Shown here piece after piece: positions 1 through 64,000 of a stretch of 64,000 bases of DNA. The notes below the pieces were generated by a model. It ran no database searches. It was not told the origin of the DNA and was given only the letters and a program-made list of their open reading frames with translations. A program made the translations under genes and the position numbers. Each line of letters starts with the position of its first letter. Position 1 is the stretch's first letter. The DNA is from Maritalea myrionectae DSM 19524 (GTDB lineage Bacteria; Pseudomonadota; Alphaproteobacteria; Rhizobiales; Devosiaceae), in NCBI RefSeq assembly GCF_000423365.1, contig NZ_KE384009.1, positions 1,176-65,175 on the forward strand, written 5' to 3'.

Positions 1-60
1 TTGCTGTTTTGCTGTTTTGCTGTTTTGCTGTTTTGCTGTTTTGCTGTTTTGCTGTTTTGC
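1..60. repeat. Octamer tandem repeat (TTGCTGTT)n
   Basis: Seven complete copies of the octamer TTGCTGTT plus four further bases run from the first base of the window without an error, so the array may extend to the left. It then decays into loosely related TTTTGTAG/TTTTGTAA units up to about base 90. It could be a slippage-prone microsatellite or part of a replication or partition region; the sequence does not decide. Confidence 0.95.
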
Positions 61-161
61 TAATTTTCACTTTTGTAGTTTTGTAAGTTGTCTCCCCATA
101 AGGTGGTCTGTTCTGTCAATTTCTTGAAATGTGGTGGTTCAGAGCATGAAAATTTCGCTGA

Positions 162-183
162 TATGGCCGTTTTTTCGGCCATA
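162..183 (-). terminator. Possible terminator hairpin after the lysozyme-like gene
   Basis: Perfect 8-base arms TATGGCCG and CGGCCATA flank a six-base loop that is all T on the plus strand. It lies about 37 bases past the stop codon of the minus-strand gene at 220-1149. There is no clear U-run after the stem on the minus strand, so intrinsic termination is uncertain. Confidence 0.35.
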
Positions 184-219
184 CAGACGATTTTTCATCT
201 TTTTGGTGGGATATAGCTT

Positions 220-1149
220 CTAGCCATAAATCGCGCTCATAGCGGCTTTATATTGATCGCGGTTGATGATGGCGCGATTGCCCGCAATGCCATCATAGGC
301 TGACTTGTCATTTTGAAGTGGCAATCCAGCCCAAACACCAGCAACGCGGTCCATGAACTGTTCTATGGAGAGTGTTCCAGCTTCAAACTTTCCAAGTCCC
401 GCATCCATCAAGAGGCGAATGGCGAGCTGATCCTGAAGCCTCTTATCAAACACAGCCCCAGGTGAGATCGATTCAGCTTCAATCAGATAGGCCAAAGTAT
501 CAGGAATGATCTGATACCGGCCTATGGCGTGAAATTGCCCTGGTGTATCTTCGATCCACCGCAATATCTGGCCAATGGTCAAGGTTGAAGGCAGTGCAGG
601 GGGCTTCACCTTGGCCTTGTAATGAACCGCATCATATTGCCGGTGAGGGGCTTCGACTGAGGCGATCAGCGATAGAAGCTGATCACGCCTTGTCTTGCCC
701 TCATATCGAGAAGGCAGCTTTGCTAGCTTGAACTCATAGCCTCGAACCGACTTTTCAAAGAAGTGCTGTTTTTCCCACTCGCTTTTGGAAAAATTCCAAA
801 TCGAGTTGGGTTCAGTTTTTACCGCGAGTTTGAAATCACCGTCTTTGCCCCAATCATTGGCTACAGATGGAGAGATGCCTATCGCCAAAATTATGGCGAG
901 CGCAAAAGCCATCACGTTGATGGTTTTTGGCAGGCTCACCTCCAAATCGTTCTCACGCTTTAGAGGCTCGAAAGGAGCAGCGAGAAGGACGCTGCCCGTT
1001 TCACATGCGAGCCATGGTTGCGGCGCATCAGGCTCAGAACATTCATTCTGAATGTAAAAGAGGTCACACGCTACGCACCCTTGTGTCGAGGCCGAAAAAC
1101 CGATGTTTTTCAGCAAGTTAATAGTGATTTTATCGGTTTTTAATGGCAT
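220..1149 (-). CDS. Secreted or membrane-anchored lysozyme-like (GH104/lambda R-like) protein
   Basis: A 309-residue protein. Residues 166-277 resemble the lambda-R type peptidoglycan lytic transglycosylases: a candidate catalytic Glu166 in a SLIASVE context, GRYQI at 210-214, and an AGVWAGLP motif at 270-277 matching the WASLP end of that family. Residues 80-98 form a hydrophobic stretch ending in SVA, which could be a cleavable signal peptide if translation starts at Met80, or a membrane anchor if it starts at Met1. The first 79 residues contain five Cys (25, 28, 37 and 49 among them) and have no recognised fold. No good ribosome-binding site precedes Met1, so the start is unsettled. It sits alone in an AT-rich stretch near repeats and a gene remnant, suggesting plasmid, conjugation or phage ancestry. 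Function as a muramidase is inferred from motifs only. Confidence 0.6.
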   Translation of the reverse strand: MPLKTDKITINLLKNIGFSASTQGCVACDLFYIQNECSEPDAPQPWLACETGSVLLAAPFEPLKRENDLEVSLPKTINVMAFALAIILAIGISPSVANDWGKDGDFKLAVKTEPNSIWNFSKSEWEKQHFFEKSVRGYEFKLAKLPSRYEGKTRRDQLLSLIASVEAPHRQYDAVHYKAKVKPPALPSTLTIGQILRWIEDTPGQFHAIGRYQIIPDTLAYLIEAESISPGAVFDKRLQDQLAIRLLMDAGLGKFEAGTLSIEQFMDRVAGVWAGLPLQNDKSAYDGIAGNRAIINRDQYKAAMSAIYG

Positions 1150-1210
1150 GTTTTTTTAAAACTAATGATTTCAATGGGTTAGGGGTGTGTGGCCCAAGGT
1201 ATTTCTGAGG

Positions 1211-1261
1211 TGTCCCACCAAATTTGCGACCTGTCCCACAAAAAAGGAGGTGCTGTCCCAC
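1211..1261. repeat. Three iteron-like direct repeats TGTCCCAC
   Basis: TGTCCCAC occurs at 1211-1218, 1232-1239 and 1254-1261, i.e. with 21- and 22-base periodicity, about two helical turns. Such spacing is typical of plasmid iterons bound by a Rep protein or of a row of operator sites. The repeats lie 62-112 bases upstream of the lysozyme-like gene, so they could also control that gene. No Rep gene is visible in the window. Confidence 0.6.
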
Positions 1262-1276
1262 GTATATAAGGATTTG

Positions 1277-1501
1277 CTAAAGTTCTTTTTCATTAGATTT
1301 TTCGCTTTTGGCGTGTTCTCGATCGTCGCGTTCTTTGTCAGTTTTATGTTCGCGACTTGCATCCTTTTGATGCATGATGTGCACTGCAAATTTTTTCTTC
1401 AGGTCAGACAGTTTTGGTGCATCAAGTCCATTTTTCTCAGCTTGCTGAATTTGTAACTCAACCGCTATTTCATTCAGCTGAGCTAAAGGTTTTTGAACAG
1501 A
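1277..1501 (-). pseudogene. Carboxy-terminal remnant of a charged protein
   Basis: A stop-to-stop frame of 74 codons reads as plausible protein (ELQIQQAEKNGLDAPKLSDL, then a strongly charged tail rich in Lys, Glu, Asp and His) and ends in TAG at 1277-1279. It begins directly after an in-frame TAG at 1502-1504 and has no usable ATG, GTG or TTG before residue 43. The composition looks coded rather than random, and the tail resembles the charged ends of mobilisation or DNA-processing proteins, but the family is not recognised. Most likely it is the 3' end of a gene broken by a nonsense mutation or deletion. A short real protein with an unusual start cannot be excluded. Confidence 0.4.
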
Positions 1502-1767
1502 CTATTTGAATAGTGAGTACTTAGTTCGAAGAAATCTGCAATCACAATCATTGACTGTGCGCTTGGTTTGGATAGGGCATTAATTGTCAGGATCGTTGTC
1601 GTTCGACGATAATGATTTTATATCTAGGTGACATTTTAGCTTTGCGCTTATGCAAGTTGTTCGGATAACATATCTTATGGAACAAATAATATAGACTTCC
1701 TGCAGCCAACCGATCCCACGTCTAAGGTCGATCAAGCGCCGCCGAGGTGAAGTGGATTGGTGTCAGC
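1502..1767. other. AT-rich gap without a recognisable gene
   Basis: No convincing reading frame, transposase remnant or RNA gene was seen here on either strand. Composition changes from AT-rich to the more GC-rich background at about 1700-1760, just before the end of uxaA, so the border between the foreign-looking segment and the catabolic island probably lies here. Confidence 0.5.
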
Positions 1768-3291
1768 TTACATAACGGCGCCGATTTGCCAGGGTACAAA
1801 TTCATGATCGCCAAGGCCGAGCTGTTCACTTTTGGTGGTTGCGCCTTCCGCGGTGGCGATGATTTGTTCGAAAATTTCCCGTCCCTTTTGTTCAACACTG
1901 ATATTTTGGCTGATCATGTCGCCGCAATTCAAGTCCATATCTTCGTGCATGGTTTCAAAAAGGCGGTCGTTGGTCGCCAGTTTCAGGGTTGGCGCGGGGG
2001 TGGAACCGAAGGCCGAGCCGCGACCGGTTGTGAACACAATTAGTTGGGCACCACCGGCGATTTGGCCCGTTACAGAAACCGGGTCATAGCCCGGGGTATC
2101 CATGAACACGAGCCCCTTGGCGGTTGGTTTTTCGCCATAATGAACCACGTCATTTAATGGTGTGTTGCCCGCTTTGGCGACGGCGCCGAGGGACTTTTCC
2201 AAAATGGTGGTCAGGCCGCCAGCCTTGTTGCCAGGCGAGGGATTATTGTCCAGCGTACCGTTATTGATGTCGACATAATTTTGCCACCAGTCGAGGTGCT
2301 TCAGCAGCTTGTTGGCCACCTCTTTGCTGGCAGCGCGCTGCAGTAAAAGCTGCTCCGCGCCGTAAATTTCAGGCGTTTCCGAAAGGATCACCGTTGCCCC
2401 ATGCGCCACCAGCAGATCGCTGGCATAGCCCAAAGCCGGGTTGGCGGTAATGCCAGAATAGCCGTCTGACCCGCCGCATTGCAGACCGATGGTTAAATGC
2501 TCAAGGTTACAAGGTGTGCGTGAGATTTGATTGATCTGCGGCAAGAGCTGATGGATCTGGGCCACAATCTGCACAATGGTGGCGCGTGTGCCGCCGGATT
2601 CTTGAATTGTAAGTCCTGAAATGCGGGTCTGGTCTTTGCTGCCAAACCTGTGCTTGAGCTTTGCAATCTGCATGACTTCGCAACCAAGCCCAACAAACAG
2701 GGCAGCGCCAACATTCGGGTGATTGGCATACCCCCAAAGCACACGTTGCAAATTGTCCCAGCCGGGGCCTTCCGAATCCATGCCACAACCAAGGCTGTGG
2801 GTGCAGGCCACAATGCCGTCTACATTCGGATAGTTCTGTAAAATACCCGACTGTTGCACCTGCATCGCCGCTTGCCGAATGACGGTGGCCGAACAGTTGA
2901 CGGTGGAGACCAGTGCGATCATGTTGCGGGTGCCGACCTGTCCGTTGTCGCGCTGAAATCCAGCAAACTGGCGCGATGTAACATTTGGGATGGCAGCCCT
3001 TGCCGCCTCAAGCCCTGCACTTGAATCATATTCGGCAGCGTGCGCGCGGAACACGCAATTATGGCTGTGGACATGAGCCCCGAGTGCAATTTCAGCCGCG
3101 GCAAAGCCAATAGTTTGGCCCAACTTGATAATCGGTTCGCCCGAAGCAATGGCACGGGTTGCGATTTTATGCCCGGGTGCCAAGGCGGCAGTGAGAGCCT
3201 CCCCCTCGCCCAGTGGGCGGCTGTCTTTTGGGGCATTGTCAATTAACACCGCAACATTGTCATCCGGGTGAAGCTGACGTGGCGGCCGCAT
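1768..3291 (-). CDS. uxaA: Altronate dehydratase
   Basis: UxaA removes water from D-altronate to give 2-keto-3-deoxygluconate, the galacturonate branch of hexuronate catabolism. The 507-residue product has an N-terminal SAF domain (about residues 8-85, with HSHNC) followed by the large UxaA catalytic region containing CTHSLGCGMD and a GSDGYSGITANPALG stretch; E. coli UxaA has 495 residues. The ATG at 3291 was chosen because it follows the uxuA stop by one base and has a GGGGGTGG sequence before it; a longer start at 3321 would overlap uxuA by 29 bases. It is the last gene of the uronate operon. Assignment to altronate rather than another sugar acid of the UxaA/GarD family rests on the neighbours. 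Confidence 0.9.
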   Translation of the reverse strand: MRPPRQLHPDDNVAVLIDNAPKDSRPLGEGEALTAALAPGHKIATRAIASGEPIIKLGQTIGFAAAEIALGAHVHSHNCVFRAHAAEYDSSAGLEAARAAIPNVTSRQFAGFQRDNGQVGTRNMIALVSTVNCSATVIRQAAMQVQQSGILQNYPNVDGIVACTHSLGCGMDSEGPGWDNLQRVLWGYANHPNVGAALFVGLGCEVMQIAKLKHRFGSKDQTRISGLTIQESGGTRATIVQIVAQIHQLLPQINQISRTPCNLEHLTIGLQCGGSDGYSGITANPALGYASDLLVAHGATVILSETPEIYGAEQLLLQRAASKEVANKLLKHLDWWQNYVDINNGTLDNNPSPGNKAGGLTTILEKSLGAVAKAGNTPLNDVVHYGEKPTAKGLVFMDTPGYDPVSVTGQIAGGAQLIVFTTGRGSAFGSTPAPTLKLATNDRLFETMHEDMDLNCGDMISQNISVEQKGREIFEQIIATAEGATTKSEQLGLGDHEFVPWQIGAVM

Positions 3292-3292
3292 T

Positions 3293-4465
3293 TCAGCCAC
3301 CCCCATGGCGGAGCCCTGCAATCACCCCGCGCAGTTCTGCTAAACCTTTGAGGCGGCCAACAAGTGGATAACCTGGATGGGTCCCGCGCTCATCATCGTT
3401 CAACAGAGCATGCCCGTGATCGGGACGAAATGGTATTTCAGCATCCGCGCGGCCATTTGTGGCGCGGGTACGTTCTTCAGCAAGCAGATTGGCCACCAAG
3501 CTGACCATATCGACATCGCCATTAAGATGCTCAGATTCCTGAAACGATCCATCGGCGTCGCGCTTGACGTTGCGCAAATGGGCGAAGTGAATCCGGTCAG
3601 CATATTGCGCGGCAATGGCTGGCACATCATTGTTCGGGTTAGCCCCAAGCGAGCCCGAGCATAAGGTGAGCCCGTTTTCGGGTGCCTCGTCAATGCGGAG
3701 CAAAAAGGCCAAATCTTCTGCACAGGATACAATACGGGGTAAGCCGAAAAGCGGCCGCGGCGGATCATCCGGATGGATGCACATTTTGATCCCGAGTTCA
3801 CGCGCAGTTGGCATGATTTCGTGCAAAAACCGCGTAAGTGAATTGCGCAGATCATTGGCTGTGAACCCAGCCCATTTTTGCAGCTCAATGTGCAAACCAG
3901 CTGCATCATACCGCTTATAAGCACCGGGCAAACCGGACATGATTGAATGGGTGAGCTGCGCACGTTGCGCTTCGGTCGAACCCTCCCACCAGTCTTTCGC
4001 CTTTGCGACAATGTCCGGTGTGTAATCGTCAGTTTCACGCCCCATCATAAACAGGTCGAATGCGGCGCATTCTGCCAGTTCAAAGCGCAATGCTGTGCCG
4101 CCATTTTCCTCTGGTGCATCAAGGGTGGTGCGCGTCCAGTCGAGTACCGGCATGAAATTATAGCAGATGGTTGTGATCCCCTCGGCCGCCAAATTCGCCA
4201 TGGACTGGCGGTAATTGGCGAACAGTGCGGAAAGATCGCCTTGTCCATGCTTGATTTTTTCATGCACGGGCAAGCTTTCGACAACCTCCCAAGTGAGACC
4301 TGCTGCCTCTATCTCAGCTTTTCGAGCTGCGATTTTTTCGCGTGGCCACACCTCACCATAGGGAATTTCATGCAGCGCTGTGACAATGCCACTTGCTCCA
4401 GTCTGCCGCACTTCCTTCAAACTGATTTTGTCCAATGGGCCAAACCAGCGCCATGTTTGTTTCAT
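3293..4465 (-). CDS. uxuA: Mannonate dehydratase
   Basis: UxuA dehydrates D-mannonate to 2-keto-3-deoxygluconate, the glucuronate branch. At 390 residues it is almost the length of E. coli UxuA (394). Characteristic stretches are CYNFMPVLDWTRT near residue 95, HPDDPP and SGSLGANPNND in the metal-binding half, HFAHLRNV, and FRPDHGHALL close to the end. The family is a metal-dependent TIM barrel. Its ATG overlaps the uxuB stop in an ATGA junction and carries a GGAG eight bases upstream, which indicates translational coupling. Unlike some dehydratases annotated UxuA, all the usual motifs are present, so the call is firm. Confidence 0.95.
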   Translation of the reverse strand: MKQTWRWFGPLDKISLKEVRQTGASGIVTALHEIPYGEVWPREKIAARKAEIEAAGLTWEVVESLPVHEKIKHGQGDLSALFANYRQSMANLAAEGITTICYNFMPVLDWTRTTLDAPEENGGTALRFELAECAAFDLFMMGRETDDYTPDIVAKAKDWWEGSTEAQRAQLTHSIMSGLPGAYKRYDAAGLHIELQKWAGFTANDLRNSLTRFLHEIMPTARELGIKMCIHPDDPPRPLFGLPRIVSCAEDLAFLLRIDEAPENGLTLCSGSLGANPNNDVPAIAAQYADRIHFAHLRNVKRDADGSFQESEHLNGDVDMVSLVANLLAEERTRATNGRADAEIPFRPDHGHALLNDDERGTHPGYPLVGRLKGLAELRGVIAGLRHGGG

Positions 4466-5916
4466 TGTGTTAACTCCGCAACCATTTGGCGCGCACCTTT
4501 GTGGATCAGCCCGGACAGGGCCGCCTGCACAGCGCTTACAAATTGCTGATTTTCGGTCAATTGGGGCTCAAAGATTTGGTGGATCGCCAAAAGCGACAGC
4601 ACCTTTTCTGCCGGATCATTCGCTGCGTCATAGGCATGTTTTAGTTGTTCGGCCATCGGATCGCGCACCTCAATAAGCTGGCCTTTTTCGTCAACACCGC
4701 CGACAAACCGCATCCAACCAGCAATCGCCAAACTTAGACCTTTCGGCACGCGGCCCATTTGCAGGCAATCATGCACGGTGCCCAAAAGCCGCTGCGGCAA
4801 TTTTTGGCTGCCGTCCATGGCAATTTGCCAAGTGCGATGCTTGATGGCCTTGTTTTCATACCGCTCCATGAGCGCCTGACAATAAGCAGGCAAATCCTCA
4901 CCTTCTGGCGTGGGAAGTGTGGGTGTGATTTCTTGCTGCCACATTTGGTGGCAAAGCTTTGAGAACGACGGATCGGCCACAGTTTCACTTATCAATTCAT
5001 ATCCGGCGAGATACCCAAGATAGGCGAGGCTGGAATGGGTGCCGTTCAAGCACCGCAATTTCATCAGCTCGTGCGCGTCGACATTGGCCACGATTTGCGC
5101 CCCGGCTTTTTCCCAGTTGGGTCGTGCGCCAACAAAATTGTCCTCAATCACCCATTGGCGAAAGGGTTCATGCACCACGCAGCCAAGATCGACATAGCTT
5201 TCGGTTTCCGCCAGGCGGTCAATGTCCGCCTGTGTGGTGGCGGGTGTAATCCGGTCGACCATGGTGGAGGGAAATGTGGCATGGGTGCTGATCCATTGTG
5301 CCAGCGTCGGGTCCACCAGCTTTGCAAACTCTAGCGTCAAATTGCGAAGCAATTGGCCGTTGGACGGCAAATTATCGCACGACAATAGTGTGAACGGTTT
5401 TTGCCCCGCTTGCCGCCGCTGATTGAGGGCAGAAACGATAAAGCCGATCGCTGTGCGGGGCGTGCTGAGATTTGAAATGTCGTGCTGAATGTCGGCGTTG
5501 GTTTGGTCTAAGCGCTTGGTGGCAGGCGCGTAGCAATAGCCCTTTTCTGTGATGGTCAGTGAGACAATCTCAATCGCAGGATCGGCCATCTGCGCCAATA
5601 CCGCCTGTGGGTCTTCCGGCGCCACCAACACATTCACAATCGAATTGATCTTTTGGGTCTTTTCCCCATCTGGTCCGCGTTCAATCGCGGTATAGGTGCC
5701 GCCTTGCGGCATCAATTGATCGCGCGCAGTTGGGCTTTTAAGGCTGACGGCAACAATGCCCCATTTATCCTTGGCTGGGTCCATCACATCATTGGTGTAA
5801 ATCGCCCCAAAGGCGCGGAAAAAAGCGCCGGGGCCAAAATGCACAATGCCAGCTTTAGCGGCAGGTAATGTTCGTGTGAGACGGGGATTAGCGGGCAAGC
5901 CAGCCTCCATCAACAT
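4462..5916 (-). CDS. uxuB: D-mannonate oxidoreductase (fructuronate reductase), mannitol dehydrogenase family
   Basis: Member of the long-chain polyol dehydrogenases. A nucleotide-binding GPGAFFRAF motif lies near residue 31, the family signature FPSTMVDRITPATT in the middle, and the catalytic Lys region MKLRCLNGTHSSLAYLG after it. UxuB reduces fructuronate to mannonate with NADH. Its place between kduD and uxuA supports this; no separate tagaturonate reductase (UxaB) is present, so this enzyme may serve both branches or UxaB is elsewhere. The start is uncertain: ATGs at 5916 and 5910 lack a ribosome site, while a TTG at 5898 follows GGAGG by five bases. All versions overlap the end of kduD. 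Confidence 0.88.
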   Translation of the reverse strand: MLMEAGLPANPRLTRTLPAAKAGIVHFGPGAFFRAFGAIYTNDVMDPAKDKWGIVAVSLKSPTARDQLMPQGGTYTAIERGPDGEKTQKINSIVNVLVAPEDPQAVLAQMADPAIEIVSLTITEKGYCYAPATKRLDQTNADIQHDISNLSTPRTAIGFIVSALNQRRQAGQKPFTLLSCDNLPSNGQLLRNLTLEFAKLVDPTLAQWISTHATFPSTMVDRITPATTQADIDRLAETESYVDLGCVVHEPFRQWVIEDNFVGARPNWEKAGAQIVANVDAHELMKLRCLNGTHSSLAYLGYLAGYELISETVADPSFSKLCHQMWQQEITPTLPTPEGEDLPAYCQALMERYENKAIKHRTWQIAMDGSQKLPQRLLGTVHDCLQMGRVPKGLSLAIAGWMRFVGGVDEKGQLIEVRDPMAEQLKHAYDAANDPAEKVLSLLAIHQIFEPQLTENQQFVSAVQAALSGLIHKGARQMVAELTQ

Positions 5917-6631
5917 TTAATACCGCGCCATGAATATAGGTGGATGCGGGCATGCACAAAAAGGTGACAGCGCCGGCAATGTCAGCGGGATCGCCCCAGC
6001 GACCGGCTGGAATACGCCCCAGAATTTCGGCAGCGCGTTTTGGGTCTTCGCGCAAGGCCTTGGTGTTGTTGGTGGCGATGTAACCGGGGGCCACCGCGTT
6101 CACATTGATGCCTTTGGCGGCCCATTCATTGGTGAGAATTTTGGTCAACCCCACCACGCCATGTTTGGACGCGGTATATGAGGGCACACGAATGCCGCCT
6201 TGAAAGCTCAACAGTGAAGCGATGTTGACAATGCGACCTGTTGCCGAGCGGGCAAAAACAGATTTGGCAAAGGCTTGAGACAACATGAAAACTGCTTTGA
6301 GGTTGACATCCATCACCTCATCCCAGTCCTTTTCAGCAAAGTCGACGGAATCTTCGCGCCGGATGATCCCCGCATTGTTGACCAGAATGTCGATGTCGCC
6401 CGCCTCTTGCAGCGCCGCTACCCCATGGGTGCCGTCCGCCAGATCCATATAAAGCGCTTCGCCAGTGCCGCCCGCCGCCTCTATCGTGGCGACGGTTTCA
6501 TCACAAGATGAACGCCCGGCAGCGACCACATGGGCGCCCGCCTCCGCCAAACCAATGGCAATGGCCCGACCAATGCCGGTGTTGGCGCCGGTCACCAAAG
6601 CGCGCTTGCCTTGAAGAGTGAAAGCATTCAT
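5888..6631 (-). CDS. kduD: 2-dehydro-3-deoxy-D-gluconate 5-dehydrogenase (short-chain dehydrogenase)
   Basis: Classical 247-residue short-chain dehydrogenase: TGANTGIGRAIA cofactor motif at the N terminus, NNAG, a catalytic Ser in NIASLLS and the YTASKHG active site. KduD interconverts 2,5-diketo-3-deoxygluconate and 2-keto-3-deoxygluconate using NAD(H), the last step for unsaturated uronates released by polysaccharide lyases. Its ATG overlaps the stop of kduI by four bases, and kduI makes its substrate, which is why kduD is preferred over the many other SDR possibilities. Confidence 0.92.
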   Translation of the reverse strand: MNAFTLQGKRALVTGANTGIGRAIAIGLAEAGAHVVAAGRSSCDETVATIEAAGGTGEALYMDLADGTHGVAALQEAGDIDILVNNAGIIRREDSVDFAEKDWDEVMDVNLKAVFMLSQAFAKSVFARSATGRIVNIASLLSFQGGIRVPSYTASKHGVVGLTKILTNEWAAKGINVNAVAPGYIATNNTKALREDPKRAAEILGRIPAGRWGDPADIAGAVTFLCMPASTYIHGAVLNVDGGWLAR

Positions 6632-7452
6632 CGCAGCGTCTCCATGGGAACCATGTCCATATCGGTGAAATCGACATTATCTCCGGCCATCGCCCAGCAG
6701 AATGTGTAAGCACCAGTGCCTGCCCCACTATGGATCGACCAAGGTGGCGAAATAATTGCCTCCTCATTGGCGATCACCATATGGCGAGTTTCGTCCGGTT
6801 CGCCCATAAAGTGGAACACGCGCTGTTCTTCTGAGAGATCAAAATAGAGATAGGCTTCCATGCGTCGATCATGACGGTGCGCGGGCATGGTGTTCCACAC
6901 TGAACCAGGCGCAAATTGGGTGTAGCCCATGAGAAGCTGGCAGCTTTCACACACTTCAGGGTGTAAGAACTGAATGATGACGCGCTCATTTGCTGTTTCC
7001 GCTGAACCCAACTCAACCCGTCTGGCATCAGCAATTTTGATCAGCTTGGTGGGATAGGTGTGATGTGCCGGGGCGCTCAAAATGTAATAGCGTCCAGGGG
7101 CACTGAACGTAATTGGTCCTGCGCCACGGCCAATATAGAGCACCTCGCCCGCACCCACTTCATAGGTCGTGCCGTCGACAGTGATCGTGCCCGCCTCGCC
7201 AATATTCAAAACGCCCATTTCACGTCGGTCAAGCACACCGGGGGTGCCGGTTTCCGCCACATGTTCGAGCACAATATCCTTGTCAGTTGGCACGGCTGAC
7301 CCAAGCATCATGCGGTCATAATGGGTATAGACGAGCTTGAGCGTGCCGGGGACAAACAAGCCATCTACATGAAAATGTTGTCGCAAGGATTGGGTGTCGA
7401 ATGATTTCGCCGAGACCGGGTCAATCGCGTGACGTGTTTCTACATTTGGCAT
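6628..7452 (-). CDS. kduI: 5-keto-4-deoxyuronate isomerase
   Basis: KduI isomerises 5-keto-4-deoxyuronate to 2,5-diketo-3-deoxygluconate in the breakdown of pectin, ulvan or glycosaminoglycan-type unsaturated uronates. The 274-residue cupin-fold protein is close to the 278 residues of E. coli KduI. The metal-binding region PAHRHDRRMEAYLYFDL and the C-terminal ISPPWSIHSGAGTGAYTF stretch are typical. It is followed by kduD with ATGA overlap and preceded by kdgF after 11 bases, so the three unsaturated-uronate genes form one translational block. Confidence 0.95.
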   Translation of the reverse strand: MPNVETRHAIDPVSAKSFDTQSLRQHFHVDGLFVPGTLKLVYTHYDRMMLGSAVPTDKDIVLEHVAETGTPGVLDRREMGVLNIGEAGTITVDGTTYEVGAGEVLYIGRGAGPITFSAPGRYYILSAPAHHTYPTKLIKIADARRVELGSAETANERVIIQFLHPEVCESCQLLMGYTQFAPGSVWNTMPAHRHDRRMEAYLYFDLSEEQRVFHFMGEPDETRHMVIANEEAIISPPWSIHSGAGTGAYTFCWAMAGDNVDFTDMDMVPMETLR

Positions 7453-7463
7453 GGTGGCTCCTT

Positions 7464-7775
7464 TTAAAGAAAGTCGTCGCGGCGCGGGGTGAAGCTGTCG
7501 ATCAGCTCGCCGGATTCAAGGCAAACACAGCCATGTGTCGCCTCTGATGGAATGATGAAGGAGTCGCCTGGGCCAACCTCAATCTGCTCCTCCCCCAACG
7601 TGAAGCGGAACTTGCCGCTACGCACAAAAGTGGATTGAACATGAGGATGGTTGTGCAGGGCACCTTCAGCCCCCGCTTCAAACTTAAATGAAACGATCAT
7701 TAGGTCTTTGTGTTCGCTCAAGACTTGGCGTGTGACGCCGCGGTCTGCAGCAATTGCTGGATAGGTTTTTAGCAT
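7464..7775 (-). CDS. kdgF: KdgF-like cupin, unsaturated uronate linearisation
   Basis: A single-domain cupin of 103 residues. The metal site is visible as HNHPHVQSTFVRSGKF (residues 42-57) and a second His in IPSEATHG near residue 81, ending with the DSFTPRRDDF tail common in KdgF. KdgF speeds conversion of 4,5-unsaturated monouronates to the linear 5-keto-4-deoxyuronate that KduI uses. It lies directly before kduI, which supports this role. A generic small cupin is the alternative, but motif and context agree. Confidence 0.87.
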   Translation of the reverse strand: MLKTYPAIAADRGVTRQVLSEHKDLMIVSFKFEAGAEGALHNHPHVQSTFVRSGKFRFTLGEEQIEVGPGDSFIIPSEATHGCVCLESGELIDSFTPRRDDFL

Positions 7776-7782
7776 CTCAATC

Positions 7783-9063
7783 TCATTTGAAAACGGAGGG
7801 AAGCCAAAGTGAAAGGCTTGGAATATAGGTCACCATCATCAACACAAAGATGGCGGCGAAATAGAATGGCCAAATGGTTTTGATGGCCTCCGAAATTCTG
7901 ATTTTGCCGACGGCACACCCGACAAACAGCACGGCGCCTACGGGCGGCGTACAAAGGCCAATCCCCAGATTGAGGATCAAAATGATGCCGAATTGCACCG
8001 GGTCGATGCCATAGGCCAACGCCACTGGCAAAAAGATCGGCGTGGTGATCACAATCAAGGGTGACATGTCCATAAAGGTGCCAAGCAACAACAGAATGAT
8101 GTTGAGCATCAACAGGATGACAAGTGGGTTTTGTGAAACGCCTTTCATCCATTGCACCAACTCGGCGGGTACGCGCAAATAGGCGAGCAGCCAGCCAAAG
8201 GCGGCGGCAGAGCCGATCACGAGGAGCACCATTGATGATGTTCTGACGGCGGACAGTGTGGCGGCAACAAACTCGTTCCACGGCAAGGATCGATAAACGA
8301 GAATGGTGACCGCAATCGCGTAAATCACGGCAATGCCTGAGCTTTCAGAGGCGGTGAACACGCCGGAGCGCACGCCACCAAACATGATCGCCACCAGAAT
8401 GAGGCCGGGCAAGGCTCCAACCAATAGGCCGAACACGGCGCGCGCGCCCGGAAATGGCTCGGTGGAGTAGCCACGCTTTTTGGCCACAAACCAGGCGACA
8501 ATCATAAGAGCCACGGCAAGCAACAACCCGGGAATAATCCCAGCTGTAAACAGGTCGGCGATGGACATACGCCCGCCGGCGGCAATCGAATAGATGATCA
8601 GATTATGCGAGGGCGGCAGCATCAGCGCAATGATCGATGAAACCACAGTAATATTGACGGCATAGTCGCGGCCATAGCCGCGTTCCGCCATTTGCGGAAT
8701 CATCAAGCCACCAATGGCTGACGCATCAGCTGCTGCGGAACCTGAGATGCCGCCAAACATGACTGATGCAGTGATGTTGACTTGTCCCAAACCGCCGCGC
8801 AAATGCCCCACGGCCGCGCCCGCCAGTGCCACAAGGCGCCGGGCAATATCGCCGCGCACCATCAGCTCACCAGCGTAAATGAAAAAGGGAATTGCCAACA
8901 ACGCAAAAACTGAAATGCCGGAGTTTAGCCGCTGGAAAACAACAACGGGGGGCAGCCCCAAAAAGGCGATGGTGGCAAAGCTGGACACGCCAAGACAAAA
9001 GGCCACGGGAGCCCCGATCAACAAAAGCCCGGTGAATGTGCCGAAAAGAACAACAAGTTCCAT
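7783..9063 (-). CDS. TRAP transporter large permease (DctM type), uronate operon
   Basis: Very hydrophobic 426-residue protein with about twelve membrane segments and the DctM hallmark GGISGSAAADASAIGGLMIPQM-type region (shown here over residues 93-114), plus PPSHNLIIYSIAAGG. It forms the ion-driven channel of a TRAP transporter with the small permease at 9067 and the binding protein at 9643. Encoded inside the uronate operon, it most probably imports a hexuronate or an unsaturated uronate. Substrate cannot be read from the permease itself. Confidence 0.93.
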   Translation of the reverse strand: MELVVLFGTFTGLLLIGAPVAFCLGVSSFATIAFLGLPPVVVFQRLNSGISVFALLAIPFFIYAGELMVRGDIARRLVALAGAAVGHLRGGLGQVNITASVMFGGISGSAAADASAIGGLMIPQMAERGYGRDYAVNITVVSSIIALMLPPSHNLIIYSIAAGGRMSIADLFTAGIIPGLLLAVALMIVAWFVAKKRGYSTEPFPGARAVFGLLVGALPGLILVAIMFGGVRSGVFTASESSGIAVIYAIAVTILVYRSLPWNEFVAATLSAVRTSSMVLLVIGSAAAFGWLLAYLRVPAELVQWMKGVSQNPLVILLMLNIILLLLGTFMDMSPLIVITTPIFLPVALAYGIDPVQFGIILILNLGIGLCTPPVGAVLFVGCAVGKIRISEAIKTIWPFYFAAIFVLMMVTYIPSLSLWLPSVFK

Positions 9064-9066
9064 AAA

Positions 9067-9588
9067 TTATTCCTCAATCACGTCGTCGCCAAAGCGGGGC
9101 GTGTGCAAGCCCACAACGCGTCGCAATAACCGTTCCAGGGAAAACAAAACCATCAACACCCCGCCAAAAATCAGCGAAAAGAAGCTGGTGGCGCCGGTGA
9201 TGCCCAAATTGGGTATGGTGGTGGCCCACGTTGTGGCCGCAAGTTGCAAGCCATAACCGATCATGCCGGCGCCAAACGCGATCACCACCAGATCGGAAAT
9301 AGAGTGGCAGATTTTTACCAATGGGCGCGGCAGCACATAGAGCAGGACATCAAAGCTGAGGTGATTTCCCTCGCGAATACCAACGGCAGCGCCGAGGAAA
9401 ATCACCCAGCCCATCAGCAGTATGGAGGACGTTTCGGTCCAGGTTGGGGTATCATTCAGAACAAAACGTCCCCACACTTGCATGCCGATAAAAACCGTCA
9501 TGGCAACCAACCCGGCGCCAGCCATCCACAAAACAAGGCGAGAGAACACGGCCAGAATGCGCGAGAAAGCGAGTACAAAATCGACCAT
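9067..9588 (-). CDS. TRAP transporter small permease (DctQ type), uronate operon
   Basis: A 173-residue integral membrane protein with four predicted helices and the DctQ-type WxETSSILLMGWVIFLGAAVGIREGNH pattern around residues 50-76. The ATG at 9588 was chosen because GGAG lies six bases before it; a TTG at 9600 is the longer alternative. It works with the large permease three bases downstream and is separated from the binding-protein gene by a strong stem-loop at 9608-9634. Confidence 0.9.
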   Translation of the reverse strand: MVDFVLAFSRILAVFSRLVLWMAGAGLVAMTVFIGMQVWGRFVLNDTPTWTETSSILLMGWVIFLGAAVGIREGNHLSFDVLLYVLPRPLVKICHSISDLVVIAFGAGMIGYGLQLAATTWATTIPNLGITGATSFFSLIFGGVLMVLFSLERLLRRVVGLHTPRFGDDVIEE

Positions 9589-9607
9589 TGTGAACTCCAA
9601 TCCGAAA

Positions 9608-9634
9608 ATGCGGGCCAGGCAGCCCGGCCCGCAT
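9608..9634 (-). terminator. Stem-loop between TRAP binding-protein and permease genes
   Basis: Perfect 9-base arms ATGCGGGCC and GGCCCGCAT around a nine-base loop, followed by only three to four T residues on the transcribed side. It probably acts as a partial terminator or as an RNA-stabilising 3' end that leaves more binding-protein message than permease message. Confidence 0.75.
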
Positions 9635-9642
9635 CCTAAAAT

Positions 9643-10623
9643 TTACTCAACTGCTCTGATCTTTTGGACCAAATCTTTGAGCTTGTCGGATTTTACGTGT
9701 TTTTCATACACGGGGTCCATGGCGTTGATGAATGGCGTCTTATCCACGTCTTCAACAATCTCCACGCCTGCAGCGCGTACTTTTTCCTCAGATGCCTTTT
9801 CACGGGCAGCCCAGAGCTCGCGCATGACGGGCACAGAATCTTTCGCTGCGTCGCGAATGAGTTCCTGATCATCAGGGGCAAGACCGTCCCAAGACTTTTT
9901 GCTCATCACCAACACTTCAGGCACGATCAAATGCTGATCAAGGGTGTAGTAGCCTGCCACTTCGTAGTGACCAGATGATTCAAATGAGGGCCAGTTATTC
10001 TCTGCACCGTCGATCACACCTGTTTGAATTGAGGAATAAACCTCACCATAAGGCAATGGTGTCGCGTTGCCGCCCAATGCGCTTACCATGTCCACAAACA
10101 CGTCAGATTGCATCACGCGGAATTTCAAACCTTCAACATCCTCGATGGAAGTGATGGGCTTTTTGCTGTTGTAAAAGCTTCGTGAGCCGCCATCATAATA
10201 AGCAAGGCCAACAAGTCCGTGATTGCTAAATTCGTTCAGAATGGATTCACCGACTTCGCCGTCAACCACTTTGTGCATGTGATCCGTGCCACGGAAAATA
10301 TAGGGCAGCGAGAACACTTTGGTTTCTTCAATAATGTTATTGAATGGCCCAAGACTTACACGGTTCAGATCGATCACGCCCAGCTGGGTTTGCTCGATGG
10401 TGTCTTTTTCTTCACCCAATTGCGCGGAGTGGAACACTTCAACGCAAATTCGGCCATTTGAGCGCTCTTCCAAAAGCTCGCCCATATACTGAACCGCTGC
10501 AACGGTCGGATAGCCTTCAGGGTGGGTGTCAGATGATTTGAGGGTGATGTCGCAAGCGGTCGCCGCTGTTGCGAATGATGCAGACGCCAACAGGGCGACG
10601 ACACTGGTTTTAAGATGTTTCAT
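9643..10623 (-). CDS. TRAP transporter periplasmic binding protein (DctP type), uronate operon
   Basis: Signal peptide [20 protein letters not shown] then a mature DctP-family receptor of about 300 residues. Family features include [45 protein letters not shown] over the middle (the Arg that anchors the ligand carboxylate lies in KFRVM). The ATG at 10623 follows GAGGAAAAC and is preferred to an upstream in-frame ATG at 10650. The protein should bind an acidic sugar; neighbours uxaC and kduI point to galacturonate, glucuronate or an unsaturated uronate. It lies 35 bases after uxaC. Confidence 0.92.
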
Positions 10624-10658
10624 GTTTTCCTCCCAAGAAATTGAAACCAATTAACTGA

Positions 10659-12065
10659 TCAAAGCGCGTACGCTTTTTTGGCCAGTCCATACGTCAGGTC
10701 ATAAGCGACCTGATACGCCTCGTTTTCGCGCAATCGGCCAGTGGCGACCAATTGGGCGAGATAAGAACAGTCGGCCCGGCGCGCCACATCGTGTCGCGCG
10801 GGGATAGAGCAAAAGGCTCGCGTGTCATCATTGAACCCGACTGTGTTGTAAAATCCGCAAGTCTCCGTTGTGGCCTCGCGGAACCGTTTGATGCCTTCAT
10901 AGCTGTCAAAAAACCACCAGGGCGGCCCCAGCTTAAGCGCGGGATAAACCCCCGCCAACGGCGCCAGCTCGCGGCCATAAGTTGTTTCATCCAGCGTGAA
11001 CATGATGATGGTTAGACCCGGCTCAAAGCCAACCGCATTCAATAGGGGCTGCAGCGCGTCCACATAATCTGTGCGTCCTGGAATATCAAAGCCCTTGTCG
11101 CGCCCATATGTGGCCAGCACATCTTGGCTGTGGTTGCGGCGCGAGCCCGGATGCAATTGCAGCGTCAGGCCGTCGTCTAAAGACATGCGCGCCATTTCCG
11201 TAATCATTTGCCCACGGAACAGATCTGCCTCATTGGCGGAAAAAGTGCCGCTGATCACCTTTTGATATAGGGCCGCCGCTTCGGATTGATCGAGATCGGC
11301 AGTGCGGGCGGTGGGATGCCCGTGATCGCTGGCGGTGGCGCCATGTTCTTTAAAGAAGGCACGCCGCGCGCGATGGGCGTTCAAATAGCCTTGCCAATTG
11401 GTGGTGTCTTCGCCAGTGATGGCGCCGAACTGCTCAATATTGGCGTGAAAGCCCTCAAATTCAGGATCGACCACAGCGTCCGGCCGATAGGTGGTCACCA
11501 CCCTGCCCGTCCAGTCACTTTGCGCGATCTGCTTGTGCCACTTCAGATCGTCCAAAGCCGATTCTGTTGTTGCCAAAACTTCAATATTAAACCGCTCAAA
11601 AATCGCTCGTGGGCGGAAATCTTCCTCGCCCAGCTTTTGGTCGATATGGTCATAATATGCATCGGCATTGTCGGCCGTGAGTGGCGCATCTAGGCCAAAC
11701 ACATGTTCAAATGAATGCTCCAGCCACATGGCGGTGGGCGTCCCACGAAACAGATAAAAATTCTCAGCCAGCAATCGCCAGATGGCGCGCGGATCGCGCT
11801 CGGTTTTTTGACCATCAGCTTTGGGAATGCCCAGCGCATCCAATTCAATGCCCTGGCTCACCAGCATGCGAAACGCATAATGGTCGGGCACGACAAACAA
11901 TTCGGCGGGGTTGGAAAAACGTTGGTTTTGCGCAAACCAGGCTGGGTCGCAATGGCCATGGGGGCTGATGATCGGCAAGTCGCAAACAGACTGGTAAAGC
12001 CCCCGCGCCATAGAGCGCACATTTGGGTCAACCGGAAAAAGTCTGTCTGGGTCCAAAATTGCCAT
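10659..12065 (-). CDS. uxaC: Uronate isomerase
   Basis: UxaC isomerises D-glucuronate to D-fructuronate and D-galacturonate to D-tagaturonate, the entry step for both uronates. The 468-residue protein has SPHGHCDPAWFA near the N terminus (metal-binding His pair), VVPDHYAFRML, LHPGSRRNH in the middle, and TFTLDETTYGRELAPLAG; E. coli UxaC has 470 residues. It belongs to the amidohydrolase superfamily. As first gene of the minus-strand uronate operon it is divergent from the GntR regulator at 12178, so its promoter lies in the gap 12069-12177. The ATG at 12065 is preferred over a TTG directly before it. Confidence 0.95.
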   Translation of the reverse strand: MAILDPDRLFPVDPNVRSMARGLYQSVCDLPIISPHGHCDPAWFAQNQRFSNPAELFVVPDHYAFRMLVSQGIELDALGIPKADGQKTERDPRAIWRLLAENFYLFRGTPTAMWLEHSFEHVFGLDAPLTADNADAYYDHIDQKLGEEDFRPRAIFERFNIEVLATTESALDDLKWHKQIAQSDWTGRVVTTYRPDAVVDPEFEGFHANIEQFGAITGEDTTNWQGYLNAHRARRAFFKEHGATASDHGHPTARTADLDQSEAAALYQKVISGTFSANEADLFRGQMITEMARMSLDDGLTLQLHPGSRRNHSQDVLATYGRDKGFDIPGRTDYVDALQPLLNAVGFEPGLTIIMFTLDETTYGRELAPLAGVYPALKLGPPWWFFDSYEGIKRFREATTETCGFYNTVGFNDDTRAFCSIPARHDVARRADCSYLAQLVATGRLRENEAYQVAYDLTYGLAKKAYAL

Positions 12066-12068
12066 CAA

Positions 12069-12177
12069 TATCCGTCCACTTTTGTGTTTCTAGCCGACTA
12101 ATATGCTAGATTACTAGTTGAGTCAAACCAAAAAAGCGGATAGAAAGAAATTCACAATAGAAACGGAGCTCGATGTG
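12069..12177. promoter_or_regulatory. Divergent control region between uxaC and the GntR regulator
   Basis: The short gap must hold the promoters of both the uronate operon (minus) and the regulator (plus). A CTAG-N4-CTAG element at about 12105-12116, within an AT-rich stretch with AATATGCTAGATTACTAG, is the best visible candidate for a dimeric FCD-type GntR operator. No textbook -35/-10 pair stands out. The region assignment is by position; the operator is a guess. Confidence 0.35.
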
Positions 12178-12873
12178 ATGGGGACCAGACTTGCTTCTTT
12201 GGCGACAACGCCGCCTCAGACTGCAACCGACCAAATTTTTGACACGCTCTATCAAGCTGTAATTTCTTTGGAATTGCCGCCGGGGACAAAATTGTCTGAA
12301 GCCGAAATGGCCGCTCGGCTGGATGTCTCGCGTCAGCCGGTGCGCGATGCGTTTTATCGTCTTTCGAAAATCGGGCTGCTGGCCGTGCGCCCTCAGCGGG
12401 CCACCTTGGTGACCAAGATTTCAGAGGCCGCAGTTCTTAATGCGGCCTTTGTGCGGATTGCCTTGGAAGTGGAATGTTTGCGGCGCGCATTTGAAACCAA
12501 TGGCGCGTCATTGATTGCACATCTGCGTGAAAATATTGCCGCCCAGCAAAACGCCCTCGACTCAACCGATCCCGCCGGCTTTCACGCTTTGGATGAAGAA
12601 TTTCACCGCTTGGTGTGTGAACATGCGGGGCATGAGCATGTGTGGGGTCTCATTCAAGATCACAAAGCGCATCTTGACCGCGTGCGTTATCTCACCTTGT
12701 CACAAGAACATCGTGCACGCGTGCGCGGTGAACACTACGAAATTCTTTCCGCGTTAGAAGCAGGCGATCTGCCTCTTGCCGAAAAGAATTTGCGTGCACA
12801 CCTGACCGGGATCAAACCGCATCTGGAAATATTGCGTCGCAAACACGCAGCCTATTTTGAAGAGCGCGTCTAG
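12178..12873 (+). CDS. GntR-family (FCD) regulator of uronate catabolism
   Basis: N-terminal winged helix (residues about 12-78: LPPGTKLSEAEMAARLDVSR, then QPVRDAFYRLSKIGLL) and a C-terminal all-helical FCD ligand domain with the metal-binding pattern DEEFHRLVCEHAGH and later HYEILSALEAGD...HL. Length 232 with the ATG at 12178, chosen for GGAG nine bases upstream; a TTG at 12118 is possible. FCD regulators such as ExuR and UxuR control hexuronate genes, usually as repressors released by a sugar acid. Its divergent position to uxaC makes the uronate operon its likely target. Confidence 0.88.
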   Translation: MGTRLASLATTPPQTATDQIFDTLYQAVISLELPPGTKLSEAEMAARLDVSRQPVRDAFYRLSKIGLLAVRPQRATLVTKISEAAVLNAAFVRIALEVECLRRAFETNGASLIAHLRENIAAQQNALDSTDPAGFHALDEEFHRLVCEHAGHEHVWGLIQDHKAHLDRVRYLTLSQEHRARVRGEHYEILSALEAGDLPLAEKNLRAHLTGIKPHLEILRRKHAAYFEERV

Positions 12874-12918
12874 TAGACCTGGTGCCTAATTGGAGCACGC
12901 TTGTGTCGTCGCGCGATG

Positions 12919-14166
12919 CTATTCGATTAGGATGGCGCGGAAGTCGTTTACGTTGGTCAGTGTTGGGCCAGTGATAAACTGATCGCCCAAGGCCTCAAAA
13001 AAGTGGTGTGCATCGTTTCGTTGCAAATAGTCTTGCGGAGCGCAGCCGAGATCTGTCGCGCGCTGTAAGCTGTCGGGCAAAACAAATGCGCCTGCAACTT
13101 CTGCCGCGCCATCCACACCGTCTGTATCGGCGGCCAGCAGGGTGATGCGAGGATTGCCGTTCAAGGCGATAAGCGCAGCGAGTGCATATTCTGCATTTGG
13201 GCCCCCCACTCCATTTCCGGTTCTGGTAACGGTGCATTCGCCTCCAGAAAGGATCAGCAGTGGTTTTTGCGTGGCCGCGCGATTTGCGGCAATCTCAAGT
13301 GCTTTATGGGCATGGGCGGCGCCCAACTCGCGGGCTTCGCCTTCAAGGTCATCGCCCAACATCAATACGTCACATCCAACTTGTTCAGCCACTGTTTTCG
13401 CGGCGGCCAAAGACTGAGACGGTGCGGCCACCACTTTGTTGCTTACCTTATCTTTTAAAGCCTCAAAATCTTGATCTGGGTCTACGGAAAATTGGGCGAA
13501 CGGAGCCGGGTCTATGCCCCAGCGCTCTAAAATATCTGACACCGAATTTGCTGACGGCGGCTGCGGCACTGTGGGTCCGGACGCGATGACGGCAACATCA
13601 TCGCCGGGCACATCGGAAATGATCAAGCCAAGCACTTGCGCCGGCGCACACGCCGCGGCGAGTTTGCCGCCCTTCACCTGAGATAAATGCCGCCGCACTA
13701 CGTTCATTTGTGAAATAGGGGCACCACTGGCCAGCAAGTCTTTGTTGATTTGTTGCTTTTGCGCGAGGCTAAGGCCATCGCGTGGGGCACATAAGAGCGA
13801 CGACCCGCCGCCAGATATCAGCGCCAGAACCAAATCATCAGGGGTGAGATTGTCGACAAGATTTAGAATACGGCGGGTGGCGTCCACACCGGCTTGGTCG
13901 GGCACCGGATGTGCCGCTTCCACAATCTCAATCTGCTGGGTTGGACGGCTATAGCCATATCGCGTGATAACCAACCCTTCCAAGGGCTGATCATAATGGC
14001 GCTCAACAGCCTCAGCCATCCGCGCGCTGGCTTTGCCCGCTCCAATCACGATCAAGCGCCCTTTCGGCGGCGGCGGTAAATGGGCCGCCAAACAATTCAT
14101 CGGATCTGCGGTTGCGACGGCTTGTTCAAACAAGTTTTGCAGCAGGCGGGTGGCATCGCTTTGCAT
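12919..14166 (-). CDS. Glycerate 2-kinase (MOFRL family)
   Basis: Protein of 415 residues with the two-domain glycerate kinase II/MOFRL architecture: IVIGAGKASARMAEAVE near residue 37, ALISGGGSSLLCAP in the middle, IISDVPGDD, and a C-terminal MOFRL domain with LILSGGECTVTRTGNGVGG and LLAADTDGVDG. Such enzymes phosphorylate D-glycerate to 2-phosphoglycerate; older annotations call some of them hydroxypyruvate reductase (TtuD). It is the last gene of the LacI/ABC/GH63-like operon, where it would use the glycerate freed by the hydrolase at 15259. The start ATG at 14166 follows an in-frame TTG. Confidence 0.88.
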   Translation of the reverse strand: MQSDATRLLQNLFEQAVATADPMNCLAAHLPPPPKGRLIVIGAGKASARMAEAVERHYDQPLEGLVITRYGYSRPTQQIEIVEAAHPVPDQAGVDATRRILNLVDNLTPDDLVLALISGGGSSLLCAPRDGLSLAQKQQINKDLLASGAPISQMNVVRRHLSQVKGGKLAAACAPAQVLGLIISDVPGDDVAVIASGPTVPQPPSANSVSDILERWGIDPAPFAQFSVDPDQDFEALKDKVSNKVVAAPSQSLAAAKTVAEQVGCDVLMLGDDLEGEARELGAAHAHKALEIAANRAATQKPLLILSGGECTVTRTGNGVGGPNAEYALAALIALNGNPRITLLAADTDGVDGAAEVAGAFVLPDSLQRATDLGCAPQDYLQRNDAHHFFEALGDQFITGPTLTNVNDFRAILIE

Positions 14167-14198
14167 CAATCAAATACTCAACCAGTTGGTGGGTGAAA

Positions 14199-15248
14199 TC
14201 ACGAAACGCGCATGCCGTCTTTGTCGAAAAAGCTCAATTTATCTGCATCAAAGCTGAGGCCCACCTTTTCACCAATGTCGAGTTCGGTGCCGCCGACGCA
14301 GCGCACATTGATCCGGCCTACCGCACCGCAATCAACAATCACAAAGCTGTCCGAGCCGAGATATTCGATCAAATCCACAACGCCATCGCATTGGCCCGTT
14401 CCCACTTTTCCCAATGCAATGTGATCGGGGCGGACGCCGATCTGGATGGCATTATCGGTAAAATCATAATTGCCTCCGCGCGCGCCATCTAGTTTATAGG
14501 CCCCGTCCTGCGTGGTGCAGGACATCAGATTCATTTTCGGGCTGCCAATAAACTGCGCGACAAAGGTGTTTTGCGGCCGCTCATAAAGCTCGCGCGGCGT
14601 GCCCACCTGGGCAATTTTGCCAAACTCCAACACAACTATGCGGTCAGCCAAGGTCATGGCTTCCACCTGATCATGGGTCACATAAATCATGGTGGATTGC
14701 AGCGATCGGTGCAGTTTGGCAATCTCATGCCGCATTTCGACCCGAAGTGCCGCATCGAGATTTGATAGGGGCTCATCAAACAGAAAGGCCGTTGGGTCAC
14801 GCACGATGGAGCGACCGATGGCTACGCGTTGGCGCTGGCCGCCCGACAAATCTTTGGGCCGGCGCTGCAGATAGGGCTCGAGTTGCAGCGTTTGTGCCGC
14901 ATAATCCACCTTCTCTTGAATCTCAGCCTTTGGTGCACCTGCGGTTTTCAACCCAAAGGCCATATTGTCCCATACCGACATATGCGGATAAAGCGCGTAG
15001 CTTTGGAACACCATGGCCAGGCCGCGCTTGGCCGGCGGGTGGCCGGTGACATCCTTGCCATTGATTTCCAGGGTGCCGCGCGAAATATCCTCCAAGCCGC
15101 CAATCATGCGCAATAAGGTGGATTTGCCGCAGCCTGACGGCCCGACAAAAACGAGGAATTCCCCTTCATGGATGGATAAATCGATGCCCTTAATCACTTG
15201 CGCATCGCCATACCATTTCTCAACTGATTTCAACTCAATTGAACCCAT
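14199..15248 (-). CDS. Sugar ABC transporter ATPase (UgpC/MalK type)
   Basis: Carbohydrate-type importer ATPase of 349 residues: Walker A GPSGCGKST near residue 36, Q-loop VFQSYALYPHMSV, signature LSGGQRQR, Walker B AFLFDEPLSNLDA, switch His in YVTHDQVEA, and a C-terminal TOBE region (IGVRPDHIAL). The start at 15248 is chosen because AAGGAGG lies five bases before it and it then begins just after the hydrolase gene ends; a longer frame to 15344 overlaps that gene. It powers the MalFG-like permeases of this operon, though such ATPases are sometimes shared between sugar transporters. Confidence 0.93.
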   Translation of the reverse strand: MGSIELKSVEKWYGDAQVIKGIDLSIHEGEFLVFVGPSGCGKSTLLRMIGGLEDISRGTLEINGKDVTGHPPAKRGLAMVFQSYALYPHMSVWDNMAFGLKTAGAPKAEIQEKVDYAAQTLQLEPYLQRRPKDLSGGQRQRVAIGRSIVRDPTAFLFDEPLSNLDAALRVEMRHEIAKLHRSLQSTMIYVTHDQVEAMTLADRIVVLEFGKIAQVGTPRELYERPQNTFVAQFIGSPKMNLMSCTTQDGAYKLDGARGGNYDFTDNAIQIGVRPDHIALGKVGTGQCDGVVDLIEYLGSDSFVIVDCGAVGRINVRCVGGTELDIGEKVGLSFDADKLSFFDKDGMRVS

Positions 15249-15258
15249 CATATCCTCC

Positions 15259-16500
15259 TTAGGTGCGGCCAGCCCAGCTAAGCCAAACGGCGGCTGTCCA
15301 CGTAAATCCTTGTCCGCCAGCAGCGCTGCCGTCCGTCGGATCAAAATATTCAGAAAAACCGCTCTCCTCGATCAGCGTTTTCGTGGCGATGCGCACACGT
15401 TCAGCAAGCGGATGGTTTCTCTCCTCGAGGCCAAGCCCGATCAGCAGATTCATCACGGCCCAAGTTGGCCCGCGCCAATATCGACGGCCATCAAATTTGT
15501 CGCTTTCGGGATCATGGCTGGGTACGCCATATTGCACTTTGTCGAGCACCCGCTGCAATTGCTTGGTTTGTCCCTCTGAATCAAGACCGGCATACCAGCA
15601 CAAGAATGAGGCATTGGATACGCAATTCGCCCATTCGCCGCTGTGGGCATCCCGCGCATCAAAACTTTCAAGCTCAGGATTCCAAAGTGTTTGCGCGCCC
15701 TGCTCCAAAATCTCAATTTCTTCGGTGATGCCGCCAACATCAAGTCCAAGCATTTGCCCCATGGCCAGCAAGTCGCGCTGTGCGCGCAACAAGGTGAAAG
15801 TCATGGTGGGATCGGCAACACGAAACGGGTTTTCGTCTAACAGTTTTTGCTGATCCCAATGCAGGCGCCGCCCCATTTGCACCAGCCAGATATAGCGGTC
15901 GTAATCATATTTTGTCGGGCGCATAGAGCCGTCGACATGCTGGGTATCGCGCCGCACATATTCGCCCACATCTGTCGGGTCGATGCGAGCCATCGGCGCA
16001 TCCCACTCCGGCGTGTTGTCACGCCCCGCTTCCCATGGATGGGTCACGCAAACGGCGCCTCGGTCCAGCCGCCATTGCATAAACCAACTATGCCAGCGGC
16101 GCAGCTTGGGGAACAGCGCCCGCAAATGCTCTTCGCCTAGTGTTTGGTCCTTTTCAAAAATCAGCCGCGCCATGGTTGCGGCAATTGGTGGTTGCGTGAT
16201 GCCGGATGAAGGAATTGGCCCGGTGCCACCCCAAACATCTGGCCCGGGGTAATAACCGGGATCGGCCTTGTGAAACACAATATGGGGCACCATGCCGTCG
16301 GCCCATTGGGCACTAAACAGCGTCTCCAATTCGGCCCAGGCGCGCGCGCAGTCAAACTGCGCAAAGCCAAGCGCGGCAAAGGCGCTATCCCAATTCCACT
16401 GATAGGGGTAAAGCCCTTTGGTTGGGATGGTGTACCCGCCGCGATCATTCATTTTCAAAATGTCGCGCGCCTGTTCGTCTAAATCGATCGTCTTTGTCAT
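15259..16500 (-). CDS. GH63-like hydrolase, probable glucosylglycerate/mannosylglycerate hydrolase
   Basis: A 413-residue (alpha/alpha)6-barrel type hydrolase without signal peptide, so cytoplasmic. Visible motifs are PYQWNWDSAFAALGF (31-45), YYPGPDVWGGTG (83-94), HPWEAGRDNTPEWD (154-167) with candidate acid Asp161, RGPTWAVMN, and SEYFDPTDG (383-391) with candidate base Glu384. These fit the bacterial MgH/GgH group of GH63 that splits mannosyl- or glucosylglycerate to hexose and glycerate. A trehalase-like or other alpha-glucosidase role is possible from fold alone; the glycerate 2-kinase in the same operon is the argument for a glycosylglycerate. Four bases separate it from the permease gene upstream. 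Confidence 0.75.
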   Translation of the reverse strand: MTKTIDLDEQARDILKMNDRGGYTIPTKGLYPYQWNWDSAFAALGFAQFDCARAWAELETLFSAQWADGMVPHIVFHKADPGYYPGPDVWGGTGPIPSSGITQPPIAATMARLIFEKDQTLGEEHLRALFPKLRRWHSWFMQWRLDRGAVCVTHPWEAGRDNTPEWDAPMARIDPTDVGEYVRRDTQHVDGSMRPTKYDYDRYIWLVQMGRRLHWDQQKLLDENPFRVADPTMTFTLLRAQRDLLAMGQMLGLDVGGITEEIEILEQGAQTLWNPELESFDARDAHSGEWANCVSNASFLCWYAGLDSEGQTKQLQRVLDKVQYGVPSHDPESDKFDGRRYWRGPTWAVMNLLIGLGLEERNHPLAERVRIATKTLIEESGFSEYFDPTDGSAAGGQGFTWTAAVWLSWAGRT

Positions 16501-16503
16501 AAA

Positions 16504-17709
16504 TTACCCTTTGACAGAGCCTGCGGTCAGGCCTTTGGTCATAAATCGTTCAAGCCCCAAAAACAGCGCCATGATCGGTACGGTTGCGATCACCGCACCG
16601 GCCATAAGATGTTGTCGGGGAATTTCAGAGGAGTTGAGGCTGGCAATGCCCCGCGTCAGCGTGAATTTGGACGGGTCGTCCAGCAGCATAAAGGCCAGCA
16701 AAAATTCGTTCCACGCGATCATAAACACATAGAGTGAAACCGAGGCGATGGCCGGGAGCGACAAAGGCAAAGTGATCTTCCAAATCACGGCCAAGCGCGA
16801 CAACCCATCCATCAACCCCGCCTCTTCAATCTCGCCCGGCAGGCCGCGGAAATAGCCTTGCAGCATATAAAGCGCCACGGGAATGGTGGTGACGGGATAG
16901 ATCAAAATGATCCCAAAGATCGAGTTGCGCAATCCGGTCAGCGAAAAGGCGATATAGATCGGCAGGGCCAAGACGATCATGGGCACCATATAGATCAGCA
17001 AAATGGAGCGTGAAAATGCAGCTTGGCCGGAAAACCGCAGCCGCGCCACGGCGTAAGCGCCGGGAATGGAAAAGGCCAGCGTGATGAACACGGTGAGAAT
17101 TGAAATCACCATCGAATTGGCCAAATAAATGCCAAAATTAAAGTCGGCGAACAATTCGACATAGGAGCGGAACAGGCCCCACCCTTTTGATAAATCCAGG
17201 GAGAAATCCAACGGGTTTTGCACCAACTCAGATTGATTTTTAAAGCTGGTCATTACCATCACATAAAAGGGGATCAGCACAATGGCAGTGAAGAACACAT
17301 ATCCAATTGCCGTGAGCAACCGTATGATGATCTCTTCAAATTCATGGCGCGACAATGCCCCTTTGGGCGCGACTTTAGTGATGGCATAAGTGCCACCCAC
17401 AGCAATGGTCGCTGACAAAAGATGGGTGAAGCTGTTGGTGAGCACCGCTGCGGCATCGCCGCTGGTCACAATGCCAAAGCCGAGCATGCCCGCAATGGCA
17501 AGGGCCACGCCGCTGGCCAATGCAGCCAATCGACTGTGGGTTACGAAAAACCCAGTCAGCGCGCCACCAATAACGATCCAAACCATATCTGGTTTGTAAG
17601 GCAAGCCAGTCGCAAAGCTCAACGCAATGGCAGTGATCGTTGCGGCCACAAAGGTCCACACCAACCCAACAAAAATAGAGGTGATCGCTTTTCTGCGTAA
17701 TTTGATCAT
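16504..17709 (-). CDS. Sugar ABC permease (MalG type) with extra N-terminal membrane segments
   Basis: Residues from about 130 to 401 are a normal MalG-type permease with a FYVMVMTSFKN first loop and the ATPase-contacting EAA loop EEAGLMDGLSRLAVIWKI. The first 125 residues are additional: about four hydrophobic segments (12-35, 42-57, 61-83, 93-112) joined by short loops, not seen in usual MalG proteins of about 280 residues. The ATG at 17709 overlaps the stop of the MalF-like gene by four bases; an upstream ATG at 17766 is less likely. It pairs with the permease at 17706-18941. The purpose of the extension is unknown. Confidence 0.9.
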   Translation of the reverse strand: MIKLRRKAITSIFVGLVWTFVAATITAIALSFATGLPYKPDMVWIVIGGALTGFFVTHSRLAALASGVALAIAGMLGFGIVTSGDAAAVLTNSFTHLLSATIAVGGTYAITKVAPKGALSRHEFEEIIIRLLTAIGYVFFTAIVLIPFYVMVMTSFKNQSELVQNPLDFSLDLSKGWGLFRSYVELFADFNFGIYLANSMVISILTVFITLAFSIPGAYAVARLRFSGQAAFSRSILLIYMVPMIVLALPIYIAFSLTGLRNSIFGIILIYPVTTIPVALYMLQGYFRGLPGEIEEAGLMDGLSRLAVIWKITLPLSLPAIASVSLYVFMIAWNEFLLAFMLLDDPSKFTLTRGIASLNSSEIPRQHLMAGAVIATVPIMALFLGLERFMTKGLTAGSVKG

Positions 17710-18941
17710 AGCCCTTCCTCCTGTGAAATGAAGCGGAAGAAGAACAAGGAGAACGCCACAAGGCACATAAAGATCACCACGGCGACAGCCGCCCCTGCGC
17801 CAATGTTCGAAATCGCAAATGCTTCTTCGTAAACACTCACAGTCAAGGTTCGCGTGCCCGCATTGCCGCCGGTGAGCAGGAAGATGTCGTCAAATTTGTT
17901 GAAGGTCCAGATAAAGCGCAGCAAAAACAACACCGACAAAATGCCCAATAATTGCGGAATGCTGAGATACCAAAACTTTTGGAACGGGCTGGCGCCGTCC
18001 ATATCTGCTGCTTCATACATTTCACTGTCGATGGATTGCATGCGCGCCAAAATGAACAAGAAAGAAAGGGGGAAATAACGCCAAATCTCGAACACCGTCA
18101 CCATGATCAGTGCGAGCGGTCGATCACCAAAAAAATTGATCGCTTCATCGGTCACGCCCATTTGGATCAACAGCGCATTGGCGGACCCGGAAAACGGGTC
18201 GAATAGGATGAGCCACGAAAAGGCCACGGCGATCACCGGCGCGACATAGGGAAAAAGATAAAGTCCGCGCAATATGCCCTGCCCCCTAAAGGATTTGTCC
18301 AAAAGCAAAGCTGCGAACAGGCCCACGACGAGCGCGCCAATGGTGCCGAATACGGTGTAGAACAACGTCACGCCAAGCACAGAAATAAACTGGCTGCCAT
18401 CAAAAACCCGCGCAAAGTTCTCAAGGGTGAATTCAAAATTGGTCAAAATGTTATCCGCCGTGCCAGTGACCTGCGGTTCTGAGCTTTCAACAATCTCTTC
18501 TGCCGCATCTTCGTTGTCGGCAGTGACCGGAAAGATGATCTTCTCATTATGGCCGGGTTCTAATCGTTCAAAACTGCAGGTGAGTTGGCGTCCATCAAGT
18601 GCACAGGATTGCGGCAAGGGCTCGCGCAAAGTCACTTCGGCGGGCAACTCATCAACTATTTTTACGTCCCGAATTGCCTCGGATCTGCTGGAATTGCGCA
18701 AACGATATTCAATGCGCAACTTCTCAGCCGAGCCGCGCAACGCCTCTTTTACGATGGGCGTTGGTGGGCGCAAATCGGCCAGTTCAATCGGCTTAAAGCT
18801 AATCCAGAAAATGGCGACAAGCGGCAGCACCACAACAAGGGCGACGCTGATCAGTGTGGGCGCCAAAAGGCCCCACGCTAAGCGTTCTTCGCGCTTGGCC
18901 ATAGGTGTTTTTGCGGTCGGACGGTTCAGATTGTCTTGCAT
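17706..18941 (-). CDS. Sugar ABC permease (MalF type) with a periplasmic DUF11-like insertion
   Basis: Of 411 residues, about 22-47 form the first membrane helix and the canonical MalF-like core resumes at about 180, with the EAA loop YEAADMDGASPFQKFWYL. Between them, roughly residues 58-165 form a hydrophilic insertion. Its pattern (IEYRLRNSS, VKIVDELPAEVTL, LTCSFERLEPGHNEKIIFPV) resembles DUF11-type beta-sandwich repeats, with Cys113 and Cys122 placed for a disulfide. Topology puts it outside the membrane. E. coli MalF also has a large periplasmic domain, but after its third helix. The ATG at 18941 is preferred over 18986 because the latter runs into the stem-loop. Confidence 0.88.
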   Translation of the reverse strand: MQDNLNRPTAKTPMAKREERLAWGLLAPTLISVALVVVLPLVAIFWISFKPIELADLRPPTPIVKEALRGSAEKLRIEYRLRNSSRSEAIRDVKIVDELPAEVTLREPLPQSCALDGRQLTCSFERLEPGHNEKIIFPVTADNEDAAEEIVESSEPQVTGTADNILTNFEFTLENFARVFDGSQFISVLGVTLFYTVFGTIGALVVGLFAALLLDKSFRGQGILRGLYLFPYVAPVIAVAFSWLILFDPFSGSANALLIQMGVTDEAINFFGDRPLALIMVTVFEIWRYFPLSFLFILARMQSIDSEMYEAADMDGASPFQKFWYLSIPQLLGILSVLFLLRFIWTFNKFDDIFLLTGGNAGTRTLTVSVYEEAFAISNIGAGAAVAVVIFMCLVAFSLFFFRFISQEEGL

Positions 18942-18960
18942 GGTTTCGTTTCTTTGAACG

Positions 18961-18984
18961 GCCCCGGCGCCGAAGCGCCGGGGC
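18961..18984 (-). terminator. Ten-base-pair UUCG stem-loop after the binding-protein gene
   Basis: Perfect 10-base arms GCCCCGGCGC and GCGCCGGGGC; on the transcribed strand the loop is TTCG, an exceptionally stable tetraloop. No T-run follows, so it is more likely a 3' stabiliser or pause than a full terminator. It lies just past the stop of the binding-protein gene and just before the MalF-like gene. Confidence 0.8.
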
Positions 18985-18991
18985 ACATCAA

Positions 18992-20338
18992 TTATTCAAC
19001 TTGGGACAATTCATCATTCATGGCGGCTACAGCATCAGCGGCTGAAACATCACCGTCCAGATACTGGCGCACCACGCGGTTGATGATTTGTGAGTTGATG
19101 ATTTTAGACGCAAGGCTCAATTGGCCTTCTTTCACGCCCCAGCGCTGGGCAACATCCAAGCCACCAACGATTTCATCAATCATATCCTGCGCGTAAAGAT
19201 CACCCAATGGGGCTTTGCGATCAACGCCAACGGGCAGCTTCGCCCATGCATCAACAAATTGCGTTGGGTTTTCGCTTGTGCCACGGCGCACAGGGAACTT
19301 GCCCTCCGGCGCAATGCTCAATGTCTGCGTATAGCCTTGATCCATTGAATATTTCACAAAATCCATCGCCGTGTCTGTGTCCGCGTCGGCAGTGATGCCG
19401 AAATAGCGAATGTCACCCCAGGCGGCGCCGTCTGGATTTGATGGTCCTGCAAAGTTGGTCACAACGCCTGTTTTCGACGCGAGCGCTGGCGAGGTTGGAT
19501 CATCATTGATGGTTGGTGGCGCACTATCGCGAAGGCCTGCCAATTCATCCAGAATGAACGGCGACCAAATGATCATCGCCGCATTGCCGGAGAAATAAAG
19601 CTCACGCGATTGCTTCCAATAAAGATCGCCCGGTGGTGAGGCTTCAACGACCGCTTTATAAAACTCCAGTACCTCGGTGGTTTTGGCTTCGTCCAGCGGG
19701 AAGAACCCATCGCTCGATACGGGGGAAACTCCGTTGGCCAAGAACACATGTTCCAGCACTTGAGACATGAAGTTTTCGTCCACTTTGGTTGCCGCCACAA
19801 AGCCAAACATGGAAGGTGGATTGTGCAACTCTTTAAGTGCCGCCTCAACATTGGCGTAAGTTGTTGGTGCCGCTAGGCCTTTTTCCTCAAACAAGTCTTT
19901 GCGGTAAACGATCATCTGTGTCCAGCCGTCGACAGGCACAGAAGCTGTGCCGTCTTCATAGGCGGCCATGGCGATGGCGCCAGGTGCGAATGTATCGACG
20001 CCCAGATCCTCAATCACTTCAGTGGCCGCATCTGTATCTAAAATGCCAGCTTCCGCCCAAGGCAATGCATATTGCAGCGTGTGATAAATCACATCTGGCA
20101 AATCACCTGCCGCAAATGCGGCGGTGGCGCGTGTGCCCAAATCATTTTCAGAAACAGGGATAACTTCCACGTCGGTCCCGGTTTCAGCTTTGAATTGAGC
20201 TGCCATTTCTTGCTGTTTTGCCAAGCGTTCTGGCTGTTCTTCTGTTGTCCAAAAACGCAGACTATCCGCGTAAATGGATGTACATGACATCAACACAGCC
20301 ACAGCGGCCGTCGTCATAAGTGTTGTCGTTTTCCTCAT
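18992..20338 (-). CDS. Sugar ABC transporter binding protein
   Basis: A 448-residue extracellular solute-binding protein of family 1 with signal peptide at the N terminus (basic MRKTTTLMTT, hydrophobic core, cleavage near YADS). The mature N terminus LRFWTTEEQPERLAKQQEMA and the DLPDVIYHTLQYALPWAEAG region are typical for sugar receptors. It delivers ligand to the MalFG-like permeases downstream. Context suggests a glycosylglycerate. A GGGAGG ribosome site precedes the ATG, and the lacI gene ends 21 bases upstream in the same orientation. Confidence 0.9.
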   Translation of the reverse strand: MRKTTTLMTTAAVAVLMSCTSIYADSLRFWTTEEQPERLAKQQEMAAQFKAETGTDVEVIPVSENDLGTRATAAFAAGDLPDVIYHTLQYALPWAEAGILDTDAATEVIEDLGVDTFAPGAIAMAAYEDGTASVPVDGWTQMIVYRKDLFEEKGLAAPTTYANVEAALKELHNPPSMFGFVAATKVDENFMSQVLEHVFLANGVSPVSSDGFFPLDEAKTTEVLEFYKAVVEASPPGDLYWKQSRELYFSGNAAMIIWSPFILDELAGLRDSAPPTINDDPTSPALASKTGVVTNFAGPSNPDGAAWGDIRYFGITADADTDTAMDFVKYSMDQGYTQTLSIAPEGKFPVRRGTSENPTQFVDAWAKLPVGVDRKAPLGDLYAQDMIDEIVGGLDVAQRWGVKEGQLSLASKIINSQIINRVVRQYLDGDVSAADAVAAMNDELSQVE

Positions 20339-20359
20339 CTATTCCTCCCGATGATGTGG

Positions 20360-21427
20360 TTATCGTGCAATTTGTGCTGCCAAGTCAGCTGACGAGAGCA
20401 ACACGGGACCGTGCGATCCACGATCCAAAAAACGTGCCTTTCCGATTTCTCGTAAATCCTGTGGCGGCTCTCCGCGCACCCGCCGGATCAAGAGCTCGGC
20501 GAGGCGGGCGCCGGCAAGGTTTGTGTCTACAGAATAAGTGGAGAGCTCTGGCGACAGCACCGCCCCCTCTGGGATGCCGTCATAAGAGATCAGCGAAACT
20601 TCATGTCCAACCTTCAGGCCCAGTGATCGAATGGCGTCATACGCGCCAACGGCAGCATGATCGACCGAACAAACGATTGCGGTGGGCGGCTGTTTCAGCG
20701 CCAACAATTGGGAAACGGCATTAAACCCTTGCGGCTTATCAACTGCATTTGCGGAGACCAGCTGATCGTCAAAATCAAGGCCAACCGCGGCCAAGCCATC
20801 GCGGTATCCGTGTAGCCGCAATTTGGCATAGTGATAGCCTGCGCCGCCTGGCACAAAACCGATGCGGCGATGTCCCAAATTATAAAGCGTTTCTACGGCT
20901 TCAAACATGGCCGCTTCACCGGCAATGTCATACCATGCGCAATCGGCGATATTGTCTGTGCGCCCATAGAGCACAAACGGAATATGCGCGGCCCGTAGTG
21001 CATCGATCCGTAGGTCCTCACTATAGGTCCGCGGTAAAATGAAGCCATCTGCCTTGCGCTCTTGCGATAGTTTCTCGAGCAAGCGCACTGCGTCCGAAGT
21101 GCTGTTGGCGGTGGCCAGCGTCAAGGTCCAATCCTGCGCAGCGGATGCTTCGGTGATGCCTGCCAAAAAGTCTGCGAGAAACGGGCGGTGGCCGTCATGT
21201 TCAGAAACTTGCAGCACCAAGCCGATCGAGCGCACGCGCCCTGTTTTGATGGCTTGGGCGTGAGAGAGCGGACGATAGGACAAAGCTGTCGCGGCATTGC
21301 GCACGCGCAATCGCGTTTTTTCCGAAATATCCGGATAATCATTCAGCGCGCGACTCACCGTGCTTTTGGTCAGCCCAAGTGAACGCGCCAGATCATCAAT
21401 GGTCGTGCGTTTGCCAATAGCACTCAT
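20360..21427 (-). CDS. LacI-family repressor of the glycosylglycerate-type operon
   Basis: A 355-residue LacI/GalR protein: helix-turn-helix TIDDLARSLGLTKSTVSRAL and hinge at residues about 9-60, then a periplasmic-binding-protein-like ligand domain (residues 65-340). The start at 21427 follows GAGGAGGAG and puts the DNA-binding domain at the very N terminus; a longer start at 21481 would run through the operator palindrome. It is the first gene of its operon, and a perfect palindrome lies 35 bases upstream, so autoregulation with repression of the whole transport/hydrolase operon is likely. Confidence 0.92.
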   Translation of the reverse strand: MSAIGKRTTIDDLARSLGLTKSTVSRALNDYPDISEKTRLRVRNAATALSYRPLSHAQAIKTGRVRSIGLVLQVSEHDGHRPFLADFLAGITEASAAQDWTLTLATANSTSDAVRLLEKLSQERKADGFILPRTYSEDLRIDALRAAHIPFVLYGRTDNIADCAWYDIAGEAAMFEAVETLYNLGHRRIGFVPGGAGYHYAKLRLHGYRDGLAAVGLDFDDQLVSANAVDKPQGFNAVSQLLALKQPPTAIVCSVDHAAVGAYDAIRSLGLKVGHEVSLISYDGIPEGAVLSPELSTYSVDTNLAGARLAELLIRRVRGEPPQDLREIGKARFLDRGSHGPVLLSSADLAAQIAR

Positions 21428-21462
21428 CTGCTCGTCTCCTCCTCCACAATCGAGTAAAAGTT

Positions 21463-21478
21463 CCGAAACCGGTTTCGG
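21463..21478. promoter_or_regulatory. LacI-type operator palindrome
   Basis: CCGAAACCGGTTTCGG is a perfect 16-base palindrome with the central CG step and AAACCGGTTT core typical of LacI-family sites. It lies 36 bases upstream of the lacI start codon, where it would block the promoter of the seven-gene operon ending at 12919. Confidence 0.85.
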
Positions 21479-21620
21479 CAAGGGTCAAATTTGAAAAAAG
21501 TTTGCAGGGCTTCGGGTGCGTTTGATGTTCTCGCCGTAAAACGCCGTGATCACACCTGTTTACACAGGCGGACTAATGCAGTGAAGGGCGCAGCTGGGGT
21601 GCGCTGAAACAGAGTTTATC

Positions 21621-22715
21621 CTAATTGCCGCGATTGAGGCTTTCTAGATGCTCAAGATTGGCGATGGTGGAGAGCATGATCCGATCATGGCTCCACTCGC
21701 TGGGACCCTGGAGCAGCAAAACAACAAACAGCGTGGCCAGAACGAGCGGCACGAAAATGCCTAAACTGTTCAGCCCAATGCTGCGCTTGGCGCTTGGCAG
21801 CTCCAACGCATAAAGGATGCGGTATTCAAGATTGGATTGGCCGCGGCGGGCCAGATGGCGCTTGGGTTCAACAAAAGGCACAGTGAGCGTGCTTGAACTG
21901 TTGCGCGCCGTGCTCATGCTGCGTGCAACGCTGATCAATGTTTCGCAATAGCGTCGCTTCGAAAAGCTGGTGCGCTGCAACAAGGCGGCGTCGCAAATCA
22001 ATTCGCGCAAAATGTTCAACCGCTTGCGGAACATCAAAAAGGCCGGGTTCCAAAATAGGAGCGGGTGCAGCACGCTCCAGATATATTCCCACGCCACATC
22101 CCCATGGCGAATGTGCTGAATCTCGTGGGCGATGGCAATGCGCATTTGTTCCGAATGCGAGAGCATGGTGATTGGCACCACCACATAATAATGGCGCAAG
22201 CCCAATGTGGTGAACGGCACGCTGACCTGATCGGAGGCCACGATGTGCACGCGCCCGTTTTTATGGATCACATAGCTATGGCGCAAAATGCTGGCGAGCC
22301 CGAAAACACTGCGCGCCAAGCGCACCACAAAATAGGTGAAGGCCAGGCCCATCAGCGCCGCAAAAATCAGGCTGAGGACATGATTGGGGTGCAAAATCTG
22401 GTCAATAAACGAGCTCTTGGCGCTGATCACCGTTTGGAACTCGCGCGCGCTCATTTGCACGCCGCCGCCTAAATACCAGGAAACGAGCCAATCCGTGATG
22501 TTGAAGTTGGTCGGCAAGAGCATTGGCGCAAATCGCGCAACAATGGGGGCCAAAACGGCCAAGCCAATAAAGCAGAAAATAAGCGACTGTTCCGCCGAAA
22601 AGGAAAAACGGTAACCGATGAGGCGAAGTGAAAATCGCGTGATCAGCCAAATGCTGAATGCAGCGAGAAGTGCAATATTAAGGTCGAAGTAAAAATGCAC
22701 CAAGCCGCTAATCAT
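21621..22715 (-). CDS. BlaR1/MecR1-type M56 membrane metallopeptidase without sensor domain
   Basis: A 364-residue membrane protein with several N-terminal helices, a zinc protease motif HEIQHIRHGD (HEIQH at 197-201) and a downstream ELICDAALLQ region carrying the probable third ligand, followed by a final helix near residue 315-335. This is the M56 family that senses a signal and destroys or inactivates a BlaI-like repressor. The extracellular penicillin-binding domain of true BlaR1 is missing, so the signal is probably not a beta-lactam. It overlaps the repressor gene by eight bases, forming one operon. Confidence 0.85.
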   Translation of the reverse strand: MISGLVHFYFDLNIALLAAFSIWLITRFSLRLIGYRFSFSAEQSLIFCFIGLAVLAPIVARFAPMLLPTNFNITDWLVSWYLGGGVQMSAREFQTVISAKSSFIDQILHPNHVLSLIFAALMGLAFTYFVVRLARSVFGLASILRHSYVIHKNGRVHIVASDQVSVPFTTLGLRHYYVVVPITMLSHSEQMRIAIAHEIQHIRHGDVAWEYIWSVLHPLLFWNPAFLMFRKRLNILRELICDAALLQRTSFSKRRYCETLISVARSMSTARNSSSTLTVPFVEPKRHLARRGQSNLEYRILYALELPSAKRSIGLNSLGIFVPLVLATLFVVLLLQGPSEWSHDRIMLSTIANLEHLESLNRGN

Positions 22716-23103
22716 CGTTTTTCTCTAGCTTTGTGTCGAGCATGTCGCGGATTTGTTCAATCATATCGTCGGTCAGCATTTCATCATCCACCAGCCGGGC
22801 CACAAGCGCGGTTGGGGTGTTGCCGAACAAGGATTTGGACATTTGCCGGATTGAGCGGCCCTGATAATCTGATTTGCTGACAGTGGGGTGATAAACAAAG
22901 GCGCGATCTTCTTTCGAGCTGGACACAAAGCCCTTTTGCTCCAGAATGCGCATAACGGTGGCCCCGGACGTATAGGCGCGATCCGTCTGCGCCTCCATAT
23001 TGGCCATAATCTCGCGCACCGTGCCGCTGCCAATTGCCCACAGGCCGTTCATAAACTCCAACTCTACACTGGTTAGAAAATCGGGATCATGCTTGCGGGC
23101 CAT
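22708..23103 (-). CDS. BlaI/MecI/CopY-family repressor
   Basis: A 131-residue penicillinase-repressor family protein: N-terminal winged helix with TSVELEFMNGLWAIGSGTVR, GATVMRILEQKGFV, then the basic beta-wing (SSKEDRAFVYHP) and a C-terminal dimerisation helix (residues 85-131). The ATG at 23103 gives normal family length; a longer frame to 23286 would run through the operator and into glpK. It should repress its own operon with the M56 peptidase. No beta-lactamase gene lies nearby, so the regulon is unknown. Confidence 0.9.
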   Translation of the reverse strand: MARKHDPDFLTSVELEFMNGLWAIGSGTVREIMANMEAQTDRAYTSGATVMRILEQKGFVSSSKEDRAFVYHPTVSKSDYQGRSIRQMSKSLFGNTPTALVARLVDDEMLTDDMIEQIRDMLDTKLEKNDD

Positions 23104-23139
23104 AGAGCTGCTTTTTCTGTTAAGGTACTGATACGATAA

Positions 23140-23153
23140 ATTTAGTACTAAAT
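23140..23153. promoter_or_regulatory. Palindrome, probable BlaI-type operator
   Basis: ATTTAGTACTAAAT is a perfect 14-base palindrome 37 bases upstream of the repressor start codon, in an AT-rich promoter-sized gap. BlaI/MecI/CopY sites are short dyads with TAC/GTA-like halves, which this fits approximately. Confidence 0.6.
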
Positions 23154-23180
23154 ATCTAGGTTTGGCAAGCCGTGTGCTGA

Positions 23181-24677
23181 TCAACCTTTGTAAAGCACTC
23201 GCTGCACCGCCTTTTGCCAGCCCTGATAATCTTGATCGGCGGCTGATTTGTCGACCAAAGGGATGAATTGATGCGCCGAGCGCCATTGGCGGGTGAACTG
23301 ATGCGGGGTTTCCAAAAGCCCTGCCCCTAGCCCGGCCAGATAGGCCGCGCCCAGCGCCGTCGTTTCTGTGATCTGCGGGCGATCAACTGGCGCTTGCAAT
23401 TGGTCCGCCAGTTTTTGCATCGCGAATTGATTATTGGCCATGCCGCCGTCAATGCGCAAAACCCGGGCGCCCGCACCGCCCCAATCTTCATCCATGGCCT
23501 CAACCAAATCACGGGTTTGAAAGGCGACGCTTTCTAATGCGGCCTTGGCGATTTCGGCGGGGCCAGAATTGCGCGTCAGCCCAAAAATGGCACCGCGACT
23601 TTCCGCGTCCCAATAGGGTGCGCCCAATCCGGTAAAGGCAGGCACGAAATAAACCGATTGTGCCGGGTCAGCGGCAGCAGCGAGAGTGTCGGTCTCCGCA
23701 GCGTCACCAATGATTTTCAAGCCATCACGCAACCATTGCACCACGGCCCCAGCGACAAATATTGAGCCTTCAAGGGCATAGGTTGGCTTGCCGTCAAGCT
23801 GATAGGCAATGGTGGTGAGCAAGCGATTTTGGGAAAAAACGGGCTGATCCCCCGTGTTTAACAACACAAAACATCCTGTGCCATAGGTGGATTTGGCCAT
23901 GCCGGGTTCAAAACAGGCCTGTCCCACCGTGGCAGCCTGCTGGTCCCCGGCCACCCCGCGAATGGGGATGTCCACCCCGTCAAACAAATCAGGCTGGGTT
24001 CGGCCAAAATCATCTGCGCTGTCTTTCACTTCCGGCAGCATCGACATGGGCACATCAAAAAGCGCGCAAAGCTCACGGTCCCATTCGCCCGTCACAATGT
24101 TATAGAGCATGGTGCGGGCCGCGTTGGTGGCGTCGGTCGCATGCACCTTCCCGCCAGTTAAATGCCAGATCAAATAGCTGTCGACTGTACCAAACAAGAG
24201 CTCACCGCGCTCTGCCTTGGCCCGTGCGTCTGGCAACTCATTGAGAATCCAATTGATCTTGGTTGCGGAAAAATACGGATCGAGGAGCAATCCGGTTTTG
24301 GCGCGAACCAAATCCTCATGTTCTGCCTGCTGGAGCTGTTGGCAAAAATCAGCCGTGCGCCGATCCTGCCACACAATCGCATTATAGATCGGTCTTCCTG
24401 TCGCCTTTTCCCAAACAATGGTGGTTTCCCGCTGGTTGGTCACGCCAATGGCGGCAATGTTGCGCGCCTTAACATCCGCTTTCGTGAGCACTTGTGCGCA
24501 CATGCGGCGCGTTGTGTCCCATAGATCTTCAGGCTTATGTTCAACCCAACCAGACTGCGGAAAAATCTGTTCAAATTCCTCCTGCGCGGTGGCGATGGGC
24601 TTGAGCGATTGATCAAAGATGATTGCACGGGTCGATGTCGTGCCTTGATCAATCGCCAGAATATAGTCCGTCGGCAT
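23181..24677 (-). CDS. glpK: Glycerol kinase
   Basis: GlpK phosphorylates glycerol to glycerol 3-phosphate with ATP. The 498-residue FGGY kinase starts [18 protein letters not shown] and has the ATPase-fold motifs [33 protein letters not shown] and [12 protein letters not shown] in order. The ATG at 24677 gives standard length and lies six bases before glpU ends upstream, whereas a frame starting at 24740 would overlap it. It is the last gene of the glycerol transport operon. Confidence 0.96.
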
Positions 24678-24682
24678 TGGGG

Positions 24683-24958
24683 TTAGACTTTCCAAAAGCA
24701 GAATGTTGCCCAGCAGATGGCAATCACCAATGGTGCCCAAAGCGGCGTGCCAAAAAAGCCAAGCCAGGCCAGAAAGATATAAGCGCTGCCCAAGAGCGAG
24801 AGAAACAATCTATCGCCACGGGTGGTGACCAGGCCAAGCGCGCCTTTGCGCTCGGCCCCGCCCGGGGATTTGATTTCAAGAATGGTCAACACGCCCATGG
24901 CACTGAAGATGCCGATAAATAATAAGGCTGTTGGCCAAGTCCATGCCATCCAACTCAT
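24683..24958 (-). CDS. glpU: DUF2160 small membrane protein of the glycerol ABC operon
   Basis: A 91-residue protein with two or three hydrophobic segments (9-27, 54-70, 72-87) and a cytoplasmic loop with [16 protein letters not shown]. This matches DUF2160, which is found inside alphaproteobacterial glycerol ABC operons and is called GlpU in Rhizobium. Its role is not established; an accessory of the permease complex is a guess. It lies two bases after glpQ. Confidence 0.85.
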
Positions 24959-24960
24959 GA

Positions 24961-25758
24961 TTAAACCCTCCCCATCGCGAAACCTTTCGCGATATAATTA
25001 CGTACGAAATAAATCACGATCGCCCCGGGAATAATCGTGAGCGTGCCCGCAGCTGCCAGCAGCCCCAATTCATAGCCAGCACTGGAGGCCGTTTTGGTCA
25101 TGGTGGCGGCGATGGGTTTGGCGGCTACTGCCGTCAGGGTTTTGCCCAACAGTAACTCCACCCACGAAAACATGAAGCAGAAGAACGCCGCGACCCCCAC
25201 CCCGGCCTTAATGGACGGGATGAAAATAGTGGTGAAAAAGCGTGGGAAGGAATAGCCATCCACATAGGCGGTTTCGTCCAACTCTTTCGGCACCCCGCCC
25301 ATAAAGCCTTCCAAAATCCACACGGCCAGTGGCACGTTGAACAAGGTGTGAGCCAAGGCAACAGCCAAATGGGTGTCAAACAGGCCCACAGCCGAATAAA
25401 GCTGGAAGAAGGGCAAGGCGAACACAGCCGCAGGGGCCATGCGGTTGGTCAAAAGCCAGAAGAATAATTGCTTGTCGCCCAAAAACCGATAGCGCGAAAA
25501 GGCATAAGCCGCAGGCAGTGCCACAGCCACCGAAATCAGGGTATTCAACGTCACATAGATGATGGAGTTGATATAGCCCCAATACCATGTCGGATCGGTG
25601 AAAATAACCTTATAATTCGCCAAGGTGAATGTTTGCGGGAACAGCGAGAACCCACCTAAAATCTCGTTTGTCGGTTTGAAACTCATGGCCACGAGCCAGT
25701 AGATCGGCAGCAACAAAAACAAGATATAGGTGATGGTGACGATGGAACGTTTTTGCAT
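24961..25758 (-). CDS. glpQ: Glycerol ABC transporter permease GlpQ
   Basis: MalG-type permease of 265 residues with six membrane helices, an early YWLVAMSFKPTNEILGG loop and the ATPase-contact loop LDETAYVDGYSFPRFFTTIFIP. The C terminus FVRNYIAKGFAMGRV is usual for this class. In this operon order (GlpV, S, T, P, Q, U, then GlpK) it is the second permease of the glycerol importer known from Rhizobium. Nine bases separate it from glpP. Confidence 0.9.
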   Translation of the reverse strand: MQKRSIVTITYILFLLLPIYWLVAMSFKPTNEILGGFSLFPQTFTLANYKVIFTDPTWYWGYINSIIYVTLNTLISVAVALPAAYAFSRYRFLGDKQLFFWLLTNRMAPAAVFALPFFQLYSAVGLFDTHLAVALAHTLFNVPLAVWILEGFMGGVPKELDETAYVDGYSFPRFFTTIFIPSIKAGVGVAAFFCFMFSWVELLLGKTLTAVAAKPIAATMTKTASSAGYELGLLAAAGTLTIIPGAIVIYFVRNYIAKGFAMGRV

Positions 25759-25767
25759 GATATTCTC

Positions 25768-26631
25768 CTATCGCGCATCGTCTTTGGTCATCAGCGTGTA
25801 GAACAGCCAGCTGACCAAAAGTGTGATGGCAAAGTAAATCAGCGACATCGCCGCTGCCGGGCCCAGATCGAATTGCCCCAAGGCGATCTTGACCAAATCA
25901 ATCGACAACAGTGTTGTGGAATTGCCCGGCCCACCGCCTGTTAAAACGAACGGCTCGGTATAGATGTTAAAGCTGTCGATAAAGCGCAGCAGCACCGCAA
26001 TGGTGAGCACATTTTTCATTTTCGGCAGTTGAATAAAGCGGAAGACTGCAAAATTACTCGCGCCATCAATTTTCGCTGCCTGATAATAGGCTTCGGGGAT
26101 TGAGACCAACCCCGCATAGCTCAACAGCACCACCAAAGAGGTCCAGTGCCACACATCCATGATGATGATGGTCACCCATGCCGCAAACACATTTTGTGTC
26201 ATGTCATAGGAAATGCCCAGCACATGGTTGAGGAAATAGCCCATCAACCCGATGTCCGGCAGGGTGAAAATATTCCACATCGCCCCCACCACATTCCAGG
26301 GAATGAGCATGGGCAGTGCCATAATCACCAGGCAAAATGGCACCCAAAAACCTTTGCGCGGCATGGACATGGCAATGGCGATCCCAAGAGGAATTTCAAT
26401 GGCAAGGATCAACCCGGTAAATAGGAACTGACGCCCAAGAGAAGCGTGGAAACGTTCGGACCGCAGCAGGTTTTCAAACCAGGTCAGGCCCTCCCAGAAA
26501 AACATATTGTCGCCAAAGGTTTCCTGCACCGAATAATTGACGACGGTCATCATCGGGATCAGCGCATTGAAGGCCACCAGCAACAGAACCGGCAGCACAA
26601 AGAACCATGCTTTTTGATTTTCGGTTTTCAT
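25768..26631 (-). CDS. glpP: Glycerol ABC transporter permease GlpP
   Basis: MalF-type permease of 287 residues, six helices, with the family loop PEAYYQAAKIDGASNFAVFRFIQLP near residue 185 and FVLTGGGPGNSTTLLSI after it. It forms the membrane channel together with GlpQ. The start overlaps the stop of glpT by four bases, so the ATPase and channel genes are coupled. Confidence 0.9.
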   Translation of the reverse strand: MKTENQKAWFFVLPVLLLVAFNALIPMMTVVNYSVQETFGDNMFFWEGLTWFENLLRSERFHASLGRQFLFTGLILAIEIPLGIAIAMSMPRKGFWVPFCLVIMALPMLIPWNVVGAMWNIFTLPDIGLMGYFLNHVLGISYDMTQNVFAAWVTIIIMDVWHWTSLVVLLSYAGLVSIPEAYYQAAKIDGASNFAVFRFIQLPKMKNVLTIAVLLRFIDSFNIYTEPFVLTGGGPGNSTTLLSIDLVKIALGQFDLGPAAAMSLIYFAITLLVSWLFYTLMTKDDAR

Positions 26632-27716
26632 GATGCGCTACCCTCCCGCGCGGTTGTGGCCAACCAGTCATCCATATAAAGCCGCGTTTGCGCGGGCTTG
26701 AATTGCAGATGCACTTGCTCCCCCGGATTGGGCACATCGTGTTTGATGATGGCGGAGACTTTTTGCTCGCCCATCAGGGCTTCCACCACATAATGGCGGC
26801 CCACATCGGCCACTTTTTTCACTATGGCCGGCAAGCCTTGATCACCGAGCGCCACATATTCAGGGCGAATACCGATTTGGGTTTTGCCGGCTTTATTGCG
26901 GTCAATGTCGCCTTCAAGGGCCACATTCTGCCCTTCAATAAAGGCGCCGCCTGCCTTAACCTCGCACGGCAAAACATTCATGCCGGGCGAGCCGATAAAG
27001 TGCCCCACAAAGGTGTGGGCCGGGCGTTCAAACAAATCGACCGGCGTGCCGATCTGCACAATCTCCCCTTCCTGCATCACCACCACCTGGTCGGCAAATG
27101 TCAGGGCCTCGGTTTGATCGTGTGTCACATAAATCATGGTGGCGCGCACCCGTTGGTGCAGCTCTTTGAGCTTTGAGCGCAGCTTCCATTTCAAGTGCGG
27201 ATCGATCACGGTGAGCGGTTCATCAAACATCACCACATTCACATCGTCGCGCACCAGGCCACGTCCCATGGAGATTTTTTGCTTATTGTCCGGAGACAAA
27301 CCCGCAGCCCGGTGGTCGAGCATATCTTCGACCTCCAGCATTTGCGCAATTTCACGCACCCGCTTGTCCACCAAATGTCCGGCAACTTGGCGATTGCGCA
27401 GCGGAAACGCCAAATTGTCGTAAACACTCATCGTGTCGTAGATCACTGGGAACTGGAAAACCTGCGCGATGTTGCGACGATCTGGCGGCAGATCGGTCAC
27501 GTCCTGATCGTCAAAAAGGATGCGGCCTTCGGATGGCGCGCGCAGGCCTGAGATGATGTTCAAAAGTGTAGATTTGCCGCAACCGGATGGTCCCAACAGC
27601 GCATAGGCGCCGCCATCATCCCAATCAAGGTCGATTTCCTTTAGCGCATAATCATCAGGGGTTTTCGGGTTGTCGAAATAGCTGTGTCGCAATTGAGACA
27701 GGGTGATTTTTGCCAT
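26628..27716 (-). CDS. glpT: Glycerol ABC transporter ATPase GlpT
   Basis: ABC ATPase of 362 residues: Walker A GPSGCGKST, Q-loop QVFQFPVIYDTMSV, Walker B NVVMFDEPLTVIDP, D-loop and switch YVTHDQTEA, and a C-terminal TOBE-type region with IGIRPEYVAL. The signature is degenerate (LSPDNKQKISMGRGL in place of LSGGQ). The second ATPase GlpS has an intact LSGGQ, so the pair probably forms a heterodimer with unequal sites. The ATG at 27716 gives a normal N terminus (AKITLSQLRHSY) and starts eight bases after glpS. Confidence 0.9.
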   Translation of the reverse strand: MAKITLSQLRHSYFDNPKTPDDYALKEIDLDWDDGGAYALLGPSGCGKSTLLNIISGLRAPSEGRILFDDQDVTDLPPDRRNIAQVFQFPVIYDTMSVYDNLAFPLRNRQVAGHLVDKRVREIAQMLEVEDMLDHRAAGLSPDNKQKISMGRGLVRDDVNVVMFDEPLTVIDPHLKWKLRSKLKELHQRVRATMIYVTHDQTEALTFADQVVVMQEGEIVQIGTPVDLFERPAHTFVGHFIGSPGMNVLPCEVKAGGAFIEGQNVALEGDIDRNKAGKTQIGIRPEYVALGDQGLPAIVKKVADVGRHYVVEALMGEQKVSAIIKHDVPNPGEQVHLQFKPAQTRLYMDDWLATTAREGSAS

Positions 27717-27724
27717 GTTCTGTC

Positions 27725-28789
27725 CTATCCCACTAAGGTGCCGTCCAATGCGAAAACAAAGCACTGGTTCGGGTCCATGAAAAATTGATGGTTTTCGCCC
27801 ACCTGATAGCGATGAATGCCCCGGGCGAGAGACACCCAATTGGCCATATCCGCCGCAAAGTGTGCGGAAGATTCAGAACCGCTTAGCTCGGTCACCAACA
27901 CTTTGCCGACAATCGGCACGTTGGCTTCTTCGGTTTCAAACGGCAAAACATGGTGCGGACGCACGGCCAGCTTATAAAGCCCATCGGCGAGATCAGCTTG
28001 TTTGCCGCTTAGCTCCCATCGGATGTCTTTGCCCATGCTTGCGGTGCGGCCTTGCTTGGTGATCTCCGCCATATTGATCGGGGGATCGGAAAAAATGCCG
28101 GCGGACATAAGGCTATTGGGCGCGCGATATATGTCGGCAGTCGGGCCAAATTGCGCCACCTTTCCATCTTGCATCAACGCGGTTTTGCCGCCGAGCAAGA
28201 GTGCCTCTTCCGGTTCAGAGGTCGCGTAAACGACCACCGCGCCGCGCCCCTTGAACAATTCGGGCAATTGATCGCGCAATTCCTCGCGAAGCTTATAATC
28301 GAGGTTGGCCAATGGCTCATCCAGAAACACGGCTTTGCTTTGCTTGGCAATCGCGCGCGCCAGTGCGGTGCGCTGCTGTTGCCCACCGGAAAGCTCATGC
28401 GGCTTGCGGTTGAGCATCGGCTTGAGCTGCAAAATATTTGCGGCCTCTTCAACCCTGTCCTCAATCTCGGACTTGGCCATGCCAGTCACTTTGAGGGGGG
28501 AGGCAATATTTTCGAAAACGCTCATATGTGGGTAGTTGACGAAAAACTGATGCACGAGCGAAATATTGCGCTTTTGCGTGGATTGTCCGGTCACATCTTC
28601 GCCATCCATTAAAACTTGGCCGCCAGCGATCGGGTCCAGCCCAGCCATCATCTTAATCAACGAAGTTTTACCTGCGCCGGTTTCGCCCAGCAGTACATTA
28701 AAATGACCGCTTTCCAGCACCAGATTGGTGGGTTTGATGTGGGTCTGCCCGCCAACCTTTTTGGTAATGTCTTTGAGTTCCAGTGCCAT
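27725..28789 (-). CDS. glpS: Glycerol ABC transporter ATPase GlpS
   Basis: ABC ATPase of 354 residues with Walker A GETGAGKTS, Q-loop LVHQFFVNYPHMSV, intact LSGGQQQR signature, Walker B AVFLDEPLANLDY and a TOBE-type tail (LAVRPHHVLPFE). The switch region reads YATSEPEEA, lacking the usual His of the H-loop, so this site may be weakly active while GlpT supplies the His. Two different ATPases are a known trait of the GlpSTPQUV glycerol importer. The ATG at 28789 was chosen over 28813 on N-terminal family fit. Confidence 0.9.
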   Translation of the reverse strand: MALELKDITKKVGGQTHIKPTNLVLESGHFNVLLGETGAGKTSLIKMMAGLDPIAGGQVLMDGEDVTGQSTQKRNISLVHQFFVNYPHMSVFENIASPLKVTGMAKSEIEDRVEEAANILQLKPMLNRKPHELSGGQQQRTALARAIAKQSKAVFLDEPLANLDYKLREELRDQLPELFKGRGAVVVYATSEPEEALLLGGKTALMQDGKVAQFGPTADIYRAPNSLMSAGIFSDPPINMAEITKQGRTASMGKDIRWELSGKQADLADGLYKLAVRPHHVLPFETEEANVPIVGKVLVTELSGSESSAHFAADMANWVSLARGIHRYQVGENHQFFMDPNQCFVFALDGTLVG

Positions 28790-28866
28790 TACACACCCGT
28801 TCCTGTTGTTCATGGCATATTCGCGATGCCACCTTCAGCCTGCGGCTGGTTGAATTTGAAACGGTC

Positions 28867-28882
28867 GGGGCCCATAGGCCCC
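28867..28882 (-). terminator. Stem-loop after the glycerol-binding-protein gene
   Basis: Six-base GC arms GGGGCC and GGCCCC around a four-base loop lie between glpV and glpS. No T-run follows. As in four other uptake operons of this window it may raise binding-protein mRNA over the rest. Confidence 0.6.
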
Positions 28883-28928
28883 AACCTGACAAGGACAGAA
28901 TGAAACTGCCTGCATCTAGGGGAGATGT

Positions 28929-30659
28929 TTAGTCCCAGCTGGCCACGAGATCTTCGTAGCGCACGGTCATGCCCTGTGGCTTCTCATTGTCCAACTTCGG
29001 CTTGGCACCGCCATTGGCCATCCACCATTCAGCATCACGCTCTTCGTTCAAGCGTGGGCCACAGCCACCATATACGCCAGCCGCTTCGTCAGCTGCCTGC
29101 ATACGGGCCATTGTGATGTCCATTTCTTGAGCCAGACGATCCATCGCCTCTTGCGGGGTGAAGGCACCTGAGTTCACGTCACCAATTTGCTGCCACCAGA
29201 TTTGGGCCAGCTTTGGATAGTCGGGAACGTTCACGCCAGTTGGTGTCCATTTGTTGCGCTCAGGTGAGCGGTAAAATTCAACCAAACCACCCAGCTTTTC
29301 TGAACGCTCAGAGAAGCTCTCATGATTTACTGAGCTGTCACGAATGAAGGTCAGACCAACATGTGATTTTTTTACATCAACGGTTTTAGACACAACGAAC
29401 TGTGCATAGAGCCATGCTGCTTTTGCACGTTCCATTGGTGTTGATTTCAAGATGGTCCATGAACCCACGTCCTGGTAGCCAACTTTTTGGCCGGTTTCCC
29501 AATAAGGGCCGTGTGGGCTTGGAGCCATGCGCCACAATGGCGTGCCATTTTCATCAACGGTCAAATTGCCTTCTGAACGCGGCTTCACCATGTCGGCTGT
29601 AAATGCGGTGTACCAGAAGATCTGCTGGGCCACATTGCCGATGCTCAATGCTGGCAATGATTGGTAGAAGTCAAATGAGGCCGCAGCTGGGGGCGCGTAG
29701 TTGCGCAACCATTCGTCCCATTTGCGGATCGCATAAACCGCTGCAGGACCGTTTGTCGCCCCGCCACGGGTCACTGATGCGCCCACAGGGTTACAAGTGT
29801 CGGCTTCCATGCGGATGCCCCACTCATCAATCGGCACACCATTTGGCAAGCCGGGTGAGCCAGCGCCCGCCATGGAAAGCCACGCATCGGTCATGCGCCA
29901 ACCAAGGTCAGGTGCGCGTTTGCCATAGTCCATGTGGCCGTAGATGGTGGTGCCATCAATATCGACAACATATTTGGTGAAAAACTCAGCAATGTCTTCA
30001 TAGGCTGACCAGTTCACGGGTACGCCCAGTTCATAGCCGTAGCGCTCTTTAAAGGCCGAACGATATTCTTCATTGTCGAACCAGTCTTTGCGGAACCAAT
30101 AAAGGTTGGCAAATTGCTGGTCAGGCAATTGATAAAGATCGCCATCAGGCCCCGTGGTGAACTGGGTGCCCATAAAGTCATCCAGATCCAATGTCGGGTT
30201 GGTGACATCTGCCCCCTCGCCTGACATGAATTTAGATAGGTTTACCGCTAATTGCATCCGCGAGTGGGTGCCGATCAAATCTGAATCGTTGACATAGGCA
30301 TCATAAAGGTTGCGGTTGGTTTGCATTTGGGTTTGCACCGCCTGCACCACTTCGCCTTCACCCAAAATCTGGTGATTGACCTTAATGCCTGTAATTTCGA
30401 AAAAGGCCTTCGCCAACACTTCACTCTCATAAGAGTGTGTTGGAATGCCTTCTGACAAAACGTTGATTTCCATGCCTGAGTAAGGCTGTGCAGCATCGAT
30501 GAACCACTGCATCTCTTGCATCTGTTCGTCTTTGCTCAAAGTTGAAGGCTGAAACTCAGCCTCAATCCATTTTTTGGCCTCATCCGCGCCCGCATAGGCT
30601 GAATGCGCCCCGGCCATAACGGCGATCACCGCTACAGCACCAAGAAGTTGCTTCTTCAT
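28929..30659 (-). CDS. glpV: Glycerol ABC transporter binding protein GlpV
   Basis: A large (576-residue) solute-binding protein of the glycerol importer, with signal peptide MKKQLLGAVAVIAVMAGAHS and cleavage near AYAGADE. Landmarks are KWIEAEFQPSTLSKDEQMQE at the mature N terminus, and INVLSEGIPTHSYESEVLA, which is typical for this unusually long receptor. The start at 30659 follows GGGAGGAACCT; an upstream frame to 30698 lacks a ribosome site. First gene of the glpVSTPQUK operon, divergent from glpR. Confidence 0.92.
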   Translation of the reverse strand: MKKQLLGAVAVIAVMAGAHSAYAGADEAKKWIEAEFQPSTLSKDEQMQEMQWFIDAAQPYSGMEINVLSEGIPTHSYESEVLAKAFFEITGIKVNHQILGEGEVVQAVQTQMQTNRNLYDAYVNDSDLIGTHSRMQLAVNLSKFMSGEGADVTNPTLDLDDFMGTQFTTGPDGDLYQLPDQQFANLYWFRKDWFDNEEYRSAFKERYGYELGVPVNWSAYEDIAEFFTKYVVDIDGTTIYGHMDYGKRAPDLGWRMTDAWLSMAGAGSPGLPNGVPIDEWGIRMEADTCNPVGASVTRGGATNGPAAVYAIRKWDEWLRNYAPPAAASFDFYQSLPALSIGNVAQQIFWYTAFTADMVKPRSEGNLTVDENGTPLWRMAPSPHGPYWETGQKVGYQDVGSWTILKSTPMERAKAAWLYAQFVVSKTVDVKKSHVGLTFIRDSSVNHESFSERSEKLGGLVEFYRSPERNKWTPTGVNVPDYPKLAQIWWQQIGDVNSGAFTPQEAMDRLAQEMDITMARMQAADEAAGVYGGCGPRLNEERDAEWWMANGGAKPKLDNEKPQGMTVRYEDLVASWD

Positions 30660-30700
30660 AGGTTCCTCCCAAAAGTCCTGACCGGATATCCCAGCCACAA

Positions 30701-30716
30701 TTCATATTCGAATGAA
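30701..30716. promoter_or_regulatory. Inverted repeat, possible second GlpR site
   Basis: TTCAT-N6-ATGAA with a central ATTCGAAT palindrome lies 42 bases upstream of glpV. The half-site resembles the TTCG/CGAA core of the clearer site at 30832-30847, so the same repressor may bind here to control the glpV operon. Confidence 0.45.
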
Positions 30717-30831
30717 CTATTAAATTTGTCAAACTATTTTTTTAGTAGTTAAATAAATCCCGCAATTCCGGGCTTTATGGCGGAATTTGGCAATATTTTT
30801 AAAGACCAATATATTCGTTTAGGCAATTTAC

Positions 30832-30847
30832 ATGTTCGTTCGAACAT
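30832..30847. promoter_or_regulatory. GlpR-type operator
   Basis: ATGTTCG-TT-CGAACAT is an inverted repeat with seven-base arms 35 bases before the glpR ATG. E. coli GlpR sites carry the same ATGTTCG...CGAACAT halves with a slightly longer spacer. This supports autorepression of glpRD and, with the site at 30701, control of both divergent operons. Confidence 0.8.
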
Positions 30848-30881
30848 ACTATTGTTTGAACGAAAGTTGGAGATTAAACCC

Positions 30882-31652
30882 ATGCAACAGCCCGAGCGGG
30901 TTGAAAGAATATTGGACATGTTGAACCGCGAGGGTCAGGTTGATGTGATCAATCTGGCGCAGCTTTTTGATGTGACCGAGCAAACTGTGCGCCGCGATTT
31001 GGCAACTTTGTGTCAGCGCGGGTTGGCCACGCGCATGCATGGCGGCGCGCGTCGATTGGCGTCCACAGCATCACTCAGCTATGAAGCCCGGCGCATGAAC
31101 AATATCACGGCCAAAAGCCAGATCGGGCGCAAGGCGGCTGAGCTTATTCCCAACAATTGTTCGGTGATCCTCAATATCGGCACCACCACCGAGCAGGTGG
31201 CCAGCGCCCTCACCAAGCATGAAGGCTTGCGGGTGATCACCAACAATATCAACATTATCGGGCTTATGCAGTCAGCGCCCCTCGCCAGCCTTGTGCAGGT
31301 GGGCGGCACCGTGCGCCAAAGTGATGGGGCCGTTGTGGGTGAAGATGCGGTTGAATTTATCTCCGGCTATCGGCCCGACTATGCGGTGATCGGGGCCTCC
31401 TCTATTGATGATGACGGCACAATCCTCGATTTTGACGCCCGCGAAGTGGCCGTGGCGCGCGCCATTTTAAAAAATGCCCGCACGCGCATTTTGGTGGTCG
31501 ATCAATCCAAGTTTGAAATTAACGCGCCGGTGCGCATCGCTGACATTGGCGAATTAGACTTTATCGTCATGGACGGCGCGCCTTCTGACGCTTTTGCCCG
31601 CGCAGCCGAAGCGGCGGGCACCCAGATAATTATTGCAGGACAAAATTTATGA
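30882..31652 (+). CDS. glpR: DeoR-family repressor of glycerol genes
   Basis: A 256-residue DeoR-type regulator: N-terminal helix-turn-helix (RVERILDMLNREGQVDVINL, then FDVTEQTVRRDLATL) and a C-terminal sugar-phosphate sensor domain with the NIGTTTEQVASAL loop and the DYAVIGASSIDDDG stretch. It probably senses glycerol 3-phosphate. The ATG at 30882 follows GGAG and gives normal length; a longer frame from 30777 would run through the operator. Its stop overlaps the glpD start (ATGA). Confidence 0.92.
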   Translation: MQQPERVERILDMLNREGQVDVINLAQLFDVTEQTVRRDLATLCQRGLATRMHGGARRLASTASLSYEARRMNNITAKSQIGRKAAELIPNNCSVILNIGTTTEQVASALTKHEGLRVITNNINIIGLMQSAPLASLVQVGGTVRQSDGAVVGEDAVEFISGYRPDYAVIGASSIDDDGTILDFDAREVAVARAILKNARTRILVVDQSKFEINAPVRIADIGELDFIVMDGAPSDAFARAAEAAGTQIIIAGQNL

Positions 31653-33220
31653 GCAACACAGATCCCAATCAGCCCTATGACATGTTTATTGTGGGCGGCG
31701 GCATTAATGGCTGCGGCATCGCCCGTGACGCGGCGGGGCGCGGCTTGTCTGTGGCGCTGGCGGAAAAGGATGATTTGGCCCAAGCCACCTCCTCCGCCTC
31801 CACCAAACTATTTCATGGCGGTCTGCGCTATCTTGAATATTTTGAGTTCCGTCTGGTGCGTGAAGCGCTGATCGAGCGGGAAAACCTATTGGTGGCCATG
31901 CCGCACATTTCGTGGCCCATGCGGTTTGTGTTGCCCTATCATCCAGACATGCGGTTTGAAAGTGAGACGCCAACGTCCAAATTGCTCTCCACGGTGATGC
32001 CTTGGATGAAGGGACAGCGCCCCGGTTGGCTGCTTCGGCTCGGGCTGTTCATGTATGATCATTTAGGTGGCCGCAAGATTTTGCCGGGCACCAAAACCCT
32101 CGATTTGCGCGAGGCTAAGGAGGGTAAGCCACTCAAGGATAAGTTTGAGACGGCTTATGAATATTCCGATTGCTGGGTGGAAGATTCACGTCTGGTGGTG
32201 CTGAACGCGCGTGACGCGGCGGCGCGGGGCGCCAAGATAATGACCCGCTCCAAAGTGGTCAGCGCCACTTCGGCCAACGGCATATGGACAGTGACCACAA
32301 AAGATCAAAATAGTGGTGAAACGCAGGAGTTTCAGGCCAAAATGCTGATCAATGCAGGCGGCCCGTGGGTGGAAAATATCATCCATGATGTGGCTGATAT
32401 GCGCACAAAAGAAGGCATTCGGCTGGTGCGCGGCAGCCATATTGTCACGAAAAAACTGTTCGATCACGACAAGGCCTATTTCTTCCAAGGCGAGGATGGA
32501 CGCATTATTTTCGCCATTCCTTATGAGGAAGATTACACCTTGATCGGCACCACCGATGCGGACCATGAGGATATTTCTCAGCCGCCGGAATGTACCCCGG
32601 AAGAACAGAAATATTTGTGCGACTTCGCGTCAAATTATTTCAAAACACCTGTTAGCGAACAGGATATTCTTTGGACATATTCTGGCGTGCGCCCGCTTTA
32701 TGATGACAATGCCAGCTCCAGCACTGCGGCCACCCGCGAATATGTGCTCAAACTCAATGAAAGTGCCGATGCCCCGGCGCTGAATATTTTCGGCGGCAAG
32801 ATCACAACTTATCGCCGCTTGGCGGAATCCGCGATTGCCAAATGCGCGCACTTTTTTCCCCATATTCAGGGCGAGTGGACCGCGCGCGTGCCCCTGCCCG
32901 GTGGTGACTTCCCGCACGATGGCCGCGACACGCTGATCGAAAAGCTAAAGGCGAACAGCACCTTTTTGGATGAAAAAACTGCGCGGCGGCTGATCAAAGC
33001 CTATGGCACTGATGCCCTGACCATTTTTTCCGGCATTGAAAGTGAAAATCAGGCGGGTGAACATTTTGGTCATGGCATTTACGCATGCGAGCTGGATTGG
33101 GTGGTCGATAAGGAATGGGTGCAAACGGCTGAAGATTATTTATGGCGCCGCACCAAAATGGGCCTGCGCACCAGTGCCGCAGAAGCGGACAAGATTGCCC
33201 GCTATATCGCCCAACGTTAA
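31649..33220 (+). CDS. glpD: Aerobic glycerol-3-phosphate dehydrogenase
   Basis: FAD-dependent, membrane-associated enzyme that oxidises glycerol 3-phosphate to dihydroxyacetone phosphate and feeds electrons to quinone. The 523-residue protein shows the FAD-binding FIVGGGINGCGIARDAAGRG near residue 13, the STKLFHGGLRYLEYFEFRLV signature, and a C-terminal domain with LRTSAAEADKIARYI. With glpK and the GlpVSTPQU importer it completes the pathway from outside glycerol to glycolysis. A GC-rich hairpin follows the gene. Confidence 0.96.
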   Translation: MSNTDPNQPYDMFIVGGGINGCGIARDAAGRGLSVALAEKDDLAQATSSASTKLFHGGLRYLEYFEFRLVREALIERENLLVAMPHISWPMRFVLPYHPDMRFESETPTSKLLSTVMPWMKGQRPGWLLRLGLFMYDHLGGRKILPGTKTLDLREAKEGKPLKDKFETAYEYSDCWVEDSRLVVLNARDAAARGAKIMTRSKVVSATSANGIWTVTTKDQNSGETQEFQAKMLINAGGPWVENIIHDVADMRTKEGIRLVRGSHIVTKKLFDHDKAYFFQGEDGRIIFAIPYEEDYTLIGTTDADHEDISQPPECTPEEQKYLCDFASNYFKTPVSEQDILWTYSGVRPLYDDNASSSTAATREYVLKLNESADAPALNIFGGKITTYRRLAESAIAKCAHFFPHIQGEWTARVPLPGGDFPHDGRDTLIEKLKANSTFLDEKTARRLIKAYGTDALTIFSGIESENQAGEHFGHGIYACELDWVVDKEWVQTAEDYLWRRTKMGLRTSAAEADKIARYIAQR

Positions 33221-33225
33221 GTCTT

Positions 33226-33266
33226 GGCGTGACCCCCAGAACCTGCGGGTCGCGCCGTCTATTTTT
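33226..33266 (+). terminator. Terminator of glpRD
   Basis: Arms GGCGTGACCC (33226-33235) and GGGTCGCGCC (33247-33256) pair with one mismatch, followed by GTCTATTTTTA. It lies six bases past glpD and may also serve the convergent DUF1036 gene. Confidence 0.65.
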
Positions 33267-34272
33267 AGTCCAGCTTGCGGTAGCGCAGAATATTGCCGCT
33301 GGGCAAATACATCAATTCGAGCTGACGCTGATCGACATAGGATAGCTGGTAGCAATAGCTCTCACCGGATTCCTCCTCACGCACATAAAGATAGGGGCCC
33401 TCGCCTTCAAAGCGGTCGCACCTGTCAGACATCCACAAATAATCCACGCCGCTAAAGCTGCCTTCATAGGTGTTTTCGCGTTCGGCCCCTAAAACGGTGA
33501 ATTGCGAATTGGGGTCATCTTCCGAATACCACTGCCCCTGCAATTTATTCAGCAGCGCATCATATTCGGTCCAAGGGCGCACGGTGACATCGCGCAGCAC
33601 CATGTCGGCGGTGCGGTCATAGATAGCCTCAAGGTCCCCATCGATGAACAGGGGGGTGCCCGGATCAAGTGCTTCCATCACCGTGAACGCAAGTTGAGGG
33701 GTGCGGCCATCGTCAAAAACAAAAAAGTTTGTGCCGCCCGCATGGAAATTGCACTGACGTTCACCATCATTGCTGCATCCCTGCAAGATCACATTGTCAG
33801 AATAGGGATCGCCATAGGTGCCGGGTGCGGAGCTCGACGACGAAGTGGGCTTCGCCCTCGCATCTTTTTCACTGTCGCGATTGTCGTTCAATGTCAGTGT
33901 GAAGTGCGTTGCCGTCTCGCCCGTATCGAGCTTGCGAAAGCCTGTGGCTTCATACCCCCGTGCCGCGCAGTTTTCGTCGCCATCAATCGAAAAAGCGTCG
34001 TTGGTGGTGCAAAACGTAAAGTCGCCACTGGCGAACGGGGTGCCCGAAGCCATGGCGTGATAATAATAATATCTGCTTTTCAGGTCGCCACTAACGGTGG
34101 TTTTGCACTCCCCTGCGGCTATGTTCCACCATCCTTGAGAAACCCATTCATCTTCACTGGCATAACCGATGGCCAGGCTGAGGCTTAGTGCGGTGTTGTT
34201 GCAAATCTCAAGTGCCGCCAAGGCTGGGGTTGAAAAAAGCGCCAACGCGCCGGCCAACAGTAAGTGTTTCAT
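33265..34272 (-). CDS. Secreted DUF1036 protein
   Basis: A 335-residue protein with signal peptide MKHLLLAGALALFSTPALA. Residues about 20-130 match the DUF1036 pattern: LEICNNTALSLSLAIGYASE, then a Trp-rich GWWNIAAGECKTT and regularly spaced Cys residues, suggesting a disulfide-bonded periplasmic or surface domain. The C-terminal 200 residues include a GCSNDGERQCNFHAGG segment and a region of Tyr-rich beta structure that could bind a ligand or the cell envelope. Function is unknown. It stands alone between glpD and the usp/sulP pair. Confidence 0.75.
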   Translation of the reverse strand: MKHLLLAGALALFSTPALAALEICNNTALSLSLAIGYASEDEWVSQGWWNIAAGECKTTVSGDLKSRYYYYHAMASGTPFASGDFTFCTTNDAFSIDGDENCAARGYEATGFRKLDTGETATHFTLTLNDNRDSEKDARAKPTSSSSSAPGTYGDPYSDNVILQGCSNDGERQCNFHAGGTNFFVFDDGRTPQLAFTVMEALDPGTPLFIDGDLEAIYDRTADMVLRDVTVRPWTEYDALLNKLQGQWYSEDDPNSQFTVLGAERENTYEGSFSGVDYLWMSDRCDRFEGEGPYLYVREEESGESYCYQLSYVDQRQLELMYLPSGNILRYRKLD

Positions 34273-34372
34273 TTATATGCCCTCTCCCATTTTGGCTTCC
34301 TGTGTAGCGTTGACTTTTCCCAAAGTCGACAAAGAGTTGCGTATTGCACTTTTCGCGCGATCAGGCCGGGCA

Positions 34373-34406
34373 TAAAAAAGCCGACACGGGCGCTTTCCGT
34401 GTCGGC
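34373..34406 (-). terminator. Rho-independent terminator of the sulP-usp operon
   Basis: Perfect 10-base arms GCCGACACGG and CCGTGTCGGC around a seven-base loop, followed on the minus strand by six T residues. It lies 29 bases beyond the stop of the UspA gene. Confidence 0.9.
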
Positions 34407-34434
34407 CAATAATGTCGCGTCACCGGCGAACCGT

Positions 34435-35292
34435 TTAGTGCACCAGCATGATCGCTGTTTTGCAGGCGCGGATCATCTCCATGGTGGTCGAGCCGATAAA
34501 TAGGGACCGCAGGCGCGAGTGGCTAAAGGCGCCCATCACCAGCAATTGATAATCCTGCGAATTGGCGAGCTCCGCCAATTTCTTGTCGACATCTCCGCTC
34601 AGCACTTGTTGGTCGGTTTCAAGCCCGGCATCGCTGAGCTTTTTCGCGGCCGCATCGAGTGCTGTTTGCACCTTGTCTGAAGGTTTGCCCACATAGGCGA
34701 GCGTAACCGACAGGCCCTTATAAAGCGGCGAAGTGGCCACTTGATCAACCGCCTTCAAGGAAGAGGCACCGCCATCAAATGCCACCAGCACTTTTTCCAC
34801 CGGGGTAAAAGCACGATTGGCGACCAAAACGGGCTTATGGCTGGCGCGGATCACCCGTTCCAGATTTGACCCCAAATGACCTGAGGCCATTTTTGCGGCT
34901 TCGCCACGTTTGCCCACTACAATGATGTCGCCGGTTTCTTCCTTGGCGGCAATAGTTTCCACTAGGTCGCCCTGGCGCAAACGGGTTTGCACTTCAATGT
35001 CGCCATCACCTTGGATGATCGACTTCGCATCCTCAAGAATGGCCCGACCATGCTCCTGCGCCAGTTTGGAGCGCTCCATATCCAGGGCGCTGAGCTTGTC
35101 GAGCAATTGGGTGCGGGCACCCAAAACAATGGCGCCACTCAAATCATCAGAGGCAGACGCTGAGCGCCGCCCCATAATGTGATAGACCTTCACCTTCGAG
35201 TCGGTGCGTTGGGCCATCCAGGCGGCGTAATGACACACGCTTTCAGAATAAGCAGATCCATCAACCAAGGCTAAAATGGTTTGGCTTTGCAT
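34435..35292 (-). CDS. Tandem universal stress protein
   Basis: Two UspA domains in one 285-residue chain: residues 3-143 (TILALVDGSAYSESV ... IIVVGKRGEAAKMASGHLGS) and 148-285 (KVLVAFDGGASSLKA ... LLVMGAFSHSRLRSLFIGST). Both keep the GxxG-9-G(S/T)-type nucleotide loop fairly well, the first as GKRGEAAKMASGHLGSN. AGGAG lies eight bases before the ATG. It follows the SulP gene by 12 bases and shares its terminator, so it probably belongs functionally to that transporter. Confidence 0.92.
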   Translation of the reverse strand: MQSQTILALVDGSAYSESVCHYAAWMAQRTDSKVKVYHIMGRRSASASDDLSGAIVLGARTQLLDKLSALDMERSKLAQEHGRAILEDAKSIIQGDGDIEVQTRLRQGDLVETIAAKEETGDIIVVGKRGEAAKMASGHLGSNLERVIRASHKPVLVANRAFTPVEKVLVAFDGGASSLKAVDQVATSPLYKGLSVTLAYVGKPSDKVQTALDAAAKKLSDAGLETDQQVLSGDVDKKLAELANSQDYQLLVMGAFSHSRLRSLFIGSTTMEMIRACKTAIMLVH

Positions 35293-35304
35293 CGTTACGC
35301 TCCT

Positions 35305-36795
35305 TTAATGGCCCATCAATTCGTCAAGGGCACCGGGTTTGTCGTGAATGGCGAGTTGGTCGACAATGGTTTCAGAGGCTTTGTTCAGCCCCACAATGTC
35401 AACTTCGGCCCCGTCACGACGGAATTTAAGCACCGCCATATCCAACGCCGCCACCGACGAAATATCCCAAATATGGGCGCGGCTGACATCGATGGTAACT
35501 TTTTCAGGCGCTTCTTTAAAGTCAAACGACTTCATAAAATCCTCGCTCGAGGCAAAGAACAATTGGCCTTCAACAAAGTATGTCCGATGGCTACCTTCTT
35601 CATTGATTTCAGTGCGCACACGGAACAATTGCGCGATCTTCCACGCAAAGAAAATGCCCGAGAGCAACACGCCCACCATCACGCCAATGGCGAGGTTATG
35701 GGTGTAGATCACGAAGAACACAGTGGCCAACATCACGATGGATGATGATTTGGGATGCTCTTTCAAATTCTTGATCGATGACCAGGAGAATGTGCCGATC
35801 GACACCATGATCATGATCGCCACAAGTGCCGCCATGGGAATGATCGAAACGATATCGTCAAGGATCACCACCATCACCAGCAAAACTGAACCCGCAATAA
35901 AAGCGGAAAGTCGGCCACGGCCGCCAGATTTCACATTGATGATGGATTGGCCAATCATGGCACAACCGGCCATGCCGCCGATAAAACCGGTGGCGGTGTT
36001 GGCGATGCCCTGGCCGATACATTCCTGATTGCGGTCAGAATTGGTGTCGGTCAAATCGTCAACGATCTGCTGTGTCATCAAACTCTCGAGCAGCCCCACA
36101 ACGGCAACAGCCAAGGAATAAGGGAAGATGATCTGCAAGGTTTCAAAATTCAACGGAATGTCTGGGATCAAAAACACAGGCAGCGTATCGGGCAACGCGC
36201 CCATATCGCCAACGGTGCGCACATCCAAGCCCAAGGCAACCGCCAAAACGGTCAGCACAATAATGGTGACCAACGGCGACGGCACCGCTTTAGTGATGCG
36301 GGGGAACAAATAGATAATCGCCAAGCCCAACGCCACCAAAAGATAGGTGAGCGGCGGCACCTTGCTGGGATCCAGCTCAGGCAATTGCGCCATAAAGATC
36401 AAAATGGCGAGGGCGTTCACAAACCCGGTCATCACCGACTTTGACACAAAGCGCATCACATAGCCCAGCTTGAGAAAGCCTGCTCCGATTTGCAGCAAAC
36501 CGGCCAACACGGTGGCCGCAAGCAAATATTGCAGCCCATGTTCTTTCACCAAGGTCACCATCAACACGGCAGTGGCGGCAGTGGCCGCAGAAATCATGCC
36601 CGGGCGACCGCCCACAAAGGCGATGATTACCGCGATGGAGAAACTGGCATAAAGCCCGACCTTCGGGTCCACCCCAGCAATAATAGAAAAGGCGATGGCT
36701 TCAGGAATGAGGGCAAGGGCGACCACAATACCTGACAACACATCGCCACGAATGTTACCGAACCATTGTTGGCGGTAATAAGAGAAATTCATCAT
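35305..36795 (-). CDS. SulP-family anion transporter with STAS domain
   Basis: A 496-residue SLC26/SulP protein: about ten to twelve membrane helices (residues 15-395) with [19 protein letters not shown] near the N terminus, [20 protein letters not shown] in the middle, and a C-terminal cytoplasmic STAS domain (about 400-496; [20 protein letters not shown]). SulP proteins carry sulfate, bicarbonate or organic anions; the substrate is not evident. Co-transcribed with the tandem UspA protein. Confidence 0.93.
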
Positions 36796-36883
36796 AATGA
36801 TTTATACCCATAAGCGCGTTTGGCTTATTTGTGTTTGGAGTTCATATTTATGATTGTCCAGCGGATCGGCGGCTGGAAGAGCC

Positions 36884-36904
36884 ACCTTGGCATCTCACCA
36901 AGGT
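36884..36904. other. Inverted repeat upstream of sulP
   Basis: ACCTTGG-N7-CCAAGGT lies in the 261-base gap between sulP and the LysR gene, about 90 bases upstream of sulP. It could be an operator or a hairpin. The rest of the gap shows no gene. Confidence 0.4.
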
Positions 36905-37056
36905 CCAAATGGTTAGAGGCGTTATATTGGTTTAGATCAAATCGTCAATCCATTCGCCATAATATCGGTCTTTGATTTCGATAATTTTACAGTTTGGGCT
37001 GCTTTGGGGGTACTGATGCTGCGGGTCTATTTGCGCTCATTGGCGTTGGGCTGGCG

Positions 37057-37938
37057 CTATTGCGGGGCGGGCAAAGCGCCTTCGAATAGATTGGTGACAC
37101 TCTTAATTTCGCGCTGCATATGTTCCCGAAACAAGGTCACGCGTTTGGTGTTGCGCAAGTCTCGGTGGTAGAGCAGCCAAAGGCCAAGCTCATGCTGCTT
37201 CTCTGGCTTGTGAAACCTGACCAATTCCGGCTCACTGTCCCCCAAAAAACATGGCAAAAAGCCAACGCCCAACTCCGCCTTCAGCGCTGCCAGCGTAAGG
37301 GAGGTTTCATCAACGTAGAACTCGTGGTCGGCACTCGGCCATGCCTTTTTGGTCCAGTTTTTGTGGTAATCGCAGCAATCCACACCGATCCATTTTTCTG
37401 GCGCTTGCCCGGATTTAACAGCCTCACAATAGGCCCGCGCGCCATAGACGGCAGATGCCACCGTTGTCAGGCGCGTTCCGATCAGTGTTTCAACAGGGCT
37501 GTTGGTCTGACGTATGGCGATATCCGCTTCGCGCTCAGCAAGGCGCACAGAATTGTTGGTCACTTGAATATTCAGCTCAATCTTTGGATAGGCTGCGCTG
37601 AAACGCGCGAAAATTGGCATTAAGACGGTTGAGGCCATATTGGCTATGGCGGTCACACGAAGCTCCCCCGCAATGTCCTCGTCTTGCCCTCCAACGGCCC
37701 CCTCAAAAGACAAAATCTCTTTTTCAACTCGGAGTGCTGCGTGCCTTAACTCTTCACCAGCGTCGGTCAAAACATAGCCGGTCGATTTACGTTCAACCAA
37801 AGGTGCGGCAAGCGTTTTTTCTAACGTACGAATACGGCGCGACACGGTTGAGTGACGCACCCCCAGCCGTTTGGCCGCAGAGCTAAAGGACCCTTCACGA
37901 GCTACCGCTAGAAATATTCGCGCATCGTCCCATTGCAT
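37057..37938 (-). CDS. LysR-family regulator
   Basis: A 293-residue LysR protein: N-terminal winged helix (ARIFLAVAREGSFSSAAKRL, then GVRHSTVSRRIRTLE) and a periplasmic-binding-like effector domain from about residue 90. The helix-turn-helix sequence with HSTVSRRI suggests the group often annotated as glycine-cleavage or organic-acid activators, but no effector can be named. It is divergent from the secreted protein at 38116, with OsmC and GFA genes following, so those are its likely targets. Confidence 0.9.
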   Translation of the reverse strand: MQWDDARIFLAVAREGSFSSAAKRLGVRHSTVSRRIRTLEKTLAAPLVERKSTGYVLTDAGEELRHAALRVEKEILSFEGAVGGQDEDIAGELRVTAIANMASTVLMPIFARFSAAYPKIELNIQVTNNSVRLAEREADIAIRQTNSPVETLIGTRLTTVASAVYGARAYCEAVKSGQAPEKWIGVDCCDYHKNWTKKAWPSADHEFYVDETSLTLAALKAELGVGFLPCFLGDSEPELVRFHKPEKQHELGLWLLYHRDLRNTKRVTLFREHMQREIKSVTNLFEGALPAPQ

Positions 37939-38115
37939 CCAATGTTCCCCGCTGTGTGCATTATTGCAAAGCCGGTGTCGATTTTTCCCGAATTCCCAAA
38001 ATCATGATCGAGTGCAACCCTATTTGCAAGCGGAAACGGACCTGACAGGCACGCTGGCTCTAGGAGAGAGCCGTTCAAGCGACGCCGCGACCAAAACAAA
38101 TAGGGAGAAGATCAA
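37939..38115. promoter_or_regulatory. Divergent promoter region between LysR and the secreted-protein gene
   Basis: The gap contains TGCA-N4-TGCA near 37960, a second TTTGCA further on, and a hairpin GGCTCT-N5-AGAGCC at 38056-38072 just before the ribosome site of the plus-strand gene. LysR sites are loose dyads, so none is assigned firmly. Confidence 0.35.
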
Positions 38116-38673
38116 ATGACCATGACCATCAAAAAACAGAGCCGCGCAGCGCTTTTAGGCGCGATCACATTGACACTGGCTTGGGGGCCCGCACTCAGCT
38201 TTGCGGAAAGCGTGGATGACAAAATTGCGCGCGCCATGTCGGCCGCCCCGTCGGACGTTTCTGCCGAGGCAACAATTATGGATGTGGATGGCACAATATT
38301 GCGCGAAGGCACGAACGGCTGGGTGTGTTTGCCCGGTGTTGGTTTGATCCCCGGCGACGAGCACCCCATGTGCAACGACGCCGTTTGGATGAAATGGATG
38401 GCGGCCGTTGGCGCAGGAACCGAGTTCTCTACGGACGTGGTCGGCGTGTCATACATGCTTCAAGGGGATGCAATGGTCAATAATGACAATCCGATGGCCA
38501 CCGACCCCAATGATGGTGGTGTGTGGGTGCAGGATGGACCGCATATTATGATGCTGTTTCCAAACATGGATATGCTGGCTGACTTGCCCAGAGATCCATT
38601 TGCTGGCGGCCCTTATGTCATGTGGGGCGAGACACCGCTTGCACATGTCATGGTGCCTATTGAAGCGAAATAG
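38116..38673 (+). CDS. Secreted protein of unknown function
   Basis: A 185-residue protein with a signal peptide (MTMTIKKQSRAALLGAITLT ... ALSFAES, cleavage near residue 32). The mature part is acidic and Met-rich (MMLFPNMDMLADL), has two Cys in VCLPGVG and MCNDAVWMKWM that could form a disulfide, and a His at GPHIMM. No known family is recognised. AGGGAG eight bases before the ATG supports the start. It is divergent from lysR and followed by osmC; a periplasmic role in stress or metal chemistry would fit but is speculation. Confidence 0.75.
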   Translation: MTMTIKKQSRAALLGAITLTLAWGPALSFAESVDDKIARAMSAAPSDVSAEATIMDVDGTILREGTNGWVCLPGVGLIPGDEHPMCNDAVWMKWMAAVGAGTEFSTDVVGVSYMLQGDAMVNNDNPMATDPNDGGVWVQDGPHIMMLFPNMDMLADLPRDPFAGGPYVMWGETPLAHVMVPIEAK

Positions 38674-38711
38674 AACCCAAATTCAATATTGTTGATGAAG
38701 AGGAATTTGCG

Positions 38712-39227
38712 ATGTCTGTCGAGCACATTCAAAACTCGGTCAAGGACGTTATTTCTTACCTGTCTGAACACCCTGAAAACACCCAAAGCACCAGCACGCC
38801 CATCACTGCGGTGATGGAAGATGATCTGCGCTGTCGGGCGACGGGCGTAAATGGCGAAACCATCATCACCGACATGCCGAAAGCGGTTGGCGGGGGCGGT
38901 TCCGCCCCCTCCCCCGGTTGGTTGTCGCGCGCTGCATTGGCAACTTGCGATGCCACCAGAATCGCATTGCGCGCAGCCGAGCTCGGGATTGCCTTAGACA
39001 CGCTCGAAGTGACCGCCGATAGCGTTGACGATGACCGGGGTTTGTTCGGCATGGATAAATCGGTTCCCGCAGGCTCTTTAAGCCTTAGAACCCGTGTTAA
39101 GATTGGTGCCGTGGGCGTAAAAGCAGATGTGCTGCGGGAGATTGTTGATTTTGCAGTGACACATTCCCCGGTCGCAGATGTTTGCCGCCGCGCAACACCT
39201 TCGACGTTGGAAGTTACGATCTGCTGA
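38712..39227 (+). CDS. OsmC-family peroxide/redox protein
   Basis: A 171-residue OsmC/Ohr-fold protein with the two family cysteines: Cys79 in ALATCDA and Cys158 in SPVADVCRR. OsmC proteins reduce organic hydroperoxides using this thiol pair. Its location 38 bases after the secreted-protein gene and before a GFA-type enzyme suggests a small detoxification operon. The N terminus up to residue 30 is variable. Confidence 0.88.
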   Translation: MSVEHIQNSVKDVISYLSEHPENTQSTSTPITAVMEDDLRCRATGVNGETIITDMPKAVGGGGSAPSPGWLSRAALATCDATRIALRAAELGIALDTLEVTADSVDDDRGLFGMDKSVPAGSLSLRTRVKIGAVGVKADVLREIVDFAVTHSPVADVCRRATPSTLEVTIC

Positions 39228-39284
39228 TCGTATAATTGCTCTTGGAACAGTTCTGCCAGTGCAAAATCAATAATGGAGATCACG

Positions 39285-39791
39285 ATGACTAACCATTCAA
39301 TAGCAAGCGAAGGTGGCTGCATATGCGGCCATGTGCGATATCAGGTGTCGTCGGACCCCTTGATTGTGCATTGTTGCCATTGCCGCGGCTGTCAGAAAAA
39401 TTCTGGAACCGCCTTTGCACTGAATGCTTTGTTCGAAGCGGATCGGGTGACGCTGCTTTCTGGCGAGGTTGAGGAAATAACCGTTCCAACACCCAGTGGC
39501 ACAGGGCAGGACATCACCCGTTGCGCCAAATGCAAAATTGCTGTGTGGAGCAATTATAATATGGGCGGGCTGCGGGAAAATATCCGGTTTATCCGCGTGG
39601 GCACCCTTGATGACCCGGACCAAATGCCACCAGACGTGCACATTTATACCTGTTCCAAACAGCCGTGGGTTCGCCTGCCTGAAAATGATCGGCGCGCCGA
39701 AACATTTTATGAAATTAGCGAGACTTGGTCCCCCGAAGCGTTGGCGCGTCTGGCCATTATCGAGACGTCGGCAGGCATAAAGATCAGTTGA
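39285..39791 (+). CDS. GFA (CENP-V/glutathione-dependent formaldehyde-activating) family protein
   Basis: A 168-residue zinc-binding GFA-domain protein. The Cys pattern GGCICGHVRY, VHCCHCRGCQKNSG and RCAKCK holds one or two zinc ions as in Gfa, which helps condensation of formaldehyde and glutathione; most family members have unproven substrates. The ATG at 39285 has GGAG before it, a frame starting at 39273 does not. Last gene of the small plus-strand group behind the LysR gene. Confidence 0.9.
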   Translation: MTNHSIASEGGCICGHVRYQVSSDPLIVHCCHCRGCQKNSGTAFALNALFEADRVTLLSGEVEEITVPTPSGTGQDITRCAKCKIAVWSNYNMGGLRENIRFIRVGTLDDPDQMPPDVHIYTCSKQPWVRLPENDRRAETFYEISETWSPEALARLAIIETSAGIKIS

Positions 39792-40085
39792 GGAATTTTT
39801 CGGGTGCCTCGAAAAGCAGCGCTTTGGGGTGCTTCTGGCAGCTTTCCAACAGCGGCGAATTTGCCGGGCGGAAACATGTTTGAATTATTTCGCTTGCTAT
39901 TTGAGCGAATAAGGCGCATATAAGCCCCACGTTTAACGCCATCATTGGCGATCTGATCTGCCGGACTACCGGTTTGCTTGGCTTCTCTCTGATTTCTAAA
40001 ACGTTGCAACCTTTGGGCATGTTGCCCATGGGAAATTCACTTGTGCGCCATTTGAGCGCCAAGCTATCTAAATAAGGTATATGCC
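39792..40085. other. Gap upstream of the cold-shock gene
   Basis: This 294-base stretch holds the promoter and probably a long 5' leader of the cold-shock gene, as usual for csp mRNAs. AAGG just before the csp ATG is the ribosome site. Frames on the minus strand here do not look like a real protein, and no RNA gene is seen. Confidence 0.4.
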
Positions 40086-40295
40086 ATGACAACCGGCACA
40101 GTTAAATTCTTCAACACAACTAAAGGCTTCGGCTTTATTTCTCCAGAAGACGGCAGCAAGGACGCATTCGTTCATATTTCTGCAGTAGAGCGTGCAGGTC
40201 TTTCAGGCCTCGCTGAAGGTCAGAAAGTTTCTTATGAGCTAGAGAGCGGCCGTGATGGCAAGCAATCAGCTGCCAACCTTTCTTTGGTTGACTAA
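40086..40295 (+). CDS. Cold-shock protein
   Basis: A 69-residue single cold-shock domain. The RNP1 motif [11 protein letters not shown] and RNP2-like AFVHISAVE are intact, so it should bind single-stranded RNA and DNA as an RNA chaperone. The sequence [18 protein letters not shown] is the usual alphaproteobacterial start. It ends at a strong terminator ten bases downstream. Confidence 0.96.
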
Positions 40296-40304
40296 GACGA
40301 TATT

Positions 40305-40328
40305 GGGTCGCATTCGTGCGGCCCTTTT
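40305..40328 (+). terminator. Terminator of the cold-shock gene
   Basis: Eight-base arms GGGTCGCA and TGCGGCCC with one G-T wobble, a TTCG tetraloop and a TTTT tail. Position and structure are those of a Rho-independent terminator. Confidence 0.9.
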
Positions 40329-40348
40329 GTCTTTGAAAGATCACCAAA

Positions 40349-40513
40349 ATGACAGATGATGCGCGAGATCGCGCTGAAAAAAGATTTGCTGCCATTCAAC
40401 GGGCACCAGATATCAAGCTAAGCGACAAAGAACAAAAAGCTAAGTCCATCAGCGATAACACAGCCCGCCTTAAAGCGCTGCGCCTCGCAAAAGATGCCGC
40501 TTCAAAAGCCTAA
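40349..40513 (+). CDS. Small lysine-rich protein downstream of the cold-shock gene
   Basis: A 54-residue frame not covered by larger genes: MTDDARDRAEKRFAAIQRAP, then a charged helical part ending TARLKALRLAKDAASKA. Short alphaproteobacterial proteins with such a KTARLRALRLAKEAA-like tail are common and uncharacterised, which together with codon use supports it as a real gene. No strong ribosome site precedes the ATG; it might be read through from csp or have its own promoter. Function unknown. Confidence 0.7.
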   Translation: MTDDARDRAEKRFAAIQRAPDIKLSDKEQKAKSISDNTARLKALRLAKDAASKA

Positions 40514-40552
40514 TAAAACTGGCATTGTTCACACACTCACTTCCAAACATCG

Positions 40553-41239
40553 CTAAAACGTCACACTGAGTTCCGTTTGCGAGATCAGGGCCTGTAACAA
40601 GCCTTCTCGTGTGTGCTCATTATGGTCGAGCATGGCCTGTCGTGCCGTCTCGCCGTTTCGTGTGCGCAAAGCGGTGACGATTTGATTATGGTCGCTATGG
40701 GTTTCAAAATTCACATCACGGGCGCGGGTACCCATATATAAAAAGCGGGTTCCCTCCTCCAAATGACTCATGATCAGGCTGTGCAAACGGGGATTTTTTG
40801 AGCCGCGGGCAATCGCGGCGTGAAACATCTCATTGCTGGCGACAAATCCTTTGGTGCTTTGCCCCTCCCCCACCACATATTCGGCTTTAGCCAATTGTGC
40901 GAGTTGGTCCAATTCTTGATCCGTCAGGTTTTGCGCCGCCAACGCCGCCGCTGCGCCTTCTAAAATGCCGCGCACCGCGAACAGATCATTCATGTCTTTC
41001 ACCGTCACCGGGCTGACCCGATAGCCACGCCGGGGAAAAGATTCCATCAGCCCCTCAAGACACAACCGCCCCATGGCCTCCCGCACGGGTGTTTTGCTCA
41101 TCGCCAGCCGCTCGGCCAGCTCTTTTTCTGAAACATCGGTGCCCGGTGCCAACTCGCATGTGATCACCTGTTCACGCAGCGACAAATAGGCTTGCTCAGT
41201 CAAGGAAACAGATTTTTTCATTGTGTTGTCAGCACTCAT
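40553..41239 (-). CDS. GntR-family (FCD) regulator of the racemase/amidohydrolase cluster
   Basis: A 228-residue FCD-type GntR protein: winged helix (CELAPGTDVSEKELAERLAM, then SKTPVREAMGRLCLEGL) at residues 10-75 and the FCD ligand domain with SNEMFHAAIARGSKNPRL and a final HNEHTREGLL. It lies divergent from the racemase gene at 41361 with a palindrome between them. It probably represses the three plus-strand enzymes; the signal is unknown. Confidence 0.88.
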   Translation of the reverse strand: MSADNTMKKSVSLTEQAYLSLREQVITCELAPGTDVSEKELAERLAMSKTPVREAMGRLCLEGLMESFPRRGYRVSPVTVKDMNDLFAVRGILEGAAAALAAQNLTDQELDQLAQLAKAEYVVGEGQSTKGFVASNEMFHAAIARGSKNPRLHSLIMSHLEEGTRFLYMGTRARDVNFETHSDHNQIVTALRTRNGETARQAMLDHNEHTREGLLQALISQTELSVTF

Positions 41240-41313
41240 TTTGGTTGTCCTCGCAGCGGGGCATGCCCTTCCTTTTCACCAATCACCATCTCAAAGTCAA
41301 AATAATATTCTTG

Positions 41314-41323
41314 TGATATATCA
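41314..41323. promoter_or_regulatory. Palindrome TGATATATCA, possible GntR operator
   Basis: A perfect ten-base palindrome about 38 bases before the racemase start, between two divergent genes. FCD-type GntR regulators often bind T-N-G-rich AT dyads of this kind. It overlaps the AT-rich promoter area TAATATTTTAG. Confidence 0.55.
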
Positions 41324-41360
41324 GCTAATATTTTAGCCTCTCCACTGAGGAGACCGCGAA

Positions 41361-42020
41361 ATGCCGAAGATTTTGGTGATTAATCCCAATAGTTCAAAGT
41401 CAGTGACCCAATCCATGGCGCACTGTTTGGCAGAGATTGACGGGCGGACATCTCACGACATTATTTGCATCGAGCTGTCGAAATCGCCGCCGGGCATTGA
41501 AACCGATGAACATGTGGCAGAAGTGGTGCCGCACATTCTGGAGGCAGTCGCCGCGTCCGACGCGGATGCGTTCGTGATCGCCTGTTTTTCTGATCCGGGG
41601 ATCGCAAAGGTGCGGGCGACGACCAACAAGCCAGTTTTTGGCATTGCTGAAAGTGCCTACCTCACCGCCCTTAGCTTGGGCAGCGCATTTGGCATCATCT
41701 CCATGGGCCCGTCATCCATTGGGCGGCATTTGCGCTATTTGCAGCACTTACAACTCGACAAACGCCTTGCAGGCGACAGGGCCATAAACATCACTGTGCC
41801 TGAGTTGATGACCAGCAATGTGATTGAAGGGTTGGGGGAAACCGGACGGGCATTGCGGGATCAAGACGGCGCCGACGTGCTGATCTTAGGATGTGCCGGG
41901 CTGGGCAACTATCGGCAAGATTTGCAGGCGCTGTTGCAGTTGCCAGTGGTCGACCCCGTGCAAGCGGGGGTGATGCACGCCATCAACGCACTTGATCTGA
42001 ATTATGGGGGGAACGTTTGA
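41361..42020 (+). CDS. Asp/Glu/hydantoin racemase-family protein
   Basis: A 219-residue protein of the cofactor-independent racemase superfamily. The two catalytic Cys are visible: Cys75 in IACFSDPGI and Cys178 in ILGCAGLGNY, and the chain starts with the usual ILVINPNSS. Members racemise hydantoins, aspartate, glutamate or isomerise maleate. Because the next gene encodes a cyclic amidohydrolase, a hydantoin or allantoin-type racemase is the best guess. Its TGA overlaps the next ATG by one base (TGATG), so the two are coupled. Confidence 0.85.
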   Translation: MPKILVINPNSSKSVTQSMAHCLAEIDGRTSHDIICIELSKSPPGIETDEHVAEVVPHILEAVAASDADAFVIACFSDPGIAKVRATTNKPVFGIAESAYLTALSLGSAFGIISMGPSSIGRHLRYLQHLQLDKRLAGDRAINITVPELMTSNVIEGLGETGRALRDQDGADVLILGCAGLGNYRQDLQALLQLPVVDPVQAGVMHAINALDLNYGGNV

Positions 42021-43408
42021 TGTTTGATTTGGTGTTGCAAGGGCCAGCCATGCTGTCGGATGGTCGTCATGATGCCTGTTGGATCGGGGTACGGGAAGGC
42101 AAGATCGCCGCGATCGGTCAAGGCGATGCGCCCGACGCGGCAGAAGTTCATATTGTCACGGACGGTCTTATTTTGCCCGGTGTCGTCGATGGCCAAACCC
42201 ATGCGTGCTCATATGGCGGCTTGCCAGGCATTGAAAGCACAACCCGCTCGGCCGTGGCGGGCGGCGTGACCACTCTGGTTGATATGCCTTATGACAACCC
42301 TGATCCGCTCAACACCAAAGCGCGGCTGGACGAGAAAATTACCACCATCAACGCGGTCGCCTACGCCGATATGGCGCTCTATGCCACTGTCGCACCAGGG
42401 CAGGACAACAGCGAAATTGCCCCACTGATTGAGGGCGGTGTGGTGGCGTTTAAGATTTCTACTTTTGAAAGCAATCCCACGCGCTTCCCACGCATTCAAA
42501 CGCCCCAAATCCTGAGTATTTTTGAAACATTGGCGCCGACCAACATTCCGCTGGGGGTGCATAATGAAGATCAGGAAATGGTCCATGCCTTTATGGCTGC
42601 GGCCAAAAAAGCGGGTCAAAATGGCCTTGTGGCCCATTCTGAAAGCCGCCCTGCATCTGCGGAAATGTCGGCCACCGCGCAGTTCCTAGAGCTTGGGGCT
42701 GCCGCCCATGCGCACGCACACATTGTGCACCTCACCACGGCGCGTGGCTTTCAACTCGTCGACAATTATGCCTTTGATGGTTATCGCGCCACCGGCGAAT
42801 TATGCGTGCATTATTTGTGGTTTGATCCAGAAATTGATGGCGAAGAGCTTGGCGCAAAAATGAAGGTGAACCCGCCGATCCGGCCCGGCGAGATCGACGC
42901 CTTATGGGAAGAGATATTGGCGGGTCGCGTGGCGCTGATCAGTTCGGACCATTCCAGTTGGCCTATCGACAACAAGCTGACCCCGTCAATTTTTGATGCA
43001 GGCGCTGGCGTTCCGGGGATGGAAACGCTGTTGCCCTGTTTTTACACCGCCGCTGAACAGCGCGGGCTCGACGCGGCCGCCCTCACCGCCGAAATGCTGA
43101 GCGAACGCCCCGCCAGATTTTTTGGCCTTTTCCCGCAAAAAGGGGCCATTCGCATCGGCGCAGATGCCGACTTCGCCATTTTAAAGCATCAACCACAGAT
43201 TTGGGATTCGGCCAACGCCCATGACGATCTCAATTGGAGCCCGTTTGATGGCCGCGTGTTCAGTGTCACGGTGGACCGCACTTATGTGCGCGGGCAATTG
43301 GCCTGGGATGGCGAAAACATTTGCAGCCAGCCGGGCAGCGGCACCTTTGTGCCGCGCGGCAATGGTCATTGGTTTGAGGATGAGGAGACCCGTCATGAGC
43401 ATGATTAA
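42020..43408 (+). CDS. Allantoinase/hydantoinase-like cyclic amidohydrolase with altered metal ligand
   Basis: A 462-residue amidohydrolase of the allantoinase/dihydropyrimidinase group. Residues expected to hold the two metals: the first HxH motif reads Q59-T-H61 (Gln in place of the first His), Lys145 in VVAFKIST (the carbamylated Lys), His181 in GVHNEDQE, His237 in HIVHLTTARG, and Asp310 in ISSDHSSW. Family members open cyclic imides or ureides; the substrate is not known. The start ATG at 42020 is coupled to the racemase; a TTG three bases earlier is possible. The C-terminal 40 residues are variable. Confidence 0.82.
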   Translation: MFDLVLQGPAMLSDGRHDACWIGVREGKIAAIGQGDAPDAAEVHIVTDGLILPGVVDGQTHACSYGGLPGIESTTRSAVAGGVTTLVDMPYDNPDPLNTKARLDEKITTINAVAYADMALYATVAPGQDNSEIAPLIEGGVVAFKISTFESNPTRFPRIQTPQILSIFETLAPTNIPLGVHNEDQEMVHAFMAAAKKAGQNGLVAHSESRPASAEMSATAQFLELGAAAHAHAHIVHLTTARGFQLVDNYAFDGYRATGELCVHYLWFDPEIDGEELGAKMKVNPPIRPGEIDALWEEILAGRVALISSDHSSWPIDNKLTPSIFDAGAGVPGMETLLPCFYTAAEQRGLDAAALTAEMLSERPARFFGLFPQKGAIRIGADADFAILKHQPQIWDSANAHDDLNWSPFDGRVFSVTVDRTYVRGQLAWDGENICSQPGSGTFVPRGNGHWFEDEETRHEHD

Positions 43409-44321
43409 TGCGAACACCAAAGGCGTTTTTGTCATTGCCGCCACGCCGTTTACGCCAGACGGGCAGATTGATCACAACAGTCTTGATGGCATGGTCGACT
43501 TCTATTTCGACAAAGGCGCGGACGGGCTGACCATTCTGGGGATGATGGGGGAAGCACCCAAACTCACCCAGTCGGAATCTCTGGCCATCACCAAGCAGAT
43601 CATCAAGCGCGCTGCGGGCAAACCCATTGTTGTGGGCGTGTCTGCGCCCGGTCTCGCCGCCATTGGCGAATTGACCAAAGCGGTGATGGATGAAGGTGCA
43701 GCAGGTGTGATGGTTGCCCCACCCGGTAATCTGAAAACCAATGAGCAAATCATCACCTATTATGCCAATTTGGTCAAAACCATAAGCGAGGATGTGCCGG
43801 TGGTGTTACAAGATTTTCCACTTGCAACCGGGGTTAGTATTTCATCGGCCACCATGGGGACGATCTTTGAAAATCATCCCTCCATCGTGATGCTGAAACA
43901 TGAGGATTGGCCAGGGCTACAAAAGATTTCCGATTTGCGCGAGGCAGAAAAGAAAGGGCGCCGACGGGTGTCTATTCTTTGCGGCAATGCCGGGGTTTTC
44001 CTTCCAGAAGAAATGCGACGCGGTGCCGATGGGGCCATGACTGGCTTTGCCTACCCTGAGATGATGGTCGAGATCTGTCGCCTCTGCAATGTCGACCAAT
44101 ATGACAAAGCCCATGATCTATTCGACGCCTATTTGCCGCTGATGCGTTATGAGCAACAACCTGCCCTTGGGTTGGCTGTGCGCAAGTTTATTTTGGCCAG
44201 GCGTGGGGTAATTGCCCATGCTTCTCAACGACAGCCGGGAGCAGATTTGTCCCCAACCTCACAGCAGGAAGTAATTTTTTTGATGACCCGATTAGAAAAA
44301 AGAATGGCTGAAATCAGCTAG
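43395..44321 (+). CDS. Dihydrodipicolinate synthase/N-acetylneuraminate lyase-family aldolase
   Basis: A 308-residue TIM-barrel aldolase of the DapA/NanA group. The Schiff-base Lys is Lys168 in SIVMLKHED. The usual Tyr of the YNxP motif is not present: the stretch reads LQDFPLATG (residues 138-146), so the proton-relay step must differ. DapA itself is therefore unlikely; an aldolase or decarboxylating dehydratase for a keto acid made by the neighbours fits better. The ATG at 43395 follows GAGGAG and overlaps the amidohydrolase end by 14 bases; a longer frame back to 43221 is spurious. Confidence 0.8.
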   Translation: MSMINANTKGVFVIAATPFTPDGQIDHNSLDGMVDFYFDKGADGLTILGMMGEAPKLTQSESLAITKQIIKRAAGKPIVVGVSAPGLAAIGELTKAVMDEGAAGVMVAPPGNLKTNEQIITYYANLVKTISEDVPVVLQDFPLATGVSISSATMGTIFENHPSIVMLKHEDWPGLQKISDLREAEKKGRRRVSILCGNAGVFLPEEMRRGADGAMTGFAYPEMMVEICRLCNVDQYDKAHDLFDAYLPLMRYEQQPALGLAVRKFILARRGVIAHASQRQPGADLSPTSQQEVIFLMTRLEKRMAEIS

Positions 44322-44492
44322 ACATTTTGTCAGCATTTTTGCGGCCTGCAGAATGAGAAAAACGAGCGTGCTGAGGCGTCGAAATTTGTGCTCCATTTCG
44401 CGCGGCGCATACGATTTATGCCCAAGCCATTTATTATGATAATTAAATGCCAAGCACGTGAATTCGCTCAATTTTTTGTAACAATCACACTT
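44322..44492. other. Gap between the aldolase gene and the TRAP control region
   Basis: No gene or RNA was recognised. Together with the next 300 bases it forms a 469-base non-coding stretch before the TRAP operon, long for this otherwise tightly packed window, consistent with an enhancer-dependent promoter region. Confidence 0.5.
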
Positions 44493-44564
44493 CTGGACCG
44501 TTTGGCGTTGGACCAAAAATAGCTGGTCGAAATCTGACTTTTTTCGCCCCTCAAAAGGGTCCAG
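44493..44564. promoter_or_regulatory. Clustered TGGACC half-sites, possible enhancer (UAS)
   Basis: TGGACC-type half-sites occur at 44494-44499, 44509-44514 (as TTGGACCA, inverted to TGGTCGAA at 44524-44531) and 44558-44563 (as GGTCCA). The best pair is an inverted repeat with an eight-base spacer. The cluster lies about 150-215 bases upstream of the -24/-12 promoter at 44710, the usual place for an enhancer-binding activator. Confidence 0.5.
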
Positions 44565-44709
44565 TTTTGTTAAATAACTTTGAGACTAATTTGAAAATTT
44601 GCGCCTAAGGATTCGAGGTCAAAAACCTTGAAACCTTATAAAAACAAGGGCGTACCGGAAATCCCCAGGGGTGGACAGCGTTGTTTTGCCGCGCAATAGT
44701 GGGCGCGCT

Positions 44710-44725
44710 CGGCACGTAAATTGCG
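44710..44725 (+). promoter_or_regulatory. Sigma-54 (-24/-12) promoter of the TRAP operon
   Basis: CGGCACG-TAAA-TTGCG matches the sigma-54 consensus TGGCACG-N4-TTGCA at all but two positions and keeps the essential GG and GC. The expected start point is near 44737, about 55 bases before the GTG of the binding-protein gene. Confidence 0.75.
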
Positions 44726-44745
44726 ACGTGCTGATGAGGAGTTGC

Positions 44746-44766
44746 ATTTGTCCATCGTGGACAAAT
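44746..44766. promoter_or_regulatory. Perfect inverted repeat in the TRAP leader
   Basis: ATTTGTCCA-N3-TGGACAAAT with nine-base arms lies just after the predicted start point and before the ribosome site. It may be a repressor operator in the transcribed leader, or an RNA hairpin; there is no T-run, so it is not a terminator. Confidence 0.65.
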
Positions 44767-44790
44767 ACCACAAATTATTGGGAGGTAATT

Positions 44791-45810
44791 GTGAACAATT
44801 TCACGAAACGCACGCTTGGCGCGCTGGCGGGTGTCAGCGTATTGGCAATGAGCTTTTCTGCTGCTCAGGCCGCAACGTGGCGCTATGCTTTTGAGGAAGC
44901 ACTAACGGACGTTCAAGGCGTTTATGCGCAGAAATTTAAAGAAGAAGTTGAAGCAAATTCAGATCATGAAATTCAGCTTTTCCCGTTCGGCACATTGGGT
45001 GAATCTGCTGATATTATGGAGCAGGCACAAGCTGGTATTTTGCAGTTTGTGAACCAGTCCCCCGGTTTTACCGGCGCGCTGATCCCTGAAGCACAAGTCT
45101 TCTTCGTGCCTTATCTGCTGCCAACCGACCAAGCCCATTTGGCCCGCTTCTATAAAGAAAGTAAGGCCATCAATGAGGACTTTGAGGAGCTTTATGCTGA
45201 GCAGGGTCTTGAGTTGCTTTCCATGTATCCTGAAGGCGAAGTGGCCATGACCACGAAAGACCCCGTCAAAACTTGTGAAGATTTGAACGAGGTAAAATTC
45301 CGTGTGATGACCAACCCGCTTTTGGTTGAAAGCTACAAAGCGTTTGGCGCCACACCAACGCCTTTGCCTTGGGGCGAAGTGTATGGCGGTTTGCAGACCA
45401 ACATCATTCAGGGCCAAGAAAACCCAACCTTCTTCCTCTATTCAACCAAGATCTATGAGGTGACCGACCACATTACTTATGCTGGCCACAACAACTTCAC
45501 CACGGCCCTTATGGCCAACCAGGATTTCTATAATTCTTTGAGTGAAGAAGAGCAGCAAGTGATCGAAGATGCGGCTGATGCAGCTTATGATCATATTGTG
45601 GAGTTCCAAAAATCGCTGGCTGATGAAGAATTGGCCAAGATCAAGGAAGCCAAGCCTGAAATGACAGTGACCGTGCTCAGCGAAGAAGAGCGCGCGTGCT
45701 TTAAAGAGGCTGCGGCGGACGTTGAAGCCAAATTCATCGAAATGACTGGTGAAAGCGGCAAGGCGATCCTCGAACAGATGAAGGAAGACTTGGCAGCAAC
45801 CGCTGAATAG
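44791..45810 (+). CDS. TRAP transporter periplasmic binding protein (DctP type), second system
   Basis: DctP-family receptor of 339 residues with signal peptide ending SFSAAQA. Family features are [20 protein letters not shown] and [20 protein letters not shown], with the carboxylate-binding Arg in KFRVM. The GTG at 44791 was chosen because GGAGG lies five bases before it and the signal peptide then starts normally. The ligand is an organic acid; the neighbouring amidohydrolase/aldolase cluster may supply its catabolic route, but the two operons have separate promoters. Confidence 0.92.
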
Positions 45811-45828
45811 TCAGACCTGAAAGCTTAA

Positions 45829-45858
45829 CTTGCCCGGCCCTTGATTGGGCTGGGCAAG
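45829..45858 (+). terminator. Stem-loop after the second TRAP binding-protein gene
   Basis: Arms CTTGCCCGGCCC and GGGCTGGGCAAG with a single wobble and a six-base loop, between dctP and dctQ. No long T-run follows. It matches the placement of the hairpins in the other four uptake operons. Confidence 0.75.
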
Positions 45859-45884
45859 TGTTGATCTGTGTAGGGGAGGACACG

Positions 45885-46463
45885 ATGAGCGACGAACAGG
45901 ACTTAAAAGAACTCGAGTCAGCATTGCCGGGTTTTTTAGGGGTAATCGACACGGTGATTGGCCGCGTTGAATCCCTTTTTTTGGCGATTGGCGTATTGCT
46001 GATGGCCTTGAACACGGTTGCCAATGTGGTGGGCCGATATCTTCTTGGCAATTCGATCTTTTTTTCAGAAGAACTCAACCGGATATTGATTATCCTGATC
46101 ACCTTTGCGGGCATCAGCTATGCCGCCCGCCATGGTCGGCACATTCGCATGTCGGCGATTTATGATGCACTGCCGCCAAAGCTGCGCAAGCTGCTGATGA
46201 TCATCATATCGTTGGTCACCGCCGCTTTGATGTTTGCCCTTTGCTATTACGCGATCAATTATATTGGCACGCAGGCGTCTCGCGGCCGGGTTTTACCCTC
46301 ATTGCAAATTCCAGTTTGGATCATTTTGGTCTGGGTACCTGTTGGGCTCTTCATGACGGGTGCTCAATATTTGCTGACGGCCATTAAGAACATCACATCA
46401 AAAGACATCTATCTCTCCACCGCGGTGCTTGAGGGATATGATGAAAGCGAAACGGAAGTCTGA
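45885..46463 (+). CDS. TRAP transporter small permease (DctQ type), second system
   Basis: A 192-residue membrane protein with four helices and the DctQ pattern ([21 protein letters not shown], then [13 protein letters not shown]). The first 25 residues are acidic and cytoplasmic. GGGGAGGA precedes the ATG at 45885; a frame starting at 45858 would include the hairpin. It anchors the large permease encoded 10 bases downstream. Confidence 0.9.
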
Positions 46464-46473
46464 GGGGGAGATC

Positions 46474-47760
46474 ATGGCTACAATAGTTTTTTCTGCGATG
46501 GTTATCCTGCTGCTGCTTGGATTTCCAATGATGGTGCCGCTGCTCGTGGGCGCGGGCATCGGCTTTTTTATGATGTTCAATGGCTTCGGCCAGATGGAAA
46601 CCATGGTACAGCAAATGATGGGCGGTATCCGACCGGCCTCACTGATTGCCGTGCCCATGTTTATCTTTGCGGCTGACATCATGACGCGGGGTCAATCGGC
46701 GGGCCGTTTGATCAATTTGGTGATGTCTTTTGTGGGGCACCTGAAAGGTGGGCTTGCCGTGTCCACTGCGGCGGCCTGCACGATGTTTGGCGCAGTCTCC
46801 GGCTCCACGCAAGCAACCGTGGTTGCCATTGGTTCGCCCATGCGGCCGCGCATGTTGAAGGCTGGCTATAAAGACAGCTTTGTGTTGGCGTTGATCGTCA
46901 ACTCAAGCGACATTGCGTTTTTGATCCCCCCTTCAATCGGGATGATCATTTATGGCGTGGTGTCACAAACCTCAATCGCTGAGCTGTTCATCGCGGGCAT
47001 CGGCCCTGGGCTTTTGATCTTGGTGTTGTTCTCGATCTACAGCTACATCTATGCGGTGCGCAACAATGTGCCGACGGAAGAAAAAGCCACATGGAGCGAG
47101 CGCCTCGTGAGTTTACGCGACGCCATTTGGCCCATGGGTTTCCCGGTCATTATTATTGGCGGTATCTATGGCGGCATTTTCAGCCCCACCGAAGCGGCGG
47201 CGGCCTGTGTGCTCTATGCCCTGTTCATTGAGGTTGTGGTGTTCCGCACCTTGTCACTGACCAATGTCTATGAAACGGCAAAATCCACAGGCTTGATCAC
47301 CGCAGTTGTTTTCATTCTGGTGGCGGCCGGCGCGGCTTTTTCCTGGGTGATTTCTTTTGCGCAAGTGCCGCAGGAATTGCTGGGCGCCATCGGCATCACC
47401 GAAATGGGACGCATAGAGGTGTTGTTCGTCATCTCCATTGCTTTCTTCATCGGCTGCATGTTCGTTGACCCGATTGTGGTGATCTTGATCTTGGTTCCCG
47501 TATTTGCACCTGTGGTGAAATCCTTGGGTCTTGACCCCGTGCTCGTGGGCACAATCATCACGCTGCAAGTCGCCATTGGTTCAGCGACGCCACCGTTTGG
47601 CTGCGATATTTTTACGGCCATCGCGGTGTTTAAACGCCCCTATATGGATGTGGTGCGCGGCACGCCGCCGTTCATTTTCATATTGCTCGGTGTGGCTGTA
47701 GCCATGATCTTCTTCCCGCAAATTGCGCTGTTCCTGCGTGATCTGGCCTTTGCGAAATAA
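46474..47760 (+). CDS. TRAP transporter large permease (DctM type), second system
   Basis: A 428-residue DctM protein of about twelve helices. The conserved TMFGAVSGSTQATVVAIG and LIPPSIGMIIYGVVSQTS regions are present. The ATG at 46474 follows GAGGGGGAG; a frame from 46429 would overlap dctQ. It completes the DctPQM system with the genes before it, and a UspA gene follows after 11 bases. Confidence 0.92.
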   Translation: MATIVFSAMVILLLLGFPMMVPLLVGAGIGFFMMFNGFGQMETMVQQMMGGIRPASLIAVPMFIFAADIMTRGQSAGRLINLVMSFVGHLKGGLAVSTAAACTMFGAVSGSTQATVVAIGSPMRPRMLKAGYKDSFVLALIVNSSDIAFLIPPSIGMIIYGVVSQTSIAELFIAGIGPGLLILVLFSIYSYIYAVRNNVPTEEKATWSERLVSLRDAIWPMGFPVIIIGGIYGGIFSPTEAAAACVLYALFIEVVVFRTLSLTNVYETAKSTGLITAVVFILVAAGAAFSWVISFAQVPQELLGAIGITEMGRIEVLFVISIAFFIGCMFVDPIVVILILVPVFAPVVKSLGLDPVLVGTIITLQVAIGSATPPFGCDIFTAIAVFKRPYMDVVRGTPPFIFILLGVAVAMIFFPQIALFLRDLAFAK

Positions 47761-47771
47761 AGGAGGACATT

Positions 47772-48215
47772 ATGTTTAAATCCATATTGGTCCCGTTTGA
47801 TGGCTCTGCCGGTGCGGAAAAGGCATTAAAAATGGCCATTGATTTGGTCAAAACAGCCGGTGAAAATGCGAGGCTGAACATCCTGACCGTTTATCGGCAC
47901 CATTCAATGCTTGAGGCGTCCTTGTCGATGGTGCGCCCCAACGAGCCGGGCAATCTTGATGACATCATGCGCGAGCATGCGACAGAGGTTGCCGACCGGG
48001 CCAAAAAGATGGCGCTTACGGCTGGATGTGAAGATGTTCATGCCTTTGTGTCACCCGGTGGCGTGGCACGCACCATTGTCAAATCTGCCGAAAAACACGA
48101 GACAGATCTGATCGTGATTGGCAGCCGTGGCATGGGGTCCGTTGAAGACTATTTGTTGGGCAGCGTGTCACATAAAGTGACCGGGCTGGCCAAGTGCCCC
48201 GTCTTGGTGGTGTAA
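47772..48215 (+). CDS. Universal stress protein attached to the TRAP operon
   Basis: A single UspA domain of 147 residues: SILVPFDGSAGAEKAL at the N terminus and the nucleotide-binding loop IVIGSRGMGSVEDYLLGSVS at the C terminus, an ATP-type motif. In Halomonas a similar protein, TeaD, binds ATP and modulates its TRAP transporter, so a regulatory role on this transporter is possible. Confidence 0.92.
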   Translation: MFKSILVPFDGSAGAEKALKMAIDLVKTAGENARLNILTVYRHHSMLEASLSMVRPNEPGNLDDIMREHATEVADRAKKMALTAGCEDVHAFVSPGGVARTIVKSAEKHETDLIVIGSRGMGSVEDYLLGSVSHKVTGLAKCPVLVV

Positions 48216-48223
48216 ATTGTAAA

Positions 48224-48254
48224 ATGCGGCCCGTCGTAAACCAGCGGGCCGCAT
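48224..48254. terminator. Bidirectional terminator between usp and gph
   Basis: Perfect 10-base arms ATGCGGCCCG and CGGGCCGCAT around an eleven-base loop between two convergent genes. The A-rich bases before the stem become T residues on the minus strand, so it probably serves the minus-strand operon as well as the UspA gene. Confidence 0.75.
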
Positions 48255-48286
48255 CAACAAAAATCGAAACATAGAGCAAACCCGGC

Positions 48287-48961
48287 CTAAGGCTGGGCTT
48301 TCTCTTTGGTGGGTAAAAAATCGATCTTTGTATAATGATCAATCAATATCTGGCAGGGCTGCGATTTCAGGCTGCCAAATCCTTGTGTATGAAACGCAAA
48401 TTCCACCCCGGCCTTATCCGCGGCCTCTGCGTCCACATCACTGTCGCCCACAAACAAAGCCTGTGAGGGCGCACATTGAAATTGCTTGAGGCAATGCAAA
48501 ATCGGATCGGGTGCGGGCTTAGGCTTTTCAGTGGTTTCAAAACCCGCAATTTCATCGAAATAGTCGGCGATGCCATAGCTGGCCAAGATTTTGTGTGCGC
48601 GGGCCACCGGACGGTTGGTGCAAAGGCCCACTTTGGCCCCATCAGCTTTAAAGAACTGGATTAAAGCCTCTACACCGTCGAACAACCGACTATACTGACC
48701 GTCTGCCTCATCATAGGCCTGCTCAAACACTTTGGTGGCATCAATCAATTGCTGTGCGGTGAGGTTGGCCCCCACATGCACCAGGCAGCGGGCAATAAAC
48801 ATTTCTTGCCCATTGCCAATAAATGTTTTGACCACTTCCGCTGGAATTGGCGCATGGCCGATGCTGTTGAGCATGACGCGGGCCGCGTGGTGGAAGTCAC
48901 CAAGACTATCCACCAGCGTACCGTCGAGATCAAAAATGATGGCTTTATATTTATGCGGCAT
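48287..48961 (-). CDS. gph: HAD phosphatase, phosphoglycolate phosphatase type
   Basis: A 224-residue HAD-superfamily hydrolase. Motif I FDLDGTLVDS with the nucleophile Asp at the N terminus, motif II LCTNRPVA, motif III Lys in ETTEKPKPAPDP and motif IV FVGDSDVD are all intact. Gph enzymes hydrolyse 2-phosphoglycolate, but related ones act on sugar phosphates. It is the last gene of the AfuABC-like transporter operon and overlaps the ATPase gene by 11 bases, suggesting it dephosphorylates the imported compound. Confidence 0.85.
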   Translation of the reverse strand: MPHKYKAIIFDLDGTLVDSLGDFHHAARVMLNSIGHAPIPAEVVKTFIGNGQEMFIARCLVHVGANLTAQQLIDATKVFEQAYDEADGQYSRLFDGVEALIQFFKADGAKVGLCTNRPVARAHKILASYGIADYFDEIAGFETTEKPKPAPDPILHCLKQFQCAPSQALFVGDSDVDAEAADKAGVEFAFHTQGFGSLKSQPCQILIDHYTKIDFLPTKEKAQP

Positions 48962-50039
48962 CTGTCACTTCTTTTTGAGGCAGGAATACACCGCTATTGC
49001 GATTTATGTCGAGGGCAACCTCAGCACCAATCTCCATCACCGGTTGGTCAATTGAGTGGCTTTGATCCACAACCATTTGTGTGTCCGCCACATCAATCAA
49101 ATAGCGCACCTGCCCGCCCAAAAATTCGCGGTGGCTGATTTTGCCGCGCAGGGCCGTGTTTGCGTTTTCAGGACGCACCATGATGTTTTGGGGGCGCAAC
49201 ACCAGATTGCCTTGGCCTAAAATTGAGGAATCAATGGCAATCTGTTCGCCCGTTTTCAAGATGATGCTTGAGCCTTCTGGCCCCTTGACCATATTGCCTT
49301 CCAAAATGTTGGCGGTGCCCAAAAAGTTGGCCACGAACAGGTTTTCAGGGTGGTCATACAACATTTGTGGTGTGCCCACCTGTTGCACCACACCCTGGTC
49401 CAACACGGCCATTCGATCGGCTGTTGTGTTGGCTTCTTCTTGGTCGTGGGTCACAAAAATGGTGGTCAGCCCCAATTTGCGTTGCAACGCTAAAAGCTCG
49501 CGCCGCATTTGCACCCGAAGGCTTGCATCAAGGTTGGACAGGGGTTCATCCAAGAGCAAGACATCAGGTTCCACCACAATGGTGCGAGCGAGCGCAACGC
49601 GTTGTTGCTGACCACCTGAAAGTTGAGACGGCATGCGCTCGGCATAATCTAGCAAGCCGACGAGGGATAGGGCCGCCTCAACTTTTTCGTTTATTTCCTT
49701 TTGCGGTGCTTTCTTTTCCACCAGGCCAAAGGCCACATTTTTGCGCACAGTCATGTGCGGCCAAAGCGCATAGCTTTGAAACACCATGCCCACATTACGC
49801 TCCCAAGGCGGCAAGCCCGCCAGATCGCGATCACCCACAAGAATTTTGCCCCTTGGGCGCGGGCCAAAGCCTGCAATGGCGCGCAACAAAGTGGATTTGC
49901 CGGACCCAGATGGTCCCAAAAAGGCGAAGAACTCGCCCGCTTTGATTTCTAGGTTCACCCCGGTCAACACCTTGGTGCTGCCAAAGGAGAGGTGAACGTC
50001 CTGGATCGAAATCGCTGTGCTTTTTTGTGATAAAGTCAT
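48951..50039 (-). CDS. ABC transporter ATPase (FbpC/AfuC type)
   Basis: An ATPase of 362 residues: Walker A GPSGSGKST, Q-loop VFQSYALWPHMTV, LSGGQQQR signature, Walker B VLLLDEPLSNLDA, H-loop FVTHDQEEA and a C-terminal TOBE region (LVLRPQNIMVRPE). This is the class annotated as ferric iron, spermidine or phosphonate transporter ATPase. The organisation with a single fused permease and a neighbouring phosphatase speaks for an organophosphate rather than iron. Confidence 0.88.
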   Translation of the reverse strand: MTLSQKSTAISIQDVHLSFGSTKVLTGVNLEIKAGEFFAFLGPSGSGKSTLLRAIAGFGPRPRGKILVGDRDLAGLPPWERNVGMVFQSYALWPHMTVRKNVAFGLVEKKAPQKEINEKVEAALSLVGLLDYAERMPSQLSGGQQQRVALARTIVVEPDVLLLDEPLSNLDASLRVQMRRELLALQRKLGLTTIFVTHDQEEANTTADRMAVLDQGVVQQVGTPQMLYDHPENLFVANFLGTANILEGNMVKGPEGSSIILKTGEQIAIDSSILGQGNLVLRPQNIMVRPENANTALRGKISHREFLGGQVRYLIDVADTQMVVDQSHSIDQPVMEIGAEVALDINRNSGVFLPQKEVTDAA

Positions 50040-50063
50040 AATTTTCCTCCACAGGGGCGGCGC

Positions 50064-51797
50064 TTAGCGCTCGCCCGTCCGTTTTTTCCGGTCACGATCA
50101 ATGATGTATTGTGCCAGCAGTGTCCCCGCGGCAACGATGATGACAGCGAAGATACCTAAGGCGGCACCTGCACCACGCCCTGATGGGCTTTGCATAAACA
50201 AGTAGATGCCATAAGCCAGCGGCGCATCTTGGTCGGTCGACACCAGCATGATGGTGGCAGAGAGTTCCACCGCTGCGGTGGCAAAGCTGGTGACAAAGCC
50301 AGCCAAAATACCACCGGACATCAAAGGCACAACAATGCGGCGAATGGTGCTGGAGCGTGTGGCCCCAAGGCTTTCAGCCGCTTCTTCCAAGGAGATGCTG
50401 ACCTGTTGCAACGCGGCGGTACACGCCCGCAAAGCATAAGGCAAACGCCGGATGGTCAGCGCCACCATGATGATCACCCACCATGAAGCAAGGGGTTTAC
50501 CCACCAACGGCACTTCCAGATCATTAAAGGTCCGCAAATAACCGATGCCGAGCACAACGCCAGGCACAGCCAGTGCTGCGGTGGCCATATAGTCGAGCCA
50601 TTGGCGACCAATAATCTTGGTGCGCAACACGATATAGGCAATTGCGGTCGCAAGGATCACATCGATCAGCGCAGCAAGACCCGCATAGACCAGTGTGTTT
50701 TTGATATAGACACCTGATTGGCTAAACATGGTGCTGAAGTTTTCCAGCGTGTACCCATCAGGCAGTGGGCTATAGGACCAAATGGTACCGAAAGCGAGCA
50801 GCGCCAGCGCGATATGCGGCGAAAGCACCAACAGCAGGATCAATACAACAATTGAGTAGGCGGCAATGTTCTCTTTGGTTGAGAGCTTGCGACGGCTCAA
50901 ACCGCCCCCACCCTTTTGTGTGGTGGCATAGTCTTTGCCGCGCATCAGCAAGAAGCTGGCCCAGAGGGAGAAGACTGAGAAGGCGACAAGAATAAAGGAA
51001 ATCACGTAGCCCATCGGATCAGAAATACCGATCGAGGAGATGCGCAGATAAGCCTGCGGCGCCAACATATTATTGACGTTCAACAGCAAGGGCGTGCCCA
51101 AATCATCAAACACTTTGATGAACACCAGCGACGCGCCAGCCAAATAACCTGGTGCGGCCAAGGGGAACACCACGCGGCGGAACAGGCGCAAACCGTGCGC
51201 ACCCAGATTTTGGGCGCTTTCTTCCATCGAGCGGTCAATGTTGCGCAAGCTGGCCGACAAATTGATCAGAATGAAGGGGAAATAGTGCACGCTTTGCACC
51301 AAGATCACCCCGTTCAGCCCCTCCATAAAGGGAATGTTGATCCCCATATTTGCCAGCAGCAGATTGAATGTACCATTGCGGCCAAACAGCAATTGCATGG
51401 CAATCGCGCCCACAAAAGGCGGCATGATCAGGGGGATAAAGCCAAGGCTTTGAATAAGCATCGAGCCGCTAAATTCAAATCGGGATGTGATATAGGCCAA
51501 AGGCAAAGCAAAGACACTGGCCAACACAACCGACATAGCGGACACGTAGAATGAGTTGAAAAAGCTTTCTCGGAACAGGGCGGAGCTAAAAAAGTCGCCA
51601 AAGTTCTGAAGCGTCAGGCCGCCTGTTTGCGGATCGACAAAGGCGACATAAATCACCTTGGCCACGGGCAAAATAAGAAAGCCGAACAAAAGCGTTGCGA
51701 TAAAGATGGCTGCGAGCACCGTGCCCGAGAGTTTTGGAAACAGCACATCTGTCAAGCGGCGGCGTGCAGGTGCCGCGCCAGCGGATTGATGAGTCAT
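50064..51797 (-). CDS. Fused ABC permease (FbpB/AfuB type, two domains)
   Basis: A 577-residue protein with twelve membrane helices in two homologous halves. Each half carries an EAA-type loop: EESAQNLGAHGLRLFRRVVFP in the first, EEAAESLGATRSSTIRRIVVP in the second. FbpB and AfuB share this architecture, so one protein supplies both halves of the channel. The ATG at 51797 is favoured over a frame from 51845, which would include the hairpin. It precedes the ATPase gene by 24 bases. Confidence 0.9.
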   Translation of the reverse strand: MTHQSAGAAPARRRLTDVLFPKLSGTVLAAIFIATLLFGFLILPVAKVIYVAFVDPQTGGLTLQNFGDFFSSALFRESFFNSFYVSAMSVVLASVFALPLAYITSRFEFSGSMLIQSLGFIPLIMPPFVGAIAMQLLFGRNGTFNLLLANMGINIPFMEGLNGVILVQSVHYFPFILINLSASLRNIDRSMEESAQNLGAHGLRLFRRVVFPLAAPGYLAGASLVFIKVFDDLGTPLLLNVNNMLAPQAYLRISSIGISDPMGYVISFILVAFSVFSLWASFLLMRGKDYATTQKGGGGLSRRKLSTKENIAAYSIVVLILLLVLSPHIALALLAFGTIWSYSPLPDGYTLENFSTMFSQSGVYIKNTLVYAGLAALIDVILATAIAYIVLRTKIIGRQWLDYMATAALAVPGVVLGIGYLRTFNDLEVPLVGKPLASWWVIIMVALTIRRLPYALRACTAALQQVSISLEEAAESLGATRSSTIRRIVVPLMSGGILAGFVTSFATAAVELSATIMLVSTDQDAPLAYGIYLFMQSPSGRGAGAALGIFAVIIVAAGTLLAQYIIDRDRKKRTGER

Positions 51798-51821
51798 GAT
51801 GGAATACCTTTGTGCCAGAGC

Positions 51822-51850
51822 ATGCGCTGGCCCGAATGGGGCCAACGCAT
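51822..51850 (-). terminator. Stem-loop after the AfuA-like binding-protein gene
   Basis: Arms ATGCGCTGGCCC and GGGCCAACGCAT pair with one mismatch and a five-base loop, between the binding-protein and permease genes. Confidence 0.65.
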
Positions 51851-51861
51851 CTTTGGGTCAG

Positions 51862-53196
51862 TTACAGCATTGAGGCTGCTTTATTGGCGAGTTCTTTCGC
51901 CTTGGCGTAGTTGGCAACGATTTGAGCATCCCAATCTTGCTCAACTTCGGCCTGACGTCCTTCAACAACGTCCTCAGCTTTTTTACGCTTCGTTTTGAAG
52001 ATGGCGTTAAAGTCTGGGTCCATTGATGTGGCTTCATCGATTGGCATTTCCGCGATCAATGCGCGGGCTTCATCGATCAAAGCTTGTGCTTCGGCGTTGC
52101 TGCCGTCACCAAGTTTTTCCTCAGCCAATTGCACAGCACGCACGGCTTCACGCAGATCATCCATGCGGTACGTGATCATCACGTCAAACAAGGAATTGAC
52201 CACATTGTAACGTGCGCCAGATTTCTCCACGTCAAAGTTCACAGATGCTTTGATTGTGCCGTTGAATGGGTTGGGGAAATTCTCTGGTGCATTTGCATAG
52301 GCATCAATGTTGACCGGCAAACGACGAATTTCAGGACGATACAACAATTCTTGGCCTTCAACAGACAGCAAGAAAGCGATGAAGTCTTTCGCTGTGTCGG
52401 GGTTAGGTGCATTTGCAATGACACCCACATTGGCCGGCACGATCGCTGTTGTTTCAGGGTAGACAAAGTCTACGGGGAAACCGGAAGCTTTTGAGGCAAG
52501 ACCGAAGAAGTCGATCACAATGCCCAAACCGAACTGGCCGGAGTTAACACCATCTGGCACACCAAAGCTACGCTCTGTAACGGTGGCAAAGTTGCCCGCG
52601 ATAAACTTCCATTTGGCCCAGCCGTCTTCCCAGCCATCGCCTTGCAACACGGCTTCAACCGTTAGGTGAGTTGTGCCTGAACGTGATGGCGCAGACATGC
52701 CCACATGGCCGTGATATTCAGGCGCAGCCAAATCAACCCACTGCATGGCAGGCTCAAGACCCTTAGCGTCCAAATAGCGCTCATTGTACATGATGCCGTA
52801 ACCAGCGGCGGCAAAACCATTATAGAAGCCATCCGGATCGTTCATTGGATAGCCCGCAACATCCGGCGGAATATTTTCGTTTGAAACACCGCTTTGCTGC
52901 AGCAAATTATCTGATTTCAACACTTCAAACGCGTCTGGTGCCGAAGCCCAGAAAATGTCGCTTGTGTTGGATGATGCTGTTTCCTGAATGTATTTCACTG
53001 ATGATGAAGTTGATTTGTTCACCACTTCAACGTCCACATCCGGATACATTTCTTCGAACTTTTGTTCAAAGGGTGTGGTCAGTGTTTTGGGGAATGAGGT
53101 GACAACAACGAGCTTTTCAGCTGCAATTGCTGATGTCGTACCTGCCGTCGCTGCAAAAGCAACACTGGCAAGCAATGCATTACGCAATAAATTCAT
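51862..53196 (-). CDS. ABC transporter binding protein (FbpA/AfuA type), probably for an organophosphate
   Basis: A 444-residue binding protein with signal peptide up to about residue 26 (SAIAAEK). The mature protein has DIFWASAPDAFEVL (80-93), SRSGTTHL (171-178), GWEDGW (188-193) and NFATVTERSFGVPDG (202-216). The same blocks occur in the PgtC-like protein of the sensor operon at 56748, so both bind a similar ligand. Family members at this level are often labelled iron-binding, but AfuA-type proteins bind sugar phosphates. The C-terminal 70 residues form an added helical extension rich in Ala and Glu. A sigma-54 promoter lies 52 bases upstream of the ATG. Confidence 0.82.
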   Translation of the reverse strand: MNLLRNALLASVAFAATAGTTSAIAAEKLVVVTSFPKTLTTPFEQKFEEMYPDVDVEVVNKSTSSSVKYIQETASSNTSDIFWASAPDAFEVLKSDNLLQQSGVSNENIPPDVAGYPMNDPDGFYNGFAAAGYGIMYNERYLDAKGLEPAMQWVDLAAPEYHGHVGMSAPSRSGTTHLTVEAVLQGDGWEDGWAKWKFIAGNFATVTERSFGVPDGVNSGQFGLGIVIDFFGLASKASGFPVDFVYPETTAIVPANVGVIANAPNPDTAKDFIAFLLSVEGQELLYRPEIRRLPVNIDAYANAPENFPNPFNGTIKASVNFDVEKSGARYNVVNSLFDVMITYRMDDLREAVRAVQLAEEKLGDGSNAEAQALIDEARALIAEMPIDEATSMDPDFNAIFKTKRKKAEDVVEGRQAEVEQDWDAQIVANYAKAKELANKAASML

Positions 53197-53248
53197 ACCG
53201 TTTTTCCTCCCGAATTTAGGTATGCGGAATCCTCCGCGCCTTCTTCAT

Positions 53249-53265
53249 TGCAAACGGCGTGCCAA
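53249..53265 (-). promoter_or_regulatory. Sigma-54 (-24/-12) promoter of the AfuABC-like operon
   Basis: On the minus strand TTGGCACG-CCGT-TTGCA matches the sigma-54 consensus TGGCACG-N4-TTGCA exactly. The predicted start point is near 53238 and the ATG at 53196. The response regulator encoded just upstream is a sigma-54 activator. Confidence 0.9.
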
Positions 53266-53331
53266 GTTTTAGATTAAGATAAGATATTGAAATATATAGG
53301 TTTAGTGATTTCGCAGGTGCGGGATTTGTGT

Positions 53332-53343
53332 GTCAAAAATGAC
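53332..53343. promoter_or_regulatory. Inverted repeat, possible activator site
   Basis: GTCA-N4-TGAC lies about 95-105 bases upstream of the predicted start point of the AfuABC-like operon, a fitting distance for an enhancer site. TGACTCA recurs at 53340 and 53359, the latter inside the end of the response-regulator gene. Confidence 0.45.
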
Positions 53344-53362
53344 TCATTGTCCCCTTTCTGAC

Positions 53363-54727
53363 TCACTCATCTGTGTCAATTTCGGCTTTTTCAATTTGAT
53401 ATTTCTTCATGCGCAAATAGAGTTTTTTGCGCGGGACATCCAACAGAGCGGCCGTTTGGGTGATGTTGCCATCACACGCGGCGATGGCCGCTTCAATGTA
53501 AGATTTTTCAAATTTCCCCACGGCCTCGTCCAGGCCAGCATCCACAATAGTGGGTTGCGACACGTCAGGCTCGGCTTTGCTCCAGTTCAGCGGCATGCCA
53601 ATCACAAACCGTTCCGCCGTGTTTTTAAGCTCGCGCACATTGCCCGGCCAATTATGGCGGGACAATCGTGCCCGCAATTCATCATTGAGCACGGGCACCG
53701 TTCGGTGATGTAGCGCTGCCGCGCGTTCGCAAAAATGCATAAATAGAAGTTCAATGTCTGGACGGCGTGCCCGCAAGGGCGGGATTTCCAGCGAGGCGAT
53801 GTTGAGGCGATAGACCAGGTCGGCGCGCAATTTGCTTTCCTCCACCAGATCGTCCAGCTCCCCTTTCACCGCAGCCACCACGCGCAAATCGAGCGGCAAG
53901 GATTTTTGGCTCCCCAACCGTGTGACCTCGCGGTTTTCCAACACGCGCAGCAAACGCACTTGAAAACTGAGCGGCATGGATTCCAGCTCATCAAGGAACA
54001 ATGTGCCCCCGTTCGCCGCCTCAAAATATCCCACATGAACCTGATCGGCGCCGGTAAAAGCGCCGCGTTCATGTCCGAAAAAGGCGCTATCGACGAGCGT
54101 TTCGGGCAGCGCCGCACAATTGACCGCAACAAACGGACCTGCCTTGCGCGGGCCCAGATCGTGCAAGGCACGCGCGACCACGTCTTTACCCGTGCCGGTT
54201 TCGCCCCGCACGATCAGATCGACATTCAAATCAGTTAGCGCGGCCACCTGTTCGCGGAGTTGGTTGGTTTCGGGGGCGTTGCCCACAATTCGGGAGCTGA
54301 GGTCATTTTCGCCCACCATGCCTTTAAGCGCGCGCACTTCTAGCGCCAATTGCCGCCGTTCAAGCGCCCGGCTCAAGGTGGTCAAAAGCCGATCCGGCGC
54401 AACAGGCTTTTCTAAAAAATCATAAGCGCCGGCCTTCATGGCCATTGTGGCTTCCGCCACTTGGCCATGGCCCGTGATCATGATGATCGGCAGTTTTGAA
54501 TCCAGTTGGGTGCAATGATCAAGCAGTTCCAGCCCAGTCATTTTTGGCATGCGAATGTCGCACACGATCACGCCGTTAAACTGGCTGGTAATGTGGGGCA
54601 ATGCTAAATCTGCGCGGGCATAGGTCACCACATTGTGGCCCTCTAGCTCAAGCGTATCGGCGATTTCTTCCAAAAGGTCCTGATCATCATCGATCAGCAT
54701 CACTTGTTGTTTTTGTGCAGTGCTCAT
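53363..54727 (-). CDS. pgtA: Sigma-54 response regulator, PgtA/DctD type
   Basis: A 454-residue NtrC-class regulator in three domains: receiver (phosphate-accepting Asp57 in VCDIRMP, Lys107 in EKPV), AAA+ ATPase (Walker A GETGTGKD 175-182, GAFTGA 222-227 for sigma-54 contact, FLDELESMP), and a Fis-type helix-turn-helix at the C terminus (GNITQTAALLDVPRKKLYLR). It is translated with ATGA overlap after the sensor kinase. Gene order sensor-binding-protein, kinase, regulator matches PgtC, PgtB and PgtA of the phosphoglycerate system. Its target is very likely the promoter at 53249. Confidence 0.9.
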   Translation of the reverse strand: MSTAQKQQVMLIDDDQDLLEEIADTLELEGHNVVTYARADLALPHITSQFNGVIVCDIRMPKMTGLELLDHCTQLDSKLPIIMITGHGQVAEATMAMKAGAYDFLEKPVAPDRLLTTLSRALERRQLALEVRALKGMVGENDLSSRIVGNAPETNQLREQVAALTDLNVDLIVRGETGTGKDVVARALHDLGPRKAGPFVAVNCAALPETLVDSAFFGHERGAFTGADQVHVGYFEAANGGTLFLDELESMPLSFQVRLLRVLENREVTRLGSQKSLPLDLRVVAAVKGELDDLVEESKLRADLVYRLNIASLEIPPLRARRPDIELLFMHFCERAAALHHRTVPVLNDELRARLSRHNWPGNVRELKNTAERFVIGMPLNWSKAEPDVSQPTIVDAGLDEAVGKFEKSYIEAAIAACDGNITQTAALLDVPRKKLYLRMKKYQIEKAEIDTDE

Positions 54728-56751
54728 GATGCTCGTTGTAATCCCAAGGTGGCCGTGGCCCCTTTGTCGTCATTGTTCTTCAAATATAGCACACCGCCCA
54801 AATCCTGGGCGATGGTGTATGAAATGCTCAAGCCCAACCCGGTCCCTTTGCCCACATCTTTTGAGGTGACGAAGGGTTCGAAAATATCATGCTCCAGTTC
54901 AGGGATGCCGGCCCCATTGTCGATCACATCGATCATAAACAGGTCCCCTTCCATCCGGCCGGACAGGATGATCTTGCCGTGCTTCTGCTCGGTTTCGTCG
55001 ATGGCGTCAATGGCATTGGAAATCAGATTAACCAGCACCTGCTCAATCAAAAGCGGGTCGCCGTTCACCTTTTGCTGCAGCTCAGCAGCTTGCGTGGAGA
55101 TCTGAATCTCCGGTTTTTCGGCCAGTCGCGCCTGAAAAATTTCGATCGCCCGCTCAATGACCGGATAAAGCGAGATTGGCTTGATTTGATAATCGGAGCG
55201 GCGCGCAAAGTGCGAGAATTGCTTGACCAGTGCCGACATGCGATCGGTGAGCCGCACGATCTTTTGCAGCGGTTTCTCCAATGTCTGCGGATCAGCGCCC
55301 TTTGCCAGGCGGGTGAGACTATTGTGGGCCGCATAGCGTGTGGCGGCGATGGGCTGATTAAGCTCATGGGAAATGCCGGCCGAAAGCCGGCCCAAGGCCG
55401 CAAGTTTCCCCGCTTGCACCAATTCCACCTGCGTTTGTTGCAGCTTTTTGTTGGTGCGCTCGCGCTCGACAATTTCATTTTGCAGACGGCGCAGGCTTTC
55501 CTCGCGCTCGATCACCGATTGCCGAAACACATCCACCGCATGGCCCATGCGCCCGATTTCATCGCTGCCCGTCACCGGATGGGTTTTTTGGGTCAATTCG
55601 CCCCGGGCAATGGCCCGAAGGGCAACGGACAGGTGCTGCAACCGGGCCACAATGCGGCGACGCACATAGAAGATCAAAATGAAAAAGGTGGCCATCAAAC
55701 CCGTCACGGTCAAAGCGACAATATTGGCGCTGGCCCCCTGCATTTCGGCAATGGCCTGATCGGCCAAACCAATGGCGGTGGCGCGGCGCTGATTGCCTGT
55801 TTCGGAAAGGGTCCGTTGAAATTGGGAGAGACTTTCTTGCGCTGCCGAAAGCTCAAGCAGCACCTTTTCGCGGGCCTCAATCAATTGTTGCGCTATGGCA
55901 AAAATGCCTTGTGGTGACAATGCTAATTCGCGCAGCGCCGACAGCGACTGATCAAGGGTGATCAACGTGTCCGCATCGCCCAATTCGTCCAGCAGGCGAC
56001 TGGCCCGATCAAGACTTTCAAGGGTAATGTCTGAGAATTGGGCAAGGCTCTCTCGGCTTTGCGCGCTTGTGCCTTGCAGCATGGCGTTGATGGCGAAGCT
56101 GCCTTCGCGGCCCACCTCTTGCACCAGGTCCCGTTTTTCGCTTTCGGCACTCAAAAGATCGAACGCATCGCGAAAGCCCTCTGCCCCTTGTGAGGCCTCT
56201 ATCCGCGACACGGCATTGTCGATATTAAATGAAATATCGAGGAGCAGCGGCGAAATCTCCGATTGAAAATCAGCCTGTAACCACCGCAAACTGGCCGCCT
56301 TGGCCACAAGATTTTCCTCAAGGCTGAATTGCTGATCAGAGAATTGCAACAGCAACCGGATGTGGGCCTCAATTTCATCGCGGGCTGAGAGCAGTTCGGG
56401 ATCGCGCACTCGATTGATGGTGGCCGACAGGTCCAACAATTGTGCGTTCAAATCTTCCTGGTAGGCCTGCCGATCTTTGCGCAAACGCGGCTCGCTGAGA
56501 ATGGTCGCCTGCGCGGCCAGTTCGGTCACTGCGGCCGCCACCTCATTCACCTGCACGATTTCTGGCATTTGCTGTTCCACCAATTCCGACATGTCTTGGC
56601 TAATATCGGTAAAGCGCAAAACGGCGGCAAAGGCGATGATCGACAGGATGCCGGAGATTAAAAGGAAAGACGCAAAGAGCCGACCCCACACGCTGTAGGC
56701 GCCGGGTAAATAGGTGAACAACCGATCGCGCGCCTTGCTCAGTGCACTCAT
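54724..56751 (-). CDS. pgtB: Sensor histidine kinase, PgtB/DctB type
   Basis: A 675-residue kinase with membrane helices at 23-45 and 343-363, enclosing a periplasmic region of about 300 residues that is helical and coiled-coil-like. After the second helix come a HAMP domain, a coiled coil (410-448) and the kinase core: phosphorylated His462 in SAGISHELNQPIAATRY, and an ATPase domain with VNLISNAIDA, IDVIDNGAGI and GKGTGLGLSIS. The kinase overlaps the PgtC-like gene by four bases at its start and the regulator by four at its end, so signal detection probably involves that periplasmic protein. Confidence 0.9.
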   Translation of the reverse strand: MSALSKARDRLFTYLPGAYSVWGRLFASFLLISGILSIIAFAAVLRFTDISQDMSELVEQQMPEIVQVNEVAAAVTELAAQATILSEPRLRKDRQAYQEDLNAQLLDLSATINRVRDPELLSARDEIEAHIRLLLQFSDQQFSLEENLVAKAASLRWLQADFQSEISPLLLDISFNIDNAVSRIEASQGAEGFRDAFDLLSAESEKRDLVQEVGREGSFAINAMLQGTSAQSRESLAQFSDITLESLDRASRLLDELGDADTLITLDQSLSALRELALSPQGIFAIAQQLIEAREKVLLELSAAQESLSQFQRTLSETGNQRRATAIGLADQAIAEMQGASANIVALTVTGLMATFFILIFYVRRRIVARLQHLSVALRAIARGELTQKTHPVTGSDEIGRMGHAVDVFRQSVIEREESLRRLQNEIVERERTNKKLQQTQVELVQAGKLAALGRLSAGISHELNQPIAATRYAAHNSLTRLAKGADPQTLEKPLQKIVRLTDRMSALVKQFSHFARRSDYQIKPISLYPVIERAIEIFQARLAEKPEIQISTQAAELQQKVNGDPLLIEQVLVNLISNAIDAIDETEQKHGKIILSGRMEGDLFMIDVIDNGAGIPELEHDIFEPFVTSKDVGKGTGLGLSISYTIAQDLGGVLYLKNNDDKGATATLGLQRAS

Positions 56752-57989
56752 TCTTTGATCTCGCGCAGTTCATTTTCGGCCAAGCCAAGCAGCATTTCCG
56801 CTTGCGATTGCCACCGCACCTGAAACTTCTTTTGCTCCGCTGTCATGGGCGCATAGCGCATGCCCGGCCCGGGCATTGGGCTTGGTTGCATGATCGCCAC
56901 TTCATGTTCCGCGATGGGCATGGTCAACAAATAGGTACGGGCCAAATCCAGCTTCGCGCGATGTTTTTTCGCGAGTTCTGGATCGTCCTCAATCAGCCGA
57001 AGGTCCCGCCAAATCGCGCGGCGGCGGCCAAATTGATTGGTGATGAATTGATCAAATATTTCGTTGACCATCCAATAGCGCCGCGCCGCCAATTTGGGGT
57101 CATAAGAAGCCCAGCTCAACCGCAAGGCCGCATCCAATGACGGATAGGCGCGATAATCAATCGATTGTCTGATTTCCGGTTCGATTGGAATGCGGTTGAT
57201 TTTTGGGGTGAGCAGGATTTGCTGTCCGGTTTTTGACAGAACAAAATTGATGAATTGATCGGCCAGTTCGGGGGCGCCGCTGCCTTTCAGTTTCGCAATA
57301 CGTCCGGGCACCAGCATCACGGGCCGCCCATATTGAAACGCCAAATCATCTTCAGAAATTGCCAAGAAGTCGATATTGAGGCCAATGTCAAACCGCTCGG
57401 ATTTCAGCCCGTCAATTACTCCAAAACTGCGCGAGGTGATGGTGGCAAAGTTGGCGCTGAGCTGCAGCACATATTGCCACCCATCTTCCCATCCGCGATC
57501 CTGCAAAAACTGTTCGACGATCAAATGGGTCGTGCCAGATCGCGACGGACGCGCAATGCCAATGCGCCCCTCATATTTGCGCTCCAACAAAGCATTCCAA
57601 CTTTGCGGCACTTTTGCGAGATGATCTTTTTTCCAACTCCACCCCACTGCAGACAAGGCAAATGCATGGTGCACCTTGCCGTCCATGGGCGCCAGATGAT
57701 CAAAATCATCGAGCATGTCGAACGCTTCCGGCGATGAGGCCCAAAAAATGTCGAACTTGCGCCCATTGCCCAAGGCAACTTCGCCAAGCGCATGGTTGGT
57801 GTTTTTGTTCAGCACCAACACATCGATGTTCGGATTTTGTGCTTCAAACGCTTTGACAAACGGTTCAAACACCCGCGCTGACATGGAAGTAAGAATACGC
57901 AATTGCTGCTGCTGAGCCTGTGCATATCCGCTACTCAACGCGCCCAACACTGCGGCCAGCAGGGCGATCATAAACAATATTGCTCTCAT
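56748..57989 (-). CDS. pgtC: Periplasmic signal-binding protein, PgtC type
   Basis: A 413-residue protein with a signal peptide (MRAILFMIALLAAVLG ... AQAQ). The ATG at 57989 follows GAGGAG; a GTG four codons earlier is possible. Motifs DIFWASSPEAFDML, SRSGTTHL (149-156), GWEDGW (166-171) and NFATITSRSFGVIDG are nearly the same as in the transporter binding protein at 51862. In Salmonella, PgtC takes part in sensing phosphoglycerate through PgtB and PgtA. Here it is the first gene of the sensor operon and probably presents the ligand to the kinase. The C terminus is a helical tail. Confidence 0.82.
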   Translation of the reverse strand: MRAILFMIALLAAVLGALSSGYAQAQQQQLRILTSMSARVFEPFVKAFEAQNPNIDVLVLNKNTNHALGEVALGNGRKFDIFWASSPEAFDMLDDFDHLAPMDGKVHHAFALSAVGWSWKKDHLAKVPQSWNALLERKYEGRIGIARPSRSGTTHLIVEQFLQDRGWEDGWQYVLQLSANFATITSRSFGVIDGLKSERFDIGLNIDFLAISEDDLAFQYGRPVMLVPGRIAKLKGSGAPELADQFINFVLSKTGQQILLTPKINRIPIEPEIRQSIDYRAYPSLDAALRLSWASYDPKLAARRYWMVNEIFDQFITNQFGRRRAIWRDLRLIEDDPELAKKHRAKLDLARTYLLTMPIAEHEVAIMQPSPMPGPGMRYAPMTAEQKKFQVRWQSQAEMLLGLAENELREIKE

Positions 57990-58037
57990 GGGTCTCCTCA
58001 CCTAAGGCCCATAGTGATACATTAAACTCAAGCGCTT

Positions 58038-58104
58038 ATGCAAATTTTTGCATCCGCATCCGAAATGCAAATCGTTAGCATTATGTGCTGCCAGTTTTTG
58101 CAAA
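58038..58104. repeat. Repeated TGCAAA motifs upstream of the sensor operon
   Basis: ATGCAAA/TTTGCAT forms an inverted repeat at 58038-58053 with seven-base arms, a third copy ATGCAAAT starts at 58064, and TTTTGCAAA lies near 58095. They sit in the promoter region of the PgtC-like gene and could be binding sites for its own regulator. Confidence 0.45.
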
Positions 58105-58145
58105 GAGGTTGTTTAGGCCGACGGTGGTCTGCCAAGTGCCGCCAA

Positions 58146-59465
58146 TCACCAACCGGCGAAATCGGCTACGTCTTCGTCACTAATTTTGCCTGCTACGACA
58201 TCTTTTATCGCCTGCACCAATATCCGACCACCGGTTCTTGCTTCGTCTTCAGACAATATGAGTGGCGGCGTCAGTTCAAGCACGTTGGAGTTCATGCCAA
58301 CATAATAAAAGACGGCGCCAAGCTGCCATGCGCGATAAACGGTTTTTCGCGCCAGATCCGGGTGTGGTTTACCATCCTCATTTTTGACGAGCTCAACTCC
58401 AATGGCCAATCCCCGCCCGCGTATATCGCCAACTTCTGGTAGCTGAGATGTCGCAAGAGAAATCTCGTCCATAAGGATGTTGCCGGTTGCCTGCGCTCTT
58501 GAAGCTAGATCATCTGACTGAATGGTCGTCAGCACAGCCATTGCTGCTGATGCACAAATGGGGTTGCCATGAAGTGTTTGCATGGAGAACGCTGGTTGAT
58601 GGTCCATGATCCAAGATGGGCCGATGACGGCCGAGATTGGCAAGCCGCCGCCCAACCCTTTGCCGAACACGACAATGTCTGGCACAAAGCCCTCATACTC
58701 AAAACAGTGCATAAGGCCGGTCCGCCCAAGCCCCACTTTGACCTCGTCACAAACCGTCAATATCCCGTAATGCGCACACAATTTCGATAGCCGCGCCAGG
58801 AAACCTTCGGGGGGAACGATCAACCCGCCATCGGCCTGGATCGGCTCCATAAAGAAGCAAGCGACCTCGTCGCCGGGACAGCTGGTCGCGAGTAGATGTT
58901 CAATATGTGCCAGTAAGGCTTCGCCAGAAGGGTCGCCTTCAAACGGGCGGAAGGGATCAGGATATGGCACCAGCGTCAGGCCGCCGGCCTTTGTCGCGCC
59001 TTCCTGCGCGGTGTGCCCTGAAACGGACATCGACCCCTGCGTGCCGCCGTGGTAGGCACCCGAAAATGCCATAATGCGGGACCGCCCCGTTGCCGCTGGA
59101 ACAACCCGTGCAACAGTTTCATTTGCATCACTGCCGGAATGCCCGAGCCACACGCGGCGATCATCCGACCCCGGCGTCAATCGCAACAAAGTTTCGGCGA
59201 GGTCTACGGCAGGCGCATTTGTGCCCGAAAGGATCGATGCGCCAGCTTGATTGGCCAGCGCCCGGTCGACAGCTGCGCGGATGGCCGGATGACTGTGCCC
59301 AAGGCTTGCAGCACCCCAGGATGCAGACAGGTCCAACAGTTCCCGTCCGCCCTCCTCGATCAGCACACTTCCCGCGCCGCCTGTGACAGCAAGTGGAAAG
59401 AACCGCAGCTTTTGAAGCGGCGACAGGGCCGCTCCATCGCGCGCAAAAAGTGATGTGTCGGTCAT
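58146..59465 (-). CDS. Class III aminotransferase
   Basis: A 439-residue PLP-dependent aminotransferase (fold type I, class III). Recognisable are SGSDANETV (cofactor phosphate), SGAYHGGTQGSM, the DEVKVGLGRTG segment and the cofactor Lys in VVFGKGLGGGLPISA. Such enzymes act on omega-amino acids or diamines. It lies beside the glutamine-synthetase-like gene and a branched-chain-type ABC transporter, so it may deaminate the imported amine. The stop and start are clear; 104 bases separate it from the next gene. Confidence 0.9.
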   Translation of the reverse strand: MTDTSLFARDGAALSPLQKLRFFPLAVTGGAGSVLIEEGGRELLDLSASWGAASLGHSHPAIRAAVDRALANQAGASILSGTNAPAVDLAETLLRLTPGSDDRRVWLGHSGSDANETVARVVPAATGRSRIMAFSGAYHGGTQGSMSVSGHTAQEGATKAGGLTLVPYPDPFRPFEGDPSGEALLAHIEHLLATSCPGDEVACFFMEPIQADGGLIVPPEGFLARLSKLCAHYGILTVCDEVKVGLGRTGLMHCFEYEGFVPDIVVFGKGLGGGLPISAVIGPSWIMDHQPAFSMQTLHGNPICASAAMAVLTTIQSDDLASRAQATGNILMDEISLATSQLPEVGDIRGRGLAIGVELVKNEDGKPHPDLARKTVYRAWQLGAVFYYVGMNSNVLELTPPLILSEDEARTGGRILVQAIKDVVAGKISDEDVADFAGW

Positions 59466-59569
59466 GCTCGCTCCATTCGTCAGATTGGTTTTATGTCGTG
59501 AACGCGCCGCGCAGACTGTCCTGCTGGGCCAATCAAATCATTCTGGGTTTCGATCAGGCACTGCGAAGA

Positions 59570-60883
59570 TCAATAGACCTTTGAATAAAGATGGCATTTC
59601 TCCACATCAGACATGTTCTTTACATGCTCGATCTCCGCACGTTTGATGGCCAGATAAACGTCGCTAAACTGTGGATCAAACCAGGAGCGAACGGTGTCAT
59701 TTTCTTCGAAACGATCAAGTGCTTCGCTCAGGGATTGGGGCAACCGGATATAGCCCCGCGCTTCCAAAGTCTGTGCATCCAATTCGGACAAATCCTCCTG
59801 CCCGACTTCGGGAATCGGCAGTTTTTCTTCGATGCCTTGCGCACCCGCATGCACAAGTGCAGCCAGCGCCAAATAGGGCGACGCGGCGGCATCGGCTGCG
59901 CGGAATTCAAAGTTATATTGCTTGGCTATTTTCTTCTCGCTGGTCGCCGTCACCGGACATATCCGCACGGCGGCTTCCCGGTCATGATAGCCCAGATTAT
60001 TATAGGCAGCGCTCCAGCGATGCGGGGTGAGCCGCATGTAGGAAATGTCGCTCGGTGCGGTTAATGCCAAAAAGCTATCCAGATATTTCAAAATACCGGC
60101 GATAAACGACCCGGTTTTTTGGCTCATGCCAAATGGATGGGCTTTGTCATAGGTGGCGGGGGCACCTTGTTGGTCCAAGAAACTGATGTGGATGTGCACG
60201 CCATTTCCCACCCCATCCGGATCGATAATCGGCACAAAGCTGGCGTGATGACCCATCATATGCGCCAGGCGCTTGGTGAGTTCGCGCAGCAAAACCGCCC
60301 AATCGGCCGCGGTTTTGCCCTGCGATGGCGCGTTTGTCACTTCAAATTGACGCGCGCCATATTCTTTCAAAAAGGTGTCCGGTGTGATTCCGGCGTCGCC
60401 CATCGCTGCCACAAGGGCCTCACCAAAGTCGCGATTTTTGGCAAAAGCGCCATAGTTGAAGGCCTCGCCGGGCTGTAAATCCAAGTCCGGCATTTGAAAT
60501 TCATGCTCAAACGCAGCATTAACCTGAAGGCCAGCAACCCGATCCAACCGATCAAGGGCGGATTGAAGAATTGAGCGCGGACACAAGGCCCATGGTGTGC
60601 CGTCGAGGTTGCAAATATCGCCCAGCGCCAGCCGCTCACTTGGGGCGTCGGTGCCAAAATTCACACTTATTTCAGCCGTTTCATCGGGCACAATTACAGT
60701 GTCGCCCAGTGCGCCAAATGGTGATGGGGCAATGGTATCAAAACACGTGATCAGGCTGTTGGTTGGCACCCATCCGACGCCCTTGTTCATCCGGCTTTCC
60801 CGCTCGGTCGCCGGAAATGCCTTGCCCCGGACTTGACCGGAAGGATCACAGGTTGCGGCGAAAATGAGTGGGCTTCTATTCAT
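59570..60883 (-). CDS. Glutamine synthetase-family ligase, possibly gamma-glutamyl-amine synthetase
   Basis: A 437-residue glutamine synthetase-fold enzyme. The metal Glu region AAFEHEFQM, the GVGNGVHIHISF loop, and the C-terminal NFEFRAADAAASPYLALAA correspond to the family. It is shorter and more divergent than GlnA and lacks the standard GlnA surroundings. Family members such as PuuA attach glutamate to amines. AAGGA precedes the ATG at 60883. It overlaps the RpiR gene end by eight bases and is followed by the aminotransferase gene. Confidence 0.8.
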   Translation of the reverse strand: MNRSPLIFAATCDPSGQVRGKAFPATERESRMNKGVGWVPTNSLITCFDTIAPSPFGALGDTVIVPDETAEISVNFGTDAPSERLALGDICNLDGTPWALCPRSILQSALDRLDRVAGLQVNAAFEHEFQMPDLDLQPGEAFNYGAFAKNRDFGEALVAAMGDAGITPDTFLKEYGARQFEVTNAPSQGKTAADWAVLLRELTKRLAHMMGHHASFVPIIDPDGVGNGVHIHISFLDQQGAPATYDKAHPFGMSQKTGSFIAGILKYLDSFLALTAPSDISYMRLTPHRWSAAYNNLGYHDREAAVRICPVTATSEKKIAKQYNFEFRAADAAASPYLALAALVHAGAQGIEEKLPIPEVGQEDLSELDAQTLEARGYIRLPQSLSEALDRFEENDTVRSWFDPQFSDVYLAIKRAEIEHVKNMSDVEKCHLYSKVY

Positions 60884-61727
60884 GTCGTTTTCCTTCAAAA
60901 TTCAGTCGGGCCGCATCCCAGGCTTCGATGCGGTTTCGGGTTTGATCCCAATTGGTTTCGGTTACGCGGGCAACAATGGCCTCTACCAGGGCCAATGCAG
61001 CGGTGTAGCTGTCCCACACGGTGCCGCTATCAATGGGCACCGGCAAAACTTCTTGTGCGTCTTTGGAAATGGGCGACATCCATTTGTCGGTCACCAAAAC
61101 CACGCGGGCCCCGCGATTGTGCACCGCCATTTGTGCCAGTTCGGCGAGTGATTTTTGATAACGCCGAAAATCGATGGTCACCAAAATGTCTTTGGGGCGC
61201 ATGCGGAGCAAATATTCAGGCCAGACTTCAGGATCAGACGGCAGGTGAAACACATTGGCGCGGTATTGCCGCAAATGGCGCGACAAATATTGGACAATCG
61301 GGTCGCTCATGCGCCCACCAATCAAATACAGGCCGCGCTTGTCGTCCGACAGCAATTGGCATACCCGTTCAAATTGGCTGGCCGAAATCATCTCGCACGT
61401 GTCGTGCAGCAATTGCTCAGCCCGCTGAAAAAATCCTTGCAAATAGTCGCCTTCGACCTGTCGCCGTGTGGGGTGCAAATCAACGGGTGACTTTTGCCCC
61501 TCCTTTAATTCAGCGATCAGCTCTTGTTGAAATTCTTGGAACCCCCCATAGCCCAGCTTATTGACGAAACGCGAAATCGTCGGCGCGGAAACGCTTGTTT
61601 TCTCAGCCAAAACCTGGATTGGCGCCAAACCCGCGAACGGATAGTCGGCCATAATCGTGGCGCTGAGCTTGCGCTCATTGGCGGTAAATTCGTCTGATTT
61701 TTCCGCAATTTGCACGCGAACCGTCAT
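60876..61727 (-). CDS. RpiR/MurR-family regulator
   Basis: A 283-residue regulator: N-terminal HTH_6 (residues 5-80; APIQVLAEKTSVSAPTISRF) and a C-terminal SIS domain (about 120-265; LIGGRMSDPIVQYLSRHLRQ, then VLVTDKWMSPI) that usually binds a sugar phosphate. The ATG at 61727 follows GGGAGG; the longer frame to 62003 overlaps the divergent transporter gene and is unlikely. Divergent from the livMG-type gene with two GAAAA-type dyads between. It probably controls both directions. Confidence 0.9.
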   Translation of the reverse strand: MTVRVQIAEKSDEFTANERKLSATIMADYPFAGLAPIQVLAEKTSVSAPTISRFVNKLGYGGFQEFQQELIAELKEGQKSPVDLHPTRRQVEGDYLQGFFQRAEQLLHDTCEMISASQFERVCQLLSDDKRGLYLIGGRMSDPIVQYLSRHLRQYRANVFHLPSDPEVWPEYLLRMRPKDILVTIDFRRYQKSLAELAQMAVHNRGARVVLVTDKWMSPISKDAQEVLPVPIDSGTVWDSYTAALALVEAIVARVTETNWDQTRNRIEAWDAARLNFEGKRHE

Positions 61728-61761
61728 AATTGTCCTCCCAATAGCGCCCATTATCGCAAAT

Positions 61762-61812
61762 GAAAAAAATTCGTCAATTAAAAAATTATGTGTTGACTTT
61801 GAAAAAGTTTTC
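61762..61812. promoter_or_regulatory. Operator candidates of the RpiR regulator
   Basis: GAAAA-AG-TTTTC at 61801-61812 is an inverted repeat just downstream of a TTGACT (-35-like) at 61793, so it would overlap the transporter promoter. A looser GAA-N5-TTC occurs at 61762-61772 nearer to the RpiR start. RpiR sites in related bacteria are GAAA/TTTC dyads. Confidence 0.5.
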
Positions 61813-61851
61813 TCAAATCCTAAGGACAACCAACCTGGTGGGGGAGAATAA

Positions 61852-63630
61852 ATGATCACAGCACCAAAACGCCATATTGTTTTCGCATCTGCGGCGATTT
61901 TCATGGTGATATTGGCCATTGCCGGCCTCGCCAGTTTCGGCTCAGGTGCGCTTGAACGCACAATGATCGTCTTTTTTGTGTCCCTGATCGGGGTGGCTGG
62001 CATTGGCGTTTACAGCGGCAATAGTGGCATTTTGAGCTTTGGCCATGTGGGCTTTATGGGCATCGGCGCCTATTGTGCATCTTTGCTTACCCTGCCCGTC
62101 CCCTTGAAAACGGCAACCCTTCCTAACCTCCCAAGCTGGCTTGCAACCACACAGCTCGACTTTGTACTGGCAACCCTCATTGCCGTGCTATTTGTTGGTG
62201 TGGTTGCGGCCATTATCGGGGCGGCTATCGGTCGGCTTGAAGGGTCAGCCGCGACCATCGCCACCCTTGGCCTTTTGATTATTGTGCACGGGGTGACCAT
62301 TGGCTGGCGCGATGTGACCCGTGGGGCGCAAACCTTTTTTGGTGTACCGCGTGAAACAACGCTTTGGACGGCGGCCATCGCCTGTGTCATTGCGCTGATC
62401 GCCGCACGGCTTTACCGCGATTCAATTTCAGGCTTGCGCTTGCGCGCTGGGCGCGACAATGCCATCGCCGCCAACGCCGTAGGCATTAATATTCAAAAAG
62501 AGCGCCTTGTATCTTTCATCGTCAGTGCCATGATCATGGCCTTGGCCGGGGCGTTGCTGGCCCACTTTCTTGGGGCCTTCAGCCCGAAAAAATTCTATTT
62601 CACAGACACGTTCTTCTTGTTGTCGATGTTGATTGTGGGCGGCATGTCCACTGTCACAGGCGCCTTCACGGGGGCGGTCGTGATCACATTGATCACGGAA
62701 ATATTGCGCCGATTTGAAAGTGGCTTCACCCTGTTCGGGTTTGAAATGCCCACCATTTTCGGCACCACCCAAATCGGCATTGGCTTGATCATCCTGTTCG
62801 CCATGTTCCGCAAGGCCAATGGTTTGGCCGGCCTTAAAGAATGGGAAGAACGCCTGTTCGACCGCGAAATCTCACCCCAGAATGCTCCCACGGCATCTCA
62901 GCCGATTGAAGAGCACACCGAACTGCAAGCAAGTGGACTGGTTATGCAGTTCGGTGGTCTAACTGCGGTGAATGATGTGTCATTCACGCTGAAACCGGGT
63001 GAAATTTTTGGCCTGATTGGCCCCAACGGTTCGGGCAAAACCACGGTGATGAACATGCTGTCTTGTGTGCTCAAACCAACAGTGGGCAGCGTTAAGTTGG
63101 GTGACACAGAATTGATCGGGCGCAAATCCAATGAGGTCGCCAATTTTGGCATCGCCCGCACCTTCCAAAATATCCGCCTGTTCCCGGATTTGACAGTTTA
63201 TCAAAATGTGCATGTGGCCGCGCTCTCGACCCGCCAGGGCAAAAACGCAGAGGCACGCACTTACGCCGCGCTGCATCGGTTGGGTCTTTTGGATCGCGCG
63301 GATGAAGATTCCGGTACGCTTTCCTATGGCGATCAACGCCGGGTGGAAATTGCCCGCGCCCTCGCCTGCGAACCAACCTTGCTGTTTTTGGATGAACCCG
63401 CCGCGGGCATGAACCGCGAAGAAACAGATGATCTGATGGAAACGCTGCGCAAGCTTTGCGCGGAGTTAGGCATCGGCATCCTGATCGTCGATCACGATCT
63501 AAAACTGATCAATGAACTTTGTGACCGCGTCGCGGTCTTAAACGAAGGCAAAATGATTGCTGAGGGGACACCTGAAGAAGTCCGAAATAACCCGGCTGTT
63601 GTGGAAGCCTATTTGGGGCGGTCAGCCTAG
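61852..63630 (+). CDS. Fused branched-chain-type ABC permease-ATPase (LivM-LivG)
   Basis: One 592-residue protein with a LivM-type permease in front (about residues 1-325, eight to ten helices, LSFGHVGFMGIGAYCA near residue 63 and GLRLRAGRDNAIAANAVGIN) and a LivG-type ATPase behind (about 350-592: Walker A GPNGSGKT, signature LSYGDQRRVEIARAL, Walker B LLFLDEPAAGM, H-loop IVDHDLKLI). The linker around residues 335-352 is hydrophilic. The partner permease LivH and ATPase LivF are not seen and are expected past the window end. The ATG at 61852 follows GGGGGAG. No internal stop or frameshift is seen. Confidence 0.9.
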   Translation: MITAPKRHIVFASAAIFMVILAIAGLASFGSGALERTMIVFFVSLIGVAGIGVYSGNSGILSFGHVGFMGIGAYCASLLTLPVPLKTATLPNLPSWLATTQLDFVLATLIAVLFVGVVAAIIGAAIGRLEGSAATIATLGLLIIVHGVTIGWRDVTRGAQTFFGVPRETTLWTAAIACVIALIAARLYRDSISGLRLRAGRDNAIAANAVGINIQKERLVSFIVSAMIMALAGALLAHFLGAFSPKKFYFTDTFFLLSMLIVGGMSTVTGAFTGAVVITLITEILRRFESGFTLFGFEMPTIFGTTQIGIGLIILFAMFRKANGLAGLKEWEERLFDREISPQNAPTASQPIEEHTELQASGLVMQFGGLTAVNDVSFTLKPGEIFGLIGPNGSGKTTVMNMLSCVLKPTVGSVKLGDTELIGRKSNEVANFGIARTFQNIRLFPDLTVYQNVHVAALSTRQGKNAEARTYAALHRLGLLDRADEDSGTLSYGDQRRVEIARALACEPTLLFLDEPAAGMNREETDDLMETLRKLCAELGIGILIVDHDLKLINELCDRVAVLNEGKMIAEGTPEEVRNNPAVVEAYLGRSA

Positions 63631-63658
63631 CTGATCCGCCATAAAAGGAGAGGAAGAC

Positions 63659-64000
63659 ATGAAAAAAACTTTGCTGATGAGCAGCATGTTGGCCATGGCC
63701 GTAACCGGCAGCGCCCATGCTGAAACGCTTAAAGTGGGCGTCGCCACCGCGCAAACAGGCGCCTTGGCGCACTATGACGGCCCGGTTGTTGAAGGCTTGC
63801 GAATGGGCGTTGATGAAATCAACGCAGCAGGCGGCATTGGTGGCACGCTCAAAATTGAGTTGGTGGAAAAGGATGTGCGGTCGGACGCTGCACAAACCGC
63901 CATTGCCACCCAAGAGCTGGTTGATGCTGGCGTCAAAGTATTGATCCTGCCCTGTGATGCGGACCCATCATTGGCAGCCATTTCAATTGTGGGCAGCGCG
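63659..64000 (+). CDS. Branched-chain-type ABC binding protein, cut by the window end
   Basis: The first 114 codons of a Leu/Ile/Val-type periplasmic binding protein. A signal peptide MKKTLLMSSMLAMAVTGSAH ends near AHA|ETL, followed by LKVGVATAQTGALAHYDGPV and the GMRMGVDEINAAGGIGG-like family block (here residues 47-63). GGAGAGG precedes the ATG and the LivMG fusion ends 28 bases upstream. Substrate is unknown; the neighbours suggest an amine or amino acid. The 3' end lies beyond base 64000. Confidence 0.88.
   Translation, partial: MKKTLLMSSMLAMAVTGSAHAETLKVGVATAQTGALAHYDGPVVEGLRMGVDEINAAGGIGGTLKIELVEKDVRSDAAQTAIATQELVDAGVKVLILPCDADPSLAAISIVGSA

Follow-up and report, generated by a model that had tools for sequence, protein, structure and literature searches.

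Which compound would a bacterium take up and degrade with an operon that joins a complete sugar importer to a GH63-type hydrolase and a glycerate kinase? Seven consecutive genes of this kind lie at positions 12919-21427 on the minus strand of the window, a 64,000-nucleotide stretch of Maritalea myrionectae DSM 19524, and an earlier note had assigned them to the uptake and catabolism of glucosylglycerate or mannosylglycerate. Comparison of the sequences supports this assignment: the operon probably supplies the cell with a glycosylglycerate taken from outside as food. The likeliest compound is 2-O-alpha-D-glucosylglycerate, with alpha-mannosylglycerate as a possible further substrate, and the word "probably" covers either glycoside.

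Organization and Conservation of the Operon

The features, in the order of transcription after the candidate operator, are as follows.

21463..21478, no strand assigned: candidate operator, the perfect palindrome CCGAAACCGGTTTCGG, upstream of lacI
20360..21427, minus: LacI-family regulator (PF00356 and PF13377; start matches the annotated plasmid)
18992..20338, minus: periplasmic substrate-binding protein of a sugar ABC importer (PF01547; best solved relative E. coli YcjN, 8vqk)
17706..18941, minus: permease 1, MalF/UgpA-like (PF00528; beta-sandwich insert of about 100 residues past the first membrane helix)
16504..17709, minus: permease 2, MalG-like (PF00528; N-terminal extension of about 120-130 residues with hydrophobic segments)
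15259..16500, minus: predicted cytoplasmic GH63 glycosylglycerate hydrolase of MgH/GgH type (PF22422; TtMgH/MhGgH alignment; active-site residues)
14199..15248, minus: ATPase of the ABC importer, UgpC/MalK type (PF00005 and TOBE_2; NF008653)
12919..14166, minus: predicted glycerate 2-kinase of the MOFRL family (PF13660 and PF05161; solved relative 2b8n)

The gene borders are those of the annotated plasmid pHL2708Y3 (97.2% identical, bases 5000-29000), in whose annotation permease genes 1 and 2 share 4 bases. The ABC, SBP_bac_1, BPD_transp_1 and LacI Pfam models all score above cut-off in the operon proteins, and these matches together with the gene order bear out an operon headed by lacI in which genes for a hydrolase and a glycerate kinase accompany those of a complete sugar ABC importer. 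The operon recurs without the kinase in the 80 related loci that were fetched, mostly from Alphaproteobacteria, and the order binding protein, permease, permease, hydrolase, ATPase is found in 78 of them, the remaining two being cut by contig ends, so that the gene order is not a matter of chance. Matches were shortened in three loci (L018, L051 and L078). The neighbours beyond this core vary, and adjacent genes were therefore rejected as extra members of the pathway.

The Hydrolase and Its Predicted Glycerate Site

The hydrolase, which RefSeq labels "hypothetical protein," reaches 372.7 bits against a cut-off of 27 with PF22422, a broad model that also matches a GH63 paralogue in the same genome. 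Its best alignment, over 412 columns, shows 42% identity to TtMgH of Thermus thermophilus, a mannosylglycerate hydrolase and the closest solved enzyme; identity to MhGgH, which hydrolyses glucosylglycerate in Mycobacterium hassiacum, is 33%. With the NCBIfam equivalog for glucosylglycerate hydrolase (NF047898) it scores 328.2 bits, below the cut-off of 550, and is not filed there. The 19 residues of MhGgH (5ohc) that have been named as catalytic or substrate-contacting (PMC6608630) served as reference, and 17 of these are identical in the window hydrolase, the exceptions being Gln434, replaced by Phe, and Phe89, replaced by Tyr. The same 17 are present in all 80 close relatives, among which position 89 is Phe in 77 and Tyr in three. 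The catalytic Asp182 and Glu419 of MhGgH correspond to Asp161 and Glu384 here; the pair is kept in 80/80 close and 29/29 more distant rows, and Tyr36, Trp40, Tyr88, Arg216, Tyr222 and Tyr375 (MhGgH numbering) are likewise conserved in all 29.

Direct polar contacts to the glycerate moiety are made in MhGgH by Tyr36, Trp40, Tyr88, Arg216 and Tyr375 (PMC6608630), and all five are found in the window hydrolase. By contrast, the GH63 paralogue of the same genome (G000:C2) retains both catalytic residues, Trp40 and Tyr375, but lacks Tyr36, Tyr88, Gln115, Trp177, Arg216 and Tyr222, so that three of the five glycerate contacts are missing. The comparison with characterized MgH and GgH enzymes that the earlier note had proposed thus argues for a glycosylglycerate as substrate, as do the kinases beside related operons and the pairing in Paroceanicella of a related importer with an enzyme resembling glucosylglycerate phosphorylase (see below).

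On this reading, the binding protein and the ABC importer would carry the intact solute into the cytoplasm, where the hydrolase, by homology an inverting enzyme in which Asp161 would serve as the acid and Glu384 as the base, would cleave it into hexose and D-glycerate, the latter then being converted to 2-phosphoglycerate by the MOFRL kinase. A search of the genome for synthases of the glucosyl type gave no glucosyl-3-phosphoglycerate synthase above cut-off, which fits uptake rather than synthesis by the cell itself. The operon contains neither a sugar kinase nor an isomerase, and a search of the genome for the Glucokinase family gave a single weak match (24.3 bits). What the sequences themselves show is the set of genes, their conserved arrangement, the active-site residues, the recurring palindrome and the surroundings of the operons; the substrate, the role in uptake and catabolism, the product of the kinase, and repression with its inducer are inferred.

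The Importer and the Regulator

The importer is complete, with binding protein, two permeases and ATPase all above their Pfam cut-offs (4/4), and profile searches place it in the broad MalEFGK/Ugp type; the ATPase scores 459.4 bits with NF008653 (cut-off 432). YcjN (8vqk) is the best solved relative of the binding protein by sequence, profile and fold, although the two are only 21-22% identical and other binding proteins score nearly as high. Two cysteines in the insert of permease 1 are invariant in 14/14 aligned sequences. The insert is modelled at a block pLDDT of 78-86, whereas the remainder of the model is poor (mean 54.7), and the model of the binding protein has a mean pLDDT of 67.2; nothing but the insert domain and the overall fold of the binding protein was therefore taken from the structure models. 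In permease 2, PF00528 covers residues 234-408 and the MalG model begins at residue 151, numbered on an open reading frame of 420 residues of which the first 19 precede the likely start; the hydrophobic segments of its extension were seen in a crude hydropathy analysis.

As long as no inducer is present, LacI would repress the operon through the palindrome at 21463-21478. CCGAAACCGGTTTCGG is the only match in the window at three mismatches or fewer, a laxity at which 31 of 100 shuffled sequences likewise gave one; across the 3.54 Mb genome it has no second exact copy. The palindrome precedes the lacI orthologue, again at up to three mismatches, in all 57 loci with enough upstream sequence. The terms searched for are absent from a survey of LacI regulons (PMC4052901).

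The Glycerate Kinase

The kinase matches DUF4147 (284.4 bits) and MOFRL (115.9 bits), both over cut-off, and its solved relative is 2b8n, a "glycerate kinase, putative" (E 3.7e-77). It falls short of two NCBIfam glycerate 2-kinase equivalogs, NF041176 (214.3 of 550 bits) and NF040791 (202.5 of 670), which, judging by their names, are models for particular thermophile groups. In the earlier note the kinase was part of the operon. This holds for the window, and glycerate kinases do lie beside related operons in several arrangements, but a homologue adjoins the operon in just two of the 80 close loci, both from Maritalea, in a count for which at least 1.3 kb of sequence past the ATPase was available in 71 of the 80; the kinase is therefore outside the conserved operon core and is a lineage-specific addition.

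Could the kinase then work for pathways encoded nearby, hexuronate use for example, and as a passenger say nothing about the substrate? Besides its rarity at close loci, several observations point that way: the kinase is the sole PF05161 match in the genome, which has no PF02595 kinase either; a hexuronate cluster follows on plasmid pHL2708Y3; and the kinase of Limimaricola sits before the operator and would thus be read from another promoter. However, a single kinase group stands beside the GH63 operons of Limimaricola and, after an isomerase gene, of Loktanella, Paracoccus and Jannaschia, spanning two different hydrolase groups, and in Deinococcus a distantly related glycerate kinase directly follows the hydrolase, so that we consider a passenger improbable. 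A glycerate kinase was found near the hydrolase in six of 20 opened plasmid regions, in four arrangements. PF05161 is present in 43/44 operon-bearing genomes (a search covering 44 of the 80 loci) versus 124/241 of a class sample, and in 9/10 genomes of that sample with a hydrolase match; as proof this co-occurrence was discarded, since the operon-bearing set, judged from record titles, consists mostly of Rhodobacterales and relatedness confounds it.

Which Substrate?

Glucosylglycerate is favoured over mannosylglycerate, though the two share the likelihood given above to glycosylglycerates as a whole. Mannosylglycerate, whose part in it is contained in that likelihood and does not add to it, is a tentative candidate. 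It would agree with the nature of the closest solved enzyme and with related GH63 operons of Loktanella, Paracoccus and Jannaschia, which have another importer and encode a D-lyxose/D-mannose isomerase along with a glycerate kinase; in those operons the isomerase points to mannosylglycerate, and the kinases found with the two types of operon group together (94/97). Yet the MgH of T. thermophilus is similarly efficient on glucosylglycerate and mannosylglycerate (PMC6608630), and the window operon is without a mannose isomerase. Residue 434, Gln in MhGgH and Phe here, was rejected as a discriminator between the two sugars, being Phe in 80/80 close and 29/29 distant relatives, in TtMgH and in the paralogue. 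Moreover, Paroceanicella pairs an importer related to that of the window operon (55% identity in permease 1) with a GH13 enzyme in which PYELN occurs together with TETN, and the 15 kb opened there gave no match to GH63; the last gene of the GH63 operon of Meiothermus also encodes a GH13 enzyme, one that has TETN and, as PYELC, the motif PYEL. Motifs of the PYELN/TETN type are signatures of glucosylglycerate phosphorylases (PMC10608839, PMC7178133), and next to the genes for such enzymes a glycerate kinase gene is often present (PMC7178133).

Glucosylglycerol, the glycerol from which would feed a neighbouring glycerol-uptake operon, is suggested by the glycerol ABC operon and GlpK that lie upstream in both window and plasmid, by an ABC operon of equal gene make-up downstream in Ruegeria conchae and by a dihydroxyacetone kinase near the Paroceanicella operon. 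It is nevertheless very unlikely: the linkage was rejected because GlpK or glycerol permeases (other than the operon's own permeases) occur in 0/80 loci with flanks of up to 10 kb, MhGgH does not hydrolyse glucosylglycerol (PMC6608630), the glycerate-contacting residues are invariant, and the GH13 enzyme of Paroceanicella has the glucosylglycerate motif instead of the glucosylglycerol motif VGAIYQ. Equally slight is the chance that the operon serves trehalose or alpha-glucosides in general, which the broad type of the importer and the names "trehalase family glycosidase" or "neutral trehalase" on some related genes would allow, but against which stand the conserved glycerate-site residues of MgH/GgH, several of them absent from the GH63 paralogue.

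Weighed against the glycosylglycerate reading were the two-in-80 kinase count, the NF047898 score (328 of 550), the lack of operon genes for a sugar kinase or an isomerase, the isomerase-bearing relatives and the low identity to YcjN, as well as related GH63 operons that encode PIG-L deacetylases or amidohydrolases and indicate that substrates may be more varied across the wider family.

Relation to Known Systems

MhGgH, with which the window hydrolase has the 17 active-site residues in common, differs in overall identity, in Gln434 and Phe89 and in its role, which is to act on endogenous glucosylglycerate while the cell recovers from nitrogen starvation (PMC6608630). The YcjN operon of E. coli encodes the glucosylglycerate phosphorylase YcjM, and ycjMNOPQRSTUV-ompG with YcjW resembles the window operon in its LacI-type regulator, ABC importer and glucosylglycerate enzyme, while differing in the phosphorylase, in further enzymes for other glucosides and in that the genes named in the two reports on it include neither a glycerate kinase nor a GH63 hydrolase (PMC6599011, PMC11543891). 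Its binding protein is, as noted, a distant relative of the one in the window.

Prochlorococcus NATL2A has glucosylglycerate among its major compatible solutes; a putative transporter gene is reported in the glucosylglycerate operon of Prochlorococcus, and an exchange with Alteromonas has been suggested (PMC11631117). Among the matches listed from the open-licence literature, no description of a heterotroph operon of importer and GH63 hydrolase was found; the parts of the operon are known already, but descriptions of the uptake pathway as a whole seem to be few. The operon may belong to a modular and widespread system for scavenging glucosylglycerate from marine picocyanobacteria, for and against which we see even chances, built from a dedicated ABC importer in which the beta-sandwich insert is an unusual feature, a GH63 hydrolase or GH13_18 phosphorylase, LacI with its conserved operator and a repeatedly added kinase. 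If so, the orphan E. coli protein YcjN would bind glucosylglycerate. The main use of the finding is a testable substrate prediction for the operon and for YcjN: a tested function would suggest the ligand of the latter, supply a metagenome marker for the flow of glucosylglycerate carbon and, because such genes now go by "hypothetical protein" or "trehalase family glycosidase" in the databases, correct many records.

TtMgH (TTHA0978; 2z07, 4wva) is, like the window hydrolase, a GH63 enzyme with Phe at position 434, and Thermus synthesizes its own mannosylglycerate. The rhizobial agl operon for alpha-glucosides has regulator, binding protein, two permeases, hydrolase and ATPase in the same order as here, the position of the hydrolase being occupied by a GH13 alpha-glucosidase.

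The operon and its genomic setting

The earlier note had predicted that a LacI-headed operon with a complete sugar ABC importer, a GH63-type hydrolase and a glycerate kinase serves the uptake and catabolism of a glycosylglycerate. All of these genes are present, in one order:

12919-21427, minus strand: in transcription order, lacI, periplasmic binding protein, two permeases, GH63 hydrolase, ABC ATPase and MOFRL glycerate kinase
21463-21478: candidate operator, the perfect palindrome CCGAAACCGGTTTCGG, upstream of lacI

The glycosylglycerate reading holds and is strengthened by active-site residues and gene neighbourhoods, with the specific substrate and the induction of the operon being predictions. 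No description of this uptake operon was found among the top-ranked results of the open-licence literature; scavenging from the environment is raised as a possibility in a passage of PMC6608630. The window is part of contig 6 of the genome (3.54 Mb in ten contigs), and its bases 5000-29000 are 97.2% identical over the full length of the segment to the Maritalea myrionectae plasmid pHL2708Y3, the annotation of which has matching gene borders and labels the hydrolase "hypothetical protein." A hexuronate catabolism cluster adjoins the operon (1756-12873), comprising uxaC and a TRAP transporter and, in the plasmid annotation, kduI, kduD, uxuA and an altronate dehydratase. At the window edge (1-61) the 8-mer TTGCTGTT is present in 7.6 perfect tandem copies.

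The active site of the hydrolase

The hydrolase matches PF22422 with 372.7 bits. Comparison with characterised sequences, which the earlier note had proposed as a check, places it closest to the mannosylglycerate hydrolase of Thermus thermophilus (TtMgH; 42% identity, top match among solved structures, E 1.2e-100), followed by the glucosylglycerate hydrolase of Mycobacterium hassiacum (MhGgH; 33%). The residues with which MhGgH binds and cuts glucosylglycerate have been named (PMC6608630), and 19 of these were mapped onto the window hydrolase, after correcting for the numbering of the crystal construct, which is shifted by two residues. Seventeen match, including all five direct polar contacts to the glycerate (Tyr36, Trp40, Tyr88, Arg216 and Tyr375), while Gln434 is replaced by Phe and Phe89 by Tyr (MhGgH numbering). 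The same 17 are retained in all of 80 close relatives, with position 89 being Phe in 77 and Tyr in three. In a more distant set of 29 rows, consisting of 20 plasmid regions (the M. myrionectae one being nearly the window itself) and nine genome stretches, neither the catalytic pair nor any of the five glycerate contacts varies, the exceptions being His78 (six rows), Gln115 (one), Trp436 (one) and Phe89, which is Tyr in three. Since the hydrolase reaches only 328 bits with the NCBIfam glucosylglycerate hydrolase model, below the cut-off of 550, it is labelled "MgH/GgH type" rather than as the NCBIfam equivalog. In Shimia abyssi a second GH63 match, 56% identical to the window hydrolase, lies directly 3' of the operon (L017:12562).

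A GH63 paralogue of the same genome (G000:C2:708374-710077; L136:8375-10078), which adjoins its own ABC and LacI genes, serves as an internal control. Both catalytic residues are retained, as are Trp40, Trp42, Asp43, Tyr375 and Trp376, while Tyr36, His78, Tyr88, Gln115, Trp177, Arg216 and Tyr222 are missing, although the cap region aligns poorly and gaps there are less sure. This indicates that much of the glycerate site is particular to the window hydrolase and not general to GH63, and suggests that the paralogue probably acts on a different glycoside.

Conservation of the operon and its candidate operator

A scan of genome contigs gave 591 relatives, and the best 80 loci were kept. Judged by record titles, these are mostly from Rhodobacterales; Roseibium, Maritalea, Pleomorphomonas and some bins of Granulosicoccaceae are also represented. 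Many of these relatives are marine. The order binding protein, two permeases, hydrolase, ATPase is found in 78 of the 80 loci, the remaining two being cut by contig ends. A lacI orthologue (at least 45% identity) lies 5' of these genes in 58 loci, and in 57 of the 58, all those with enough upstream sequence, CCGAAACCGGTTTCGG occurs within 150 bases upstream with up to three mismatches, against 27 further matches across the 1.53 Mb of the 80 loci. In the window's genome there is a single exact copy and one other site with at most two mismatches (contig 3); the control with the reversed pattern gave 19 matches per strand. Within the window alone a three-mismatch match is unremarkable, occurring also in 31 of 100 shuffles. 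It is the conservation across loci that is the evidence for the candidate operator.

In 15 of the 80 loci (L011, L027, L031 and 12 more) the upstream LacI is distant (24-28%) and on the opposite strand, with the same importer and hydrolase; some of these carry a different kind of palindrome upstream, for example GCATCGTTGCAACGATGT in L066. In L113 and L120 the gene after the GH63 operon belongs to the PIG-L deacetylase family, which may suggest a variant for an acylated substrate. On two Roseomonas plasmids (L111, L123) genes for two amidohydrolases and for a Rieske protein come after the operon, and His78 of the hydrolase is Gln.

The glycerate kinase

The operon kinase is the sole PF05161 match in the genome, which has no PF02595 kinase. 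A homologue adjoins the operon in only two of the 80 loci, both Maritalea (L003, L004), and is absent from that position in a Maritalea bin (L006). The hydrolase occurs in 102 plasmid records, 40 of which were listed. Twenty of the 40, picked for diversity and not at random, were examined, and six of these regions contain a glycerate kinase: 3' of the ATPase in M. myrionectae; 5' of both the presumed lacI and the operator in Limimaricola; after a D-lyxose/D-mannose isomerase in Loktanella, Paracoccus and Jannaschia, where the permeases are shorter; and 3' of the hydrolase, with a ROK kinase gene next to it, in Deinococcus. Among the nine genome stretches one has a kinase, at 13 kb distance. 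In a tree of 29 kinases those of Maritalea, Limimaricola, Loktanella, Paracoccus and Jannaschia cluster (94/97, slightly below the programme's strong mark), with Deinococcus outside; the hydrolases of the five genera split into two groups. On this evidence the kinase supports glycerate as a product, yet is an addition outside the conserved core.

Glucosylglycerate or mannosylglycerate

On a Paroceanicella plasmid (L110) an importer with a permease 1 55% identical to the window's adjoins a GH13 gene in opposite orientation, with no GH63 match in the 15 kb examined; LacI and a dihydroxyacetone kinase are also encoded. Between importer and GH13 gene there is a three-mismatch copy of CCGAAACCGGTTTCGG, although stray copies with two to three mismatches occur in other places too (e.g. 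loci L108, L128 and L135). The GH13 enzyme bears PYELN and TETN, the motifs of glucosylglycerate phosphorylase (PMC10608839), for which (T/S)ETN together with a loop A Glu has also been described (PMC7178133), and the last gene of a Meiothermus GH63 operon encodes a GH13 enzyme with TETN and PYEL. The solved structures nearest to these two are sucrose and glucosylglycerol phosphorylases, and no chain named glucosylglycerate phosphorylase is among the matches listed. These motifs favour a glucosyl substrate, as does the binding protein, whose best solved relative by sequence, profile and Foldseek is E. coli YcjN (7v09 and 8ula close behind), since the operon of YcjN also encodes the glucosylglycerate phosphorylase YcjM; the glucosides tested in that work, according to passages of the two papers, were only those on sale (PMC6599011; PMC11543891). 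A mannosyl substrate is favoured by the D-lyxose/D-mannose isomerase (PF07385) found in at least five of the 20 plasmid regions, alongside a different importer. As TtMgH cleaves both compounds with similar efficiency (PMC6608630), both may be used by the window operon.

Peculiarities of the importer

In permease 1 (17706-18941) the first membrane helix is followed by an insert containing two cysteines that do not vary across the 14 aligned sequences. In the structure model the insert forms a beta-sandwich (block pLDDT 78-86) similar to cellulose-binding domains and others of this fold, with three matches at E < 0.001 and target-normalised TM of 0.64-0.66 for 3ndy and 6qfs. Permease 2 has an N-terminal extension containing hydrophobic segments. 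Matches to permease 1 occur in 620 plasmid records, only five of which cover at least 80% of its length, so that the long form is rare in that collection.
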